Source of the DNA: Dehalococcoidia bacterium
GTDB taxonomy: Bacteria; Chloroflexota; Dehalococcoidia; Lucifugimonadales; Australimonadaceae
Assembly (NCBI GenBank): GCA_022449765.1
Contig: JAKUPZ010000011.1
Coordinates: 1-60,936, forward strand
Direction: 5' to 3'
Length of the DNA stretch: 60,936 nucleotides
This document shows positions 1 through 60,936 of this stretch, piece by piece. Numbering within the stretch: the first letter of the stretch is position 1; the number at the start of each line of letters is the position of its first letter. Made by a program: the position numbers and the translations under genes. Under the pieces are notes generated by a model, which ran no database searches, was not told the DNA's origin, and was given only the letters and a program-made list of their open reading frames with translations.

Positions 1-158
1 AGCTGTATCGTTACATCGCCAGTCGCAGCTTTGACTAAATAAGTTCCTTCTAATGGTTAAAAAAATTTGCATGGGCGATGGCTAATTAGTAGCAAAAATC
101 TTGGGTAAATTAAGTGCTCCGTTTATTCATTGGGCAAAGTACGTTAGAATTATCTAAA
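1..158. other. Left edge, possible 3' end of an upstream gene
   Basis: Short open frames entering from the left edge close within 42 bases (stops at 31-33, 36-38 and 40-42), so the tail of an upstream plus-strand gene may be present but cannot be identified. The rest is AT-rich. A -10-like TAGAAT at 145-150, nine bases before the tRNA, is the only regulatory signal I can support, and no good -35 box accompanies it. Confidence 0.3.
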
Positions 159-235
159 CGGGGTCTGGCGCAGCTCGGTAGCGCGCCTGCATTGGGAGCA
201 GGAGTCCCTCGGTTCGAATCCGAGCACCCCGACCA
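159..235 (+). tRNA. tRNA-Pro (anticodon UGG)
   Basis: The sequence folds as a complete cloverleaf. The acceptor arm is CGGGGTC against CACCCCG, the D-arm stem is GCGC/GCGC, the anticodon stem is CCTGC/GCAGG with loop ATTGGGA (anticodon TGG at 193-195), and the T-arm stem is CTCGG/CCGAG with loop TTCGAAT. Discriminator A232 is followed by an encoded CCA (233-235). The G36-G37 context is typical of proline tRNAs. The last acceptor pair (position 7:66) reads C-C where most bacterial tRNA-Pro have G-C. UGG can read all four proline codons with wobble modification. Confidence 0.95.
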
Positions 236-417
236 TCCTCTCCAGATCAAATTTACTTAACATACAACGATTTGCGTAAATTATTTAAATTAAATTATTT
301 CTATTTATAATTATTGCATTTTTTAAATGCGTATTTCGTATTCTTTAGTAATTTAAAAGTGCTATTCTTCTAGCGTTAGCCTTATATTTCTAGTATGGCA
401 ATGCCAAGGAGCAAATC

Positions 418-1068
418 GTGTTATCACAAAAACTTATCGGATTATTTATGTTAGTTGGCCCTTTGCTGGCGATCGCTTCGATATTTTTATACAGCCCAGG
501 TGGTGATGATCAAACATTCGCACAAGAGCTTCAAGGAATGTCTGAAAATTATGCAATAGCTTCAATCGGTATGGTGAGTTGGTTTGTCGCTATTATGATT
601 ATTTTTATTGGGATTCACTCCTTAGCTCGTTCCATGCAAGGAGAAAGTAAACCAGGTTCTGATCTCGCTGGATTGGCATCAATCTTTGCCTTACTGATAG
701 CCGGAATTGCTATGGTATCAACGGGTATCGAGCTAATTGCAACAGAAAAAGAGAGTAGTTGGGCTACATCGGGTGGTGACGTTGTTGCTGCATTCGCTTT
801 AGGCGAAGCGATTACAAGAAGTATATTCGTGTTTGATGGCATAGTCATGCTGCTTCTAGGTTTAGCAATAATCAAGCAGAAAAACCTGAGTCAGATAGTG
901 GGTGGGCTCTTCACCTTCTTCGGGGAGTGTGTTTTATTCGGAAGCATATTTTCAGCAGGTGATAATTGGGCCGGGATGCTATGGTTCGTTGGTTTCCTAG
1001 GTTTTCCTGTCACGACAGCAGCAACTGGAGTACTCATTTTACGATCAACCAGGAAAGGCGCAGCGTAA
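418..1068 (+). CDS. Hypothetical multi-pass membrane protein
   Basis: I do not recognise this 216-residue protein. It starts at GTG, with AAGGAG at 408-413 as a good ribosome-binding site. About six hydrophobic stretches can be seen (near residues 5-25, 48-68, 85-106, 135-152, 160-177, 185-207), separated by short polar loops. A small basic C-terminus (RSTRKGAA) is probably cytoplasmic. No catalytic motif stands out. It is monocistronic: the tRNA lies upstream and a long noncoding stretch follows. A role in the cytoplasmic membrane is all that can be inferred. Confidence 0.7.
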   Translation: MLSQKLIGLFMLVGPLLAIASIFLYSPGGDDQTFAQELQGMSENYAIASIGMVSWFVAIMIIFIGIHSLARSMQGESKPGSDLAGLASIFALLIAGIAMVSTGIELIATEKESSWATSGGDVVAAFALGEAITRSIFVFDGIVMLLLGLAIIKQKNLSQIVGGLFTFFGECVLFGSIFSAGDNWAGMLWFVGFLGFPVTTAATGVLILRSTRKGAA

Positions 1069-1413
1069 TACGAAGATAATTAAGGCAATTTCATACCCTA
1101 AAAGATTCATATCAGATGTGCCAGGCAGCATAAATACCCGCCTAAGGGATGAAAAGCCATTTGTTTAGATAAGGCCCCATGGGACAGTAGAAACCTGGAA
1201 AGCGTGCAGTAATCAAAGAGTTTCACCATCTGAAACGTATTAGAGCCTAATAACAGCAATACGTTTCAGATGGTGGGCTTCTGTTTAGTAAAGAGCCATT
1301 CGACCATATTGCTATCCTTAGTTCTACAAAATTCCGTTCAATAATAGGGTCACAGGAACTTCTTTATTAGAAGAATTATGATAAAACCTACACATGAAAT
1401 CCTCATCATGTAA
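1069..1413. other. 345-bp intergenic stretch with a long inverted repeat
   Basis: No convincing coding frame is visible here. The minus-strand frame opposite 1350-1748 is a shadow of the downstream membrane protein. The stretch holds a perfect 18-bp inverted repeat at 1224-1275 (listed separately). Its left part (about 1110-1200) has several short G/C-rich runs that could pair, such as CCCGCCTAAGGG, but I cannot match them to a known RNA family. Confidence 0.5.
1224..1275. repeat. Perfect 18-bp inverted repeat (hairpin)
   Basis: CACCATCTGAAACGTATT (1224-1241) is followed, after a 16-base spacer, by its exact reverse complement (1258-1275). The stem is not GC-rich and no T-run follows on either strand, so it is not a classical intrinsic terminator. 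It lies about 140 bp before the yeiH-like gene. It could be a transposon-derived miniature element, a protein-binding site or part of a structured RNA. Only one copy was noticed in this window. Confidence 0.7.
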
Positions 1414-2484
1414 GTGTTGTTGCTTCTAATGCAAAATTTGCCCAGCAATTGGCTAAAGATATTGCCTGGGCTCGGATTTTTCGCGCTCGTTTCTCTCTGC
1501 ATAGTCCTGATTAATGAAGGAATTTCTGCAAGCTTCATTGATCCTCTGGTTATCGCTTTATTTTTTGGGATTCTATTCAGGAATTTATTTCCCAAAATCC
1601 GATGGCACAGAGCCGGTACGCAATTTTCTGCAAAATACGTCCTCGAATTTTCAATTGCTATTCTTGGGGCAAGCATTGCATTCCAAGAGGTACTTAAGTC
1701 GACTCCACAACTTTTTGCTTTAATTTTTATAGGCGTTACAGCCAGCATGCTCCTCGCCTATTTCGTCGGACATGTAGTACTAAAGCTAAGCTCCAATTTG
1801 GCAATATTAATAGGGGCAAGTAATTCAATATGCGGAAATTCCGCAGCCGTTGTAATAGCGCCTATCATAAGAGCAAGCTCTGCAGAGTTAACCTCAGCTA
1901 TAGCCATCAGCGGGATACTTGGTGCTGCACAAATTGTAATCTTGCCCTTACTTGCCCCAGCTTTAGGACTAAGCGATTACCATTACGGAGTAGTTGCTGG
2001 CATGGCAGTGTATGCGGTTGCGCAGGTGTATGCGGCGTCTGCAGTGGTCAGTAGCACCTCAGCCTCAGTTGCAACATTCGTAAAGCTCACCAGGGTTTTA
2101 TTACTTGTTCCTTTAGTCGTAATTATTGAGTTAATTCTGTCGAAAAAGAATATGGCTGCACAGAAGCAGCAATTAGAAATGGAACTTGACGAAGGGGGGA
2201 TAAAAGCTACCTTCAAAAGCATCACTTTACAGCGATATATTCCCTGGTTTGTATTTGGTTTCCTACTATTAGGGACCTTACGGTCGGTTGGAATAATTGA
2301 CGAAAACCTTGGGTATCAAATAAGAGACGTATCCCGCTATACTTTCCTTGTAGCAATGATTGCGATTGGTACCAGTGTAAATATCAGAGACATAATTCAT
2401 GTGGGTTTACGTGTCGCGACAACTATAGCTGTCGTACTGTCATTCATGGTCGCAATCAGTGTTATCTGGGGCAGTTATTTATGA
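1414..2484 (+). CDS. YeiH/UPF0324-family putative sulfate exporter
   Basis: This 356-residue polytopic membrane protein belongs to UPF0324 (YeiH), a family of roughly ten-helix transporters often described as putative sulfate exporters. Recognisable family blocks are GASNSICGNSAAVVIAPII near residues 128-146, the segment HYGVVAGMAVYAVAQVYAA near 190-208, and FVKLTRVLLLVP just after it. A hydrophilic loop with MAAQKQQLEMELDEGG separates the last helix bundle. The start is uncertain: GTG at 1414 or ATG at 1429, neither with a strong ribosome-binding site. Its stop overlaps the start of the next gene (ATGA), so it heads a translationally coupled chain running to trmD. Substrate assignment comes from the family only. 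Confidence 0.85.
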   Translation: MLLLLMQNLPSNWLKILPGLGFFALVSLCIVLINEGISASFIDPLVIALFFGILFRNLFPKIRWHRAGTQFSAKYVLEFSIAILGASIAFQEVLKSTPQLFALIFIGVTASMLLAYFVGHVVLKLSSNLAILIGASNSICGNSAAVVIAPIIRASSAELTSAIAISGILGAAQIVILPLLAPALGLSDYHYGVVAGMAVYAVAQVYAASAVVSSTSASVATFVKLTRVLLLVPLVVIIELILSKKNMAAQKQQLEMELDEGGIKATFKSITLQRYIPWFVFGFLLLGTLRSVGIIDENLGYQIRDVSRYTFLVAMIAIGTSVNIRDIIHVGLRVATTIAVVLSFMVAISVIWGSYL

Positions 2485-3011
2485 TGTTACTTTCATCCAG
2501 ATATCAATCAATGCGCTTAGTTTTAATAGCAGCCTTAGGGTTACTTCTTTACTCTGCCTGCGCAGACGCAAGCTTCGAGCCTCCAAAAGTCTCTCTACTG
2601 GACGCGATTGCACAAGAAGACATGGCAAATGTACGCCTGCATATGGAAGCAGGGACCAACCCAAACAAATCATTCATGCCTAAAGGTTTCCCTTTTGAAG
2701 GAGCGTCTGCCCTGCATTTAGCCGTATTAATGGACAATTCTGAAATGCTTTCATTACTAATAAGTGGTGGAGCAGATATAAATATTAAGTCGAAAGATTC
2801 CTACAAATCCACACCGCTAATATGGGCAGGGTATTGGGGTAAAGTCAACAGCGCAAGAACCCTTATTCAAGAGGGAGCTGACCTTAAAAAAAGTGATATT
2901 TTGGGTACTGATGTGTATGCTGTACTTAAGGTTAAAAATATTTTTGTACCGGACAGTGAAATCCCAGATTTAAACAAAAAACGTACAGAAATATACAACC
3001 TATTACCATAG
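2481..3011 (+). CDS. Ankyrin-repeat lipoprotein
   Basis: The 176-residue product begins with a basic and hydrophobic signal sequence ending in LLLYSAC, a plausible lipobox with Cys27 as lipidation site. It is therefore predicted to be exported and membrane-anchored. The mature part carries two to three ankyrin repeats: residues about 37-60 (DAIAQEDMANVRLHMEAGTNPN), 75-105 (GASALHLAVLMDNSEMLSLLISGGADIN) and 110-140 (TPLIWAGYWGKVNSARTLIQEGADLK). Ankyrin repeats bind proteins, and a catalytic role is unlikely. The start overlaps the preceding transporter stop by 4 bp, suggesting translational coupling. The partner is unknown. Confidence 0.85.
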   Translation: MMLLSSRYQSMRLVLIAALGLLLYSACADASFEPPKVSLLDAIAQEDMANVRLHMEAGTNPNKSFMPKGFPFEGASALHLAVLMDNSEMLSLLISGGADINIKSKDSYKSTPLIWAGYWGKVNSARTLIQEGADLKKSDILGTDVYAVLKVKNIFVPDSEIPDLNKKRTEIYNLLP

Positions 3012-3026
3012 TTTATAGGCCCAATA

Positions 3027-3494
3027 ATGCTAAAGATTAATTCCCTCGCTCCGGATTTCACTGCAACATTAAGCTCAGGTGAGCAGTTCACTCTATCGGA
3101 AAATAAAGGAACCAATATAATCCTGTATTTTTACCCTAGGGCGTTTACCTATGGCTGCACCATTGAAACAAAAAGCTTTGGGGATGCCTATGAGGAAATT
3201 AAATCACTCAATGGCATAGTAGTAGGAATTAGTGCTGATGAAGTTGGTACGCTAGATCAATTTGCTACGTCGTGCTACTCCCCCTTTGAGCTAGCTAGTG
3301 ATTCCACAGGGGAAATCCGCAAACTATATGACGTGCAACGTAAATTTAATTTAGGAACTTCGCGAGTAACATATGTAATTGATACTAACGGAGTCATACA
3401 AAATGTGATTCACAATGAGGTTCTTATGAATATTCATGTGACTGCGTCATTGAAAGCACTCAGGGAACTTGATACTGGTACAATCAAAGCATGA
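3027..3494 (+). CDS. bcp: Thioredoxin-dependent peroxiredoxin, BCP/PrxQ type
   Basis: This 155-residue thioredoxin-fold protein matches the AhpC/TSA bacterioferritin-comigratory group, which reduces hydrogen and organic peroxides. The peroxidatic motif PxxxTxxC is present as P37-R-A-F-T41-Y-G-C44, less canonical than the usual FYPKDDTPGCT. Arg106 in the segment RKFNLGTSRVTYVID is close to the conserved active-site arginine region. Cys83 may be the resolving cysteine, at the alpha-3 position used by some PrxQ proteins. It is cytoplasmic, with no signal peptide. It lies 15 bp after the ankyrin gene and overlaps moaB by 4 bp. Confidence 0.88.
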   Translation: MLKINSLAPDFTATLSSGEQFTLSENKGTNIILYFYPRAFTYGCTIETKSFGDAYEEIKSLNGIVVGISADEVGTLDQFATSCYSPFELASDSTGEIRKLYDVQRKFNLGTSRVTYVIDTNGVIQNVIHNEVLMNIHVTASLKALRELDTGTIKA

Positions 3495-3976
3495 GTTACA
3501 CAGCGGCAATACTTACCTGTAGCGACGCAGGTGCTAGCGGAGATCGCAAAGATACCAGTGCAGATGCAATACATGGCCATTTAAGCTCTGCAGGATATGC
3601 GGTTAATAAATATCTCATCGTACCTGATGATAAAAATATAATTACCAATACTCTGGTTACTTGGGTAGACCAAGGTGATATTGATTTAATTATTACAACG
3701 GGCGGTACTGGGTTTTCAGACAGAGATATTACTCCGGAAGCCACCGTTTCCATTATTGAGCGTCATGCTGCAGGGATTGCTGAGCTACTACGTTCCAATG
3801 GTCTTAAAAATACACCAATGGCTGCTTTGAGTCGTGGTGTTGCAGGAACACGAAACAAAACTTTAATTATTAATTTACCTGGTAGCCCTAAAGGTGTTAA
3901 CGAAGGAATGGAAATTCTTTTGCCAATATTGCCGCATGCCTTAGGGCAGCTTACGGGGAAAAACCGCGGGCACTGA
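3491..3976 (+). CDS. moaB: Molybdenum cofactor biosynthesis protein MoaB/Mog family
   Basis: The 161-residue MoCF-fold protein is predicted to bind molybdopterin and adenylylate it before metal insertion (Mog/MogA reaction). Some MoaB members lack this activity. The hallmark is [17 protein letters not shown] at residues 69-85, with the GGTG pterin-binding loop, followed by a conserved [23 protein letters not shown] block whose SPKG turn is typical. The length agrees with the family. The ATG overlaps the bcp stop and its own stop overlaps the trmD start, so the three are translationally coupled. A molybdenum-hydroxylase remnant is encoded farther right in the window (36405-37744). Confidence 0.92.
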
Positions 3977-4719
3977 TGCTTAAGATTGACGTCTTATCCA
4001 CATTCCCTGAAATATTCCAATCTACACTTCATGTAGGCATTGTAGGGCGGGCGTTAGATAAAAAGTTAGCAGAAGTTATTACCCATGATTTGCGCGACTA
4101 TGCTGTTGGTAATCATAAAAGTACAGATGATTCTCCGTTCGGCGGTGGACCCGGCATGGTCATGCGCCCCGAGCCAATTTATGCTGCCCTTAATTCACTC
4201 GGCCTCCAGCCAGGAACACCAGTCATTGCCCTCAGTGCGCAAGGAAAATTATTCAATCAAAGAGAAGCTGAGCGATTAGCACAAAATGATCGCGTTGTCC
4301 TCTTATGTGGAAGATACGAAGGGATTGATGAGAGAGTTTTGCAAAATTATATTACTGAAGAAATAAGCGTCGGTGACTATGTCGTTAGTGGTGGTGAAAT
4401 ACCTGCCATGCTTCTAATTGATTCATTAATCAGGCTTTTACCTGGTGCACTAGGACATGGCGAGAATGCGATATCTGACGATTCGCATACCTCCGGTATT
4501 TTGCAATTCCCGCAGTACACACGACCAGCTGTGTTTCAGGGACTTAAAGTCCCCGATATATTACTTTCTGGCGATCACAATGCCATAGCTCAATGGCGAA
4601 GGAATGAGGCGCTCAAGAGAACCCTCGAGCGGAGACCAGAGCTGCTTAATTCCGCGAGGCTCGACGAGAATGATAAGAAAAATTTAGGCGCGATTTATAA
4701 GGAAAAAGGTATTATCTAA
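3976..4719 (+). CDS. trmD: tRNA (guanine37-N1)-methyltransferase
   Basis: TrmD methylates N1 of G37 next to the anticodon of tRNAs reading CNN codons, including proline, preventing +1 frameshifts. The 247-residue protein shows the SPOUT/trefoil-knot landmarks: the N-terminal [22 protein letters not shown] (residues 47-63), [12 protein letters not shown], and the AdoMet knot [21 protein letters not shown]. The C-terminal helices contain [19 protein letters not shown]. In most bacteria trmD sits between rimM and rplS; here it ends a yeiH-ankyrin-bcp-moaB chain instead. Its last codons overlap by 8 bp the end of the convergent metallo-hydrolase gene. Confidence 0.97.
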
Positions 4720-5641
4720 CGCTAATTGGAGAGCTTGAGCTTCGGCGTACAAGCAGTGAGTCCGAAGTAATTGCTTCCTTGGCGCGTTGCTTCTTCTTCG
4801 AAGGAATTTGTGTTTGCCCAATGCTGAAAGCCGCGAGCCCTTCTAGTTCAGAGGCGGCTACCCAAGTGTCAGACCCAACAGGAGCAACACTCCAATTTTC
4901 AACGTTTGCTTGCCTTTTCATTTCGTTTTTTGTTCTTGCGGTGGCTTCAGGGTTCCAATCCGTTGCGCAATTGACTCCTGCCCATAGATGCATCGATGTC
5001 GGGACTAAGGATCCAAGAAAAGCATACGTCGACTGTCCGTTTTGGCAAATCACTATCTGGTGCCCAGGTGTAGGTCCAACAGCTGGTTCCACCCAAACAC
5101 CTTCACATACTTCAGTAGTTCCGCTAACTATTTCCATTTGATCATTTTCGAGTAAAGGCTCGTGGTCGTCAGGGCGATACAAGTGCCGGCTCCGTTCACT
5201 GGGATGCATAGCCTGCTCTAATGCATCTTTATGGACGATATAACGAGCATTCGGGAATGTTGGCAAAACTCGGCCTGATGAAGTCATATGGGTACCGCCA
5301 CCAACGTGTTCGTCATGCATGTGTGTGTAAATTACAGTGGCAATATCTTTCGCCATTAATCCTATTTCTTTTAATTCACGAATAAGAGAAGAGCGGCTTC
5401 TCATCGGAGCAACATCCAAAGACAAAGGTGCTTTGTCTCCAGGTCCTGCATTAACCAATATCCATCCATCCGCATGGTCAATTAACATGCTGAAGTTACC
5501 AATAGCTATTCTGTTCTGACGATCAGGAGAAACGAACTTTTCCCAGTTTTCTTTGGGAGTGGCACCGAACAAACTTCCACCATCTATTCGAGTGGTACTA
5601 ACTCGAAGAAGGCGGGCATACGGTTTGCTTGATTTAGCCAT
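4712..5641 (-). CDS. MBL-fold metallo-hydrolase, lactonase-like, with altered metal site
   Basis: This 309-residue protein has the metallo-beta-lactamase fold in the quorum-quenching lactonase-like group. His107, His109 and His112 occur in [11 protein letters not shown], but the canonical HxHxDH aspartate position is Glu111. His194 is in the TPGH motif. The bridging aspartate expected in the following GD(L/I)VPT strand is Ser211 (GSLVPT), and the usual last histidine is not evident in [10 protein letters not shown]. The dinuclear site is therefore depleted, and activity may be changed or lost. The start is supported by AAGGAG seven bases upstream. No signal peptide is seen. It is convergent with trmD. 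Confidence 0.8.
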
Positions 5642-5670
5642 CCTTCAACTCCTTAGGTGAGAGTAGGCAT

Positions 5671-5701
5671 ATTATGTGTACCATAGCTAAGGTTTTGTCA
5701 A
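5671..5701 (-). promoter_or_regulatory. Candidate promoter of the metallo-hydrolase gene
   Basis: On the minus strand a perfect -35 box TTGACA (complement of 5696-5701) is followed by CATAAT (complement of 5671-5676). The 19-base spacer is longer than ideal. The position is 30 bp upstream of the start codon, consistent with a short leader. Confidence 0.4.
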
Positions 5702-5794
5702 TCCTTTTTTCAAATTTCGTTTAATATACTGACCAAGGAATTTTTTCATCCGGTTCCGATGGAACTAGCAGCTGAAGTAATACGGCCAAGTTAA

Positions 5795-6139
5795 TCATTT
5801 CAATTGATTCTTTTTCCTGGCAGTTGCTCCACCCAAATACACTCCTAATGTTCCACTCAGTCCAAACCATACAACGAACACTAGGCTTGTGTATACAGCA
5901 AATGTTAATGAATATTCAAATAGCATTGCTACTATCAGTGTACATATAAAAATTGGCACTACAAGTTGTAGTGCCATTAAAGAGCCTAGGAAAAATGACT
6001 TATTTGCGGGGCATGCTATGCGCAAGCCTGCGATATAACCGCCAATAAAAGCACCAGGTATCGCTGTAATAAAGTGAACCAATGGGACCAAAACACAAGC
6101 AATAGTAACTACTGATCCAATAGTTGCAGCTTTAAACAT
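5795..6139 (-). CDS. Small four-helix membrane protein of unknown function
   Basis: The 114-residue product is almost entirely hydrophobic, with about four membrane segments (residues 5-30, 45-66, 72-90, 90-107) and a lysine-rich C-terminus (ATARKKNQLK). Glycine-rich helix pairs such as PGAFIGGYIAGL and GTLGVYLGG resemble small DUF5518-like membrane proteins, but I cannot assign a family firmly. GAGG lies six bases before the start. It stands alone between the metallo-hydrolase and MFS genes, which are both transcribed away from or across from it. Confidence 0.65.
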   Translation of the reverse strand: MFKAATIGSVVTIACVLVPLVHFITAIPGAFIGGYIAGLRIACPANKSFFLGSLMALQLVVPIFICTLIVAMLFEYSLTFAVYTSLVFVVWFGLSGTLGVYLGGATARKKNQLK

Positions 6140-6265
6140 TCGAACCTCAAGTTCATGTATTTATGTGATTTTACGACCCTAATACTTTGAAGTCACTATT
6201 CATTTTACAGTCGCTTTATAAAAAATATTTAAACAAATTTAATATTTATATAAATAATGAGACTT

Positions 6266-6293
6266 TTGGCAAAATTTTGAAAGCGAGTACAAT
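6266..6293 (+). promoter_or_regulatory. Candidate promoter of MFS gene, nearly leaderless
   Basis: TTGGCA (6266-6271), a 16-base spacer and TACAAT (6288-6293) form a good sigma-70-type promoter. The expected start of transcription, about 6300, is only a few bases before the ATG at 6305, and no Shine-Dalgarno sequence is visible. Confidence 0.5.
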
Positions 6294-6304
6294 CGAGCAA
6301 AATT

Positions 6305-7594
6305 ATGAAAAGCGTTTTTAATTTCTTGAATGTCAGCTCTATAGCCAATCGTACATTTGATACTTTGCATAACCCTGTGTTCCGTCGCGTATGGAGCATC
6401 GGTGCCTTCTACTATACGTACAGGGCTACTGAACTAGCAGTGCTTTCATGGTTTGTCCTAGAATTAACCGATTCTGAACTACAAGTTGCGCTAATTGGTG
6501 TCAGCCGTATTGCTCCAATGTTCCTTTTCGGCCTTGTCTCCGGAGGGCTAGCTGATCGCTTCACCCGCCATTGGTTGATGAGAGGTGTCCAATCCATTAA
6601 TTTCCTAGCAGGCGTACTTATGGTAATTGCGCTTTATTCAGGAATAGCCACCGCTATACATGCATACGCAATGATTTTTATAACTGGAACTACATGGTCG
6701 ATTGACTACGCCGCGAGACGCGCCTTACTCGGGGATCTTTTTGAGGGTAAGGAGCTTACTAGTGCAACGGCATTAGATTCAGGCCTTGTAACAGGCTCAA
6801 ACCTTATTGGCCCTCTTTTAGGAACAATCCTTATTAGGTTTGTTGATTTTGGCGGAGCATACGTAGGTATTTCATTCATGATGGCCAGCGCCTTATTACT
6901 TGTATTAAGCATGCGCGTTAACACTCCGCAGGCTTATTCATCAAAGACACAAAGCGTACTTTCCCAAGTCAGTAGCTCAATTGAACTAATGCGCACGAAT
7001 CGAGCGGTGCTTGGAACGGTACTTCTGACTGCATCCTTCAATTTCTTTGGCTGGCCTTATGTGCAAATGGTTCCCGTAATCGCAAGAGATATTTTAAATA
7101 CTGGAGAAATTCAATACGGCCTATTACTAAGCTCTCTTGGATTCGGAGCAATGATAGGCGCCTTGCTAATAGCATCAATCAAACCTATTCATAAGGGAAA
7201 TGTGTACTCACTTGGGGCAGCGTTACTTATGGCTGCCGCTATTGCATATGCATGGTCACCCTGGTACTGGCTTGCAATTTTTTGGATGTTTATTGCAGGG
7301 ATCGGGCTTGGAGGGTTTGCTGGAATGCAGCCGGTACTTGCGCTTGAGGCAGTTGGATCTGAGCTAAGAGGAAGGGCAATGGGTGCTATCGTCCTCGGTA
7401 TCGGTTTTCAAGCGCCAGGTATGTTTGTCATGGGAGCAATAGGTGAAATAATTGGTCCCCGTGAAAGCGTTACATACGTGGGAGGCGTAGGGCTAGTTTC
7501 AATTGTAATCCTACGGCAGATATTCCCTGCATTGGCTGATAAAACTAAACGGCTTACTGATGGAACAGAAACTTCAACACATTTTAAAAAATAG
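6305..7594 (+). CDS. MFS transporter, EntS-like exporter group
   Basis: A 429-residue major facilitator with about 12 membrane helices. After helix 2, the loop FGLVSGGLADRFTRHWLM (residues about 77-94) is the signature GxxxDRxxRR-like A-motif. The arrangement resembles the EntS/MFS_3 efflux group, which exports siderophores or drugs; no substrate can be assigned. A central cytoplasmic loop (SSKTQSVLSQVSSSIELMRTNR) joins the two halves. Its 3' end overlaps the next gene by 35 bp, so the two are probably co-expressed. It lacks a visible ribosome-binding site and may be translated from a very short leader. Confidence 0.88.
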   Translation: MKSVFNFLNVSSIANRTFDTLHNPVFRRVWSIGAFYYTYRATELAVLSWFVLELTDSELQVALIGVSRIAPMFLFGLVSGGLADRFTRHWLMRGVQSINFLAGVLMVIALYSGIATAIHAYAMIFITGTTWSIDYAARRALLGDLFEGKELTSATALDSGLVTGSNLIGPLLGTILIRFVDFGGAYVGISFMMASALLLVLSMRVNTPQAYSSKTQSVLSQVSSSIELMRTNRAVLGTVLLTASFNFFGWPYVQMVPVIARDILNTGEIQYGLLLSSLGFGAMIGALLIASIKPIHKGNVYSLGAALLMAAAIAYAWSPWYWLAIFWMFIAGIGLGGFAGMQPVLALEAVGSELRGRAMGAIVLGIGFQAPGMFVMGAIGEIIGPRESVTYVGGVGLVSIVILRQIFPALADKTKRLTDGTETSTHFKK

Positions 7595-8066
7595 CTTTGC
7601 TATCCGCATTGAGCACAAAGGGCGTAGAACCGGTAGAGTGCGTGTAGTTGAAGTGACTTACTATTGGAACGGTTCTGATCAAATCATTCTCTCTGGCTAC
7701 CCTGGCCGCCGTGACTGGGTAGCGAATATGTCATCGGATCCAACTGTAACCATTTACACTGTGGAAGGTAATAATTGGTATCAAATACCAGGCCAATCCC
7801 GAGTAATAGTTAGTCGTAGCCAACGAAATCACTATATTTTGAAATACCTAGATAGATGGAACCGTCTTCCTGGAAATCGAAGGTCTATTATTTCGCTGGT
7901 TATTAAATCCATTCAGCTAAAAGAAAAACTACATATGCCGTGGTGGGGACCATTTTATTTCGTGCAAAAAATTTTTGACAAAATGCCTTGTGTGGAAATT
8001 ATTCTTAATGGAACGCCTGAAGAGAGTAATTTCCCTCCTCCTTCAGCAAGTCCTATAAAAATGTAA
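7560..8066 (+). CDS. Deazaflavin (F420)-dependent nitroreductase-fold protein (DUF385-like)
   Basis: This 168-residue protein resembles the split-barrel flavin/F420-binding DUF385 family. Supporting motifs are HKGRRTGRVRVVEVTYYW at residues 19-36 (the LxTxGRKTGxxR signature), ILSGYPGRRDWVANMSSDPTVTIY near 44-67, and a C-terminal helix with WGPFYFVQKIF. Such enzymes transfer hydride from F420H2 to quinones, fatty acids or nitro compounds. The substrate is unknown. The gene starts inside the end of the MFS gene, which implies co-translation. Family assignment is from motifs only. Confidence 0.7.
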   Translation: MEQKLQHILKNSFAIRIEHKGRRTGRVRVVEVTYYWNGSDQIILSGYPGRRDWVANMSSDPTVTIYTVEGNNWYQIPGQSRVIVSRSQRNHYILKYLDRWNRLPGNRRSIISLVIKSIQLKEKLHMPWWGPFYFVQKIFDKMPCVEIILNGTPEESNFPPPSASPIKM

Positions 8067-8222
8067 GCCTAAATCTCATTAATAGCTGCTACTGGCGCAT
8101 TTAAAATAGTGACCTATTACTCAATGTACTATAAAATAGGCGCGAAATCAGTTAGATTTTGTTTAGGTGCTGCATTATTCAAACGAATGCCACGAATCTG
8201 CAGCATTAGGAGCGCAATTATA

Positions 8223-9308
8223 ATGAGCATTAACAGTGAATATTTTTTACCTGAGAGTGCTGCTGCCAAATTAGACAAACTTGTCGACCAGATTGAAGAA
8301 AGGCCTGGTCGCTTAGTTAACCCAGAAGAATTAAGGGCATCAGCAGCTTCACTAGATGTTAAAGAAGTCGTCAAGCAATTACCTGAAGGTATTACAGAAG
8401 ACGATTTTATAGGCATTCTAAAACTTGCCATGCTCACTGAATGTGCTACAGACTCATACTCTGCAGTATTTAGAGAAGGTGCAACTACCTACAATGCACC
8501 ATGGCTAGCGCGCTTCAATGACACTGTTTGGACCCCCGATGAATACACTCACTACACTCCATACCAGTACATGCTTCAATCTCTTGGCTACTCAGAAGAA
8601 CAGCTTAAGAATGAAATGACTGATGTCCAGGGTATCCATTATGAACATTGCTGCGGAAAAACTCCTGTTGAATTAACCACATACGGCATTGCACAGGAAT
8701 ATTTAACTGATAACTGGCATGGCATGATCAGTATGCTATTACGTGATGTTGCGCCTTATGCTGCGCAATCTGCCACTGCAGTAAAACGCCGCGAAACTCT
8801 GCATACTATTTGGTACCGTGAAATGACTGCGCTTCAAGTGGAAGAAAACCCGGAACTCATACCTCTTGTTGCCGCAACACTCAAATCATTTCAAATGCCT
8901 GGCACAAGGCTTGTCCCCCATTTTGGCAACCGCGCATTGGAATGGATGGCCAAAGCTAACGTAGATTTCCCCCGGGTCGCATCAGATTTTGTACGTAATT
9001 TCTATGAAGTTGCAGGTAGCATGAAACGTGCAGGCTACCTCTTCGTTGATCTTGCTGCGAAACGAGGCATGAAAGTTGGCCCAGTCCCTTTGAGTTCCAT
9101 CAATAAGGTTTTATCTAAGATTGGTGGTCCTGGGTACGGGATAGTAGGTGAGGCTGTGCTCGATAAATTTGGCGTACCTCGACCCTCTAACGTCAAACAG
9201 ACATCGCCTATCAACATAACTCCCCGGCTATACGAATCCTTCCGTTCTAGTGTAAAGAACGTAATAGCGAGCCGAATCGATAATACTGCAATAATTGGCA
9301 AGGTATAG
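8223..9308 (+). CDS. Acyl-ACP desaturase-like diiron protein
   Basis: The 361-residue protein has the full diiron ligand set of soluble (plant/mycobacterial-type) acyl-ACP desaturases: Glu73, E107-x-x-H110, Glu159 and E191-x-x-H194. The spacings (34, 52, 32) are very close to stearoyl-ACP desaturase. It would introduce a double bond into acyl-ACP in the cytoplasm using O2 and ferredoxin. Overall sequence is otherwise divergent. I chose ATG 8223, preceded by AGGAG, over an in-frame GTG 114 bases upstream. A cyclopropane fatty acid synthase follows 40 bp downstream, which fits: that enzyme methylates cis-double bonds of membrane lipids. Confidence 0.75.
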   Translation: MSINSEYFLPESAAAKLDKLVDQIEERPGRLVNPEELRASAASLDVKEVVKQLPEGITEDDFIGILKLAMLTECATDSYSAVFREGATTYNAPWLARFNDTVWTPDEYTHYTPYQYMLQSLGYSEEQLKNEMTDVQGIHYEHCCGKTPVELTTYGIAQEYLTDNWHGMISMLLRDVAPYAAQSATAVKRRETLHTIWYREMTALQVEENPELIPLVAATLKSFQMPGTRLVPHFGNRALEWMAKANVDFPRVASDFVRNFYEVAGSMKRAGYLFVDLAAKRGMKVGPVPLSSINKVLSKIGGPGYGIVGEAVLDKFGVPRPSNVKQTSPINITPRLYESFRSSVKNVIASRIDNTAIIGKV

Positions 9309-9348
9309 TGACCATCATTCACTTCTCCTACAAGAGCATATTCAGCAG

Positions 9349-10557
9349 ATGACCTCATTTCCATTCAGCTTCATAATCCCGGATTCTTTGGCTAAGAAAA
9401 CCTTCTTCTCAATGGTTCGAAATATCAAAGTTGGAAGCCTTGTTATTGAAACTGCTGATGGTTCAAGTGTTTCATATGACGGGCCAATCAATGGGACTAG
9501 GGCAACATTGATTGTGCGTGACGATTCGTTCTATAAGAAAGTGATTTTTTCAGGTGAGATCGGCTTTGGCGAAGCATATCAGTCCGGAATTTGTGATTCG
9601 CCTGATCTCGTAAAATTGCTTCAGCTCGCACTAGAAAATCGGCAATCCGTTAATCTCAATCAAGGGATTTTAAAGTTTATCTCCAAATTGAAAAACTTGC
9701 GGCAACATCATTCAAGAGCGAACACTGTTTCACAAAGCAAGCATAACATTCATGATCATTACGACTTAGGGAATGATTTTTTCAGACTATTCCTTGACGA
9801 AAGCATGACCTATTCCAGTGCTGTTTTCGCATCTGCCAAACAATCATTAGCAAACGCTCAGCAAAATAAATATAAAAAAATGTGCGAAGCCGCGCAGATA
9901 TCTAAAAAAGATCACGTGCTTGAAATAGGAACCGGATGGGGTGGATTTGCGATATTTGCAGCCAAAACATACGGCTGTAAAGTAACAACCATCACAATCT
10001 CCAATGAGCAATTCAATTTAGCGCGTGACCGTATTAAAAGCGCAGGCTTGGATAAATTGATAACTGTTAAGTTAATTGATTATCGGGAAATCACAGGTAC
10101 TTTTAGTAAAATCGTTTCAATAGAAATGTTCGAAGCAGTTGGAACTGAGTTTTTTGAAGTTTTTTTCCAAAAAAGTTTTGACTCGCTTAAAAAGAATGGT
10201 TTACTGGCGATGCAGGTTATTACAGTACGTGATGAAAATTATGAAGCTCAAAAAAACGGCGTCAACTGGATACAAAAATATATTTTCCCAGGGGGAGTGT
10301 TACCTTCTGTCGAAGAGATGGGGCGTGTTTCCAGCAAAGTAGGGCTGTCCCTAAAGCAAACATCCTCTATTGGCCCTCATTACGCCAAAACTTTAAATAC
10401 CTGGCGCTCCAAATTTTGGGAAAATATTGATGCAGTTCACCAACAAGGCTATGACGAACATTTTATTAAAACATGGGATTATTATCTCGCGGCTTGCGAA
10501 GCAGGCTTCATTACCGGTAATACTGACGATGTTCACATAGTTTTCCAAAAAGCATAA
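9349..10557 (+). CDS. cfa: Cyclopropane-fatty-acyl-phospholipid synthase
   Basis: A 402-residue SAM-dependent enzyme of the CFA/mycolic acid cyclopropane synthase family, which adds a methylene bridge across unsaturated acyl chains in membrane phospholipids. The N-terminal about 120 residues form the lipid-binding domain seen in bacterial Cfa. Then come HDHYDLGNDFFRLFLD, MTYSSAVF, the SAM loop VLEIGTGWGGFAIFAA, EMFEAVG and QKYIFPGG, ending with YYLAACEAGF, all typical. ATG 9349 is preferred to an upstream in-frame TTG that would overlap the desaturase gene. It probably forms a two-gene unit with the desaturase. Confidence 0.93.
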   Translation: MTSFPFSFIIPDSLAKKTFFSMVRNIKVGSLVIETADGSSVSYDGPINGTRATLIVRDDSFYKKVIFSGEIGFGEAYQSGICDSPDLVKLLQLALENRQSVNLNQGILKFISKLKNLRQHHSRANTVSQSKHNIHDHYDLGNDFFRLFLDESMTYSSAVFASAKQSLANAQQNKYKKMCEAAQISKKDHVLEIGTGWGGFAIFAAKTYGCKVTTITISNEQFNLARDRIKSAGLDKLITVKLIDYREITGTFSKIVSIEMFEAVGTEFFEVFFQKSFDSLKKNGLLAMQVITVRDENYEAQKNGVNWIQKYIFPGGVLPSVEEMGRVSSKVGLSLKQTSSIGPHYAKTLNTWRSKFWENIDAVHQQGYDEHFIKTWDYYLAACEAGFITGNTDDVHIVFQKA

Positions 10558-10701
10558 TCCTGCTCAAACCTTTTCTTTAATTTCATGTTTATGACAATTA
10601 ATACTAGCGAATTACTTGTAGTTACTTAAATAATTAATTTTGCGCTTAAATTTGCTGCAATTTACTGTCTTTTTTTCAAGGAAAATTCATTGACCAATAT
10701 T

Positions 10702-10748
10702 GCACAAAATATAGCGATGAATGCCTTGACAGACCCAACATATAGGGG
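10702..10748 (+). promoter_or_regulatory. Pair of NrdR-like boxes upstream of nrdA
   Basis: GCACAAAATATAGCGA (10702-10717) and ACCCAACATATAGGGG (10733-10748) both fit the NrdR consensus ACACWATATATWGTGT at the core (CAA-ATATAG). Their starts are 31 bp apart, the usual three-helical-turn spacing of NrdR box pairs. The second box lies inside the -35/-10 spacer of the candidate nrdA promoter, a good place for repression. The nrdR gene itself is not in this window. Confidence 0.75.
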
Positions 10749-10755
10749 TCATACT
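10726..10755 (+). promoter_or_regulatory. Candidate nrdA promoter
   Basis: A perfect -35 TTGACA (10726-10731), an 18-base spacer and CATACT (10750-10755) as -10. The spacer contains the second NrdR-like box. Transcription would start about 70 bases before the GTG start codon at 10836. Confidence 0.6.
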
Positions 10756-10835
10756 GACCGCTCTAGCCTCTTGGTTTCTAAACCATTTGAGGCATTATTT
10801 AATTATTGGGTTCATTACACTGGAAGGGGGCTTTT

Positions 10836-13253
10836 GTGACCTATACGCCAACTACCGATCTGACAAATCAGCAGGTCCCTGAACAACCATTGGGTGGCAG
10901 CACGGTTGCGCCATCTACCGCCATGCATGTGCGTAAGCGCCACGGTGGGTACGAGACTGCAGATGTAATGAAAATTGTTCGCGCTGTAGAACGTTCCAGC
11001 GGCGGATTAGAGAATGTTGATCCACTGCGCGTAGCTACACGTACAATTAGCGGTCTCTATGACGGTGCCACAACTCAAGAATTAGATGAACTTTCTATAC
11101 GCACTGCGGCTTCATTGATAGCCGAAGAACCAGAATACTCGAGGTTAGCGGCTAGGCTACTCAACGTCTATATAGATAAAGAAGTACATAACCAGGACAT
11201 TCACTCATTTTCCCAATCTGTGCGCATGGGCCATGCATTAGGATTGATGGACGATAGAGTAGCGGAGTTTGTGTCTGAAAATTCTCGTAAATTAAACAAT
11301 GCAATTCAAGAAGAATGCAGTAATTTGTTTGAATATTTCGGCGTACGTACTCTGTATGATCGGTATCTGCTCAAGCACCCAGAGAACCGAAACTCATTAG
11401 AGACTCCTCAATACTTCTTTCTTCGCGTTGCTTGCGGCTTAGCCGAAACGCCAACTGAAGCTATTAGCCTTTACCAGCTCATGTCGAATTTAGACTACAT
11501 GCCAAGTTCGCCTACTCTATTCAATTCAGGCACAAGGCATCCGCAAATGTCTTCTTGCTACCTGCTCGATTCGCCAATAGATGACCTGGAGGCCATCTAC
11601 AACAAATACACAGATATCGCAAAGCTTTCTAAATTTGCTGGAGGCATTGGAGTCTCCTTTTCAAGGGTTCGTTCTCAAGGTTCACTTATAGCTGGAACCA
11701 ATGGTCAATCAAATGGAATTGTGCCATGGCTAAAGACTTTAGATTCATCAGTTGCCGCTGTGAACCAAGGCGGCAAACGCAAAGGTGCAGCATGCGTTTA
11801 TGTTGAAACATGGCATGCTGATATAGAAGACTTTTTAGAATTGAAGGACAATACAGGAGATGAAGCTAGGCGTGCACATAACCTAAATCTAGCAAATTGG
11901 GTGCCAGATTTATTTATGCAACGAGTCGAAGACGACGCTCTTTGGTCTCTTTTCGATCCAAAAGTTACTCCTGAGTTGGTAGATACTTTTGGCGAAGAAT
12001 TTGAAAAACGATTCGTTGAAGCTGAATCAAAGCATTTATATGTAAAGCAGCTGCCTGCACGAGAGCTCTATGCGCGCATGATGCGTACTTTAGCTCAAAC
12101 GGGTAATGGATGGATGACCTTCAAGGATACTTCTAATAAAAAATCCAATCAGACCTTAAAGCAAGAAAACGTAATACACCTCTCCAATCTCTGTACTGAA
12201 ATATTAGAGGTGACTAATAACGATGAAACTGCAGTGTGTAATTTAGGCTCCATAAATCTTGGGCATTTTGTCACGCATGAAGGAAAATTTGAATTCGAAA
12301 GACTGGGAGACGTAGCTCGCACCGCGGTGCTATATCTTGATCGCGTAGTAGACATTAACTTTTACCCGACGAGCTCATCTGCCTATTCAAATAATAAATG
12401 GAGGCCTGTAGGGCTTGGAGTTATGGGGCTACAGGATGTGCTTTTCAAAATGCGAATTCCATTCGATAGTCAGTCTGCACGATCACTCGCAGGACAAATT
12501 CAAGAGGAAATTTATTTCTCTGCCCTATCTACCTCTTGTGATCTTGCTGAAAAGTATGGCCCGCACGAGACCTTCAAGGATTCGAGAGCTTCAAACGGTG
12601 ATTTGCAATTTGATTTTTGGGGGGTAGAGCCTACTAAAAAAGAATGGCCTACTTTAAAAGAAAAGATCAAGCAATTCGGACTGAGGAACTCGCTACTCAT
12701 TGCGATTGCACCTACAGCAACCATAGCATCAATTTCTGGTGCATACGAATGTATAGAACCACAGGTATCTAATCTGTTCAAGCGTGAAACTCTTTCAGGA
12801 GAATTCCTGCAAGTCAATAACTACCTAGTTGCTGACCTTAAAAAACATGGGCTCTGGAATGAAGAAATTCGAAATAAAATTAAAGTTGGTGACGGCTCAA
12901 TTCAGCATATAGGCGAAATTCCTGAAGACATTCGACAGCTATACCAAACAGCGTGGGAATTGCCCCAGAAGGCTTTGATTGATATGGCTGCAGCTCGTGG
13001 TCCTTACATAGACCAAAGCCAATCTCTAAACTTATTTATGGCATCGCCAACTATAGGGAAATTATCTTCTATGTACTCCTATGCATGGAAATCAGGTTTA
13101 AAAACAACTTATTACTTGCGCTCTCGACCAGCCACACGCATATTACAAACTACGACTACTACGGCTGCTTCGACTCCCGCTAAGGAATACACTGACGCAG
13201 AGGCTTTAGCCTGCTCATTAGAGAACCCTGAATCGTGTGATGCCTGCCAGTAA
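10836..13253 (+). CDS. nrdA: Ribonucleoside-diphosphate reductase, class I alpha subunit
   Basis: The 805-residue catalytic subunit reduces ribonucleoside diphosphates to deoxyribonucleotides with the NrdB radical. An N-terminal ATP-cone (residues about 35-120, from KRHGGYETADVMKIVRAVERSSGG) gives overall dATP/ATP control. The 10-stranded barrel contains SSCYLLDSPIDD (first redox Cys), NLCTEI (thiyl radical Cys), CNLGSINL (second redox Cys) and PTATIASISG. The C-terminal CDAC pair regenerates the active-site disulfide. GTG 10836 is preferred because GGAAGGGGG precedes it by five bases. Expression is probably controlled by NrdR boxes upstream. nrdB follows after a 196-bp gap with its own promoter. 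Confidence 0.96.
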   Translation: MTYTPTTDLTNQQVPEQPLGGSTVAPSTAMHVRKRHGGYETADVMKIVRAVERSSGGLENVDPLRVATRTISGLYDGATTQELDELSIRTAASLIAEEPEYSRLAARLLNVYIDKEVHNQDIHSFSQSVRMGHALGLMDDRVAEFVSENSRKLNNAIQEECSNLFEYFGVRTLYDRYLLKHPENRNSLETPQYFFLRVACGLAETPTEAISLYQLMSNLDYMPSSPTLFNSGTRHPQMSSCYLLDSPIDDLEAIYNKYTDIAKLSKFAGGIGVSFSRVRSQGSLIAGTNGQSNGIVPWLKTLDSSVAAVNQGGKRKGAACVYVETWHADIEDFLELKDNTGDEARRAHNLNLANWVPDLFMQRVEDDALWSLFDPKVTPELVDTFGEEFEKRFVEAESKHLYVKQLPARELYARMMRTLAQTGNGWMTFKDTSNKKSNQTLKQENVIHLSNLCTEILEVTNNDETAVCNLGSINLGHFVTHEGKFEFERLGDVARTAVLYLDRVVDINFYPTSSSAYSNNKWRPVGLGVMGLQDVLFKMRIPFDSQSARSLAGQIQEEIYFSALSTSCDLAEKYGPHETFKDSRASNGDLQFDFWGVEPTKKEWPTLKEKIKQFGLRNSLLIAIAPTATIASISGAYECIEPQVSNLFKRETLSGEFLQVNNYLVADLKKHGLWNEEIRNKIKVGDGSIQHIGEIPEDIRQLYQTAWELPQKALIDMAAARGPYIDQSQSLNLFMASPTIGKLSSMYSYAWKSGLKTTYYLRSRPATRILQTTTTTAASTPAKEYTDAEALACSLENPESCDACQ

Positions 13254-13393
13254 GAATTAAGAGTTCATTATCAAATTATTGTTCCCTCCAAATCAGATGC
13301 AGTTTTCGAGTTTTAGATTAAGCTCCTCTGGTTTGGAACGCTTAAGTAAGTGAATATGCAATTAAATTAATAGACCTGGTCCTTATAAGTGCT

Positions 13394-13421
13394 TTGGTCA
13401 AATCTGTATTCTAGATACAAT
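13394..13421 (+). promoter_or_regulatory. Candidate nrdB promoter
   Basis: TTGGTC (13394-13399), 16 bases, then TACAAT (13416-13421), about 28 bp before the nrdB ATG. The box closely resembles the MFS promoter at 6266-6293. No NrdR-like box was seen in the 196-bp nrdA-nrdB gap, so the two subunits may be controlled differently. Confidence 0.45.
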
Positions 13422-13449
13422 AGAGATAGTTGAGTTTAGGAAGGTAATC

Positions 13450-14448
13450 ATGATCCTAGAACCTGGTCTTAATCTTACTTTACGTCCAATGCGCTACCCC
13501 GATTTCTACGAAATGTATAAGAATGGTATCCGTAATACTTGGACAGTTGATGAAGTTGAATTTTCCGACGATATCAAAGATCTAAACGGGAAGCTTACGG
13601 ACCCTGAACGGCATTTAATTAGGAGGCTCGTTGCTTTCTTTGCCACTGGGGATTCGATAGTAGCCAATAATTTAGTCTTGAATCTATACAAGCACATCAA
13701 TTCACCAGAAGCGCGCCTGTATTTATCAAGGCAATTATTTGAAGAGGCTGTACATGTCCAGTTCTACCTTACATTGCTTGATACATATATTCCTGACATA
13801 GATGAACGCCACGAAATGTTCCGAGCTATCGATACAATCCCTTCCATCAAAAAAAAGGCTGATTTTGGATTTAAATGGATTGATTCTGTCTATAAATTAG
13901 ACTCTTTAGACAATATGGGCGAAAAGCGTCAATTCTTACTTAATTTAATCTGCTTCGCGACCTGTATTGAAGGGTTATTTTTCTACGCAGCCTTCGCCTA
14001 TGTTTATTTCATGCGATCAAAAGGCCTATTAAACGGACTCGCATCCGGTACAAACTGGGTTTTCCGAGATGAATCTGCTCATATGGGCTTTGCTCTAGAA
14101 GTTGTGCGGCAAGTTCGTGATGAATATCCTGATCTTTTTGATCAGGATATGAAGGATCAAGTACTGCAAATGATTCAAGAAGCCGTCGATTGTGAAACAC
14201 AATTTGCTGAGGATTTGTTGCACGATGGAGTTGCGGGATTGACTGTACAAGAGGTTCGTCAGTACTTAGAGTACGTTGCAGATCAACGCCTAACGAACCT
14301 AGATTTACCCATCCATTATGGTACGCGTAATCCACTGACTTTCATGGAATTACAAGATGTCCAAGAATTATCTAATTTCTTTGAGAGAAGGGTCTCTGCA
14401 TATCAGGTTGCCGTAACAGGGCAGGTCTCTCTAGACGAAGATTTCTAA
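13450..14448 (+). CDS. nrdB: Ribonucleoside-diphosphate reductase, class I beta subunit
   Basis: A 332-residue ferritin-like radical-generating subunit. All metal ligands are visible: Asp68, Glu99, His102 (EAVH), Glu174, Glu208 and His211 (ESAH). Tyr106 lies four residues after His102, at the position of the E. coli stable tyrosyl radical, so this is a tyrosyl-radical type rather than the Phe-substituted class Ic. The extreme C-terminus (SLDEDF) would dock into NrdA. GGAAGG lies just before the ATG. It ends 22 bp before the convergent malic enzyme gene. Confidence 0.96.
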   Translation: MILEPGLNLTLRPMRYPDFYEMYKNGIRNTWTVDEVEFSDDIKDLNGKLTDPERHLIRRLVAFFATGDSIVANNLVLNLYKHINSPEARLYLSRQLFEEAVHVQFYLTLLDTYIPDIDERHEMFRAIDTIPSIKKKADFGFKWIDSVYKLDSLDNMGEKRQFLLNLICFATCIEGLFFYAAFAYVYFMRSKGLLNGLASGTNWVFRDESAHMGFALEVVRQVRDEYPDLFDQDMKDQVLQMIQEAVDCETQFAEDLLHDGVAGLTVQEVRQYLEYVADQRLTNLDLPIHYGTRNPLTFMELQDVQELSNFFERRVSAYQVAVTGQVSLDEDF

Positions 14449-14470
14449 GCAATAAAAACTCAAGGTTATA

Positions 14471-15820
14471 TTAAGGCTCAAGCTGCTCAAGCCCATCTTC
14501 CTCACCAACACCAGTAGCCACAGCAGCTTTGCCAACTTCATAAGCTACTCTCTGGTGGAGTGATAGATCTAATGGGTTCGGGCTTAGTTCGCCAGGTAGA
14601 GTAGATTGCCACAGCGCGCGCGATGCTGCAATTAACATATCTCGGTTAATTGTAGTTGCATGCACACCTAAGGCTCCACGCCATATACCTGGGTACCCTA
14701 AAACGTTATTAACTGAAGTGCCATCAGCTGCAAGCGCAGCGCCTGCCCCAAGTGCAACAGCAGGCAAGATCTCAGCATCCGGATTCGATAGTGCAAAAAT
14801 AATTTGGCCGTTCCTAATGCTATCCTCAGGAATTAGCCCTGGTACTCCTGTAGTCGCAATAACGACGTCAGCAAGAGCCATCACTTCCTCTAGTGAGGAC
14901 TGTTTGCCTCCAAGAGATTGATGGCGCACTAAACATGCCTCATCTAGGTCAGCCCCTAATACTGGCTTGTCACTAGCATCCATGAGCAATTTAGAAATAG
15001 AAAGACCTGCAGCTCCCAGCCCTATTTGCCCAATAGTCACATCACTTAAGTTTTTCCCAGTAGCCCTTAATGCACTCATTACAGCGCCTAAAACAACGGC
15101 TGCGGTACCATCTTGATCGTCTTGCATAACAGGGATACTCAATCGCTTGCGAAGCTTTTCAACTATCTCAAAACACCAAGGGGAGGCAATATCTTCTAAA
15201 TGTATGCCGCTGTACGTAGGGGAGACACGTACCACCGCATCTACAAAATCATCAACGCTAGACGCGTTCACCAATAGAGGTGCTCCATTAACGCCTGCAA
15301 ATTGCTGAAGTAACGCGGCTTTACCTTCCATAACAGGCATTGAAGGAGGTAAGCCAATATTCCCCAAGCCTAAAACTGCCGTGCCATCAGTAACTATGGC
15401 AACCGTATTCCCTATTGAAGTAAACCTGCGAGCTAAAATTGGGTCATCAACTATAGCACGACAAACTTCCGCAACACCGGGAGTATAAATTTTCCTGAGC
15501 ATAGCTACGCTGTCAACCGGATGCCTGCTAATTATTTGGATCTTCCCTCCCTGATGGAGATCCATAACCTCATCACGTGTTTCAACAACCTTGACGCCGT
15601 GGATTCCTGCAATCGCTTTTAAAACTTCCATCAAATGAGATTCGTCTTCTACGTATACATCGATGTCTCGCAACACATGATTTTGGCTAATGTGCATAGT
15701 CTGTATGTTGCCAATGTTTGCCCCTGCACCTCCAATTGCCGTTGCTAGCGACCCAAGTACTCCAGGTACGTTTTCATTGCTCACTTGGACAGTACGAATC
15801 AAGCCATAATTCATAGTCAT
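14471..15820 (-). CDS. NAD(P)-dependent malic enzyme with N-terminal ACT domain
   Basis: A 449-residue protein that oxidatively decarboxylates malate to pyruvate. Residues about 5-80 form an ACT regulatory domain (TVQVSNENVPGVLGSLATAIGGAGANIGNIQT), followed by the malic enzyme N-domain with KIYTPGVAEVCRAI and TDGTAVLGLGNIG, the metal/substrate segment MPVMEGKAAL and MQDDQDGTAAVVLG. A Rossmann domain IGQIGLGAAGLSISKLL and ALSNPDAEI come last. The ACT domain suggests allosteric control by an amino acid or other small ligand. Start ATG 15820 is chosen for the GGAGG nine bases upstream. It is convergent with nrdB and divergent from the hydrolase at 15899. Confidence 0.93.
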   Translation of the reverse strand: MTMNYGLIRTVQVSNENVPGVLGSLATAIGGAGANIGNIQTMHISQNHVLRDIDVYVEDESHLMEVLKAIAGIHGVKVVETRDEVMDLHQGGKIQIISRHPVDSVAMLRKIYTPGVAEVCRAIVDDPILARRFTSIGNTVAIVTDGTAVLGLGNIGLPPSMPVMEGKAALLQQFAGVNGAPLLVNASSVDDFVDAVVRVSPTYSGIHLEDIASPWCFEIVEKLRKRLSIPVMQDDQDGTAAVVLGAVMSALRATGKNLSDVTIGQIGLGAAGLSISKLLMDASDKPVLGADLDEACLVRHQSLGGKQSSLEEVMALADVVIATTGVPGLIPEDSIRNGQIIFALSNPDAEILPAVALGAGAALAADGTSVNNVLGYPGIWRGALGVHATTINRDMLIAASRALWQSTLPGELSPNPLDLSLHQRVAYEVGKAAVATGVGEEDGLEQLEP

Positions 15821-15898
15821 ATACGCAGTCCTCCAGTTGGTCCTAGATAAGTATCGCACTTAGGCTTTAGAATCGGCTCTAGTTACAAGGAGATTTTC

Positions 15899-16765
15899 AT
15901 GCCAAATGTGTGCTTAGATGACTGTCAGATTGAATATGATGATACAGGTTCAGGACTTCCCTTGATTTTCTGCCATGAGTTTGCAGGAAGCATGGAAAGC
16001 TGGGATTTACAAAAAAGCTATTTTTCTCGGCGCTATCGAGTCATTTCCTATAATGCCAAAGGCTACCCTCCATCTTCTATCCCCGATGATTGGCAAGAAT
16101 ATACATATGACCATCAAGTAAAAGTTCTCCTTGAGTTACTAAATCATCTAGGCATACAGCAGGCCTATATTTGCGGGTTGTCGATGGGTGCATATACTGC
16201 CTTACAATTTGGCATTAATCATCCCAATAGGTGCCTAGGTATCATATCTGCGGGAGTAGGTACAGGCAGTGCGGATCCTAAAAGGTTTTTAAAAGAATCC
16301 GAGACTCGTGCATCATTATTGGAAGAAAAAGGGATGAATGGAATGGACTCTTACTTAGCGGGGGCAACGCGAATCCGGTTCAAGGCAAAAGATCCGTTAG
16401 GATGGGAAGTGTTTTCAAATTTATTTCACCTACACTCCCCTAAGGGGTCTGCAAATACTTTACGGGGTTTTCAGGGTCGACGACCAGGCATTTTCTCATT
16501 GCAAAAAGAATTAAAAAACCTCAATGTGCCTTTATTAGTTATCTATGGTGATGAGGATGATCCTTGCATTGAACCTTCCCTATTCATAAAAAGAAATGTA
16601 CCTAGATGTGGGTTGGCGGTACTACCGCAAACTGGGCACGCCTGCAATCTTGAAGAACCTGCTAGTTTCAATTACCTAGTAGCAGAGTTCTTGGCAAATA
16701 CTGAATCTGGGAAATGGAATGAAATGCCAGAGGATAGTGGTGATAATTGGGCAATAAATCGTTAA
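15899..16765 (+). CDS. Alpha/beta-hydrolase
   Basis: A 288-residue alpha/beta-hydrolase. The oxyanion region is HEFAGSMESW (residues 26-35), the nucleophile elbow is G-L-S95-M-G, the acid is in YGDEDDPC and the catalytic His in TGHACNLEEP. It belongs to the broad family of 3-oxoadipate enol-lactonases, epoxide hydrolases and esterases; the substrate is not determinable. AAGGAG precedes the ATG. It ends overlapping by 4 bp the convergent RidA gene. Confidence 0.88.
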   Translation: MPNVCLDDCQIEYDDTGSGLPLIFCHEFAGSMESWDLQKSYFSRRYRVISYNAKGYPPSSIPDDWQEYTYDHQVKVLLELLNHLGIQQAYICGLSMGAYTALQFGINHPNRCLGIISAGVGTGSADPKRFLKESETRASLLEEKGMNGMDSYLAGATRIRFKAKDPLGWEVFSNLFHLHSPKGSANTLRGFQGRRPGIFSLQKELKNLNVPLLVIYGDEDDPCIEPSLFIKRNVPRCGLAVLPQTGHACNLEEPASFNYLVAEFLANTESGKWNEMPEDSGDNWAINR

Positions 16766-17157
16766 TTTACTACCGCAAATGCCTCTACCTCTATTAAATA
16801 ATCTGGATTTGCCAAAGCTTCAATAATGACCATAGAGCTAGCAGGCGGGTCATATTCAAGGCGATATTCGTTCTGAGCCTGGCGAGCTGCTTCCACGTCA
16901 GCATTTTTGGTCAAAAAAATAGTTACTTTGACGATATCGTTCATTGTGCCACCAGCGGCCTCAATTGCAATTCGGAGGTTTTCGTTGATCTGGCGTGCTT
17001 GTGCAAGCGTATCCCCTAGTCCGACTACCTCACCTGCTTGATTTCGTGATGTTTGACCTGAGATCCAGAGGAGGTTCCCGCTACGTACAACATGTGCATA
17101 ACGATCACCGGGCGGAGGTGCAAGTGCTTTCGGATTAATTCTTATAATTTCACTCAT
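16762..17157 (-). CDS. RidA family protein (YjgF/UK114), Arg-deficient
   Basis: The 131-residue RidA-fold trimer subunit shows WISGQTSRNQAGEVVG, QINENLRIAIEAAGGTMNDIVKVTIFL and EVEAFAVV. RidA proper deaminates enamine/imine intermediates using a conserved arginine in a PARS motif. Here the corresponding segment is PASS, so the arginine is a serine, and this is probably an Rid subfamily with another role. ATG 17157 gives the family length. The longer in-frame extension would run into the SDR gene. It lies 19 bp after the SDR gene and is probably co-transcribed with it. Confidence 0.85.
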   Translation of the reverse strand: MSEIIRINPKALAPPPGDRYAHVVRSGNLLWISGQTSRNQAGEVVGLGDTLAQARQINENLRIAIEAAGGTMNDIVKVTIFLTKNADVEAARQAQNEYRLEYDPPASSMVIIEALANPDYLIEVEAFAVVN

Positions 17158-17176
17158 TTTAGAATTCTCTACTTTC

Positions 17177-17884
17177 CTAAGACTTATGGTAAACCGGAAT
17201 TGATGCTCCCGATATCGCTCTTGCATCATCGGAGGCTAAAAACAAAATAACATTGGCTAAATCAAAGGGATTGACCCATTTCCCATAGTTGGCATCTGAC
17301 ATTGAAACTCTATTTGCAGGGGTGTCAACAATGCTTGGTAGAACAGTATTTACAGTAATATCGAAATCTTTGATTTCCTCAGCGACTGATTGTGATAGCA
17401 AAATGACTCCGCCTTTACTGACAGAATAATGTGCAACCATAGGATCTCCTCGCAAGCCGCTACGTGCAGCAATGCTAATTATTCGTCCATAGTTTTGCGT
17501 CTTCATTATTGGAATTACGTTTTTAATTGCAAGGAAAGCTGATTTAAGATTAAGTTCAATGAGAGCATCCCATTGAGATACATCCATGTCTTCAACTGTG
17601 GGGCCAAATTGAAAGCCGCCAGCCACGTTCACAAGCACGTCAACATGCCCAATAGAGTGGGCTTTGGCAAATAATGCTTTGATGGATTGTTCATTAAGAA
17701 CGTCAGTTTTCACAAAAGTTACATTCTCATTGAGTTTTCCCAGAAGTTTTACATCTTCATCACGTGGAGGAACTCGGTCTGCGATAAAAATTCGTGCACC
17801 TTTTGATGCAAATTTTTGAACAACAACGCTACCAACCGCACCGCTACCTCCCGTAACAATCACTACTTTATTATCGAATTTCAT
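17177..17884 (-). CDS. SDR family oxidoreductase
   Basis: A 235-residue classical short-chain dehydrogenase. The cofactor loop is TGGSGAVG (residues 11-18), the NAG-like motif is NVAGG, and the catalytic Tyr153-x-x-x-Lys157 is in YSVSK with a Ser near 137. Asp36 after the second strand favours NAD(H), but the context FIADR is not decisive. It lies downstream of the TctC gene, after a strong terminator, and just before a RidA-like gene. The substrate is unknown, with a hydroxy or keto intermediate likely. Confidence 0.88.
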   Translation of the reverse strand: MKFDNKVVIVTGGSGAVGSVVVQKFASKGARIFIADRVPPRDEDVKLLGKLNENVTFVKTDVLNEQSIKALFAKAHSIGHVDVLVNVAGGFQFGPTVEDMDVSQWDALIELNLKSAFLAIKNVIPIMKTQNYGRIISIAARSGLRGDPMVAHYSVSKGGVILLSQSVAEEIKDFDITVNTVLPSIVDTPANRVSMSDANYGKWVNPFDLANVILFLASDDARAISGASIPVYHKS

Positions 17885-17929
17885 TGTCCACCTAATATTT
17901 CTATATCCTAAGTGTATATACCCTTCAGA

Positions 17930-17965
17930 AAATAAAAAGAGGCTCTTTCGAGCCTCTTTTTATTT
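17930..17965 (-). terminator. Intrinsic terminator after tctC
   Basis: A perfect 16-bp stem (17930-17945 with 17950-17965) with a four-base loop; the core is AGAGGCTC/GAGCCTCT flanked by A- and T-runs. It is positioned 15 bp after the tctC stop on the minus strand. The flanking A/T symmetry would also allow it to act on the plus strand. Confidence 0.9.
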
Positions 17966-17980
17966 TCTATTTACTAAAGA

Positions 17981-19231
17981 TTACGAAGGGAACAGGCTTC
18001 TGTACACCTTCAAAGTTTCTTCAGGTAGTCCGCCCAAACCTTCAATTAACCGTTGAGTTGCATCACCAGTACGCAATCCTACGTCGTAGTTACGTGATTT
18101 CATATCGGCTACGAATGCGTCGCTCTTAACAACGGTTTCAAATGCATCACGCATTGCGGTGACTAACTCATCCGGAGTTTGTGAAGGCATTGCAAATGTT
18201 CTACTAGATGCAGAAATGTTTACGTAAGCATCATAAGTATCGAGATGCGCTTTACTGGCCTTCAATCTTTTCTCTGCAATTTCGCGTACAGGAGCAGCCC
18301 ACGCCCATTTACCGGCACCCTGTCCAGCCTTCACCCATGCTGGGTCAGTCTCTGTATAGAACAAAGGAGTTGCGTAGCCATCTGCCCATTCCGGGTTCAA
18401 AGCAACTTGTGAATCACGACAGGTAGCGGTGATATCAATTTCACCACGATTAAACGCAGCATCCATGTCAGAAGTGCCCGAATATCCGAATACGCGCTCG
18501 AATGGGAATCCCATTTGTACCAATAGCTCAGTCAATGTTGCGTATGTGTCAACTTTACCAATTTGCCCAATGGTGAACTTCTTGCCACCGGCCTTACCTG
18601 CAAAGTAGCCCTCTAGTGCGTTATCGCTCAGTACTGAACTACGTGCACAGAAAACAGTGTCTTGCGGAGTGAAATCAGGTGCTCCTAAGTAGACCACATC
18701 CTTAACAGGATCAAATCCTTCCACGCCATTCAAAATAGCCTGCTGGATAAGTGTTGAGATTATCAGCACAATATCTACTTGGTTATCGCGAAAAGGCTTG
18801 TCTATAACTGACTTAGTTGCAACAAGCGTGTTAGCGCCAGGTCGGTTTGTGACAATCACATTCGGCTTACCCTCAAGGGTAGTTTGAAGGTGTTTTGCAA
18901 AAATTCTTGCAAATGTATCAAATCCACCACCAGGGGAATATCCAACAGTAATTCGCACAGTCTTGCCTTTAAAGCTAACTGGCCCTGCAGGTTGTGCAGG
19001 AACTGGAGTTGCTGTCGGGGCCGCTGCCGCTGCCGCGGGTTTAGGCGTTGGGGTCGCTGCAGGTTTTGGTGTAGCAGTAGGCGCCGCAGCTGCCGGTGCC
19101 GCAGCCGATGTAGCCGGCTTTGGCGTTGGAGTTGGGTCCTCGCCACCACACGCAATAGCAAACATTGCGAAAGCAGCGAACAAGGCCATTAGACCCAAGG
19201 CCTTTCCTGAAAAGATATAACTGATACGCAT
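17981..19231 (-). CDS. TTT transporter substrate-binding lipoprotein (TctC-like)
   Basis: A 416-residue periplasmic-type solute receptor of a tripartite tricarboxylate transporter. The signal sequence ends in the lipobox FAIAC with Cys28 as anchor. A low-complexity linker of repeated TPTPKP and Ala-rich units (about residues 32-85) follows, then the Bug/TctC fold starting at GKTVRITVGYSPGGGFDTFARI. The GYSPGGG and later FGYSGTSDMDAAFNRGEIDITA motifs are typical of the Bug family, which binds di- or tricarboxylates. ATG 19231 is preferred because GGAGGG lies five bases upstream. It follows the fused permease gene on the same strand. Confidence 0.9.
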   Translation of the reverse strand: MRISYIFSGKALGLMALFAAFAMFAIACGGEDPTPTPKPATSAAAPAAAAPTATPKPAATPTPKPAAAAAAPTATPVPAQPAGPVSFKGKTVRITVGYSPGGGFDTFARIFAKHLQTTLEGKPNVIVTNRPGANTLVATKSVIDKPFRDNQVDIVLIISTLIQQAILNGVEGFDPVKDVVYLGAPDFTPQDTVFCARSSVLSDNALEGYFAGKAGGKKFTIGQIGKVDTYATLTELLVQMGFPFERVFGYSGTSDMDAAFNRGEIDITATCRDSQVALNPEWADGYATPLFYTETDPAWVKAGQGAGKWAWAAPVREIAEKRLKASKAHLDTYDAYVNISASSRTFAMPSQTPDELVTAMRDAFETVVKSDAFVADMKSRNYDVGLRTGDATQRLIEGLGGLPEETLKVYRSLFPS

Positions 19232-19323
19232 CAGCCCTCCCTGACTACGAGTCTCACGCGGAGTCATCGCTCCAGCGCGCTGACGGATGCTAGCACGAGA
19301 AAAGCCTCTAGTCTACTAATTTC

Positions 19324-21468
19324 CTAATTTCGGAAAAATTCCGTAATGGTTTCTCTTCCCTTTAGCACATCTGCTATAGGAATTACGTTCTCCAATGCTG
19401 GATCAATCCATGCAATATGAATGATCAAATCAAAAAAGCCATAAATCAGAACCAAGAAAAATGCAGACCACAACAATGCAATCCACCATCTTACTCGTCC
19501 AAATATTCTCAGGAAAAGAAAAACGTATGTAGGTAGAGCTATTTGGAAACCTATAAGCCAAATTGCAAATATTAGGCCTACTGTTGTACCTAAAGCCTTG
19601 AACGTTCTAATTAATAGCACCAAGGTTGAATCATCAGTTACAGTCCTTCCAATATCTAAAATCCTTCTTTTAGATGTGGAAGGGAAAAGAAGATGCCTTG
19701 CTACATAGATAGCTACGAGGATTAAACCTGTAGTCGTTATTATTCTTGGTAGTTTTGCAGCTTCTTCCGTCCAGGAATATGAAGAGTACAAAGAGTAGCC
19801 AAAAGCAATAGCCATAAGCCCTATAAATGCACCACTAGGTGTAAGTGTAAGGCGTTCTTTCAATGATGGCTTGGGGATTGCTGTGCCTTTGCCATCAATC
19901 GATTCTCCAGTAGTGTTTTGCTGGAATTGGGCTTCTTGGGTTCTTCCCACATTCCGTTGCATCCAAAGAGTGTACCCAGCAGTACCAAGCGCAATCAGAA
20001 TTATCAGCAAAACTGGAATTCGGCTAAAGAGCCCAAAATCAATACCAATGGGCTTACTGCTATCTAGGCTAATCATACCGAACGTCTTACTTGCAATTCC
20101 GTAATATTTTTCAACTATCCCACCAAGAATTACGGATATGACAATTGGAGGGCGAGGCCATCCAAAAGTTTTCATAAAATATCCTAAGCCTCCAAAACCA
20201 AGCATGACGACAAGATCTTGAATTCTGAATGATGCTTGAAATGCTGCAATCGTCATAATTGCCAAAATAATAGGAACGAGAATATTAGGAGGAACAAAGG
20301 CAATTCTTGTTAATGTTGGTGTAAAACCTAGCGCCAGGCCAGTACCTAAAATGTTTGCCAGTACCAAAGAAAAGGCAATAGTCAGAGTCAAGCTTAGGTT
20401 CTCATTGAGCATAGACGGACCAGGTTGTACATCAAGTATTACAAGTAAGCCCAAGAAAATTGCCATCCCAACGGAACCAGGAACTCCAAAGAAAAGAGTT
20501 GGAACAAGCTGGCCACCATCAACCGCGTTATTGGAAGATTCTGGTGCAATAACTCCCCTCACGTCACCCGTACCGAAAGTTTCAGTACCTCCTTTTACGG
20601 TTTGCCGGGCGGATGCATATGCTAGCCATTGAGCAAGAGAGCCACCTATGCCAGGTAAAACTCCAACAAATACTCCCAAACCTGCTGAGCGAAATACAAG
20701 AGGCCAGTTCTTCAGAACCGCACGCATCCCTTCTAGACGCTGCGATGCAGTGCTAACCTCTGCTGTAGACTGTCTAGAAACTGCTACATTTCCAATTAAC
20801 ATATCAAAAAATTCGGGAAGCGCGAATAAACCAATTACCACTGGTACTATATGAAATCCGTCCCACAAATAATCAAATCCGAAAGTGAGCCTTTGCACAC
20901 CAGTGGAGTCGTCAAACCCTACTAATGCAATTAACAAGCCAAGGCAGCCTGCCATCAATCCGCGTACGAGTGCGCCACTACTTACAATGCCTACGACACC
21001 AACTGCAACCAGCCCTAAAACAAAAAATTCCGCAGCGCTAAAAGAGTTAACAACTGTTCTTGCAGCGGGAATAGTTATGAATAGGAAAATTCCCCCCACA
21101 ATGCCACCAATCATTGAGGCAAAGTATGCAGCTGAAAGTGCTACACCTGCCTTACCTTGCCTTGCAAGTGGATTCCCATCCAATATCGTTGCCTGACCAG
21201 ATGTAGATCCAGGCATTCCGAGCAGTACCGCCGGCAAAGTGTCTCCGGTAGAAACAGTAGCGACCATTCCTACCGCAAGAGGCAGCGCAATATAGGGATC
21301 TTGCCCGTAAGCAAATCCAAGAAGCACAACAAGACTTGGTACTGCACCCCCAGGCATAGCCCCGTTGAGGACGCCCACAGCAACTCCCACCATTAAGGCC
21401 AGCATAACTTGCCAGCTGGCCATTTGGTTTAATGCTTCACTTGCTGCCTCAAGCATTCCAATCTCCAT
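19324..21468 (-). CDS. TTT transporter permease, TctA-TctB fusion
   Basis: A 714-residue polytopic protein. Residues about 1-505 are the large TctA permease (about 12 helices; signature GAMPGGAVPSLVVLLGFAYG near 36-55 and a second MPGSTSGQATILDG block). Residues about 550-714 are a four-helix TctB/DUF1468 domain (PSGAFIGLMAIAFGYSLYSS onwards). TctA and TctB are normally separate, as they are at 50116-52185 in this window; here the small subunit is fused to the C-terminus. It would import carboxylates with cations, together with the TctC lipoprotein encoded next. A second in-frame ATG four codons in has a better ribosome-binding site. Confidence 0.9.
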   Translation of the reverse strand: MEIGMLEAASEALNQMASWQVMLALMVGVAVGVLNGAMPGGAVPSLVVLLGFAYGQDPYIALPLAVGMVATVSTGDTLPAVLLGMPGSTSGQATILDGNPLARQGKAGVALSAAYFASMIGGIVGGIFLFITIPAARTVVNSFSAAEFFVLGLVAVGVVGIVSSGALVRGLMAGCLGLLIALVGFDDSTGVQRLTFGFDYLWDGFHIVPVVIGLFALPEFFDMLIGNVAVSRQSTAEVSTASQRLEGMRAVLKNWPLVFRSAGLGVFVGVLPGIGGSLAQWLAYASARQTVKGGTETFGTGDVRGVIAPESSNNAVDGGQLVPTLFFGVPGSVGMAIFLGLLVILDVQPGPSMLNENLSLTLTIAFSLVLANILGTGLALGFTPTLTRIAFVPPNILVPIILAIMTIAAFQASFRIQDLVVMLGFGGLGYFMKTFGWPRPPIVISVILGGIVEKYYGIASKTFGMISLDSSKPIGIDFGLFSRIPVLLIILIALGTAGYTLWMQRNVGRTQEAQFQQNTTGESIDGKGTAIPKPSLKERLTLTPSGAFIGLMAIAFGYSLYSSYSWTEEAAKLPRIITTTGLILVAIYVARHLLFPSTSKRRILDIGRTVTDDSTLVLLIRTFKALGTTVGLIFAIWLIGFQIALPTYVFLFLRIFGRVRWWIALLWSAFFLVLIYGFFDLIIHIAWIDPALENVIPIADVLKGRETITEFFRN

Positions 21469-21491
21469 TCCCTAACATTATCTATTTATTT

Positions 21492-22475
21492 CTACTGATC
21501 CATTGTGTTCTTTGCAAAGACTTCTTCTAGCTTAGCCAGTTTAGGAGTCAGTCCTTGCTCGAAAGAATACTGAGCAGCCGTTTCAAGTACTAACTTATTC
21601 GCACGTATACCATGTTGAACAAGAGGAGTTCTTATCGCATCTGGAGTAATTAACCCTGTCTCAACATAGTAATCAACGTGCTCCATACGTTCTCTATTAA
21701 TGATGTCATTCGCTTTATTAAATGCTTTCATCAAATTGAGAATAACCCAAGGGTGTTCTTCAGCGATTTCACGTTTAATTACCATCCCGTGATTAATAGG
21801 ATATATGCCTGTTTTTTCGTAATATCGAATACCTTCTGCCCTGTTGTCTGGGAAAATTGAAGATATATCAGGGTGGTTCCACAAGTCAGCGGTGCTTCTA
21901 TCAATAAGGTTTGGGTCAACAATGTAAAGCAATGTCGCATCAAGCTCGCCCGAAAGCATCATTGTCCCAATATTTTTTTCCAGTGGAATCTGGTTAACGG
22001 TTACTCCTTCAGGAGGCTTGAATCCTGTGGACCCTCCATGGCTTTGCTCCGGCACTCGCTCCATAAAAAATTCCATGTCCTTCGGCTCAACACCGAATTC
22101 ATGCTGAAGAATACCTCGCGTCCAAAGAGCGGCTGTCTGCTGGTATTCAGGGACTCCAACTCTTTTACCTTTGAGATCGGATGGGTCTTTAATACCGGCA
22201 TCTTTCCTTATTAACATTCCCGTATGGAAAAAGCGACGAGTAGTAAAAATAGGGAGGCCAACCCATCGGTTATCCCCTGCAGCCTGTGCCATAATTAACG
22301 ATGAAAATGACATTTCAGATACGTCAAAATCACCGAATTTCAATTGGCGCCAAAAAAGCTCCGATGCATGAACAGGACTAGGCACTAAATTAATACCATC
22401 AGCCTTTACTCTGCCATCAAAAATTGGCCATGTCCTCGGGTTTGATGCCATACCTAAACTAAGTTGAATATCCAT
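21492..22475 (-). CDS. 4,5-dihydroxyphthalate decarboxylase-like protein (PBP2/NMT1 fold)
   Basis: A 327-residue protein resembling the 4,5-dihydroxyphthalate decarboxylase (Pht5) group, which shares the type-2 periplasmic-binding fold. Supporting motifs are RTWPIFDGRVKADGINL, FDVSEMSFSSLIMAQAAGD, FFHTGMLIRKDAGIKDPSDLKGKRVGVPEYQQTAALWTRGIL and the late NPWVILNL-like segment. No signal peptide is visible, supporting a cytoplasmic enzyme rather than an ABC receptor. ATG 22475 has GGAGGA seven bases upstream. It lies between an aldo/keto reductase and the TTT permease, consistent with decarboxylation of an imported aromatic dicarboxylate. A ligand-binding role cannot be excluded. Confidence 0.75.
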   Translation of the reverse strand: MDIQLSLGMASNPRTWPIFDGRVKADGINLVPSPVHASELFWRQLKFGDFDVSEMSFSSLIMAQAAGDNRWVGLPIFTTRRFFHTGMLIRKDAGIKDPSDLKGKRVGVPEYQQTAALWTRGILQHEFGVEPKDMEFFMERVPEQSHGGSTGFKPPEGVTVNQIPLEKNIGTMMLSGELDATLLYIVDPNLIDRSTADLWNHPDISSIFPDNRAEGIRYYEKTGIYPINHGMVIKREIAEEHPWVILNLMKAFNKANDIINRERMEHVDYYVETGLITPDAIRTPLVQHGIRANKLVLETAAQYSFEQGLTPKLAKLEEVFAKNTMDQ

Positions 22476-22495
22476 TACATTTCCTCCATTGAGTA

Positions 22496-23545
22496 TTACA
22501 GTCCTGAAATAAATTGTTCTTCCTGATCCCACTTACCGACATTGGAGCGCCATACCATATCAAGGCGCGCCATATCCTCATCGTTCAGCGCATCCGCGCC
22601 AGAACATCCCACTGCTTCTTCTAAATGAGCCAATTCTGAAAATCCGCCAAGGACTGTCGTCACTGTCTCGTCCTGGAGAATAAACCTGTAAGCTGCTTCA
22701 GATAATGTCTGTCCTTTCCTTGATAAAAAGGAAAATGGTAAAGCACGTTGAACCATTGCTTGGTACATATCAGCATTTCGAGTAAGTCCGCCTCCCGCAA
22801 GCTGATGCCTTCCACCGCCATTAACTGCGTGATCAGTAAGTACCCCTCCGGCAAGCGGGCGGATCACGGCAGTGCCAACACCTAGCTCATGCGCTCGAAT
22901 AAGGAATTGCCCGTAGTCGTGCTGAACATCTAATCCATCAGGCGTCGGTAAACCCGCTGTCGGGTTCAATAGATCGTACCAGACGTTTAGCATATGGAAT
23001 TCCTGTGTTTCTAGAAGAGTGAGTACTGCTTCAGCATCAGCATCTTCGTTTGCAAATCCAAAAAACCGAGTCTTCCCGGCCCTTCTTAATCTTTCCAGTC
23101 CTTCTAATGCACCTTCAGCTCCCAGATAGTCATCTAAACCAACGTGAATCCATCCTGGAACAGTAGTATCTGTCTCAATACTTGGAGGATTATGGATTTG
23201 TACAATGTCCACGTGGTCGAGCTGCAATCGCTTGAGAGAGTCTTCGACTGACTCAACTACAGCATCTGCAATATGGTCTAATTCATCTGGCATTATTTCC
23301 ACTTTAGTAGCTATGACTGGGCGAAATCCTATTTCCCGCATGGCTTTACCGATATTAATCTCGGCGAGGCCTTTGCCATAATCCGGAGAAGTGTCAAAAT
23401 AATTGATTCCTAGTTCAAGGGCTCTTTCGATCGCTTTTATTTGCTCCTTAGGCTCCGCCTTAACGAGCAATCCGGCATTGTCTCCTGACCCAAATCCAAT
23501 TTCAGACACACGAATGCCTGTGTTTCCCATTTCACGATATCTCAA
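22496..23545 (-). CDS. Aldo/keto reductase
   Basis: A 349-residue (beta/alpha)8 NADPH-dependent oxidoreductase with the complete catalytic tetrad: Asp51, Tyr56 (FDTSPDYGKG), Lys81 (ATKVEI) and His118 (VQIHNPP). A long insert after the fifth strand (TPDGLDVQHDYGQF) and the C-terminal LGGFSELAHLEEAV cofactor loop fit the family of aryl-alcohol or L-fucose-type dehydrogenases. It is the second gene of a minus-strand run ThDP enzyme - AKR - decarboxylase - TTT permease. The substrate is unassigned. Confidence 0.9.
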   Translation of the reverse strand: MRYREMGNTGIRVSEIGFGSGDNAGLLVKAEPKEQIKAIERALELGINYFDTSPDYGKGLAEINIGKAMREIGFRPVIATKVEIMPDELDHIADAVVESVEDSLKRLQLDHVDIVQIHNPPSIETDTTVPGWIHVGLDDYLGAEGALEGLERLRRAGKTRFFGFANEDADAEAVLTLLETQEFHMLNVWYDLLNPTAGLPTPDGLDVQHDYGQFLIRAHELGVGTAVIRPLAGGVLTDHAVNGGGRHQLAGGGLTRNADMYQAMVQRALPFSFLSRKGQTLSEAAYRFILQDETVTTVLGGFSELAHLEEAVGCSGADALNDEDMARLDMVWRSNVGKWDQEEQFISGL

Positions 23546-23652
23546 TGCAATCCTCCGAATCTAACGGTCTAATGACCGCGCTATCTAACGCTGTAGAAAG
23601 AAAAGTGTCAACTCTCAATAGCGGCTATCAAAATATATAGGAAGAAAATATT

Positions 23653-25368
23653 TTATAAACCCCCGCCTGCCTTCCTATTCTCAACAACTGCTTGAGCACG
23701 AGGGCTAATCTGGCTCTGAACAATGATATTAAGAAGAGCAGGACCTTCGCAATTGATAGCTCTTAATAATGCAGGCTCAAGTTCTTCCGGACTCTCTACT
23801 AGCTCTCCATGTGCGCCGAGGCCTTGAGCAACTAAGTCGTACCTAGAATGGGCAAGGTCAGTGATCACGGGTTTTCCATAAAGCCCTATTTGCAAGTTTT
23901 TATCAATGCCCCATGCCGCATCATTCCCTACTAAGAATATTACTTTTAACTTATGCCTAACTGCCGTATCAATTTCCATAGCATTGAACCCGAAGGCGCC
24001 GTCTCCTGTGATGCAGAACACTCTGGCTTCTGGCCTGGCTAGTTTTGCGGCAATTGATACCGGAACTGCCTGCCCTAACATCCCAAGATTTGGAAGGTAA
24101 TACCAACTGCGTGGAGCTTTTGCAGGAAGATATGCTCTTCCGTAATAGGCATAGTCACCTCCGTCAAAAACTATTACATCATCATCCTTTAATTGCTTAG
24201 CTAAAGTGTGATGAACAAACATTGATCGCAGAGGGGTTTCTTTCGTAATAAACTGCTCCAAGTATTCTCTATGATTTCTAACAGTGTCGCGGAATTTCTG
24301 AACCCAGTCGCCTGGTTGATCCCAGTTATATTTAATCGCTTCTTCCTGAAGCTGAGAAACAATTGGGCCTATATCTCCTACTAGAGATAGTTCTACTCCT
24401 CGATTCCTGCCTATTTGGATAGGGTCAGTTTCAATTTGTATCACCTTTGCTTGGTCTGGAATTACTGGTTTGGAACCAAAACCAATAGTAAAATCTAATA
24501 GTTTACCAAGGAAAAGAATCACATCCGAGTCTTTAATTAAATTGGCTGCAGTGTGCTGGCTAAGATCAAAAAAACCAAAACAAAAGGGATGTTCATCAGA
24601 AACAATCCCACGAGCTGCCTCTTCTGTCATAAATGGGATTCGAGTCGTCTCAATAAATTTCTCAAAGATTTTCGTCCAGTCGCCGTAAGATGACGGGGTG
24701 CTGGCTACGATAATTGGCCGTGCCGCGTTATTGAGAATCTGAATCGCATTCACAATCGAATCATTACTTGCAGTTATTGGTGTTACTCTTTTGTAAGTAT
24801 CAGCCTGATAAAAAGTAACCTCATTCTCTTCCACTTCAGCGCTCTGCACATCTACGGGCACTGTCAAATGCACTGGACCACGCCTGCCTTCAAATGCAGT
24901 ACGTATTGCAGTTGTCATTAAATCCGGAATCCTTCGAGGGTCGTGTGCAAGCCAAGCTCCCTTAGTAACGGTTCTTGCAATTCCAACCTGATCTATCTCT
25001 TGCATAATGCCACGGTGGTAATTTCTCAAATCCGATGAGCCGGCGATATTCAGTATTGGGCTTTCTGTCGACATAGCGTTAATCAGCCCAGGTATTGCAT
25101 TCGCATGACCGGGTGTAGTTACTGCAACAACTCCCAAGTTGCCTGTCATTCTTGCCCAGGTTTCTGCCATATGAACTGCTGCCTGCTCATGCCTACAATC
25201 AATTAAAGTAAATCCTTCGTCATCCAAAATATCTAACAGTGGCAGGATATGGTCACCTGCAAGAGTAAAGATGGTATCAACACCTTCCATTCTCAGGGAA
25301 TTCGTTATTATTTGAGCGCCGTTAATTTTCAAAAGCGGTTCCTTCAATCCTTCTAATCCATTCTTCAT
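23653..25368 (-). CDS. Thiamine diphosphate-dependent enzyme, acetolactate synthase large-subunit-like
   Basis: A 571-residue member of the acetolactate synthase/benzaldehyde lyase superfamily with all three domains. The N-terminal Pyr domain has the catalytic Glu in RHEQAAVHMAETWARMTG (about residue 60). The central Rossmann domain has PIIVASTPSSYGDW. The C-terminal PP domain has the ThDP/Mg motif GDGAFGFNAMEIDTAVRHKLKVIFLVGND. No regulatory small subunit gene is adjacent, so this is more likely a catabolic carboligase or decarboxylase (for example oxalyl-CoA or aromatic 2-oxoacid type) than IlvB. It probably leads the minus-strand unit ending at tctC. Confidence 0.85.
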   Translation of the reverse strand: MKNGLEGLKEPLLKINGAQIITNSLRMEGVDTIFTLAGDHILPLLDILDDEGFTLIDCRHEQAAVHMAETWARMTGNLGVVAVTTPGHANAIPGLINAMSTESPILNIAGSSDLRNYHRGIMQEIDQVGIARTVTKGAWLAHDPRRIPDLMTTAIRTAFEGRRGPVHLTVPVDVQSAEVEENEVTFYQADTYKRVTPITASNDSIVNAIQILNNAARPIIVASTPSSYGDWTKIFEKFIETTRIPFMTEEAARGIVSDEHPFCFGFFDLSQHTAANLIKDSDVILFLGKLLDFTIGFGSKPVIPDQAKVIQIETDPIQIGRNRGVELSLVGDIGPIVSQLQEEAIKYNWDQPGDWVQKFRDTVRNHREYLEQFITKETPLRSMFVHHTLAKQLKDDDVIVFDGGDYAYYGRAYLPAKAPRSWYYLPNLGMLGQAVPVSIAAKLARPEARVFCITGDGAFGFNAMEIDTAVRHKLKVIFLVGNDAAWGIDKNLQIGLYGKPVITDLAHSRYDLVAQGLGAHGELVESPEELEPALLRAINCEGPALLNIIVQSQISPRAQAVVENRKAGGGL

Positions 25369-25450
25369 GGATGCTAGCAGTAGAGGATTTGTCGAGCAAT
25401 TAGTTGAGTTCTTGGCACAAAAAATATGAAAATAACAATAAGAGGTGAAT

Positions 25451-25798
25451 ATGAGTTCTTTATCTAGTGAAAACTGCGTGGAAATGACATCAGGTGCGAA
25501 GCTTTGTCCTACTGATGAAGCAAAATCTTACAAAGGCGAAATCCCCGATTGGCATATTATTTTTGATGGCATGGAAAAACTTGAACGTACTTTTGAGTTC
25601 GACAGTTTTGCAGAAGCCTTGGAATTTACAAACAAAATCGGAGATGAAGCAGAGAATCAAGGTCACCATCCCAAGCTCATCACTGAATGGGGTAAAACTA
25701 CAGTGACATGGTGGACTCATTTTTTAGGCGGCCTGCATAAAAATGACTTCATTATGGCAGCCCGCACTGATTCTTTAGCTGAAAAGAAGTCTTGTTAA
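25451..25798 (+). CDS. phhB: Pterin-4a-carbinolamine dehydratase
   Basis: A 115-residue dehydratase (PCD/DCoH family) that removes water from 4a-hydroxytetrahydropterin, usually made by aromatic amino acid hydroxylases; some members act in Moco metabolism instead. The family motif is clear: FEFDSFAEALEFTNKIGDEAENQGHHPKL, then WWTHFLGGLHKNDFIMAARTD, with the paired histidines GHHP and the second TH. ATG 25451 has AGAGG just upstream. No pterin-dependent hydroxylase is visible in this window. It lies nine bases before a RidA-like gene on the same strand. Confidence 0.9.
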   Translation: MSSLSSENCVEMTSGAKLCPTDEAKSYKGEIPDWHIIFDGMEKLERTFEFDSFAEALEFTNKIGDEAENQGHHPKLITEWGKTTVTWWTHFLGGLHKNDFIMAARTDSLAEKKSC

Positions 25799-25807
25799 GG
25801 AGTTCAT

Positions 25808-26269
25808 ATGTCATTAATAGAGTCAAAATTATCTGCAATGGGCTTGGAATTGCCAGAGCACGTAGCTCCAGCCGGAAGCTATCTAGTTGGATATAAAACA
25901 GGAAATTTAGTTTTTACTTCCGCAGTAGGGCCTCGTACAAATGATTCCAATATTACTGGCGTCATGGGGCTTGATTGTTCAGAAGAGGATGGATATGAGG
26001 CTGCCAGACGTACTTGCTTAAGAATTCTCAGTAATGTCAAAAGTATTATTGGTGATTTAGACAAAATCACGCATGTGGTGAAAATTTTTGGGATGGTACA
26101 AGCAGCTCCTCAATTCAACGATTACGCAAAAATTGTCAATGGTTGTTCGGACTTACTTGTTGAGCTGTATGGGGAAGCGGGTAAGCACGCAAGAAGTTCA
26201 ATGGGCGTAACACGAAATCCTTTTGACGGAGTGATTTCTATCGACGCCATTTTTGAAGTTACTGATTAA
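25808..26269 (+). CDS. RidA family protein
   Basis: A 153-residue RidA/YjgF-fold protein with FTSAVGPRTNDSNITGVMGLD, RTCLRILSNVKSIIGDLDKITHVVKIFG and the C-terminal RSSMGVTRNPFDGVISIDAIFEV. Unlike the RidA at 16762-17157 it keeps the arginine in the HARSSMGV segment expected for imine/enamine deaminase activity. AAGGAG lies before the ATG. It forms a two-gene unit with phhB and ends before a bidirectional terminator. Confidence 0.9.
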   Translation: MSLIESKLSAMGLELPEHVAPAGSYLVGYKTGNLVFTSAVGPRTNDSNITGVMGLDCSEEDGYEAARRTCLRILSNVKSIIGDLDKITHVVKIFGMVQAAPQFNDYAKIVNGCSDLLVELYGEAGKHARSSMGVTRNPFDGVISIDAIFEVTD

Positions 26270-26292
26270 ATATGTTCGCATCCAGTGATAAG

Positions 26293-26329
26293 AAAAGACC
26301 ACAGATGCCTAAATAATCTGTGGTCTTTT
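26293..26329. terminator. Bidirectional intrinsic terminator
   Basis: AAAAGACCACAGAT (26293-26306) pairs exactly with 26316-26329 around a nine-base loop, with A-runs and T-runs at both ends. It sits between the convergent RidA gene (end 26269) and the amidohydrolase gene (end 26346) and can serve both. Confidence 0.9.
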
Positions 26330-26345
26330 GCCTTAATCCTGCAAA

Positions 26346-27440
26346 CTAAAGATGATAGAGACCTAAAGCATTATCAACTAATATTTTTTTCTTTGACTCT
26401 TCATTTACGCTGGGAAGATTCCTAAAAGTTTCTATAGCGTCAACCTCGCTTGATGTGTCAGTATGTCCATAATCTGTACCAATTACGATATTTTCATCAC
26501 CAATATAGCTAAATACATATTCGAAATCATCATCTGTCTGAGCAGAAACATAAATGTTGTAATCCTTAAAAGGATTCTCAGGTATTTTCCACCCTGCCTG
26601 CTGCGCCCTTCGTGAGGTTTCGTGCATTATCCAGGGAACCCACTGGCAGGAAGATTCTATGAACCCCCAGCGCAAATCCGGGAAGCGCTTTGGCAAATCA
26701 CTAAGAATCAAACCATTACAGGCGTGCACTGTCGGCATTCGGAAGGTTGGCAACCCGCCGCTTGGGTCGTAGGGTGAATTCATTGCCTTTACATAATTTT
26801 GATTGGCATTGGCAATGTGAATAGTAATGGTCAAATCATGTTCTTGTGCCGCAGCCAAATAAGGATGGAAATAAGGGTCGAGCATAAACCTGTCATCTTC
26901 AAAAGGTTTCATTACTACACCTACGGCGCCGTTCTCTTTTGCCCAAGGCATCATATCAATAGCTTGGTCTAAATCAGTGAGTGGAAGCACTGCAGACCAT
27001 CGCAATCGACCATCCGACTGCTTCCAGGCTGACGCCATCCATTTATTCCAAGCCTTGCAGAGCGCACGATCAACTTCAGGTCGCCTTGTAACATCGCTGA
27101 TCCATAGGGTGTTGTGGAGTATTTGAATATCAACGCCAAGATCGTCCATGTGCCTGAGTCTGAGTGAAACATCATCAAGATGACGAGCATCTGCAGCGGT
27201 AACAAGGTCACGACCCGCTCGCTCTGACATTATCTCGAGCTCACGCTCTGAAGGAGTAGGTAGTCTCAATCCTGCAATTTTTCCATCTATCACCCAATAA
27301 CGACTTTGTGAATTATCAGGCGAGGAGAATAATTGAGGACGGTATTGTAAGTCTTCTTTATCAAGAAAATCCCATGTATGCTCAGATTCAACAACATGAG
27401 CATCGGCGTCAATTGCGCCAAATTTTACGGCTGTAGTCAT
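26346..27440 (-). CDS. Amidohydrolase family 2 (ACMSD-like)
   Basis: A 364-residue metal-dependent TIM-barrel protein of the amidohydrolase-2 group, whose members decarboxylate or hydrolyse aromatic acids (2-amino-3-carboxymuconate semialdehyde decarboxylase, gamma-resorcylate decarboxylase). IDADAHVVES gives the DxH motif near the N-terminus. Other features are TITIHIANAN (barrel His), GFIESSCQWVP and the final IVIGTDYGHTDT carrying the catalytic Asp. ATG 27440 has GGAGGG five bases before it. It is a close paralogue of the gene at 55974-57083, which shares the DYGH-D end motif. It is divergent from the thiolase-like gene. Confidence 0.87.
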   Translation of the reverse strand: MTTAVKFGAIDADAHVVESEHTWDFLDKEDLQYRPQLFSSPDNSQSRYWVIDGKIAGLRLPTPSERELEIMSERAGRDLVTAADARHLDDVSLRLRHMDDLGVDIQILHNTLWISDVTRRPEVDRALCKAWNKWMASAWKQSDGRLRWSAVLPLTDLDQAIDMMPWAKENGAVGVVMKPFEDDRFMLDPYFHPYLAAAQEHDLTITIHIANANQNYVKAMNSPYDPSGGLPTFRMPTVHACNGLILSDLPKRFPDLRWGFIESSCQWVPWIMHETSRRAQQAGWKIPENPFKDYNIYVSAQTDDDFEYVFSYIGDENIVIGTDYGHTDTSSEVDAIETFRNLPSVNEESKKKILVDNALGLYHL

Positions 27441-27529
27441 GGTTCCCTCCATTAGTACTGCCTCCAGTATCGTTCTATGGCTTTCACAAGGCAATATTTG
27501 TAATACCATGCTACATAGAAATTACAAAA

Positions 27530-28675
27530 ATGAAAAAGAATTTATCTAAAACAGCAGCAATTGTAGGTGTCGCAGAGTCTAATGAACTTGGAACAGTTCC
27601 AGGTAAATCAGCGCTGGCGCTCCATGCAGAAGCTGCTAGCAATGCCTTAGCTGATGCGGGTGTCGAACGTGACGAAGTAGACGGTCTTTTGACAGCCGGT
27701 TATTGGAATTATGACTTAGCAGATTATCTCGGCATAAAACCCCGTTATACCGATACAACTACCGTTGGTGGTGCATCGTTTGTAATACATGTTGGACACG
27801 CGGTTTCCGCGATAGCCGCTGGTTTGTGCGAAGTTGCTTTAATTACACATGGGCAATCTGGCCGTAATACTCGCGCACCGATGCCAAGAGACCCTAATGT
27901 CCCTTCTGCAATGTATGAAATCCCATACGGAATGATAGGAATGCCGATAAATTATTCTATGGCAGCCACGCGGTATATGCATTTATATGGGGAGGACAGA
28001 ACAAGGCAGGCAATGGCGGAAATTGCGGTTGCAACTAGAAAATGGGCTCAAATGAATCCTAAAGCTTCAATGCGAGACCCCATGAGTTTCGATGATTACC
28101 ATAATTCACGATGGATATCATGGCCATTTCATCTTCTGGATTGCTGTCTGGTAACTGATGCCGGTGCGGCAGTTGTAGTGACTTCAAAAGAAAGAGCTCA
28201 GAGCCTTTCTAAAAAGCCTGTATGGATTTTAGGACACTCGGAATACCACGACCATGCCGGTATCTCGACTATGGAAGATTTAACTATTACTCCTGCTAGA
28301 GTGACAGGTCCTGAAGCTCTAAGCATGGCCGGTGTTTCTCATAAAGATATCGGATTATCTATGATTTATGACTCATTTACATATACAGTCCTTGCAAGCT
28401 TAGAATCCTTAGGCTATTGCAAGCCTGGAGAAGGACCCGATTTCGTAGCCAATCAACGAACTGCACCTGGAGGAAATTTCCCTTTGAATACTAGCGGAGG
28501 CGGGCTCTCTTACACCCACCCTGGAATGTATGGAATTTTTCTCATTGTTGAAGCCGTCAGGCAGCTCCGAGGAGAGGCAGGGGAAAGGCAAGTACCTGAT
28601 TTGAATCTAAGCTTAGTCAATGGCACAGGTGGTGCGCTTTCTGCGACCGGGACTATTATTTTAGGAGTTGACTGA
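27530..28675 (+). CDS. Thiolase-fold protein without thiolase cysteines (Ltp2-like)
   Basis: A 381-residue thiolase-superfamily protein of the lipid-transfer/SCP-X group. The fold is shown by KSALALHAEAASNALADAGVERDEVDGLL and LSMIYDSFTYTVLASLESLGYC, and by a late LSYTHPGMYG in place of the usual GHPxG. The nucleophilic Cys expected near residue 83 is Ser (TVGGASFV), and the second Cys motif is replaced by NGTGG, so ordinary thiolysis is unlikely. Ltp2-type retro-aldolases are such cysteine-free relatives and need a DUF35 partner, which is encoded directly downstream with a 1-bp overlap. An aldol-lyase role on an acyl-CoA side chain is therefore inferred. Confidence 0.8.
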   Translation: MKKNLSKTAAIVGVAESNELGTVPGKSALALHAEAASNALADAGVERDEVDGLLTAGYWNYDLADYLGIKPRYTDTTTVGGASFVIHVGHAVSAIAAGLCEVALITHGQSGRNTRAPMPRDPNVPSAMYEIPYGMIGMPINYSMAATRYMHLYGEDRTRQAMAEIAVATRKWAQMNPKASMRDPMSFDDYHNSRWISWPFHLLDCCLVTDAGAAVVVTSKERAQSLSKKPVWILGHSEYHDHAGISTMEDLTITPARVTGPEALSMAGVSHKDIGLSMIYDSFTYTVLASLESLGYCKPGEGPDFVANQRTAPGGNFPLNTSGGGLSYTHPGMYGIFLIVEAVRQLRGEAGERQVPDLNLSLVNGTGGALSATGTIILGVD

Positions 28676-29115
28676 TGGGCACTCAATATCAAGGGCCATT
28701 ACCTGTACTACAGCCTGAATCAGATTTTTATTGGGAGAAGGCAAAGGCTCATGAGCTCTGGTTGCGTAAATGCGTTGACTGCAACAAAGCTTATTTTTAT
28801 CCACGCGATTTTTGCCCTAAGTGCGGTAATTACAATGTAACGTGGATACGAGCAAGCGGAAGAGGAACGCTGTATACGTTTGCAATCGTTGAACGAGCAC
28901 CGATTCCTTCTTTCCGTGATAGTGTACCGTTTATTGTGGCCATGGTTGATCTTGAAGAAGGCCCAAGATTCCCTACAAATATAGTTGGCGTTAACGCAAA
29001 ACCGGAAAATCTATTGATTGGGATGGAAGTTGAAGTGACTTTTCGGGATCTAAATGATGAGGTTACATTACCGCTTTTCAAACCCGTCTCTAATGAATTT
29101 CCCGACCACCATTAA
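28675..29115 (+). CDS. Zn-ribbon/OB-fold DUF35 protein, partner of the thiolase-fold protein
   Basis: A 146-residue DUF35 protein. The N-terminal rubredoxin-like zinc ribbon has Cys33-x-x-Cys36 (CVDC) and Cys47-x-x-Cys50 (CPKC). The OB fold follows (GRGTLYTFAIVERAP and PFIVAMVDLEEGPRFPTNIVG). Such proteins bind CoA substrates and activate thiolase-fold partners such as Ltp2 or acetone/acetyl-CoA ligases. The ATG overlaps the stop of the preceding gene, so stoichiometric production is likely. The 3' end overlaps the convergent SDR gene by 26 bp. Confidence 0.9.
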   Translation: MGTQYQGPLPVLQPESDFYWEKAKAHELWLRKCVDCNKAYFYPRDFCPKCGNYNVTWIRASGRGTLYTFAIVERAPIPSFRDSVPFIVAMVDLEEGPRFPTNIVGVNAKPENLLIGMEVEVTFRDLNDEVTLPLFKPVSNEFPDHH

Positions 29116-29845
29116 CAACAATCATTTGCCCAGTGATAAATCGCGCATCATCACTAAATAGAAAAGCCATAACACCTGTAAGGTCTTCGGGAACACCCCT
29201 ACGCACCAGAGATGCTTCAGGTTCAGGGTAAGCCTCATCAGCTCCTATAGGCTCTTCGGTATCTGAGGTTGTAGAACCAGGAGCAACAGTTACGACGTTG
29301 ATATTATGCTGACCTAGCTCCCTGGCAACTGCACGGGTTATTCCAGTGATTGCAGATTTTGAGGCAACGTAATGTGGGTTCATCGCATTAGGCCCTCTTG
29401 CAATGCGGAGTGTGCTTCCAGAGCTCACATTGACAATAGTTCCACTATTTTGCTCACGCATATAGGGAAATACTGCTCGAACTCCCAGGAAAGTACCTCT
29501 TGCGTTAACTGCAAATACACGGTCCCAAGTTTCCATATCCACATCAAGGATTGATTTTACTTCTAAGCCTCGCATCATACCTGCATTATTGAGCAATCCA
29601 TCAATTCTTCCGTATGTGTCATGCGTTTGCTTTGCCATGTCTAACATTGCTTCTTCAGAAGATACATCCACTTGAAGCGCAAGAACTTCAGCGCCCTCAG
29701 ATCTGCAAAGCTCTGTTGTTTTTTCTAAATTCTGGACATCTGCAATAGTTAATTTCGCCCCTTCCTTAGCGAATCGAATTGCATACTGTCGTCCCAGCCC
29801 AGCAGCAGCTCCAGTTACTATGATTACTTTTCCTTCAAGACGCAT
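29090..29845 (-). CDS. SDR family oxidoreductase
   Basis: A 251-residue classical SDR with TGAAAGLG (residues 11-18), Asp36 (favouring NAD), NNAG at 86-89, Ser142, and Tyr159-x-x-x-Lys163 (YVASK). Near the C-terminus it has the usual FLFSDDARFITGQMIVVNGG. It would oxidise or reduce a hydroxyl/keto group. It is downstream of the amidohydrolase at 29876 on the same strand, with a 30-bp gap, and tail-to-tail with the DUF35 gene. Confidence 0.9.
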   Translation of the reverse strand: MRLEGKVIIVTGAAAGLGRQYAIRFAKEGAKLTIADVQNLEKTTELCRSEGAEVLALQVDVSSEEAMLDMAKQTHDTYGRIDGLLNNAGMMRGLEVKSILDVDMETWDRVFAVNARGTFLGVRAVFPYMREQNSGTIVNVSSGSTLRIARGPNAMNPHYVASKSAITGITRAVARELGQHNINVVTVAPGSTTSDTEEPIGADEAYPEPEASLVRRGVPEDLTGVMAFLFSDDARFITGQMIVVNGGREIH

Positions 29846-29875
29846 ATCTCCTCCATTTATTAGGTCAAAGTATTT

Positions 29876-31039
29876 CTAGGAACCTACGGCTTGTGGGGCC
29901 TTAAGGCCATAGAGCTCAGTAGTCCCCTTCCATATAATCCGGTCCTTCTGTTCCTGAGTAAGATCAGTCCTGTTCATAAGGAATTTAGGTGAATCTGGAA
30001 TTCTGTGAGCATGAGGTATATCGCTAGCATAAACCCAGCAATCAGTTCCGTATTTACCTACCATGTAAGGCAGTAATTGATCATCAACCTCAAATCCAAT
30101 AAATATCCTTCCATCTTTGATGTACTCAAGAGGAGTAGCCTGAGGGAGCCCACGATCAATAATAGGTTGATGCTCAGATCGGATCGTACCGAGTTCCATT
30201 CGGTCTTTGACGTTGTCCAAAGTAAAATCCATTACTGCAACAGCAAAATCAACCCAAGTACAACCTGTCTCCAAAAATGAAACTTTCACTTTAGGATATC
30301 GATCTAATATTCCTGACCCACATATAGTCTTGAACCCGCGCACGACAGAAGTAAGAAATTGGTCTCCTGCGATATTCTTCCAATCTTTAAGAGCATCTTT
30401 TGCCCCCATCCCAGGATGAACATTCACCGGTAGTTCTAGATCTTGAGCTGCTGCCCATATAGGCTCGAAATCAGGATGATCCAAAGCTTTATTGCCGTAA
30501 TCACCGAAGACCATTATTCCCAATGATCCCATTTTTTTCGTACGCTCCATTTCCCTGACAGCCTCACTTGGGTCCCTTGGGTCAATAACTGTGACCCATT
30601 TAAGCCTTTCCGGAGATTGATTAGAAACGTCAGCTACCCAATTGTTATAGGATCGCGTAAGGCCTGCATTCAAATCAGGATCTTTAACTATCGGCCAATG
30701 CAACAATAAGGTTGGGTAGTTTACTGAGAGGTAAGTACTTTCAGCATCCATTACAGCAAGCCTATCTTCGGCTGAATGAAATTCACCGCTTTCGTGAGGA
30801 CCACGCCATTTTGCCATCAATTCATATTCAGTAGAAACCACACCATCTCGGCTTGATGGAGATCCACCTACTCTGATTCGCTCTCCGTCGATTTCCCAAA
30901 TATAATCGTGCTCAAATTCGCCTGTCTCAATTACTTTTGGTCTACGGTCACGATATTTGGGCTCAAGATATTCATCGGACCAGGTAGCCTCCCATTCTTC
31001 CACATGTCCGTCGCCATCGAGCGCTTGGATGTCATTCAT
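29876..31039 (-). CDS. Amidohydrolase family 2
   Basis: A 387-residue member of the ACMSD-like amidohydrolase group. N-terminal LDGDGHVEE carries the DxH motif. The barrel has LPVNVHPGMGAKDALKDW, with His at the end of strand 5, and VSFLETGCTWVDFAV. The late segment CWVYASDIPHAHR carries Asp, followed by His as in related decarboxylases. ATG 31039 has AAGGAGA seven bases upstream and is preferred to a start ten codons earlier. It is divergent from the Gfo/Idh gene at 31168, with a 128-bp shared control region. Confidence 0.87.
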   Translation of the reverse strand: MNDIQALDGDGHVEEWEATWSDEYLEPKYRDRRPKVIETGEFEHDYIWEIDGERIRVGGSPSSRDGVVSTEYELMAKWRGPHESGEFHSAEDRLAVMDAESTYLSVNYPTLLLHWPIVKDPDLNAGLTRSYNNWVADVSNQSPERLKWVTVIDPRDPSEAVREMERTKKMGSLGIMVFGDYGNKALDHPDFEPIWAAAQDLELPVNVHPGMGAKDALKDWKNIAGDQFLTSVVRGFKTICGSGILDRYPKVKVSFLETGCTWVDFAVAVMDFTLDNVKDRMELGTIRSEHQPIIDRGLPQATPLEYIKDGRIFIGFEVDDQLLPYMVGKYGTDCWVYASDIPHAHRIPDSPKFLMNRTDLTQEQKDRIIWKGTTELYGLKAPQAVGS

Positions 31040-31167
31040 TCGTAAATCTCCTTCTTGCACTGTCATCAAAGCATAATCCCACCGTATATAGCTACATGAA
31101 CCTAGTCAATAGTGGTCTGGTCCATGTGCAAGCTTTCTAGTAGAGTCTCAACCCACGGGAGATCACG

Positions 31168-32358
31168 ATGGATACTGATAAAATCATTAATTTTGGGATA
31201 GTAGGCTTGGGGACTGCTGGAAGTGCACTTGTACAACCAGTACTCAAAAATAAAAATTTCAGGATGGCTGGTGCTGCAGACCTTGATAAAGAGACGCTAG
31301 CCCGTTTCAAATCCGACTTCCCCGAAGCTGGTATTTTCGATAGTGCAGAAGCAATTGCTGAGGCAGATGGGATAGATGCACTCTTTATATCTACTCCTAC
31401 TCAATTTCATACAGGGCATGTACTCGCTGCAATCAATAACGGAAAACATGTCGTAACGGAAAAACCCATTGCCACTAATCTTGATGATGCTGATGCCATG
31501 ATTGAAGCATCTGAAAAAGCAGGTGTCACTTTGATGGTTGGTCATTCGTTTGGCTACGAAACACCAATAAAAGCAATTCGAAATACCGTCAACAGTGGTG
31601 AGCTCGGCCCTCTTCGAATGCTACACAACTGGTACTTTACAGATTGGATGTACCGTCCTCGAAATCCTGAAGAGCTAGACACCTCTCTTGGCGGAGGAGT
31701 TACATTCCGTCAAGGATCTCATCAGTTCGACATTATAAGATTAATTGGTGGGGGTCTGGTTCGTAGCGTACGTGCTATGACCGCGAAATTCGACGTCTCT
31801 CGGCCTGCGGAGGGAGCCCATACTGTATTCCTTGAATTTGAAAACGGTGCAGTTGCAACTGCTATTTACAGTGGGTACGACAGGTTTCGTTCAGCGGAGC
31901 TCGGATATAACGTCGGAGAAGGCGGGCTACCTTTCAATCTGGAGAAGTACGGTGCGGCTCGAAATGCGTTGAAAAATGCAAACCCTGAAGCCGAACTAGA
32001 ACTAAAGAAAAGTGTTAGATATGGAGGTTCAAGCTCAAGAAATTGGGGCGAAGTTCCTGATAGCCATCCTTTTTACGGGCTAACCGTAGTCAGTTGTGAA
32101 AATGGGGATATCCGGCAATCACCTGATGGACTGCTAGTCTATTCAGAGAATGAAAAGCGAGAGGTTGCAATACCAAAAGGAACTTCAGGTAGGGACAATA
32201 TCCTGACCGAACTAAAAGCTGCAATATTAGATAAGATACCTCCATTACATGACGGAAGATGGGGTAAAGCTAATTTAGAAGTGTGCCTTGCTGCCTTAGA
32301 ATCCTCACATAAACGTAAGGAAATATATTTAAGCCACCAAAAAATGGTTCATGACTAG
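31168..32358 (+). CDS. Gfo/Idh/MocA family oxidoreductase
   Basis: A 396-residue NAD(P)-dependent dehydrogenase. The Rossmann loop is FGIVGLGTAGSALVQP (about residues 9-24), the EKP motif is in HVVTEKPIATN, and the second domain contains SLGGGVTFRQGSHQFDIIRLIGGG with the conserved substrate-side histidine. Dihydrodiol dehydrogenases of phthalate pathways (Pht4) belong to this family and act directly after a Rieske oxygenase; a Rieske gene is two genes downstream. It heads a five-gene plus-strand operon. GGGAGATC precedes the ATG. It shares its fold and a C-terminal WGKANLE motif with the other two members in this window. Confidence 0.88.
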   Translation: MDTDKIINFGIVGLGTAGSALVQPVLKNKNFRMAGAADLDKETLARFKSDFPEAGIFDSAEAIAEADGIDALFISTPTQFHTGHVLAAINNGKHVVTEKPIATNLDDADAMIEASEKAGVTLMVGHSFGYETPIKAIRNTVNSGELGPLRMLHNWYFTDWMYRPRNPEELDTSLGGGVTFRQGSHQFDIIRLIGGGLVRSVRAMTAKFDVSRPAEGAHTVFLEFENGAVATAIYSGYDRFRSAELGYNVGEGGLPFNLEKYGAARNALKNANPEAELELKKSVRYGGSSSRNWGEVPDSHPFYGLTVVSCENGDIRQSPDGLLVYSENEKREVAIPKGTSGRDNILTELKAAILDKIPPLHDGRWGKANLEVCLAALESSHKRKEIYLSHQKMVHD

Positions 32359-32366
32359 GAGGAATA

Positions 32367-33167
32367 ATGACCAGAGAATGGGATGAGATAAAATATGAAG
32401 TTGCTGTAGCCAATCGGGTTCTTGCTGAAGTCGGTCTTGCTACCGGGTTTCGAGCCTCGTTAGGACATGCAAGTATGCGCCTACCAAATGACCCGGATAA
32501 ATTCGTTGTAAAAGGAAGGGGCTATACGGTAGACGCTCTGCATTCAATGCGACCACAAGATATGATCGTTGTAGATATTGAGGGTCATAAAGTTGATGGA
32601 CCAGTAGGTTCTTCGCAGCCGTTTGAAGTCATTATGCATTCGTCTATCATGAAGTTGCGACCTGAGATTAAGTCGGTTGTCCACGTACATCCCCACTACA
32701 CGATTCTTGCATCTACGCTGAATAAGCGCTTGCGTCCAATGAATCAAGAAGGCGCACAATTGGTACAAAAAGAATTGCCAATGTGGAATCATGTCAAAAC
32801 CGTCCAGACTGAAGATGAAGGCCTTGAAGTTGCTCAGCTGATGGGTGACTCAAAAGCTATTTTGCTAAGAGGTCACGGCGCTACCACAGCCGGTAGCAGC
32901 CTTGAAGATGCGGTAATGACAATGATGCAGCTTGAAGAGCAAGCAAAAATGAATTACTGGGCATTTTCCGCAATGGGTGCAGATCATCCATATCTTGAAG
33001 ATGAAATAGTAGATGAGATGTCGGGTCGAACACCCTTGCCTGAGCTGCCTCACTTTAAGCAAGTTCTTCCTCCCGGATGGCGACCAAACGTAGGCGGTGT
33101 ATGGCAATATTATACGAGAATCGTAACGGAAAACCCGGATGCTGCGCCTACAATTCATAGGCCATAA
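32367..33167 (+). CDS. Class II aldolase/adducin family protein
   Basis: A 266-residue zinc-dependent aldolase-fold enzyme. The Zn ligands are in VVHVHPHYTI (HxH) and RGHG (ILLRGHGATTAGSS). The N-terminal GHASMRLPNDPDKFVVKGRG forms the phosphate or carboxylate pocket. Besides sugar-phosphate aldolases, this family includes decarboxylases in aromatic pathways acting on carboxylated muconate semialdehydes or dihydroxyphthalates. Its place between a dihydrodiol dehydrogenase-like gene and a Rieske oxygenase favours a decarboxylase or aldolase on an aromatic intermediate. Eight bases separate it from the preceding gene, with AGGAGG upstream. Confidence 0.88.
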   Translation: MTREWDEIKYEVAVANRVLAEVGLATGFRASLGHASMRLPNDPDKFVVKGRGYTVDALHSMRPQDMIVVDIEGHKVDGPVGSSQPFEVIMHSSIMKLRPEIKSVVHVHPHYTILASTLNKRLRPMNQEGAQLVQKELPMWNHVKTVQTEDEGLEVAQLMGDSKAILLRGHGATTAGSSLEDAVMTMMQLEEQAKMNYWAFSAMGADHPYLEDEIVDEMSGRTPLPELPHFKQVLPPGWRPNVGGVWQYYTRIVTENPDAAPTIHRP

Positions 33168-33184
33168 AAGAAAGGCTAATTTCG

Positions 33185-33213
33185 TTGACACGCGTTGCTA
33201 TCGATTCTACTCT
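33185..33213 (+). promoter_or_regulatory. Candidate internal promoter before the Rieske gene
   Basis: A perfect TTGACA (33185-33190), 17-base spacer and TACTCT (33208-33213), 28 bp before the Rieske start. The -10 is weak. It could give the oxygenase and the following genes additional transcription. Confidence 0.4.
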
Positions 33214-33241
33214 ATGGTAAGCGCGGTTTTAGGGGGAATTT

Positions 33242-34519
33242 ATGTTAAATCAAGCTGAGAATGATGCTATTACTAGGGTAAGCCCCGGCACGCCAATGGG
33301 TGAACTCATGCGTCGTTACTGGCATCCCATTGCTGCTGCTTCTGAATTGGATGAAAAGCCTACGAAAGCTGTTCGGATTCTGGGAGAAGACCTTGTTTTG
33401 TACAAGGATAAATCCGGCACCATCGGCTTGATTGATCGTTTCTGTCCGCATCGACGTGTCGACCTTTCCTATGGAATACCTGAAGAAAATGGTCTCCGGT
33501 GCATGTACCACGGATGGATGATGGACGAGACCGGCCAGTGCGTAGAGCAACCGTTTGAGGAAACTGTTCGCCCTGACGGCAGATTCAAGGAGAAAGTCAA
33601 AATTGCAGGATACCCTGTTCAAGAACTTGGCGGGCTTGTATTCACATATATGGGGCCACAGCCTGCACCGTTGCTACCCAATTACGACATTTTAGCTCAA
33701 AAAAACGGCGTCTTACGCGAATTATTTGTCGCAGAGTTACCTGTAAATTGGCTTCAATGCATGGAAAATTCTGTTGATCCCGTTCACCTTGAATGGCTAC
33801 ATGGAGTGTATGGCGCATGGTCTGCAAAACTAGAAGGCCGTCGCGATGCAGTAGCTGAAAGTCTAGCCATATATGACAGGCATAAAGAAATCGGTTTTGA
33901 TCAGTTTGAAAGAGGGATAATTAAGCGACGGGTTTATGGGAATACCACAAAAGAATCACCTAAATGGAGTGTTGGGCATCCATTACTCTTCCCTAATATC
34001 TTGCAACAAGGTGGTGGTGGCAGGTATTTCTTTCAATTTAGGGTCCCCATCGACGATGAGCATACTTGGCACGTTGAATTAACTAGTTATTGGTTTCCAA
34101 CCGACGTTGAAGTGCCTGCCCAAGACGTAGTCCCTTATTCACAAATTGAGTTAACCAGACCTGATGGGCATTGGCGTAGCGACGATACGATGGCACAAGA
34201 TCATATTGTTTGGATCCTTCAAGGTGCAATTATGGATCGCTCTGCAGAGACACTTGGGGAATCTGATCGAGGGCTCATCTTCTATCGGAAAATGCTTAGC
34301 GAACAGATGCAAATTGTCATGGATGGCGGGGAACCAATAAACATTGTGCGCGATGTAAATGAAAATGTGATGATTCATGTCGAGCAGGAAGGATGGACAA
34401 CTCTTGGAAAGACTTCTGATATCGACGAGATTGCACGGTATGGAAGTAAATTGAAGCCATTGATTCAAGAAATGCTTGATAAAACTGGGTATGCATCAAA
34501 AGAAAGTGCAACGGCATAG
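33242..34519 (+). CDS. Rieske non-heme iron oxygenase, large subunit
   Basis: A 425-residue single-component-type ring-hydroxylating oxygenase of the phthalate/vanillate demethylase branch. The Rieske [2Fe-2S] ligands are Cys68, His70, Cys87 and His90 (CPHR...CMYH). The mononuclear iron site is Asp179-x-x-His182-x4-His187 in ENSVDPVHLEWLHG. It would dihydroxylate or O-demethylate an aromatic carboxylate using O2 and electrons from a reductase not encoded nearby. GGGGGAAT lies before the ATG. It is paralogous to the truncated gene at the right edge. It is third of five co-directional genes. Confidence 0.93.
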   Translation: MLNQAENDAITRVSPGTPMGELMRRYWHPIAAASELDEKPTKAVRILGEDLVLYKDKSGTIGLIDRFCPHRRVDLSYGIPEENGLRCMYHGWMMDETGQCVEQPFEETVRPDGRFKEKVKIAGYPVQELGGLVFTYMGPQPAPLLPNYDILAQKNGVLRELFVAELPVNWLQCMENSVDPVHLEWLHGVYGAWSAKLEGRRDAVAESLAIYDRHKEIGFDQFERGIIKRRVYGNTTKESPKWSVGHPLLFPNILQQGGGGRYFFQFRVPIDDEHTWHVELTSYWFPTDVEVPAQDVVPYSQIELTRPDGHWRSDDTMAQDHIVWILQGAIMDRSAETLGESDRGLIFYRKMLSEQMQIVMDGGEPINIVRDVNENVMIHVEQEGWTTLGKTSDIDEIARYGSKLKPLIQEMLDKTGYASKESATA

Positions 34520-34539
34520 CGAAGCGTTGAGGAGGCGAC

Positions 34540-35766
34540 ATGGCAGGAGTTAAACCAATTAATTTTGGGATCATCGGGCTTGGAGCAGGCACGATGAACA
34601 TGATCCCAGAACTCAGCACGAACCCAAATGCAAATATCGTTGCTGCCGCTGACACACGCAAAGATGCACTCGATAGGTTTACAAGAGATTTTGGAGGGCG
34701 CATCTACAGCAATGCCGAGGATCTATGTAAAGATCCTGATGTCGAAGTCATCTACGTAATGACTCCCGATGAAATGCACGCAGAGCATGCTGTTCTTGCG
34801 GCCGAGCATGGAAAACAAGTCATTTTAGACAAACCAATGGGACTTACTCTGGAGCAATGTGATGATGTTATTGCAGCGACAGAAAAGAATGGGACGCGTG
34901 TGATCGTCGGGCATTCCCAAAGCCTAGATCTCGTAAATCTAAAGATCGCAGAGATAGCAAATAGTGGGCAATTAGGCAAAGTCGTAATGATCCATACCAT
35001 GTTTTATAGCGACTGGATTTATAGACCTCGAGCAAAAGAGGAGCTAATTCAAGAGCGTGGCGGCAGTATTGTTAGGCGACAAGGTCCAATACAGGTTGAT
35101 ATTGTCCGAATGATTGGTGGAGGAAAGGTAAGATCGGTTAGAGGGAAAACAAATATAGTTGATGCTAATCGACCTATCGATGGAAGCTTTAATGCGTTTG
35201 TAGATTTCGATAACGGATCCTCGGCCACCATAATTTATGACGGTTATGGGCACTTTAATAGTGCAGATCTTACTTACGGTTATACCTTACAAGGATTCCC
35301 AATGAATCCTGATTTACACATAAATTCCCGTAAGCGAATTGAGGGTTTTGCAAGCATTAGCGAGGAGGAGCAATATAAAGACACTACTCGCTACGGTGGC
35401 TCTATGAATCGGTCGCTGGCTCATCAGGTATCTCCTGATAGGAGACATGCTTTTTTTGGTTTCACCCTTGTCTCATGTGAAAAAGGCGATATTCGGCAAA
35501 CGCCAACCGGAGTATTGATATATGGCGATAAAGAAAATATCGAAATCCCTGTAGCTGCCGGGGAAGGGTACAATCGTCGGTACTGCGCGGTAGAAGTTGA
35601 TGAAATGTGCCGCGCAATTCGTGATGACACTCCGGTACGAATTCACGATGCCTACTGGGGTAAAGCTACTCAAGAAGTAGTGTTAGGAATCATTGATTCT
35701 TCAAATGAGAGGCGTGAAGTTTTCATGAAATACCAAGTCCCTTACACGGGTCAGGGCGTGAGTTAA
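34540..35766 (+). CDS. Gfo/Idh/MocA family oxidoreductase
   Basis: A 408-residue paralogue of the operon's first gene. The Rossmann loop is FGIIGLGAGTMNMIPEL, the lysine motif is DKP instead of EKP (VILDKPMGLT), and the second domain contains GGSIVRRQGPIQVDIVRMIGGG, where the usual QGPHQ histidine is Ile. These changes at both signature positions suggest a different substrate or altered chemistry. It follows the Rieske gene by 20 bp (GAGGCG before the ATG), fitting a dihydrodiol dehydrogenase role. It is followed by a nitroreductase. Confidence 0.87.
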   Translation: MAGVKPINFGIIGLGAGTMNMIPELSTNPNANIVAAADTRKDALDRFTRDFGGRIYSNAEDLCKDPDVEVIYVMTPDEMHAEHAVLAAEHGKQVILDKPMGLTLEQCDDVIAATEKNGTRVIVGHSQSLDLVNLKIAEIANSGQLGKVVMIHTMFYSDWIYRPRAKEELIQERGGSIVRRQGPIQVDIVRMIGGGKVRSVRGKTNIVDANRPIDGSFNAFVDFDNGSSATIIYDGYGHFNSADLTYGYTLQGFPMNPDLHINSRKRIEGFASISEEEQYKDTTRYGGSMNRSLAHQVSPDRRHAFFGFTLVSCEKGDIRQTPTGVLIYGDKENIEIPVAAGEGYNRRYCAVEVDEMCRAIRDDTPVRIHDAYWGKATQEVVLGIIDSSNERREVFMKYQVPYTGQGVS

Positions 35767-35788
35767 ATTTATACTGAAGGACAAAAAA

Positions 35789-36403
35789 ATGACTGAAGAA
35801 ATTGGGTTATTTGAAGCAATGTACACACAGAGGGCTATTAGGCATTTAAAGCCTGATCCAATTCCCGATGAACTAATACAGCAAATCATTGATGCAGGCA
35901 TACGTGCTCCCAATGGAGGGAATTCACAGCAATGGGGTTTTGTTGTTATAAAAGATGAATCAACAAAAAAAATAATTAATGAACATTATGCTGCTGTGGT
36001 ACGTCCCAACCATGGGAAAGCTTCCACGTTATCTGAACAAAGAGCTGCTGATTCTGCTGATTATTTAGGTCAGCACATTATGGACGTTCCTGTTTGGATA
36101 TTAGCAGTGACTAATCATCCTGGAACTGATATTCATCACGGCGCTTCGATTTACCCTGCAGTACAAAACATGCTTCTTGCTGCACGAGCCTTGAATATAG
36201 GAAGTGTTCTGACAACTCGTGTACGAAGGGGTTTTGAGGATCACATTCGCTCTGCCATTGGTCTGCCTGAAGGATGGGCAACCGCAGCAATGATACCCCT
36301 TGGCTGGCCTATGGAAGGCTACAGGTATGGACCGACGACACGAAAGCCAGCGTCCGAAGTTACACATTGGGATAAATGGGGAACACGCTCGCAAAATACT
36401 TAA
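35789..36403 (+). CDS. Nitroreductase family flavoprotein
   Basis: A 204-residue FMN-dependent nitroreductase. The FMN-phosphate motif RAIRHLKPDPIP (residues 15-26), then APNGGNSQQWGFVVI with the conserved N/Q/W cluster, and the C-terminal GLPEGWATAAMIPLGWP segment (GxPxxxxxxxxxxxGxP) are all family marks. Substrates range from nitroaromatics to enones and BluB-type flavin chemistry. It ends the plus-strand Gfo-aldolase-Rieske-Gfo operon, 22 bp after the second Gfo gene, and is tail-to-tail with the molybdenum-hydroxylase FAD subunit gene. Confidence 0.9.
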   Translation: MTEEIGLFEAMYTQRAIRHLKPDPIPDELIQQIIDAGIRAPNGGNSQQWGFVVIKDESTKKIINEHYAAVVRPNHGKASTLSEQRAADSADYLGQHIMDVPVWILAVTNHPGTDIHHGASIYPAVQNMLLAARALNIGSVLTTRVRRGFEDHIRSAIGLPEGWATAAMIPLGWPMEGYRYGPTTRKPASEVTHWDKWGTRSQNT

Positions 36404-36404
36404 T

Positions 36405-37274
36405 TTAGTTGCGCAAACGATCCCACGCGAGGTTACAAGCACGCGCTGAAATCACTTTAGACAAATGAAGTCTATATTCTTCTGAACCATGAATATCAGA
36501 AAGCACTTCTATATTTTTTATTGATTTTTGGATTGCTGTATCAATCGCCTCAGTCGACAATAGTGTTCCCTGTAAGTATTTCTCAGCCATTAATAATCGT
36601 TGGGGCTTGGGGCCTGCGCCTGTTAAGCTTATTCGAACATGATTACAAATGTTGTCCTTCGTAGTTGCAATCACTACAGCTGCACCCACTATTGCAAATC
36701 TTGAAGCCTTATTTGCAAATTTTACATAAGCAGTCCCAGAATTTTGGGGAAGAGATGGCATGATTATTTCAGTCAAAATTTCAGATGGATGCAAGTCAGT
36801 TTCGTACGCATCCACAAAGAATTTTTTTGCTGAGAGGTTCCTAGAGCGAATTCCACCTTTTATTAGAAATCTTGCATCTAATGCAGATAAGACGGCTGGC
36901 AAATCAGCTGCAGGATCCGCGTGCGCTGCAGATCCTCCAATAGAGCCGCGATTTCTTATTTGGGTATCTCCAACCAGTGACGCTGCTTCAGCCAAAAGGG
37001 GTAATTTTTTCAGGACTATTTTAGATTCGATTAAATCTCTGTAAGTTGTACCTGCTCCAATAGCAACACCATCGGACATATTCTTTATATATCGAATTTC
37101 TTTTAATTTTCCGATATCTATCAAATGATCAGGTTGGATAAGTCGAAGTTTCATAGCAGGCACTAAGCTCATTCCGCCAGAAACAACTCGACCATCACCG
37201 TCGAATTGCCTCATTAGTGAAAGGGCATCAGTTAATGATTTTGGCTGATGGTATGTAAATTGAGAAGGGATCAT
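36405..37274 (-). CDS. Molybdenum hydroxylase FAD-binding (medium) subunit, CoxM/CutM-like
   Basis: A 289-residue FAD-binding subunit of xanthine oxidase/CO dehydrogenase-type enzymes. FAD motifs are VVSGGMSLVPAMKLRLIQP (residues about 32-50) and IRNRGSIGGSAAHADPAADLPAVL, where the tandem GGS and HADPAAD hold the pyrophosphate. The C-terminal CO-dehydrogenase flavoprotein domain follows. It passes electrons from the Fe-S subunit to an acceptor. It is two bases after the Fe-S subunit gene. The large Mo-binding subunit that should complete the heterotrimer is not in the operon or elsewhere in the window. Confidence 0.92.
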   Translation of the reverse strand: MIPSQFTYHQPKSLTDALSLMRQFDGDGRVVSGGMSLVPAMKLRLIQPDHLIDIGKLKEIRYIKNMSDGVAIGAGTTYRDLIESKIVLKKLPLLAEAASLVGDTQIRNRGSIGGSAAHADPAADLPAVLSALDARFLIKGGIRSRNLSAKKFFVDAYETDLHPSEILTEIIMPSLPQNSGTAYVKFANKASRFAIVGAAVVIATTKDNICNHVRISLTGAGPKPQRLLMAEKYLQGTLLSTEAIDTAIQKSIKNIEVLSDIHGSEEYRLHLSKVISARACNLAWDRLRN

Positions 37275-37276
37275 AA

Positions 37277-37744
37277 TTAAACGCCTCGTTGCTTAGATGC
37301 TGCAAGAGCAGATTCAACTATGTTTTGGTATCCCGTGCACCTGCACATGTTGCCAGCAAGTGCCGTGCGTACTTGCGTCTCTGTTGGGTTCGGATTTTGG
37401 CTTAAATAGTCATGCAGTGTCATGATCATACCTGGCGTACAAAATCCACATTGCAACCCGTGTTGCTCGTGAAAAGCTTGCTGAATTGGGTGCATCTCTC
37501 CGCCTTTTGCAAGCCCTTCAATTGTAATGACTTTCGCACCGTTCGCTTGAAGAGCAAAAATTGCACAGGACTTAACAGCCTGTCCGTCTAATAAAACTGT
37601 ACATGCCCCACACTGGCTAGTATCACAACCAATGTGCGTGCCAGTCAGACGTAGTTTTTCACGCAGAAGATCTACCAATAATTCTCGGTCTTCTACCTGA
37701 GCTTTACGTCGGATTCCATTAACTTGCAGTGAAACTTGTTTCAT
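37277..37744 (-). CDS. Molybdenum hydroxylase 2Fe-2S (small) subunit, CoxS/CutS-like
   Basis: A 155-residue subunit with two [2Fe-2S] clusters. The plant-type cluster is Cys40, Cys45, Cys48, Cys60 and the alpha-helical cluster is Cys99, Cys102, Cys134, Cys136 (CGFCTPGM and CRCTGYQ). It would shuttle electrons from the molybdenum site to FAD. All eight ligands are intact, arguing for a functional protein. It starts one base after the alcohol dehydrogenase gene and is followed by the FAD subunit. The catalytic subunit is missing locally. Confidence 0.95.
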   Translation of the reverse strand: MKQVSLQVNGIRRKAQVEDRELLVDLLREKLRLTGTHIGCDTSQCGACTVLLDGQAVKSCAIFALQANGAKVITIEGLAKGGEMHPIQQAFHEQHGLQCGFCTPGMIMTLHDYLSQNPNPTETQVRTALAGNMCRCTGYQNIVESALAASKQRGV

Positions 37745-37745
37745 A

Positions 37746-38837
37746 TTAATCGAAAGTAATTACTCCTCGTCCAATAACACCTTTGTCTAGTTCAATATAG
37801 GCTTCATTTATTTGATCTAGTTTGTAATGTCTAGTGATTAATCCGTCTACGTCAATTTGCCCTCGCTTGTAAAGGTCAACCATCTCGTAGAAATCGATTG
37901 CAGGTCTAGATGTACCATAGTAGGAACCTTTTAAAGTTTTTTCCTGGCGAACCAATGCTACAGGATCAATACTAGGAAAATCGTCTATAGCAGCCAAGCC
38001 GACGATTATTGCAGTTCCACCTTTATTCACTGAGTCATATGCCAATGTAAAAGTTTCAGAGGAACCAAATGCTTCAAAAGCGTAATCTACACCTCCTTCA
38101 GATAGTTCCTTAATGCTTTTTAATGCATCACTATCGCGAGCATTAACGGTATCAGTTGCTCCGAATTTGGTAGCAAATTCCAATGCCGCGTCATTGATGT
38201 CGACTGCAATTATCTTGCCTGCACCAGCTAAACGAGCCCCTTGCACAATGTTCAAACCCACTCCACCACAGCCGATAATAGCAACGGTGCTTCCAGGCTT
38301 TACTTGGGCGTTGTAAAGAACTGAACCAACTCCAGTAGTAACGCTGCACCCGATTAATGCTGCTTGTGGCAATGGAAATTCAGGGTCTATTTTTATACAA
38401 CCTGTTTCTGGCACTACTGCCTCCTCTGCGAAGCAGGCAACCTTACCCATATGCGCGAGATCTTGCCCATTAGCATGTAATCGCCTAGTACCGTCAAACA
38501 TATTTGGCCCAGTTGCCATATGCGTATCACAAATATTAGATCGTCCAGTTAAGCAGGACTTACATTGCCCGCAAAATGGAGCGAAAGCCAATATCACATG
38601 ATCTCCAGGAGCAACTCTTGTAACACCCTCCCCTATTTCGAGAACTACTGCGGAACCTTCGTGCCCTAGCACCGCAGGTTTAGGAATAATCGCTTCACCT
38701 TTCATAAAATGAAGATCGCTTCTGCATACTCCTGCAGCCGCAATACGAACTCTGACTTCGTTTGCCTTCGGTGGATCCAGCTCTACGTCCTGGATTATTA
38801 AAGGTGAATTAGCCTCGACCAATATTGCAGCTTTCAT
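37746..38837 (-). CDS. Zinc-dependent alcohol dehydrogenase
   Basis: A 363-residue medium-chain dehydrogenase. Catalytic zinc ligands are Cys38 (GVCRSDLH), His59-Glu60 (GHEG) and a later Cys in IGCSVTTGVGSV. Structural zinc ligands are Cys89, Cys92, Cys95 and Cys103. The NAD-binding loop is IIGCGGVGLNIVQGARLAGA, and the acidic Asp after the following strand (AVDIND) favours NAD. It resembles class III or aryl-alcohol dehydrogenases. It lies between an SDR gene and the molybdenum-hydroxylase subunits, so an alcohol-aldehyde-acid sequence is conceivable. The substrate is unknown. Confidence 0.92.
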   Translation of the reverse strand: MKAAILVEANSPLIIQDVELDPPKANEVRVRIAAAGVCRSDLHFMKGEAIIPKPAVLGHEGSAVVLEIGEGVTRVAPGDHVILAFAPFCGQCKSCLTGRSNICDTHMATGPNMFDGTRRLHANGQDLAHMGKVACFAEEAVVPETGCIKIDPEFPLPQAALIGCSVTTGVGSVLYNAQVKPGSTVAIIGCGGVGLNIVQGARLAGAGKIIAVDINDAALEFATKFGATDTVNARDSDALKSIKELSEGGVDYAFEAFGSSETFTLAYDSVNKGGTAIIVGLAAIDDFPSIDPVALVRQEKTLKGSYYGTSRPAIDFYEMVDLYKRGQIDVDGLITRHYKLDQINEAYIELDKGVIGRGVITFD

Positions 38838-38882
38838 TGTTACTCCTAAATTTACCTAATTTAAATTTCCATGCTTCATTAT

Positions 38883-39698
38883 TTAGCCTTCACCTGAGTG
38901 AGTCTGCTGGCTCAAACGATTGTAAGTTACAGGGCTCGTTACAAGCAGTCCAGCATCAACCGGTAAAACTATACCCGTAACCCAACGAGACTCATCGCTA
39001 GCTAAAAATAAAGCAGCCCATGCAACATCCCACGCAGTTCCTTCGCTTCCCAAAGGCGCTGCATTTTTGCGAATTTGACGTAAATCATCATCCATCCTTG
39101 GTGCAACCATAGGGGTGTATACCAAACCTGGGGCTATACAATTGACTCGAATTCCGTCTGGACCATGGTCCCCTGCCATAGATTGGGTTAACCCTATCAC
39201 TGCAGCCTTAGATGTCGTATATGGAGTGCTACTGTTTGCCCGTAATCCTGCAATAGAAGAAATATTAATTATTGATCCCGAGCCTGAGTTTTTCATATGT
39301 GGTATGGCATATTTTGAAGCGAGAACAATACTTTTTACATTCACTGCCATTATGTGATCCCATTGCTCTTCTGTTACTTCCAAAACATCAGCTCTCGTTG
39401 AAATCCCGACATTATTATGCAATATGTCAATTGCCCCGAACTGAGAAATCGCGGTAGCGGCCATTCGTTCACAATCTTCAGCTCTAGTAACATCTGCGGC
39501 AATTGCATAAGCAACCCCGCCTTCATTTTCTATAACTGCCTGGGTTTGCTGAGCTCGTTCTAAGTCCATATCTACTAATAGAACTTTTGCTCCCTCTCTT
39601 GCAAATATAATTGCTGCAGCTTTGCCGTTACCAACGCCATCACCACTAGAGCCTGCCCCGGTTACCACAGCAATTTTGCCCTTTAATCTATCAACCAT
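38883..39698 (-). CDS. SDR family oxidoreductase
   Basis: A 271-residue SDR with an extended cofactor loop TGAGSSGDGVGNGKA, Asp43 after strand 2 (LLVDMD, NAD-preferring), HNNVGIS in place of NNAG, and catalytic Ser...Tyr-x-x-x-Lys (YTTSK) near residue 160. The C-terminal FLASDESRWVTGIVLPVDAG is typical. It probably oxidises a hydroxylated intermediate. Its start overlaps by 8 bp the end of the small unknown gene, indicating translational coupling inside the long minus-strand operon. Confidence 0.9.
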   Translation of the reverse strand: MVDRLKGKIAVVTGAGSSGDGVGNGKAAAIIFAREGAKVLLVDMDLERAQQTQAVIENEGGVAYAIAADVTRAEDCERMAATAISQFGAIDILHNNVGISTRADVLEVTEEQWDHIMAVNVKSIVLASKYAIPHMKNSGSGSIINISSIAGLRANSSTPYTTSKAAVIGLTQSMAGDHGPDGIRVNCIAPGLVYTPMVAPRMDDDLRQIRKNAAPLGSEGTAWDVAWAALFLASDESRWVTGIVLPVDAGLLVTSPVTYNRLSQQTHSGEG

Positions 39699-39927
39699 TC
39701 ATATCTCCCATTTCATCAGGATTTACCAGTGAAGAAATTGCAGAATTACCAACTATTAATTCAGACATTTCTGTCACAGGGCCTGAAAAAATCTTGCCTT
39801 CAATAGCTGATTCAATATTCGCATACCAAGAGTCTTCGAGCCTAACCAATCTGATTGTTAAGTGCCCATCCTTGACAAGGATTTCATCAGTAGGTGCAGG
39901 AATATTTCTTCGCCATTTAGGCTCCAT
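39691..39927 (-). CDS. Small protein of unknown function
   Basis: I do not recognise this 78-residue protein (MEPKWRRNIPAP at the start, NPDEMGDMNG at the end). It is mixed alpha/beta in character, with a tryptophan, no cysteine, no membrane segment and no signal. It starts inside the last codons of the Gfo/Idh gene and ends 8 bp inside the SDR gene, so it fits an operon as a coupled gene. No clear ribosome-binding site is visible, and its absence as a known family lowers certainty. It may be an accessory subunit. Confidence 0.45.
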   Translation of the reverse strand: MEPKWRRNIPAPTDEILVKDGHLTIRLVRLEDSWYANIESAIEGKIFSGPVTEMSELIVGNSAISSLVNPDEMGDMNG

Positions 39928-41155
39928 ATTCAAAAGGCATTGGAACCTGATGGGATAATTGAATATCCCTCCCCGTAAGTGAAGATTCCATTATTGCAGT
40001 GATTAATTCTAATGTAGCCATTCCCCATTGCCCGTCATGATACACAGGTGCATCATTTCGGACCGCGTTAAACAATTCCATAAGGTCTTCTCTGCCCGCC
40101 TGGTATTTTGTGATGGATAAAGGCCTATCTTCTACGCCACCATCTTTATAAACATACAAACCATGGCGGGATTGACGTAAGTCGCCTCGCTCACATGTAG
40201 CCACAAGGATCCCTAAATTTGCAGGCTTCCAAGGTGGAATTTCTGAAGGCGTTTCTCGCCAAAATCTACGCTCATGATCCGAGCCAATTCGTAAGTCATG
40301 CTTAGCTGCAAATTCGTCTCTACTTCCGGACTTCAATTGCTCCCTAATCTCGACGCGTTCATCGTGCGTATAGCCAAGAATCAAACCTTTGCCAAGCTCA
40401 TCACTCCATGGGGTTAAATCTGAAGTCATGGAATAGCCATATCCATTATTTGTAACGTTAGCGGTGACACCATCCTCAAATTCCATGAATGCCGAATAGT
40501 AACCAACGCCGTTACGTTCAGGCCACCATCTGCCAGTAGTGCCTCGGATAGTTTTGACCATACCTCCACCAAGTAGTCTTAAACTATCCAATTGATGTGG
40601 TCCTTGTCTGTACAAAACGCCTCCGCCAAGGCTTTCGTCTAATTCATCAGGCTCTCTGGCTTGAAGCATCCAATCTGTAAAGGCCCAATTGTTTAGAGCC
40701 TTTAATGGGCCAAGTTCGCCCGATAAAATAATCTTTCTCATTTCCATTACAGGGGGGCTAAAGCCCAAGGTATGACCGCACAATAGCTTTACATTATTTG
40801 CTAATGCAGCCTCCACCATTGCTTCAGCTTCATGCATATTCAGAGCCATGGGTTTCTCTGACACTACATGCTTGCCTGAATTCGCAACCATTACAGTATG
40901 CGGACAATGCAGCGCATTTGGCGTGGCGACCCAAACCGCTTCAATCTCAGGGTCATTACATAGTTCTTCAGCGCTGCCAAACACGTGAGCTTCTGGGAAT
41001 CGGTTCTGAAACGCCTCTCTTACTAACGGATTAGTGTCCGCTGCAGCCATCAGGTCAATTTCTGGCATCTCTTCCATGTTTGGCATTATTTGTGTTGCAC
41101 CCACACCTACACCAATAATGCCCATTTTCAATGGCTTTATATTTTGATTTGCCAT
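39917..41155 (-). CDS. Gfo/Idh/MocA family oxidoreductase
   Basis: A 412-residue dehydrogenase with Rossmann loop MGIIGVGVGATQIMP, canonical EKP (HVVSEKPMALN), and SLGGGVLYRQGPHQLDSLRLLGGG with the conserved His. The C-terminal WGMATLELITAIMESS matches the two Gfo/Idh proteins at 31168 and 34540. It is probably a dihydrodiol dehydrogenase-type enzyme for a cyclic intermediate. It follows the gentisate dioxygenase-like gene by 21 bp in the long minus-strand operon. Confidence 0.88.
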   Translation of the reverse strand: MANQNIKPLKMGIIGVGVGATQIMPNMEEMPEIDLMAAADTNPLVREAFQNRFPEAHVFGSAEELCNDPEIEAVWVATPNALHCPHTVMVANSGKHVVSEKPMALNMHEAEAMVEAALANNVKLLCGHTLGFSPPVMEMRKIILSGELGPLKALNNWAFTDWMLQAREPDELDESLGGGVLYRQGPHQLDSLRLLGGGMVKTIRGTTGRWWPERNGVGYYSAFMEFEDGVTANVTNNGYGYSMTSDLTPWSDELGKGLILGYTHDERVEIREQLKSGSRDEFAAKHDLRIGSDHERRFWRETPSEIPPWKPANLGILVATCERGDLRQSRHGLYVYKDGGVEDRPLSITKYQAGREDLMELFNAVRNDAPVYHDGQWGMATLELITAIMESSLTGRDIQLSHQVPMPFEYGA

Positions 41156-41176
41156 ACGATTCCTTTTAACGAATTT

Positions 41177-42232
41177 TTAACCGATAGATCCTAGAATATC
41201 TTGTCGATCCATCTCTTCTTCCCGGTAGAGGCCCATTGCCTCGACTACAGGCAAATCGCTCATCGAAAATAGAACAGCATCCTCGTTGGATTCAGTTCCA
41301 TGTTCATGTGTAACCCAAGCAGGCAATACGAATGTATCGCCTTTAGACCAATCTAATCGCCTACCATCAACTATTGAGAAACCCGAGCCTCTAGCAGCAT
41401 GATAGACAACGCTAGAAGTATGCCGATGTGCATCAGTATGAGAATTTGGTGCCAGCCGTTGAAGTTTTAGAGCCAGAGTTGGCATGCTATGGCCACCCGT
41501 AACTGGATTTGAGTATTCCATTATTACACCATCAAATCGATCTTCTTCTCCGAATCCCAATAATGCACCATATGCATCATTCCATTTGTAGGTTATAGGG
41601 AGCGTCCCACCAACAACGTCTTTTAAATTGGCACGCATCAAGCCGTTACCAATAGCTGCATTGGTATAGCCATTGGGTTTGGTGACAGGTTGCACATCTT
41701 CAGGGTATGGCTCTTGAAACATTCCATCGAAATAACCAACCATAGGGGCATCTAAGCAATCAAGCCAAATGACAGGTTTTTCTTGAGGATTATTGTGGTC
41801 ATGCCAGACCCAGCTTGGAGTTAATGTTAAATCACCTTCTTCCATTCGGAATCGTTCTCCATCTTGCACAGTAAAAGCGCCTTCGCCTTCAATGACAAAA
41901 CGAATTGCCGCTGCACTATGCCTATGCGCTTCAGCAATCTCACCTGGCCAAACGATTTGGATGGCAGCTGACATAGTTTTAGTAGCTCCTGCTTGAGGGT
42001 TATTTAAACCAGGATTACGCATTGTTAGCGCACGTCGGAACCCATGCCCCTTCAAGCTTTCAAGTTCTCCCGCTTGATAAGCTAAATCACGCATTTCAGT
42101 CCATCTCCAAACATAAGGTTCCAGTTTGGGTCGCTCGGGGGGGTATGCATGCATTACCCATAATGGATTTATATTGGCATCATCCAGTTTCTGGTGATAG
42201 GCCTTTTCATTTTCGGGCATAATCCAGGACAT
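41177..42232 (-). CDS. Gentisate 1,2-dioxygenase-like bicupin
   Basis: A 351-residue bicupin resembling gentisate/1-hydroxy-2-naphthoate dioxygenases, which cleave the ring of gentisate between C1 and C2 to maleylpyruvate using Fe(II) and O2. The first cupin has metal ligands His103 and His105 (EAHRHSAAAIRFVIEG) and His144 (WVWHDH). The second cupin retains HxH (TDAHRHTSSVVYHAARG) and WVTHEHG. An FAH-family hydrolase lies nine bases upstream in the same operon, the classical pairing for maleyl/fumarylpyruvate hydrolysis. Preference for salicylate-like or other ring acids cannot be ruled out. Confidence 0.87.
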   Translation of the reverse strand: MSWIMPENEKAYHQKLDDANINPLWVMHAYPPERPKLEPYVWRWTEMRDLAYQAGELESLKGHGFRRALTMRNPGLNNPQAGATKTMSAAIQIVWPGEIAEAHRHSAAAIRFVIEGEGAFTVQDGERFRMEEGDLTLTPSWVWHDHNNPQEKPVIWLDCLDAPMVGYFDGMFQEPYPEDVQPVTKPNGYTNAAIGNGLMRANLKDVVGGTLPITYKWNDAYGALLGFGEEDRFDGVIMEYSNPVTGGHSMPTLALKLQRLAPNSHTDAHRHTSSVVYHAARGSGFSIVDGRRLDWSKGDTFVLPAWVTHEHGTESNEDAVLFSMSDLPVVEAMGLYREEEMDRQDILGSIG

Positions 42233-42241
42233 AATAGCCTC

Positions 42242-43096
42242 CTAGTAACGAGCTTCAGCACGAGCAGATAATTCTCCAACATCACTAATATTGATAGTGA
42301 CAAGGTCCCCTGGTGCAATAGGTCCTACACCTTCAGGTGTTCCAGTAAATACAAGATCCCCTGGTTCCATTTTTGCAACCCAGGACATATTTGCTATCTG
42401 GTTTTTGCAATCAACAATCATGTCTTTAGTAAAAGCATGCTGGCGCAATTCTTCATTGATCCAAAGATTTATTTCCAAGTCTTGAGGATCAGGGATTTCA
42501 TCAGCCGTGATAATGTAAGAACCAATTGGAGCAAAAGAATCAAACGATTTACGCTTACTTCGATCTTCCGGTCCTCGTACAGTTATATCCAATCCGCATG
42601 TATAGCCAAAAACATGACTGAGGGCTTGTTCGGCAGGTATCATGCTGCCAGCTTTGCCAATGATCATCACTAATTCTGACTCATGATGTATAACTCTATC
42701 GGAATACGGCAACAGTATAGGATCATTAGGACCCGATACTGAACTAGAAGCCTTTAAGAACATTCCTTGCTCGGAAGATATTTGCGGCGCGGAACCAGAC
42801 CATGGGCTCGCCTGCATTTCATCAGAATGAGCTTTGTAATTCGATGGCTGGGCGTAAACTTTCCTTGGTGCAGGTACTGGTGCAATCAAATTTACTGTAT
42901 CAAGCCCTACAGGGTCTTTAGTCTCAATATAATCTTTGATTTTTGGCAAGAGAGAATCCCATCGCTCTATCAAGGAAAGCATTCGGAATGAGCGAAGTTC
43001 ATCAGGCAAATCAGGAAGTAGGTCTGTAATTTCTATAACGCTATTATCGCTAGTCAAAACACCTATTTGATAATCATTGAAGCTAATTAATTTCAT
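42242..43096 (-). CDS. Fumarylacetoacetate hydrolase family protein
   Basis: A 284-residue FAH-superfamily enzyme, probably fumaryl- or maleylpyruvate hydrolase. Conserved metal ligands occur in HHESELVMIIG (ExE), and LDITVRGPEDRSKRKSFDSFAPIGSYI contains the DxxxR...K/D...GP block. FTGTPEGVGPIAPGD near the end is the family hallmark. ATG 43096 has AAGGAG six bases upstream. The next gene downstream encodes the gentisate dioxygenase-like bicupin, supporting action on its ring-cleavage product to give pyruvate plus a C4 acid. Confidence 0.92.
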   Translation of the reverse strand: MKLISFNDYQIGVLTSDNSVIEITDLLPDLPDELRSFRMLSLIERWDSLLPKIKDYIETKDPVGLDTVNLIAPVPAPRKVYAQPSNYKAHSDEMQASPWSGSAPQISSEQGMFLKASSSVSGPNDPILLPYSDRVIHHESELVMIIGKAGSMIPAEQALSHVFGYTCGLDITVRGPEDRSKRKSFDSFAPIGSYIITADEIPDPQDLEINLWINEELRQHAFTKDMIVDCKNQIANMSWVAKMEPGDLVFTGTPEGVGPIAPGDLVTINISDVGELSARAEARY

Positions 43097-43147
43097 TTGT
43101 ACTCCTTCTATTTGGGACAGTATCACCGCTACACGTAAGGGTCAAAC

Positions 43148-43759
43148 CTAGTGAAGAGGGGAAAATGATGAAGGGACCATATGCCTTACTAGCTGCTGTA
43201 CAGGACGTTCATCTGTGTGAGGTGGCCATATACCTTGAGTGTAAATTTTTCGAAGTTCATCGCGATGATCCCAGTCTCTGTATGGCCATAATTGGTAAAA
43301 GCGATTGAGTTGCCCTAGTTCGCTTGCAAAAAAACAACCTGGTGAGATTTCCAGTCTCTTAGGAGCCTGTTCGGTAAATTGCTTCATCACCGAGCTGATT
43401 GCTCCAGAAGGATAGGTATACATTCGGAGTTCATACAAATTCCCCCACTCTCTAGGTCCATCAAGTGGGTCGTTAATTGGTGACGGGGCAAGGATATCGC
43501 TCTCCATTGAGACAGCAAATTCAGTAATATCTGGTGGCCATATACCATCCGCAATTACTTTTGCACGTGTATCCGATCTATGCTGCAATGATTCGTAGCC
43601 CCACAAATGTACAATTTGGTTCAAGGGTCCGATATCTGTATGCCAAAAACCAATTAAAGGTGAGACTTTTACCCTAGCCTCGATTTTTTCTGCAAATCTA
43701 CGTTCAACTTCAGGTACTGAATTTGCAGTCAAGTTATACGTACGCAATTCGTAAATCAA
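43148..43759 (-). CDS. NIPSNAP family protein
   Basis: A 203-residue protein made of two tandem NIPSNAP/dimeric alpha-beta-barrel repeats: MIYELRTYNLTANSVPEVERRF with GFWHTDIGPLNQIVHLWGYES (residues 1-60), and YELRMYTYPSGAISSVMKQF with GCFFASELGQLNRFYQLWPYRD (about 109-165). The family has unclear function but recurs in catabolic operons, possibly binding or isomerising reactive intermediates. It lies between the MFS and FAH genes in the minus-strand operon. Confidence 0.88.
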   Translation of the reverse strand: MIYELRTYNLTANSVPEVERRFAEKIEARVKVSPLIGFWHTDIGPLNQIVHLWGYESLQHRSDTRAKVIADGIWPPDITEFAVSMESDILAPSPINDPLDGPREWGNLYELRMYTYPSGAISSVMKQFTEQAPKRLEISPGCFFASELGQLNRFYQLWPYRDWDHRDELRKIYTQGIWPPHTDERPVQQLVRHMVPSSFSPLH

Positions 43760-43797
43760 AACAATTACCTCGCTTTAGTAATGTGCGCAGTCTAACC

Positions 43798-45045
43798 TTA
43801 ATTTGATTTTCTAGAAACTTGCCTTTCAAAAGTTTCAGGAGCCATCATCGCAAAGATTAAAGTGCAGAGAACTATCGCGCCGCATATTAAGAAAAATGTG
43901 GTTTGTAATTCAAAGTATGTTGCAAGCAATCCGGCACTCAACGGTCCGATTACTTGCCCAAAACTAAGCATGAAATGGTACGCCCCTATAAAAGCGCCTC
44001 TATGATCAACGGGAGCCAGATCCATAGCATATGTCAAAATAGTATTCGAATTGGTACCTTCCGCAACTGCAAACGCCGTAACTGCAAAGAATGCCGTTAC
44101 CAAGCCTGCAACCGTCCCTAACAAGAAAGTAGCTAGGATCGTTGCAAGTAGACCGGCAATAATAAGTTTTTTGCGACCGTACCTATCAAGCAATACACCT
44201 ATAGGCATAGTCAGAATTAAGGTTATAAGGCCTGCCACTCCAACTAAATTACCGATGGCTGTAGGATCAAGTCCTCCTGCATTTTGAGCATGAATAGGGA
44301 AATATGTTCTGAAAACACCAGGCCCGAGACCTACGGTACCGAATGCAAAAGTAGCTGCAACTAATCCCGCAAATGGACGATTTGCAAACATACTTAAGGA
44401 GCTAAGCCCTTTCCTTGCAGCAATATGTTCGTTCAAGACAGGTGCTTCACTCTTAATAGGCTTTGTTTCCGGAATCATTGTCAGCGTGACCAGCAAAACA
44501 ACTAAGCGAGTGAGTGCAATGAAAATAAAAACCCACCGAAGATCAAATAAGCCTGCAATAATACCCCCAACCACTGGCCCAGCTAATAACCCAACCCGTT
44601 GCGCCGTATTCCTTAAGGCAACTCCTCTTCCGCGGTTACCGGCGTTCGTTACATCTGCTACCAATACACCGGACGAAACTACCCAGAAGGCTATAGCTAG
44701 TCCGGCAAAAACTTCTAGCACCGCGTATTGAAAAAAATTTGTTGAGAAAGCCTGTAAAACTAATACAGTTCCATGGCCGATTGCACCAATCATTATTAAT
44801 GGTTTTCTACCCCATCTGTCGGAAAGATAGCCAGTTATAGGTCCAGATATCATTCTTGGACCAGCGCTCAATGAGGAGATCAAACCGACGAAAAATAACG
44901 ATACTCCAAAGGAAAGTGTAAAAAGAGGCCTAGCTACCCATAGAGCACCAGTTCCAAAACCCCAGCTAAAAAAAATAATGACTATTGGAAGTGCAAGGCC
45001 TGATAGATTACCTTCAGTCTCAAATTTTGATTTTTTAAAAATCAA
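43798..45045 (-). CDS. MFS transporter
   Basis: A 415-residue, 12-helix major facilitator. The A-motif loops GYLSDRWGRKPLIM (residues about 73-86) and GVLLDRYGRKKLII (second half) are clear. The aromatic-acid or multidrug DHA1-type are the nearest recognisable groups. It overlaps the CoA-transferase gene by 4 bp (ATGA-type coupling), so it likely transports the operon's substrate or product. Direction cannot be inferred. Confidence 0.92.
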   Translation of the reverse strand: MIFKKSKFETEGNLSGLALPIVIIFFSWGFGTGALWVARPLFTLSFGVSLFFVGLISSLSAGPRMISGPITGYLSDRWGRKPLIMIGAIGHGTVLVLQAFSTNFFQYAVLEVFAGLAIAFWVVSSGVLVADVTNAGNRGRGVALRNTAQRVGLLAGPVVGGIIAGLFDLRWVFIFIALTRLVVLLVTLTMIPETKPIKSEAPVLNEHIAARKGLSSLSMFANRPFAGLVAATFAFGTVGLGPGVFRTYFPIHAQNAGGLDPTAIGNLVGVAGLITLILTMPIGVLLDRYGRKKLIIAGLLATILATFLLGTVAGLVTAFFAVTAFAVAEGTNSNTILTYAMDLAPVDHRGAFIGAYHFMLSFGQVIGPLSAGLLATYFELQTTFFLICGAIVLCTLIFAMMAPETFERQVSRKSN

Positions 45046-46244
45046 ATTGCTTCCACTGCTTCCAATGACTTAATTTCAGCAACAGAATAGCCACAAATAT
45101 TCTTCAAAATCTCTTGGGTGTGCTGGCCCAAAAGCGGTGGCGGGGAAAAATTTTCATCTTGGCCAGTTTTTATAGGATTCCCGGAAGTCTTTATACTACC
45201 TATCGTCGGGTGTTCAATCTCTACTAGCATGTTACGGTGCAAAACCTGTGGGTCAGAAAAGACATCACTCAAATCATTAATGGGAGCTCCAGGGATATCC
45301 CAGTCAACAAATAATGATTTCCATTCTTCTTGATTTTTTGTTTTTATCGCACCATCTAATATTTCTTCCAAGTCTTTTCGGTTTTCCATTCTTCCTGTGG
45401 CTGTTGTAAAGCGAGCATCATTAGATAAATCTGAATAACCAGGGACAGTTGCAGATACCATTTCTGCAGTTTTGAACCAAAACGGCTCAGTTGAGCAATG
45501 AATCTGAACCCATTTATTATCTTTAGTCTTAAACGATTTGGCAGGAATATTGCTAGGGTGACCAGAACCAATTGGTTCTGGTACTACTCCAGAAGCCAAA
45601 TAGAACGCTCCTAAATGAGCTTGAAATGACACCTGCATATCCAGCATGCTGATATCAACACGCTTGCCTTTGCCAGTCCTCGCTCTTTCATGAAGAGCAG
45701 CAAGCACACCAAATGCAAGTCCCCATCCGCCACCAACATCTCCCATGGGAAATCCCATGTAGACTGGATCCTCATTTTTTCTACCGGTTACGCTCATTGC
45801 ACCGCCCATAGCTTGAACAACACCGTCAAATGCGGGTCTTTGGGAATAAGGCCCGTCTTGGCCAAACCCAGAAAGCGAGGCAGAAATAATTGCTGGATTA
45901 ATTTGATTTAATATCTCAAAGTTAATTTTGAGCCGTTCTAATACTCCTGGCCTAAAATTATCTAGTACCACATCAGCATGTTTTGTCAGTTCATAAAAAA
46001 CAGATAAGCCTTCTTCAACCCGCAAGTTTAAAGTCATACTTTTTTTATTTCTATTAAAGCCTAAAAAATATGCACTCTCGCCTTCTAAAAAATATGGGCC
46101 TAATTTACGAGAGGAGTCTCCTGAACCTGGCTGTTCAATTTTTATGACTTCTGCGCCTAAATCGCCAAGCAAGCGACCTGCTAAGGGTCCCCCGAGGACA
46201 TTTGTTAGCTCCAAAACCCTAATATCGCTTAATGGCATACTCAT
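45042..46244 (-). CDS. CoA-transferase family III (CaiB/BaiF)
   Basis: A 400-residue family III CoA-transferase, which moves CoA between carboxylic acids. The N-terminal LSDIRVLELTNVLGGPLAGRLLGDLGAEVIKIEQPGSGD is diagnostic. Then come NRNKKSMTLNLR, DVVLDNFRPGVLERLKI and the catalytic Asp in PMGDVGGGWGLAFGVLAALHER. It would activate an acid for beta-oxidation by the acyl-CoA dehydrogenase encoded just upstream (4-bp overlap). Confidence 0.94.
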   Translation of the reverse strand: MSMPLSDIRVLELTNVLGGPLAGRLLGDLGAEVIKIEQPGSGDSSRKLGPYFLEGESAYFLGFNRNKKSMTLNLRVEEGLSVFYELTKHADVVLDNFRPGVLERLKINFEILNQINPAIISASLSGFGQDGPYSQRPAFDGVVQAMGGAMSVTGRKNEDPVYMGFPMGDVGGGWGLAFGVLAALHERARTGKGKRVDISMLDMQVSFQAHLGAFYLASGVVPEPIGSGHPSNIPAKSFKTKDNKWVQIHCSTEPFWFKTAEMVSATVPGYSDLSNDARFTTATGRMENRKDLEEILDGAIKTKNQEEWKSLFVDWDIPGAPINDLSDVFSDPQVLHRNMLVEIEHPTIGSIKTSGNPIKTGQDENFSPPPLLGQHTQEILKNICGYSVAEIKSLEAVEAI

Positions 46245-47419
46245 AATTGAGACTCGTAAATAAAATCACCAGATGGATAATTTTTTAAGATATTCCTAGC
46301 AATTACTTGCCTTTGTATTTCGTTAGTACCTTCACCTATTATCATAAGCGGAGCGTCTCTGAAATAACGCTCAACAGGTAAATCTTGAATATACCCTGCC
46401 CCTCCGTGAATTCTCATTGCTTCAGTAGCAACATTAAGGCAGGTTTCACTTGCAAAAAGCTTCGCCATCCCAGCTTCAAGGTCCGCCCTGACACCTTCAT
46501 CTTTTTTCTTGGCAGCATCCATAACTAAAAGATGAGCTGCTTTCACCTGTGTCGCCATTTCAGCAAGCTTCTGCTGAATGGCTTGGTGCTCAGCAATTGG
46601 CTTACCAAAAGTTTGCCGCTCTTGAGCGTATTTGACAGCTGCTTCAAGTGCTGCACGTGCAACGCCTACTGCTCTCGAGGCAACATTAATTCTTCCAAGC
46701 TCGAGGCCCGACATCACATGTGAAAAGCCATGACCTTCAAGTCCACCAAGTAAATTAGTTTGCGGAACCCTGTAATCGTCCAAAGCTATCTCTGTCGTCT
46801 CAACACCACGGTAGCCTAATTTAGGTATATCTCGTAATACACTCAAATTCTCAGATTTCTCCCCAAGTAAGATACTTATGCCTTTATGCTTAGGCTCGAT
46901 ATCAGTATCTGTCTTGCAAACAATGGCGTAAATTGAGCTATATCGGCCATTAGTAATGTACATTTTGCGTCCATTTAGGACATACTCATCTCCATCCAAT
47001 ATGGCTGTGGTCTGAATTGCCGCAACATCAGTTCCTGCCTCCGGCTCAGTTATGCATAAAGCAGCGCGCTTCTCGCCAGATGCCATTAATGGTAGGAAGT
47101 TTTGCTTTTGGTCTTCTGTACCTGACATTTGGATCATATTGGCGACAAGTAGATGCGTATTGAGTATACCTGTAAGGCTCATCCAGCCCTTGGCTAGCTC
47201 TTCAATCATTAACGAATATGACTCAACTCCAATCCCACTGCCCCCATATTTTTCAGGTATAGTTGCACCGAAAAATCCAAGTTCTTTCATTTGTTCAACT
47301 AAGTGTTCAGGGTACTTATCGGCATGCTCTAGTTCACTAGCTACCGGAATTACCTCTCGCTTTACGAACTCTCTGACAGTAGCTATTAGGCTTTTTTGGA
47401 ATTCTTTATTCTCGATCAT
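46241..47419 (-). CDS. Acyl-CoA dehydrogenase
   Basis: A 392-residue FAD enzyme oxidising acyl-CoA to enoyl-CoA. FAD/substrate motifs are ALCITEPEAGTDVA and KMYITNG in the middle beta-domain, then QTFGKPIAEHQAIQQKLAEMA and GGAGYIQDLPVERYFRDA. The catalytic Glu is in IGEGTNEIQ. ATG 47419 is preferred (GGAG six bases upstream) over a 47-residue N-terminal extension that would run across the divergent MFS start. It is the first gene of the long minus-strand operon. Confidence 0.94.
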   Translation of the reverse strand: MIENKEFQKSLIATVREFVKREVIPVASELEHADKYPEHLVEQMKELGFFGATIPEKYGGSGIGVESYSLMIEELAKGWMSLTGILNTHLLVANMIQMSGTEDQKQNFLPLMASGEKRAALCITEPEAGTDVAAIQTTAILDGDEYVLNGRKMYITNGRYSSIYAIVCKTDTDIEPKHKGISILLGEKSENLSVLRDIPKLGYRGVETTEIALDDYRVPQTNLLGGLEGHGFSHVMSGLELGRINVASRAVGVARAALEAAVKYAQERQTFGKPIAEHQAIQQKLAEMATQVKAAHLLVMDAAKKKDEGVRADLEAGMAKLFASETCLNVATEAMRIHGGAGYIQDLPVERYFRDAPLMIIGEGTNEIQRQVIARNILKNYPSGDFIYESQL

Positions 47420-47484
47420 CTCAACTCCATGGGCGAGTATATCCGGTTTTAGTAATATGAGCGCACTGATGATGTTTGGACAAA

Positions 47485-48768
47485 ATGAATAGCAGACCCA
47501 ATATACGACCGCGAATATCAATTTTCTGGCCATTTCGCAAAATTTATTATGGATGGGCAATTGTCACTGCCAGCATGTTTTCTGCAGCTGCTAGCGTCCC
47601 AATGCAAGGACCTATCATGGGCGTATTTCAGAGGCCCATTCAAGATGATCTTGGATGGACTTCAACCTCGATTTCCATAGGTTTTGCAATTGGGTCAGGT
47701 ATGGGTGGTATAGGATCAATATGGGTAGGAAGGATTCTAGATAACAGAGGAGCAAGAGGCGTAACTGTCATCTCAGGAGCAATAATAGTCGGTTGCATGA
47801 TTGGCCTAGCTTCAATGACACAAGTCTGGCATTTTTGGGGCTTATTCGGCTTAGCAAGAGGGACAGCAGCAGCTGGTGCACAACTTGCAACTATGGTTGC
47901 ACTAGCTTCATGGTTTGTGAAGAAACGTGGCCGAATTGTTGGATTGTTAGGAGTAGGGCAACGTGTCGGGCAAGTAATAATGCCTATTCCAATTCTTGCA
48001 ATTATTGTAACGCTGGGTTGGCGCGAAGCCTGGCTCGCACTGGCAGGGTTTGCGTTTTTAGCAATTGTTATTCCAAGTGCAATTTACATGAGACGCCGAC
48101 CAGAGGATTATGGCCTCATGCCCGACGGGCAGCACGCCGCTGAGAATCTGCCCGCTAATTCCGTATCCGAATCAGCAGGTGAAGAGCTGTGGACACTTGC
48201 TGAAGCAAAGCGTACAAAGACGCTTTGGGCACTGATTATTGGTCAGGCTGCCGTAATTTTGGCGGTAAATGCAACAAATTTACACATCACAGCAAGCTTT
48301 ATTGACAACGGGCTTACGCAAAGCGCGGCTGTAACAGCGACCACAATTTACCTAGCTGTTGCAGCACTTTCAGTTTTTGGTTGGGGTCTTGTCATGGAAC
48401 ATGTTCATACAAGGTTATTAGCAGTAATATCTGTGGCTTTATATTTTGTTTCAATGATATTAGCGATAGCAGCTAATTCGTTTTTAATTGCAGTATTTTT
48501 CAGCTTAGCCTATGGGTCTGCACTTGGAGTATGGACCGTAGTGAGCAGAATGCTATTCGCTAATTATTTTGGCAGAAAATCTTTTGGTACGATACGTGGT
48601 TTCGCAGCACCCATAATGTCTGGTGTAAGCATGATCGGGCCAATTTTCGCTGGCCTTATAAGGGATTTCACCAATGATTATGATTTTGCATTTTGGGTGT
48701 TCTCGTTAGTTTTCGTCATTGCATTAATTGCGTTTTCCGTTGCAAAACCGGTCAGTAAAAATTCATAA
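47485..48768 (+). CDS. MFS transporter, monocarboxylate/oxalate-formate-like
   Basis: A 427-residue 12-helix transporter. YYGWAIVTASMFSAAASVPMQGPIMGVFQRPIQDDLGWTSTSIS gives the N-terminal helix typical of the OFA/MCT branch, where the YYGW start and the conserved FxxPxxxDLGW motif occur. A-motif GRILDNRGARG follows. The substrate is probably a small carboxylate, by family. ATG 47485 is chosen over TTG 47476. It is divergent from the acyl-CoA dehydrogenase (about 65 bp between starts). Its stop codon lies inside a long terminator hairpin. Confidence 0.9.
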   Translation: MNSRPNIRPRISIFWPFRKIYYGWAIVTASMFSAAASVPMQGPIMGVFQRPIQDDLGWTSTSISIGFAIGSGMGGIGSIWVGRILDNRGARGVTVISGAIIVGCMIGLASMTQVWHFWGLFGLARGTAAAGAQLATMVALASWFVKKRGRIVGLLGVGQRVGQVIMPIPILAIIVTLGWREAWLALAGFAFLAIVIPSAIYMRRRPEDYGLMPDGQHAAENLPANSVSESAGEELWTLAEAKRTKTLWALIIGQAAVILAVNATNLHITASFIDNGLTQSAAVTATTIYLAVAALSVFGWGLVMEHVHTRLLAVISVALYFVSMILAIAANSFLIAVFFSLAYGSALGVWTVVSRMLFANYFGRKSFGTIRGFAAPIMSGVSMIGPIFAGLIRDFTNDYDFAFWVFSLVFVIALIAFSVAKPVSKNS

Positions 48769-48813
48769 TAAAAGCGATGGCGCTCTTGGGCGCCATCGCT
48801 TTTATTATGAATT
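48760..48813. terminator. Bidirectional terminator with a 24-bp perfect stem
   Basis: 48760-48783 pairs exactly with 48790-48813 around a six-base loop. The GC-rich core AGCGATGGCGC/GCGCCATCGCT is flanked by A/T tracts. It is symmetric, so it can stop the convergent MFS and Rieske transcripts. The MFS stop (48766-48768) lies within the stem and the Rieske stop (48812-48814) at its edge. Confidence 0.92.
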
Positions 48814-50077
48814 AATGAGTACCTACCGGGTACATTTCTGGTTTAAGTGCTGACCAATGTTGATCTGCCGGAAGAATACGATCAATAGCACGAATACCGA
48901 TAAATTCTCCTTGGCTACCTCGAGGCGACCCTCCATCACCAGCAACTTTTATAGACTCCAGAAGCAATTTTCGCATTGCAATGATTGCCCGATCGCTTGT
49001 TCCTAGTCGCTCTTGAGTTCTATCAGCTATAACACCCATCGTTTCCTGTAATGCACGATCTTGAGTATTCACTCCCACTATCCCAGTGAAATTTTTCGTG
49101 CGTTGCATGTCCCGATCCAGCATCCAATCATTACCTTTATTTCGCTGAGCAATAAAGGTAGTACGATCAATGTCTACATCCCATTCATTGCCCGTACCTT
49201 CAAGGGCTTTATCCTTAGCGTTCAACGGATTGTCATCCCATGTAAATGTCCAGTTGAAGACCATTGTGGTTTCGTCATCAATGGGAACCCAGCAATGTCC
49301 AGAGCTACGGGGTTGTACTTTTTCACCACTTCTACCAACTTGCCCCGCCCGAATTTGGTGAAAAGGCAATACGTAATGATATGTACGTATGTAATTGCCC
49401 TCATCTTTTGAAAGTGGCCGGGTAGAACTGTAGGTATATCCATAGTCAGTTGTTTCAACTTCCAAATAAGGAGCAGTGGAGCGAGATCGAAGAAGGGTTT
49501 TATCCGATAGGTCGTTGTTATGAAGGAAAGAAGAATGGGAAGTATCTATCCCACCTTCAACTGCTTGAACCCAGTTACATGTCTGGACCAATTTAGTAAT
49601 TCCCCGATGTGTATCAGGCACTGTAGTCCATTCAAACATTGGAGGTGTGGGTACTCGGTCTGCCGGGCCGAGGTAAGCCCATATAACATTACCACCTTCC
49701 CATGTTTTATATGCCTTCGTTTTAACTTTATGCTTAAAGTTACTTTCTACAGGCTCATTCGGCATATCAACGCATTCACCGTTTACATCAAATTTCCACC
49801 CATGGTAGACGCAGCGCAATCCTTCTTCCTCATTCCTTCCAAAATACAAACTAACGCGGCGATGAGGGCAAGCGTCAGGAAGCAACCCAATCCGGCCTTT
49901 TGAGTCGCGAAACGCTACCAGGTCTTCGCCAAGGATTCTTACTCTTACTGGATCACAATCAGCATGTGGAAGTTCGAAATCCATCATAATTGGAATCCAG
50001 TAGAGCCTCATTGTCTCTCCCATAGGGGTTCCTGGTCCAACTTTAGTGATTAAATTGTTATTTTCTGCAGAGAGCAT
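48812..50077 (-). CDS. Rieske non-heme iron oxygenase, large subunit
   Basis: A 421-residue phthalate/vanillate-type oxygenase. Rieske ligands are Cys70, His72, Cys89, His92 (CPHR...CVYH). The iron site is Asp178-x-x-His181-x4-His186 (GIDTSHSSFLH). It shares the N-terminal GPGTPMGE-MR-YW block with the oxygenase at 33242 but is otherwise quite different. ATG 50077 has GGAGG upstream. It is the last gene of the tctC-tctA-tctB operon, which suggests that it oxidises the compound taken up by that TTT system. No reductase is encoded nearby. Confidence 0.93.
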   Translation of the reverse strand: MLSAENNNLITKVGPGTPMGETMRLYWIPIMMDFELPHADCDPVRVRILGEDLVAFRDSKGRIGLLPDACPHRRVSLYFGRNEEEGLRCVYHGWKFDVNGECVDMPNEPVESNFKHKVKTKAYKTWEGGNVIWAYLGPADRVPTPPMFEWTTVPDTHRGITKLVQTCNWVQAVEGGIDTSHSSFLHNNDLSDKTLLRSRSTAPYLEVETTDYGYTYSSTRPLSKDEGNYIRTYHYVLPFHQIRAGQVGRSGEKVQPRSSGHCWVPIDDETTMVFNWTFTWDDNPLNAKDKALEGTGNEWDVDIDRTTFIAQRNKGNDWMLDRDMQRTKNFTGIVGVNTQDRALQETMGVIADRTQERLGTSDRAIIAMRKLLLESIKVAGDGGSPRGSQGEFIGIRAIDRILPADQHWSALKPEMYPVGTH

Positions 50078-50115
50078 ATTTCCTCCCAAAATCTGAATAA
50101 TCTACGCCATCCAAG

Positions 50116-50658
50116 TTAATTTGCTTGAAAGGCATTCCACCATTCTACAACCAAAGGTGTATTCCACTCAGCCATTAAAATGTCTCCATAAATAAATATC
50201 ATTATGGCTTCGAAAAAAATTGCAGGCAATATTGCCCAGTACCATTTTGCTCCTGCAAAAACCATTAGGTAAAGGATGGTATAACCCGGGACTGCAACAT
50301 GAAATCCAAATAGCCATATGCCTATTAACAAGCCAGCGGTACTTCCAACCAACTTAATCCAACGCTTTGCTACTACATTGTTGTCTGCATCTGCTTCTAA
50401 GAACCCTGTGTCCATAATTTGCGCATCGGGGTCCGAAATTCGAGTTCGAAAGAGGCTAACAATCCTCCAAACCCAAAAGGGAATACCGAAGGCTATAGTT
50501 ATTCTTGGTAATAACCACGCCCCAGTTCCCCATTCTTGTGAATCCCAAAGCATGTATGCAAAAACCGCACCAACTACAGCAAGAAGTACGACTTCACCAA
50601 GGAATTCAACTGAAAGAAATTTTTGACTATTGGTTTTTTCTGAATCAGAGGTAGTCAT
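50116..50658 (-). CDS. tctB: TTT transporter small permease subunit (TctB)
   Basis: A 180-residue protein with about four membrane helices (TctB/DUF1468): FLGEVVLLAVVGAVFAYML, LPRITIAFGIPFWVWRIVSLF, LVGSTAGLLIGIWLFGFHVAVPGYTILYLMVF and the last pair near 145-170. It is the small membrane partner of TctA, encoded six bases upstream. In the paralogous system at 19324 the same domain is fused to TctA. Confidence 0.88.
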   Translation of the reverse strand: MTTSDSEKTNSQKFLSVEFLGEVVLLAVVGAVFAYMLWDSQEWGTGAWLLPRITIAFGIPFWVWRIVSLFRTRISDPDAQIMDTGFLEADADNNVVAKRWIKLVGSTAGLLIGIWLFGFHVAVPGYTILYLMVFAGAKWYWAILPAIFFEAIMIFIYGDILMAEWNTPLVVEWWNAFQAN

Positions 50659-50664
50659 TTGTAC

Positions 50665-52185
50665 CTAATCCTCGGAGCCAGAAGCGGCTTGAGAAGCCTG
50701 TATTTTTGCTGCGTTCCGCTGTACGCGCATTCCTATAACTGCGCCAATAAGCACGACTACTAGGATCGCGATAAATTGCGGACGTTGAAACATTGTCCAC
50801 CCGTAAGTATTCACGGATAGCCAAAGGTATTTTTCAACAACTTCAGCCAAAACTATCGCAATTACAATAGGCGGGCGAGGCCAGCCATAGGCCTTCATAA
50901 AGAGCCCTAAAATACCGGCAATTGCAAACAAAGCCAAATCTCCTAGGGACTGGGACGTCTGGAATACTCCAATAACGATGATCGCCATAACCAAAGGAAA
51001 CAATACATTCGGGGGAATTATTGTAACTCGTGCAATCAGCGGAGCGAACCGCAGTACTATCGGTACTACGATTATGTTCGCAAGTGCGATTGTCCAGACT
51101 AACGCGATTGTAAGGTCCAAATGCTGATCTAGCATTGGAGGCCCTGGTTGAATCCCGACCAAAATTAGCATTGCCAATATTAACGCCATTTGCGGGCTTC
51201 CCGGAATAGAGAAAAATAGAGTTGGGACCAAAACCCCGCCATCAACAGAATTATTCGAAGCTTCAGGTGCAATAACTCCTCTAATATCACCGGTACCAAA
51301 TGTTTCGGAAGCACCTTTTTCAGTCTGGCGTGCCTGCGCATAAGCAATCCAATGAGCTGGTACCGCACCCAATCCCGGCATCATTCCCACAAACGCTCCG
51401 ATCAATGATGATCTAACAATTAACCATTTATGGCGAAGAGCAGCGCGCATGCCTTTCTTTACGTCCCCACTTGAACCAGCTAAAACTTCATCGAGTCTAT
51501 CTGTAGCAATAGAAGTATTACTAACGACCAAGTTTGCTAATTCAGGAATCGCGAACAAACCTAAAAGCATGGGGACCAAAGGCAAACCTTCCCATAAATA
51601 GCCAATACCCAAGTCTGCTCTTACTTCGCCACTAATGGGAGAAAAGCCGATTAAAGCAATTGCAAGTCCAAAAGCTGCGGTAAGTAGCCCTTTCACCATT
51701 GCTCCTGTACTTAGAAGAGCAACTGTGGCGATTCCCAATAGCCCCAAAAGGAAAAATTCAGCTGACCCAAAGACTTTTAGAATTTCACGAGCCACGGGCA
51801 AAACGGCCATCAGGCATGCTGCGCCTACTAATCCACCAATAAGGGAAGATAAATATACGGCGCCTAAAGCTTCACCAGCTCTCCCTTGCCGGGCCATTGG
51901 ATATCCATCAATAATTGTCGCTTGTGATCCACGTGAACCTGGAACTCCGATTAATATTGATGGGATAGGCTCCGTAGCATCATTAGCAGCAGCGTAAAAA
52001 ACAGCAGCAGGCAAAGCAATGAATGGATCAAGCTGAGAAGCAAAGCTTAACAAAAGGATAAAAACAGGTACTCCGCCAGCAATCATCACTCCATTAAACA
52101 GAGCTATTGGCGTAATGATTGCAAACGCAATTAACGGGCCTGGACTGAATAATTGTTGAGCAGCACTAACAGATGCTTCCCACAT
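50665..52185 (-). CDS. tctA: TTT transporter large permease subunit (TctA)
   Basis: A 506-residue permease with about 11-12 helices. Family signatures include ITPIALFNGVMIAGGVPVFILLLSFASQLDP, SILIGVPGSRGSQATIIDGYPMARQGRAGEALG and a second PGLGAVPAHWIAYAQARQTEKG...FGTGDIRGVIAPEASNNSVDGG. The first family block (usually G-x-x-P-G) reads GGVPV here. It drives cation-coupled carboxylate uptake using the TctC receptor. A stem-loop separates it from the upstream tctC gene, which may lower its expression relative to the receptor. Confidence 0.93.
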   Translation of the reverse strand: MWEASVSAAQQLFSPGPLIAFAIITPIALFNGVMIAGGVPVFILLLSFASQLDPFIALPAAVFYAAANDATEPIPSILIGVPGSRGSQATIIDGYPMARQGRAGEALGAVYLSSLIGGLVGAACLMAVLPVAREILKVFGSAEFFLLGLLGIATVALLSTGAMVKGLLTAAFGLAIALIGFSPISGEVRADLGIGYLWEGLPLVPMLLGLFAIPELANLVVSNTSIATDRLDEVLAGSSGDVKKGMRAALRHKWLIVRSSLIGAFVGMMPGLGAVPAHWIAYAQARQTEKGASETFGTGDIRGVIAPEASNNSVDGGVLVPTLFFSIPGSPQMALILAMLILVGIQPGPPMLDQHLDLTIALVWTIALANIIVVPIVLRFAPLIARVTIIPPNVLFPLVMAIIVIGVFQTSQSLGDLALFAIAGILGLFMKAYGWPRPPIVIAIVLAEVVEKYLWLSVNTYGWTMFQRPQFIAILVVVLIGAVIGMRVQRNAAKIQASQAASGSED

Positions 52186-52205
52186 TCATCCCTCCTGGAT
52201 GATAT

Positions 52206-52246
52206 AAATACGCTCGGTACAGGAAATTCCTATACCGAGCGTATTT
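52206..52246 (-). terminator. Attenuating hairpin between tctC and tctA
   Basis: AAATACGCTCGGTA (52206-52219) pairs with 52233-52246 around a 13-base loop. T-rich sequence follows the stem on the minus strand. It lies only five bases after the tctC stop and about 20 bp before the tctA start. It may terminate part of the transcripts or stabilise the tctC mRNA. Confidence 0.75.
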
Positions 52247-52250
52247 AATA

Positions 52251-53483
52251 TTAATTAACTACTAACTTACCAACACCGCTCATTTCAAGAACCAATTCCC
52301 TTGTTGAAGGATCTAGATCTCGTACGCGTCGAACGATATCAAGCATTTCTCCTGATTTACCATACCCATAACTATCGGTATAACCAGCGATTCCAAGTGA
52401 TTCTATAAATCCGTCGTCAACCATGATCTTGTCAAATTGATCCTGCCAATATTTTCTAACATCAGCTGGTACTCCCTCTGGGAGAATGAATACTCGCGAA
52501 AGATCAGTAACAAGCAAATTAGCCTGCAAAGCCTCTAGCTGCTTCGGGTCTACCGTTAATCCGGGAAGGTCGAGGAAAGATGGCAATTTACCTGTGTATC
52601 CCAATGTCGCTAAGTAGTCTGAGGATACTGGCTTTTTCTCGTAAAACAGTGGCACTAAACGGCCTTCCTCTGCCCATTCAGGAAATAGTCGTCCCGCTGT
52701 GCTAGGTCCGCATCTGTTCGTGAAATCTAACTCGCCTCGGTCAAATGCAGCCATTATTTCAGAAGTACCACCGTATCCATAAACTAACTTGAATGGGCCA
52801 CCGTTCTTTGCCATAAACTCAACGGCAGGCTCGTTACCAGGGCCGGCCGCTCCCATGAGTAGAGGCCGTCCAAGAGCGAGAACTTCTTCCCAAGACGATG
52901 CAACTTTTTTGTCTACACAAAACACGTCACCTCTAGGCGAAAAAGTAGGTGAACCGAGGATGTATATTTTTTCCAAATCAAAATCGGTAATATCCCCTAC
53001 AATAGCCTGCCTCTGGAACCATCGAGAGTGGACGGGACCAGTGGTCAAGCCGTCTGGGTCAGCATCCAGCAAAGCTCTAAGCCCTCTGTACTGGCCTCCT
53101 CCAGGTAAATTCTGAACTACAAATCGTGTACTTTCAGGGAAGTATTTCTCTGCGGTGGCTGAAACCAACCGGCTGAAAACGTCATACCCTCCACCTGGGC
53201 TAGTACCTGTTATAACCCTGATAGTCTTATTGCCAAAATATGCCTCTGCATCAAATTTAGGCTCTGGGGTTGCAGTAGGCGGTACAGGCGTTGCTGTAGG
53301 AGCAGCACTTGAAGAGCCGCTACTAGAAGGAACCGGCGTCGCTGTCGGAGCGGCTGCTGGAACCGGCGTCGCGGTAGGGGCGGGCTTAGGCGTAGGAGTA
53401 GGATCTTCTCCGCCACAGGCAATGCCAAAAGCTAGCAACGCCATAGAAATCATTGCAATACTAATAAAGCGATATACTCGCAT
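52251..53483 (-). CDS. tctC: TTT transporter substrate-binding lipoprotein (TctC)
   Basis: A 410-residue receptor. The signal peptide ends in the lipobox FGIAC (Cys23), followed by GGEDPTPTPKP and a repetitive Ala/Pro/Thr linker to about residue 75. The Bug/TctC domain begins at NKTIRVITGTSPGGGYDVFSRLVSA. It binds an organic acid in the periplasmic space and delivers it to TctA/TctB. ATG 53483 has AAAGGAGG seven bases upstream. It heads the operon with tctA, tctB and a Rieske oxygenase. The lipobox-linker start is nearly identical to the TctC at 17981. Confidence 0.92.
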   Translation of the reverse strand: MRVYRFISIAMISMALLAFGIACGGEDPTPTPKPAPTATPVPAAAPTATPVPSSSGSSSAAPTATPVPPTATPEPKFDAEAYFGNKTIRVITGTSPGGGYDVFSRLVSATAEKYFPESTRFVVQNLPGGGQYRGLRALLDADPDGLTTGPVHSRWFQRQAIVGDITDFDLEKIYILGSPTFSPRGDVFCVDKKVASSWEEVLALGRPLLMGAAGPGNEPAVEFMAKNGGPFKLVYGYGGTSEIMAAFDRGELDFTNRCGPSTAGRLFPEWAEEGRLVPLFYEKKPVSSDYLATLGYTGKLPSFLDLPGLTVDPKQLEALQANLLVTDLSRVFILPEGVPADVRKYWQDQFDKIMVDDGFIESLGIAGYTDSYGYGKSGEMLDIVRRVRDLDPSTRELVLEMSGVGKLVVN

Positions 53484-53602
53484 TCTTATCCTCCTTTGAT
53501 GCAGGCCAAATAGGAAGGTTTTGCACCAATTCGTGTCGGGCAAACTACCTATATCGAGCTCACATGTCAAATATTTCCGTAAAAGAGATATTATTATTTG
53601 GA

Positions 53603-53623
53603 ATTTAGCATATTTTGCTAAAT
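53603..53623. promoter_or_regulatory. 21-bp palindrome in a divergent control region, candidate operator
   Basis: ATTTAGCA (53603-53610), five bases, then TGCTAAAT (53616-53623). This perfect 8-bp inverted repeat lies between the divergent tctC and amidohydrolase genes, 17 bp before the latter's ATG. The size and symmetry suit a dimeric repressor. No matching regulator gene is visible in the window. Confidence 0.45.
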
Positions 53624-53639
53624 AAGAGGAGGTTTTACT

Positions 53640-54656
53640 ATGGCGACTCTAACAATTGATGCGGACGGCCATGTTCGCGACACAGACGAAGGCATCAGGC
53701 CCTTCCTGGAAGCTCCATATAATGAGCGTCCTCGTTTAAGCGCAGGTGCGCCAAGAGATGGGTTCGATAATACACTTGGCAACCGTGCTGGTACTCGTGT
53801 AGTTGATACAGCTGTTTGGGTTGATGCTCTTGAGCGAGGAGGGCTGGATTTTTCAGTTCTCTACCCTACCGGGAGCTTGGGAGCCGGCTGGATCCGAGAG
53901 TCTGATTTTGCTGAGGCGCGCGCATCAGCCTATAACAATTGGCTTCATCACACATACATGCAAACTGATTCACGATTCAAAGGTGTCGCGATGCTCCCAA
54001 TTCAAAACCCTGTTAGTGCGGCCAAAGAGCTTGAAAGGTGCGTTACCAAACTGGGTATGGTAGGAGGAATGCTACCTGAAGGTCCATATCTTTATGGGGA
54101 TAAAAAATTCGACGTTATTTTTGAGACAGCCCAATCACTCGACGTCCCTCTTGCAGTGCATGCAGGAGGGAGACTTACTGGAAGTTACGATGAATTTCTT
54201 TTCGAAAACCTCGCTCAAGTCCATTCGCTCGGGCACGCTTTTTTCCAAATGAAACAATTTGTAAGCATCGTTCTATCTGGTATCCCAGAAAAATTCCCTA
54301 ACCTAAAACTTGCTTTCCTTGAAGCAGGATGCGGATGGGTCTCATATATGTTAGACCGAATGGATGAGCGATTTCATATACGTGGGCATGTAGATGCTCC
54401 ATTGTTATCAAAAAAACCAAGCGATTATTTAAAATCCCGCAATATATTTATTTCTTGTGAAGCGGAAGAACGTTTGCTTCCCGCTACATTAGATATTATT
54501 GGCGAAGACATAGTAGTGTTTGCTTCTGATTTCCCGCACTGGGATACTGAGTTTCCTGCAAACCTAGAACATTTGCGGAACCGTCAAGATCTCAGTGATT
54601 CACAAAAAGAAAAAATTCTTGGATTGAATGCTAAGCGACTCTACGGTTTTGAATAG
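53640..54656 (+). CDS. Amidohydrolase family 2
   Basis: A 338-residue ACMSD-like TIM-barrel protein. TIDADGHVRD near the N-terminus gives DxH, LAVHAGGRLTGSYDE has the barrel His, LAFLEAGCGWVSYMLDRMDERF is a common family block, and VFASDFPHWD carries the catalytic Asp. GAGGAGG precedes the ATG. It is divergent from the TTT/Rieske operon and shares its control region. An SDR gene follows nine bases downstream. Decarboxylation or ring-fission product hydrolysis is the expected chemistry. Confidence 0.88.
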   Translation: MATLTIDADGHVRDTDEGIRPFLEAPYNERPRLSAGAPRDGFDNTLGNRAGTRVVDTAVWVDALERGGLDFSVLYPTGSLGAGWIRESDFAEARASAYNNWLHHTYMQTDSRFKGVAMLPIQNPVSAAKELERCVTKLGMVGGMLPEGPYLYGDKKFDVIFETAQSLDVPLAVHAGGRLTGSYDEFLFENLAQVHSLGHAFFQMKQFVSIVLSGIPEKFPNLKLAFLEAGCGWVSYMLDRMDERFHIRGHVDAPLLSKKPSDYLKSRNIFISCEAEERLLPATLDIIGEDIVVFASDFPHWDTEFPANLEHLRNRQDLSDSQKEKILGLNAKRLYGFE

Positions 54657-54665
54657 AGGAATATC

Positions 54666-55502
54666 ATGTATGACTTATCTGGAAAAGTGGCATTAGTTAC
54701 TGGAGCGGGAGGTGAGCACGGCTTTGGGCGTGCAATTGCCAATCGGTTAGCTAAAGAAGGAGCGGATGTTGCAGTGAATGATGTTTCAATCAATCCCTAT
54801 TCAACAAAAGCGAATTCATGGTCAGGCCTAGAAGATGTTGTTACTGAAATCAAGGCAAAAGGCAAAAATAGTATTGCGCTTGTCGGTGATGTATCAGACA
54901 GCGCTCAGGTAGATGAAATGGTTCAGGAAACAATTGATCATTTCGGAAAAATCGACATCTTAATAAACAATGCAGGATCACGGCCTGGGCCTGATCGGGT
55001 GCTTCTTGTAGACCTTACAGAGGAAGCATTCGACGAAGTTCAACGTATCAATGTTAAGGGAACGTTCCTTTGCACAAGAGCAGTTGCCCGGCATATGGTG
55101 CAAAGGCAAGGGCCAGGGAAAATAGTTAATATTTCATCGACTGCGGGAAAAAGAGGGCTTCCAAGATACGCCGCATACACCGCTTCAAAATTCGCTTTAG
55201 TCGGGTTTACTCAATCGGTTGCCCATGAGCTAGGTGAGTACAAGATAAATGTAAATGCCATCTGCCCTGGGCTTGCAGAAACCGAAAGAGTGATTCACAT
55301 AGCGAATGCAGTTAAGCCTGAAGGTACTGATACTGATTTGCATCTGAGGAAAATGATAGAACAGAGAGCCACCGTGAATCCGTTAGGAAGGATCACAGAA
55401 ACGGAAGATATAGCCAAAATGGCAGCGTTCCTCTGTTCTGAGGAAGCAAACTATCTCACTGGACTAGCGCTGTCAGTATCGGGCGGAGATGTTATGTATT
55501 AG
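54666..55502 (+). CDS. SDR family oxidoreductase
   Basis: A 278-residue SDR. The cofactor loop is the longer TGAGGEHGFGRA type, the Asp after strand 2 is in VAVNDVS, NNAGSRPGPD provides the NNAG motif, and catalytic Tyr-x-x-x-Lys is in YTASK with SST just before. It ends with FLCSEEANYLTGLALSVSGG. It is co-transcribed with the amidohydrolase upstream. The substrate is unknown. Confidence 0.9.
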   Translation: MYDLSGKVALVTGAGGEHGFGRAIANRLAKEGADVAVNDVSINPYSTKANSWSGLEDVVTEIKAKGKNSIALVGDVSDSAQVDEMVQETIDHFGKIDILINNAGSRPGPDRVLLVDLTEEAFDEVQRINVKGTFLCTRAVARHMVQRQGPGKIVNISSTAGKRGLPRYAAYTASKFALVGFTQSVAHELGEYKINVNAICPGLAETERVIHIANAVKPEGTDTDLHLRKMIEQRATVNPLGRITETEDIAKMAAFLCSEEANYLTGLALSVSGGDVMY

Positions 55503-55560
55503 AAGCGCAGGGGGCAATATTGGTCAGGCCCCCCGAGCTCCTTAGTGACAAATCGTCGAG

Positions 55561-55716
55561 TTATCCCATCTGAGCGATGGTTTTACCAATAATGTTAAGT
55601 CCAGTGTTGCAAACACCGCACGTACCTTTAATGATTGGCTTACCATTTTTTGTCTGCTCGTCACGAGGACCGGACATATCACGCTTATCCCTACATTTAA
55701 CACAGTATGCTTGCAT
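55561..55716 (-). CDS. Small zinc-ribbon protein (DUF5679-like)
   Basis: A 51-residue protein that is easily missed because of its length. It starts MQAYCVKCRDKRDM and contains CVKC (residues 5-8) and CGVC (residues 33-36), forming a four-cysteine zinc ribbon, with a NGKPIIKGTCGVCNTG segment typical of DUF5679. The ATG has a strong AAGGAGG five bases upstream. It is monocistronic on the minus strand between two plus-strand genes. It may bind nucleic acid or be a ribosome-associated factor; function is unknown. Confidence 0.85.
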   Translation of the reverse strand: MQAYCVKCRDKRDMSGPRDEQTKNGKPIIKGTCGVCNTGLNIIGKTIAQMG

Positions 55717-55973
55717 GGTGCCTCCTTAGGGGCTATCTCACCCCAACTGCGCTCCCAATAATACGTGCAATAACTCTTTCTGCAACTCTTTTTATAGCGC
55801 TTTTTTATCGATTTTTTGTCAATTTCAATAGATTCATTGATTCCAGAGGTGATTTTTCATGGCCGTTATCAATTAGTGGGGCCAAAAAACTGGACAAATT
55901 ACGTATTTTCAGTCATGGTGAGTAATAGACCCTTCGCACTCGTAATTGAGCAAGATTTTATTAGGAAGTTATT

Positions 55974-57083
55974 ATGGCTGAAATAATCGACGCAGATACC
56001 CATATAATTGAACACCCAGGTGTTTGGGAATACTTTTCCGAAAAAAATTACCACCGCAGGCCGCAGCTTGCGTCGGTTGAGGCAACTGAAGCGGGGGGAA
56101 ATAGGGATTTCGTGTGGCTAATCAATGGTAATGCTGTGCCAAAAAAACACGGAAAAGGAAGCTATGCAGTAGCCGTTGGTGGTTCTGATTCTGAAAACAA
56201 TCGTACGGACATCAGAAATGAAGTTCGTTACATTACAGATCCTAAAGCGCGTGTTGAAGATATGGATAAAAGAGGTGTAGATAAAGAAATTGTTTTCCCT
56301 ACTGTTTTACTAGCCTACATCACTGATGATGTTGAACTAGAAATTGAAATTTGCAAAAGCTACAACACTTATATGGCAAATGCATGGCGCGAAGCAGGTG
56401 ATCGCATGCGTTGGGTTGTAGTGCCACCGTTGCGCAATATCGAAGAATCAATCAAGCAAATTGAATATGCTCATGACAATGGGGCGGTCAGCGTTTTCTT
56501 TAGAGGTGTAGAGGGTGATCGTTCCCTTGCAGAGTCTTATTTCGCTCCCGTATATGAGACGGCAAATCGATTAAACATGGCCATCAGCATTCATACCGGA
56601 GGAGGATCACCAGGAATGCTCCAAGTATTCGATAGGTCATTTTCTCATAATCTCCCGCACGTTCGGTCTTTACCATTATTCGCATTCCGCGACTTAGTGG
56701 CTCATAAAATCCCTGAAAAATATCCAAATCTTCGATTTGGCTTTATTGAAGCATCTGCTTCTTGGGTACCCTATGTAATACACCACATGAAACGTTCAGT
56801 AAGAGGAGCAACATTAGGAGCTAATCCAGATGCAGCGTTGGAATACGGTCCACAATTGTTTAAGGATTACCGCCTCTATATCGCCTCTGAGACTGACGAA
56901 GATATTCCTTACTTACTAAATTACATTGGTGAGGACAATATAATCATGGGCTCCGACTATGGGCATCAGGATCAATCCAAAGACAATGGAATGGTAGCCG
57001 TCATGCGCAATCGAAACGACATTGAACCGCATGTCATTGAGAAAATATTAACCAGCAACCCTGCAAAATATTACGGTATATAA
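55974..57083 (+). CDS. Amidohydrolase family 2
   Basis: A 369-residue amidohydrolase-2 protein. IDADTHIIEHPGVWEYF carries DxH, MAISIHTGGGSPGM the barrel His, LRFGFIEASASWVPYVIHHMKR the family block, and NIIMGSDYGHQDQS the terminal Asp. It closely resembles the gene at 26346-27440 (TDEDIPYLLNYIGEDN against TDDDFEYVFSYIGDEN). AGGAAG lies before the ATG. It is tail-to-tail with the next amidohydrolase, with only 12 bp between stops. Confidence 0.88.
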   Translation: MAEIIDADTHIIEHPGVWEYFSEKNYHRRPQLASVEATEAGGNRDFVWLINGNAVPKKHGKGSYAVAVGGSDSENNRTDIRNEVRYITDPKARVEDMDKRGVDKEIVFPTVLLAYITDDVELEIEICKSYNTYMANAWREAGDRMRWVVVPPLRNIEESIKQIEYAHDNGAVSVFFRGVEGDRSLAESYFAPVYETANRLNMAISIHTGGGSPGMLQVFDRSFSHNLPHVRSLPLFAFRDLVAHKIPEKYPNLRFGFIEASASWVPYVIHHMKRSVRGATLGANPDAALEYGPQLFKDYRLYIASETDEDIPYLLNYIGEDNIIMGSDYGHQDQSKDNGMVAVMRNRNDIEPHVIEKILTSNPAKYYGI

Positions 57084-57095
57084 ATTACCCGTGCC

Positions 57096-58106
57096 TCATA
57101 GTTTCAAAAGTCTGCGAGCATTCAACTCGTAAATTTTTTCTTTATCTTCAATTGAGGCAGTTATTCCGTCCATCACACTGAGCGTGGATCTTATATATCC
57201 GGAACCTTTTTCGGGGTCAAATGGCGCATCTGAAGCAAAAAGGACATGATCTGCACCAAAAAATGCGAGCCCACATTCAGTCGCTGGAATAGAACCAAAG
57301 GTTGCGGTATCGGCATAGAACATCCGGAAATAATCATAAGGACGTTTTTCTAATCGAGCTAAAGTACCAGCCTCATGAGGGTCATCGCTACGCCTTCCAA
57401 GCTGGTCCAGCCCAGGGCCTACACGGCCTTCGAAAAACGGAACCATTCCGCCCAAGTGATGAGTAATTATTTTGATATCAGGGTGCTTATCAAACAATCC
57501 AGACATCACTATTCGACCCATAGCAACGCTTGTCTCATATGGCCATCCAAAAGCCCACCACATGTCATACCATGATCGGTCTTCATCTACATAATCAGCA
57601 AATTGAGCAGAACGAGTAGGATGCAGCCATATCGGAAGATCGTATGCAGCCATTTTTTCAAATATTGGCATAAGCTCCGGGTCATCTAATGCACGGCCAT
57701 TTACATTAGTAAAAATTTGAATCCCACGGGCACCCATTTTCCCTACCGCTCTGTCAATTTCATCCAAAGATGCTTGGACATTATTCATTGGTAATGCCGC
57801 CACATAGCCAGGGAATCGATCAGGGTACTTATTAGCAACCTCTGCCATACCGTCATTTGCAATCTGAGCCAATTCCGGGCTGTCTTCCGGACCAGCTACA
57901 ACTTCAATTGGAGGCAAATTAAGCGAAAAAACCTGCTTGTAATCCTCCCCAAATTGATCAATCTTCTCAAACCTTGCATCAACGTCATACAACATAGGAA
58001 TTGCGGAGACGCGTTTCATCATGTACGCCCCTCCTTCACTCATGCTCGTAATCTTGTCGAAGTATGGCTTTGGAAGTATGTGATTGAAAATATCAATTTT
58101 TTGCAT
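57096..58106 (-). CDS. Amidohydrolase family 2 (ACMSD-like decarboxylase)
   Basis: A 336-residue protein closer to true ACMSD/gamma-resorcylate decarboxylases than the others. The start KIDIFNHILPKPYFD has HxL-type NH-x-L in place of DxH; LPIWLHPTRSAQFADY, IKIITHHLGGMVPFFEGRV (His-His) and VLFASDAPFDPEKG (Asp) give the metal and catalytic residues. It forms a minus-strand unit with a dienelactone hydrolase (21 bp upstream) and an LLM enzyme. Decarboxylation of a carboxylated ring or muconate semialdehyde is inferred. Confidence 0.87.
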   Translation of the reverse strand: MQKIDIFNHILPKPYFDKITSMSEGGAYMMKRVSAIPMLYDVDARFEKIDQFGEDYKQVFSLNLPPIEVVAGPEDSPELAQIANDGMAEVANKYPDRFPGYVAALPMNNVQASLDEIDRAVGKMGARGIQIFTNVNGRALDDPELMPIFEKMAAYDLPIWLHPTRSAQFADYVDEDRSWYDMWWAFGWPYETSVAMGRIVMSGLFDKHPDIKIITHHLGGMVPFFEGRVGPGLDQLGRRSDDPHEAGTLARLEKRPYDYFRMFYADTATFGSIPATECGLAFFGADHVLFASDAPFDPEKGSGYIRSTLSVMDGITASIEDKEKIYELNARRLLKL

Positions 58107-58127
58107 TTTGTCCTCTAATCTGTAATC

Positions 58128-58928
58128 TCATTCAAGTCGTACGTTATTAGCAAAATTGTATCCTGAGGAAATATCACTCTCAAAATCCCATATAACTCTT
58201 TCGCTAGGTTCAGTAGAAAAAGCATTTTCTAAATAATCAAGAATTTCTTTCCAAGCATATTCTGTTGGCTCAGGCCTATATCGCCCAGGCATTGTGTCAT
58301 TAAACCAACCATGAGGGGCATCTTTGTAGATTCTAAATCTGTAGCTTTTATAATGCGCTTCAAGTGTATCCCTCATTTTCCTGATTGCATCGACTGAAAT
58401 GATATGGTCTGCCTCTCCAAATAAACCCAAGACGCTGCAATTAATTTTTCTAATGAATTCATGAATGGATACGGGATGTTCTTCGGTTGGCGACCATTCT
58501 ATTTCCTCCGGCCCTCCGTATAAAGCCACCACCGCTCGAGTATCAGGGCGATTTGCTGCGTATAGCATAGGCTGCCGTCCAGTTTGGCAAACCCCAATAA
58601 TACCAATTCGTTGAGGGTCAGCATAATTGGTAGATGAGAGAAACTCTATAACTTCATCTATGTCTTCTAACGCCTCATTATCTCTGATGACTACTCTTGC
58701 AGAGCCTTCGGACAGGGCTTGCTTATCTCCCTCAAAACGGTGGAATAAATCGGGGCACACACCAACATAACCCGCGTTAGCAAGCTTCACTGCCATCTCT
58801 TTAGGGTGCTGTACTACACCATACCGCTCATGCAACCACATGACTGCAGGGATAGTAGCCTTGCTAATTGCGCTAGGTTTTGCCACCCATATCGTCTGGC
58901 CACTTGGTAGTACGTGGGAATCAATCAT
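58128..58928 (-). CDS. Dienelactone hydrolase family protein
   Basis: A 266-residue alpha/beta-hydrolase with Cys114 as nucleophile (GVCQTGR), as in dienelactone hydrolases, plus Glu34 (LHERYG), Asp174 (GEADH) and His206 (DAPHGW). Dienelactone hydrolase opens 4-carboxymethylenebutenolide to maleylacetate in (chloro)catechol breakdown. The active-site GxCxGG is slightly changed to GVCQTG. It lies between amidohydrolase and LLM genes on the minus strand. Confidence 0.9.
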   Translation of the reverse strand: MIDSHVLPSGQTIWVAKPSAISKATIPAVMWLHERYGVVQHPKEMAVKLANAGYVGVCPDLFHRFEGDKQALSEGSARVVIRDNEALEDIDEVIEFLSSTNYADPQRIGIIGVCQTGRQPMLYAANRPDTRAVVALYGGPEEIEWSPTEEHPVSIHEFIRKINCSVLGLFGEADHIISVDAIRKMRDTLEAHYKSYRFRIYKDAPHGWFNDTMPGRYRPEPTEYAWKEILDYLENAFSTEPSERVIWDFESDISSGYNFANNVRLE

Positions 58929-58970
58929 TGCTTTCTACACATTTCAATGCATTACTCTGAGTATTCAAGA

Positions 58971-59861
58971 TTAATAATACCTTGCAACAAAATCTGCCAG
59001 TCGGTCAATTTGCTCCAAATCACCAATGCCGGGCTCTAAAACAAGCTCATCGCAACCAATTTCCTCATAAGCCCTGAATGCTTCGATTAAAGACTTATCA
59101 TCTGAAGGTACTAAGACATCCATACGTCGCGCAGCCTCGCCACGAAATGAATAGTACGAGCGGATGGAATCAGCTGTTCGATCGGCTGCATATTTTCCCC
59201 AGGCACAAGTTAATCCTGCTACCAGTCGCGGACGGCCAGGCTTTTCGGCCTCTTTCCAAGCATCTTCTACAATAGCAAAGTATTCTGAAACTTCCTTTGC
59301 TTGATTCGACGGAGAACTGCCAGCACTTCCGGCAACATAACCGTCACCTAGTCGACCTGAGCGTCTAAGTGCTGCTTCAGAGCGACCTCCAATTAATAAT
59401 TCTGGACCGCTTTTTCGTGAGTAAGTTGGACCTATTGGTCCTACTCCTTCACGAAAAGATTCTCCATTCCAAATTTTTTTCATTTCCTCAATCTGCTGCT
59501 CCATAAGGCGCCCGCGATTTTTCATCTCTGCACCACTGGCTGCAAAATCATCAGGACGAGAACCCACACCTATCCCAAGAACAAATCTACCTCCCGAAAT
59601 TGAGTCAATACTCGAAACCTGTTTGGCCATTATTGCTGCGCTTCTTAAAGGAGCAACAAGAACTGTAGGCATAAGGCGAACCCTAGAGGTAACTGCTGCT
59701 GCTGCTGCCATTACTGTTAAAACATCATGATTTCCGTAAACTAGCCGATCAATTTGGGCAAGTGAAGAAAATGGCCCTTCATCTGCGCGGATGGCCCAAT
59801 CGACAACAATATCCCCTTTATTTGCAGGTATTAATTTAGGAAGCGCTATCCCTATTTCCAT
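58971..59861 (-). CDS. LLM class flavin-dependent oxidoreductase
   Basis: A 296-residue bacterial luciferase-like TIM-barrel enzyme using FMN or F420. GIALPKLIPAN begins the barrel. The segment TSRVRLMPTVLVAPLRSAAIMAKQVSSIDSISGGRFVLGIGVGSRPDDF is the diagnostic LLM block, and GPELLIGGRSEAALRRSGRLGDGYVAGS and DELVLEPGIGDLEQIDRLADFV follow. Family reactions include monooxygenation of aromatics, alkanesulfonates and F420-dependent dehydrogenation. Substrate is open. SAR202-type genomes are known for many such paralogues. Confidence 0.9.
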   Translation of the reverse strand: MEIGIALPKLIPANKGDIVVDWAIRADEGPFSSLAQIDRLVYGNHDVLTVMAAAAAVTSRVRLMPTVLVAPLRSAAIMAKQVSSIDSISGGRFVLGIGVGSRPDDFAASGAEMKNRGRLMEQQIEEMKKIWNGESFREGVGPIGPTYSRKSGPELLIGGRSEAALRRSGRLGDGYVAGSAGSSPSNQAKEVSEYFAIVEDAWKEAEKPGRPRLVAGLTCAWGKYAADRTADSIRSYYSFRGEAARRMDVLVPSDDKSLIEAFRAYEEIGCDELVLEPGIGDLEQIDRLADFVARYY

Positions 59862-59933
59862 GTATCCCTCCGAGTCATTTCCAAGATAGCTTGTAAATTA
59901 CAAACCCGCTGTGCATGACCATATTTTAATTTT

Positions 59934-60936
59934 TTATTGCCCAACTAACTTTCGCCTGGCTTCAGCATCCTCACCGCCTTCAACGCCTCTTTGGTTCAAT
60001 ATTGGGCTATATTTACTAGCCATACCTTGGCGCTGATACACACTTCCCCCAGTCCCAGTTCCACCTACATCATTAGGGTTAATTTTTGCAGCCAATTCTC
60101 TTGGATACTCCGTAATCATTCCATGATAAGTATTTTCTTCTTCAGTCCTAAAAGTGTTGATCGGATCACCACCGTCTTCAACTATTTTGATATTGTCTTC
60201 AAGCATTTGCCTGAACATGATGATCCCTTTGTCTGATCGTCCTAGGTGTTCACCTGTTCTATCCGCAATTGCTCCTTGGGTAACCCACGCTGCCAAATCT
60301 TGAGCAGAATTAGAGTCCAATAAAACGTATTGGGGCTGTGAGTTCTCATCTAGCTCAATGACCGGTGGTTGAAAGAAAGGTATGTCTTCAAATTTTTGTT
60401 CAGGAGTACTAGATTCTTTTTGGTGGCACATAACCCACCAATGCGCCGTATGTGTATCGTCGATAGGAACTCTGATTTGGACTGCAGGTCCAGTCATACC
60501 CCATTTCTCACGATCAAACCCATCACCGCCTTGGCGCAAATAATACGGGAAAATTATTGGGTGCCCTTCTCTCCATGAAGTGTCTTCTTCGGAGCCACCT
60601 TGCATAACGCGCCGTTTATATATGCCATATTCAAATTCAGTGAAAGCTATTTTTTCATGATTGCGAATAGTTCGTTGTTTATCAGTCTCGCTTCTGACTT
60701 CAGAGATAAAATTTGACCAGTAGCCATGAAGCCACTCGAGGTGCACGGGATCCAGTGAATTCTCCTGGCATTGCAACCAGTTACACGCAAGCTCCGCATA
60801 TCCAATATCGCGAATGACATCCTCAATGGCGAAGACGTCCCAATTGGGAACTAATGGAGCAGGCTGTGGTCCAAGGTATGCAAATACCAAGCCTGCTTTT
60901 ACTTCTACCGGGTATGCCTTCATCTGGATTTTGTCT
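59934..60936 (-). CDS. Rieske non-heme iron oxygenase, C-terminal part (truncated by window edge)
   Basis: The frame is open to the right edge, so the 5' end with the Rieske domain lies outside. The visible part starts with residues DKIQMKAYPVEVKAG, aligning with residue about 118 of the oxygenase at 33242, and shares GPQPAPLVPNWD and the catalytic NWLQCQENSLDPVHLEWLHG with Asp, His and His of the iron site. It extends 329 residues past the internal Met that begins KAYPVEV. It is a paralogue of the 33242 gene. Its C-terminus carries a Gly-rich GGTGTGGSVYQRQG tail not seen there. Confidence 0.88.
   Translation of the reverse strand, partial: DKIQMKAYPVEVKAGLVFAYLGPQPAPLVPNWDVFAIEDVIRDIGYAELACNWLQCQENSLDPVHLEWLHGYWSNFISEVRSETDKQRTIRNHEKIAFTEFEYGIYKRRVMQGGSEEDTSWREGHPIIFPYYLRQGGDGFDREKWGMTGPAVQIRVPIDDTHTAHWWVMCHQKESSTPEQKFEDIPFFQPPVIELDENSQPQYVLLDSNSAQDLAAWVTQGAIADRTGEHLGRSDKGIIMFRQMLEDNIKIVEDGGDPINTFRTEEENTYHGMITEYPRELAAKINPNDVGGTGTGGSVYQRQGMASKYSPILNQRGVEGGEDAEARRKLVGQ

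Follow-up and report, generated by a model that had tools for sequence, protein, structure and literature searches.

A TTT transporter operon with a Rieske oxygenase in a SAR202 genome and its proposed role in the uptake and oxidation of an aromatic acid

SAR202 bacteria are believed to use dozens of Rieske oxygenase paralogues, the substrates of which are unassigned, for the oxidation of resistant dissolved organic matter. A locus in which one such oxygenase is encoded directly after a TTT transporter raises the question of whether the transporter imports the acid that the oxygenase attacks. The window analysed here is a whole contig of 61 kb (60,936 nucleotides) from a SAR202 genome of 1.61 Mb (97% complete), in which 34 Rieske genes and seven TctA genes were counted; its relatives are SAR202 MAGs, namely OSU_TB62, with an oxygenase 93% identical, and bin16 MPMJ01, assigned to SAR202 group VII by Saw et al. 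(PMC6946804). The order on the minus strand is tctC-tctA-tctB-Rieske oxygenase, and the orf coordinates agree with the initial annotation in placing the four genes on a single strand with gaps of exactly 65, 6 and 38 bp; an alternative TTG start of the oxygenase gene is possible at 50089. The features of the locus and its surroundings are listed in Table 1.

Table 1. The TTT-oxygenase locus and neighbouring features, in coordinates of the window
Feature	Coordinates	Strand	Remarks
Gfo/Idh/MocA oxidoreductase	39917..41155	-	same cluster in g2
Two-cupin ring-cleavage dioxygenase, gentisate-1,2-dioxygenase-like	41177..42232	-	TIGR02272 3e-87; PDB 2d40 4e-76
FAA hydrolase, maleylpyruvate-hydrolase-like	42242..43126	-	PF01557; PDB 6jvv 1.4e-62; kept in g2 and G008
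NIPSNAP-domain protein	43148..43759	-	PF07978; kept in g2 cluster and G008
Second MFS transporter	43798..45045	-	in operon-like run
Family III CoA-transferase	45042..46244	-	in operon-like run
Acyl-CoA dehydrogenase	46241..47419	-	in operon-like run
MFS transporter, convergent	47476..48768	+	PF07690
Bidirectional intrinsic terminator 3′ of oxygenase gene	48764..48809	.	common to convergent MFS gene
Rieske oxygenase, phthalate-dioxygenase type	48812..50077	-	ATG start; PF00355 and PF19301 (LigXa_C)
tctB	50116..50658	-	small membrane subunit by position and size, 180 aa; 6 bp after tctA
tctA	50665..52185	-	large membrane subunit, 506 aa; PF01970 2.2e-104
Hairpin, 20 bp, tctC/tctA gap	52205..52247	-	-38.6 kcal/mol
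tctC	52251..53483	-	lipoprotein-type TTT solute receptor, divergent clade; 410 aa from ATG
Divergent intergenic region, tctC/amidohydrolase gene	53484..53639	.	156 bp; likely promoters
Amidohydrolase-2 family enzyme	53640..54656	+	PF04909; related to aromatic-acid decarboxylases (PDB relatives)
Short-chain dehydrogenase	54666..55502	+	PF13561; still beside cluster in G008

The membrane subunit TctA was identified by its PF01970 match. TctB has no match in a Pfam search and is assigned putatively, only by its position, its size and the profile of its relatives. TctC matches no Pfam family either, the Pfam TctC family included, and was therefore tested with an AlphaFold model and a clade profile. 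Its sequence has the lipobox FGIACGG and a PT-rich linker. The AF2 model (pLDDT 89) scores Z 18-21 against eleven TTT receptor entries, with the next class at 13.5, and a profile made from 50 members of the TctC clade, 16 of which match Pfam TctC, finds BugD (2.6e-28) and TphC (5.5e-28). In the alignment to TphC, the TTT-receptor loop SPGGGYD (GG-x-x-D loop) and the GT motif are retained. By modelled fold and clade profile, TctC is confirmed to be a TTT receptor. A ligand could not be chosen by fold, as AdpC, TphC, TBP and BugD all tie at Z 21 (21.4 for both AdpC, 5oei, and TphC, 7nds).

The analogy to TphC drawn by the initial annotation fails at the level of residues, because the terephthalate pocket is absent from TctC. 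That pocket consists of P86, Q150, T155 and T242 and is bordered by the aromatic residue F30 (PMC8556258); the TctC residues aligned to these, at about 16% identity, are H152, A213, E218, L328 and T94, with Glu218 in the place of the Thr155 that holds carboxylate in TphC. A TphC-type terephthalate receptor was rejected on this alignment, and the substrate is probably not terephthalate.

The oxygenase combines a Rieske domain (PF00355) with a LigXa_C domain (PF19301, 1.7e-43), and its closest solved structures are RO_CH34, isophthalate dioxygenase and the phthalate dioxygenase PDO_KF1 (E <1e-82). The Rieske motif and the 2-His-1-Asp iron site (columns Asp178, His181 and His186) are kept in the alignment. 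In PDO_KF1, phthalate is stabilised by Ser182, Arg207 and Arg244 and its ring is oriented by Ile256 (PMC12445078). The residues at these four positions are Ser, Arg, Arg and Arg in the oxygenase and in 9/9 SAR202 orthologues, the call at the Ile256 position relying on an ungapped stretch of alignment beside a conserved Pro. A phthalate 4,5-dioxygenase proper was rejected: Ser182, Arg207 and Arg244 are kept, but Ile256 is replaced by Arg. The retained Ser/Arg/Arg residues together with this Arg argue for an acidic substrate other than phthalate itself. The four-residue signature was also considered as a marker of linkage to TTT genes and rejected because linked and unlinked oxygenases both carry it (11 of 46 oxygenases with Arg207 and Arg244 are linked, and 14 of 101 without). 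The viral contigs searched yielded one distant relative only.

The order of genes in one genome alone is weak evidence for a connection between transporter and oxygenase, because, at the gene density that 34 Rieske genes produce, any one TTT module has a chance of about 4% of being linked. The tctC-tctA-tctB-oxygenase order is not due to chance, since it is kept in five relatives (G015, G001, G002, G003 and G005). Where their contigs extend far enough, these five also keep the convergent MFS gene along with the divergent genes for the amidohydrolase and the dehydrogenase; the divergent position of the amidohydrolase gene is seen in G015, G001, G003 and G005. The order is lost or reduced in three other relatives: G006, a one-contig genome, has its TTT genes at 15.2-18.6 kb and the oxygenase gene at 48.4 kb, unlinked and 30 kb apart; G008 has a hydrolase gene flanked by the receptor and oxygenase genes, with TctAB gone; and G011 (88% complete) has the oxygenase, with no receptor homologue found in its genome. 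The convergent MFS gene stays beside the oxygenase gene even without TTT genes (G008 and G011). Co-occurrence of the receptor clade with the oxygenase clade, a check proposed in the initial annotation, is observed among the 16 family members: nine have both, five have neither and each clade is found by itself in one (Fisher p 0.008, uncorrected for kinship).

A wider survey of eight SAR202 genomes covered 72 TTT modules, with linkage defined as a Rieske gene within 2 kb; one locus, L164 of G005, has only weak oxygenase fragments and is doubtful. Such a gene is present on the same strand in 18 of the 72 modules and on the opposite strand in one, compared to about three of 72 expected from gene density; because the modules are related, these counts are indications, not independent trials. 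The linked orders (A, B and C for the tct genes, R for the Rieske gene) are CAB-R, which is the focal order and is also found in G007 with another oxygenase, R-ABC, ABC-R, R-CAB, R-cyclase-AB and AB-RR; distinct linkage types number about seven on the same strand and one on the opposite strand. Linked oxygenases are spread over the oxygenase tree, on which linked and unlinked labels switch at least 11 times. A group-wise binomial test (7/14 groups) was set aside as inflated because the groups have several members, and reliance is placed instead on the 18 versus 1 modules and the linkage types. Outside Chloroflexota, a tctCAB-oxygenase locus arranged like the focal one occurs in Ammoniphilus (Bacillota, L090), and TTT genes lie near an oxygenase gene in Cohnella and others. 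With five relatives and this strand bias behind it, the transporter-oxygenase link proposed in the initial annotation is real and recurrent.

It might still be argued that Rieske genes and TTT modules are so abundant in the catabolic islands of SAR202 genomes that gene density alone brought this pair together, with no coupling of substrates, and that the TTT system takes up a different organic acid of the same island. The presence of 34 Rieske and seven TctA genes in 1.6 Mb, the loss of linkage in G006 and the fact that receptor and oxygenase each also occur alone speak for this explanation, but it is unlikely in view of the strand bias (albeit among related modules), the short gaps, the linkage across two genera and the recurrence in Bacillota.

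The neighbouring genes bear on what the imported acid may be. Downstream of the oxygenase gene is an operon-like run on the same strand (39917-47419), from acyl-CoA dehydrogenase through the MocA family oxidoreductase. The cupin protein within it scores 292.7 bits against TIGR02272, below the curated gentisate equivalog cut-off of 442.1, and its nearest solved structures are gentisate 1,2-dioxygenases. The arrangement differs in genus g2, where a single run, divergent from tctC, carries the amidohydrolase and dehydrogenase genes and then those for the NIPSNAP, FAA hydrolase, cupin and MocA proteins. After this run comes another Rieske gene, different from the focal one, and its product could be the enzyme that makes the ring-cleavage substrate. 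Membership of the cluster survives the rearrangement between genera g1 and g2 and is therefore a stronger sign that the functions are shared than adjacency would be. The initial annotation did not note the ring-cleavage genes, which are the strongest support for an aromatic acid. Gentisate dioxygenases have already been reported from SAR202 group VII (PMC6123686).

The best explanation of the locus, which we consider reasonably probable, is that the operon serves to take up an aromatic acid, oxidise it and feed it into a gentisate-type pathway. Gene order, protein families, conserved residues and clustering are all observed directly, and the ring-cleavage genes in the same cluster make an aromatic acid a sound guess; the direction of transport, the substrate class and the order of reactions would be as follows. 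The lipoprotein TctC would capture the aromatic acid outside the membrane, and TctAB, judging from their family, would import it by ion symport. The oxygenase, probably on the same transcript and presumably powered by a reductase encoded elsewhere, would bind the acid through its conserved Arg and Ser residues and hydroxylate or demethylate the ring. The clustered dehydrogenase and amidohydrolase-type enzymes may then trim the product, and the gentisate-dioxygenase-like cupin protein and the maleylpyruvate-hydrolase-like enzyme may open the ring. The initial annotation had deduced an aromatic or cyclic carboxylate, oxidised directly after uptake, from the coupling of transporter and oxygenase: the aromatic part is supported by the PDO-type carboxylate residues and the ring-cleavage genes, but the coupling is not obligate (G006, G008 and G011), and immediate oxidation is a prediction. 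Points against an aromatic-acid operon are the missing TphC pocket, the cupin score below cut-off, the lack of a reductase gene in the locus and the second Rieske gene of g2, as well as the two genomes in which the oxygenase persists uncoupled, G011 with no receptor and G006 with its TTT genes at a distance.

Alternatively, the receptor might bind a cyclic or aliphatic polar acid such as a carboxyl-rich alicyclic compound, with the oxygenase acting as a monooxygenase on a non-aromatic ring and the ring-cleavage genes serving an adjacent pathway. The receptor pocket, which differs from the aromatic-binding pocket of TphC (Phe30 to Thr, Thr155 to Glu), and the Arg found where PDO_KF1 has its ring-orienting Ile256 would suit such a substrate; the explanation is nonetheless improbable, since rearrangement has not separated the gentisate-type genes from the cluster and the PDO-type residues are kept. 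An operon for uptake and oxidation of a phthalate isomer (terephthalate, isophthalate or phthalate) like tph or iph, to which the retained PDO triad and the phthalate-type dioxygenases among the nearest structures would point, is very improbable given the absent TphC ligand residues, the Arg at the Ile256 position, ring-cleavage genes of gentisate type rather than protocatechuate type and the judgement of Saw et al. (PMC6946804) that phthalates are unlikely substrates in the ocean.

The hairpin between tctC and tctA has a z score of -8.6, and every orthologue examined has a strong hairpin at the same place with a different sequence; across the tctC-tctA gaps examined, z is below -3 in 27 of 49. 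A hairpin after the receptor gene is a common way to obtain more receptor than membrane subunit. The hairpin is expected either to stabilise tctC mRNA or to attenuate tctAB-oxygenase expression, which suggests that tctC and tctAB-oxygenase are expressed unequally. The assumption of one transcript has to be qualified because so strong a hairpin separates tctC from tctA; transcription may have to read through it to reach tctAB and the oxygenase gene. The -10/-35 match in the divergent intergenic region is weak.

There is no reductase gene within the locus, and domain searches of the source genome found no FNR-type reductase (PF00175) and no GR-type Reductase_C domain (PF14759). Its Fer2 matches were rejected as cognate partners, as they resemble molybdenum hydroxylase small subunits and an SdhB-type protein. 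Exactly one PF00175 protein is present in 13 of the 16 family genomes, and the Rieske genes number 34 to 85 per genome in the five genomes counted. The simplest reading is that one shared reductase acts in trans, and that of the source genome may have been lost to assembly gaps.

A receptor that is genetically tied to one oxygenase offers a simple route from receptor ligand to candidate enzyme substrate, and the ring-cleavage genes narrow the candidates to acids able to reach a gentisate-type intermediate. More tentatively, the TTT modules of SAR202 may be interchangeable import-and-oxidise cassettes, in which different Rieske oxygenases have repeatedly become co-transcribed with different receptors, each pair dedicated to its own dissolved acid, so that the receptor would report the substrate of an otherwise unassignable oxygenase.

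The source genome is of the same kind, with the same enzyme families, as the SAR202 group VII genomes for which an expansion of ring-hydroxylating dioxygenases and gentisate dioxygenases were described (Saw 2020, PMC6946804; Colatriano 2018, PMC6123686); those two papers make no mention of tripartite or tricarboxylate transporters. A search of mostly open-access literature found no earlier report of a TTT-Rieske link in SAR202 or of the focal receptor and gene arrangement. The oxygenase resembles PDO_KF1 (7fjl), IPDO_KF1 (9ina) and RO_CH34 (7fhr) in its PF19301 type and its Rieske and mononuclear iron residues and shares Ser182, Arg207 and Arg244 with PDO_KF1, but it has Arg at the position of PDO Ile256 and belongs to a different clade of the tree. 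The principle of a TTT receptor encoded with an oxygenase of the same pathway is already known from Comamonas sp. E6, where the genes for TphC and IphC accompany those of the Rieske oxygenases for terephthalate and isophthalate (PMC8556258, PMC13040137), and the proposed sequence of events, an aromatic acid being imported and then oxidised, is alike. In contrast, the membrane subunits TpiBA of the Comamonas tph and iph systems are encoded elsewhere, the terephthalate operon encodes a three-component dioxygenase (TphA1, A2 and A3) and TphC has a pocket that the focal receptor does not, whereas the focal operon holds a full TTT system, with TctB putative, and only the alpha subunit of an oxygenase, with no reductase gene. 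What is new is that the whole TTT system lies within the operon, that the receptor belongs to a divergent clade and that the arrangement recurs in SAR202.

Rieske oxygenases number in the dozens per SAR202 genome (34-85 in the five genomes counted), whereas an FNR-type reductase is either absent or present exactly once in each of the genome holding the window and 15 relatives. Apparently, either one electron donor is common to the Rieske oxygenases or an unrecognised donor is used instead.

The gaps between tctC and tctA in tripartite tricarboxylate transporter (TTT) modules of SAR202 contain strong hairpins, fixed in position and unconserved in sequence, with z below -3 in 27 of 49 modules examined; these hairpins likely control expression of the receptor and membrane subunits. 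In TTT modules at loci L143, L165 and L178, from three SAR202 genomes, tctA is preceded by three tandem tctC genes.

The second TTT module of the window has no Rieske gene directly before tctA, unlike its relatives in G001, G003, G005 and G006, where one lies immediately 5′ of tctA. Another TTT operon of the same genome (L115, G000 C1) has, in this order, a Rieske gene, a putative cyclase gene (PF04199) where tctC would normally stand, and tctA-tctB; no receptor gene was seen there.

Coordinates of features in the window and at other loci
Feature	Location	Strand
Second TTT module, TctA-TctB-TctC	window 17984-21468	minus
Gentisate-type ring-cleavage cluster: two-cupin dioxygenase, maleylpyruvate-hydrolase-like FAA hydrolase, NIPSNAP, CoA-transferase, acyl-CoA dehydrogenase	window 39917-47419	
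Example of tctC-tctA hairpin	window 52205-52247	
TTT operon with putative cyclase	L115 8524-9474	
Related oxygenase, Ammoniphilus	L090 9309-10486	
Related oxygenase, Cohnella	L059 9297-10484	

Downstream of the tctCAB-Rieske unit lies a gentisate-type ring-cleavage cluster, which a second genus of relatives (g2) retains with its gene order changed. In Ammoniphilus and Cohnella, a related oxygenase is followed directly by two small cupin genes.
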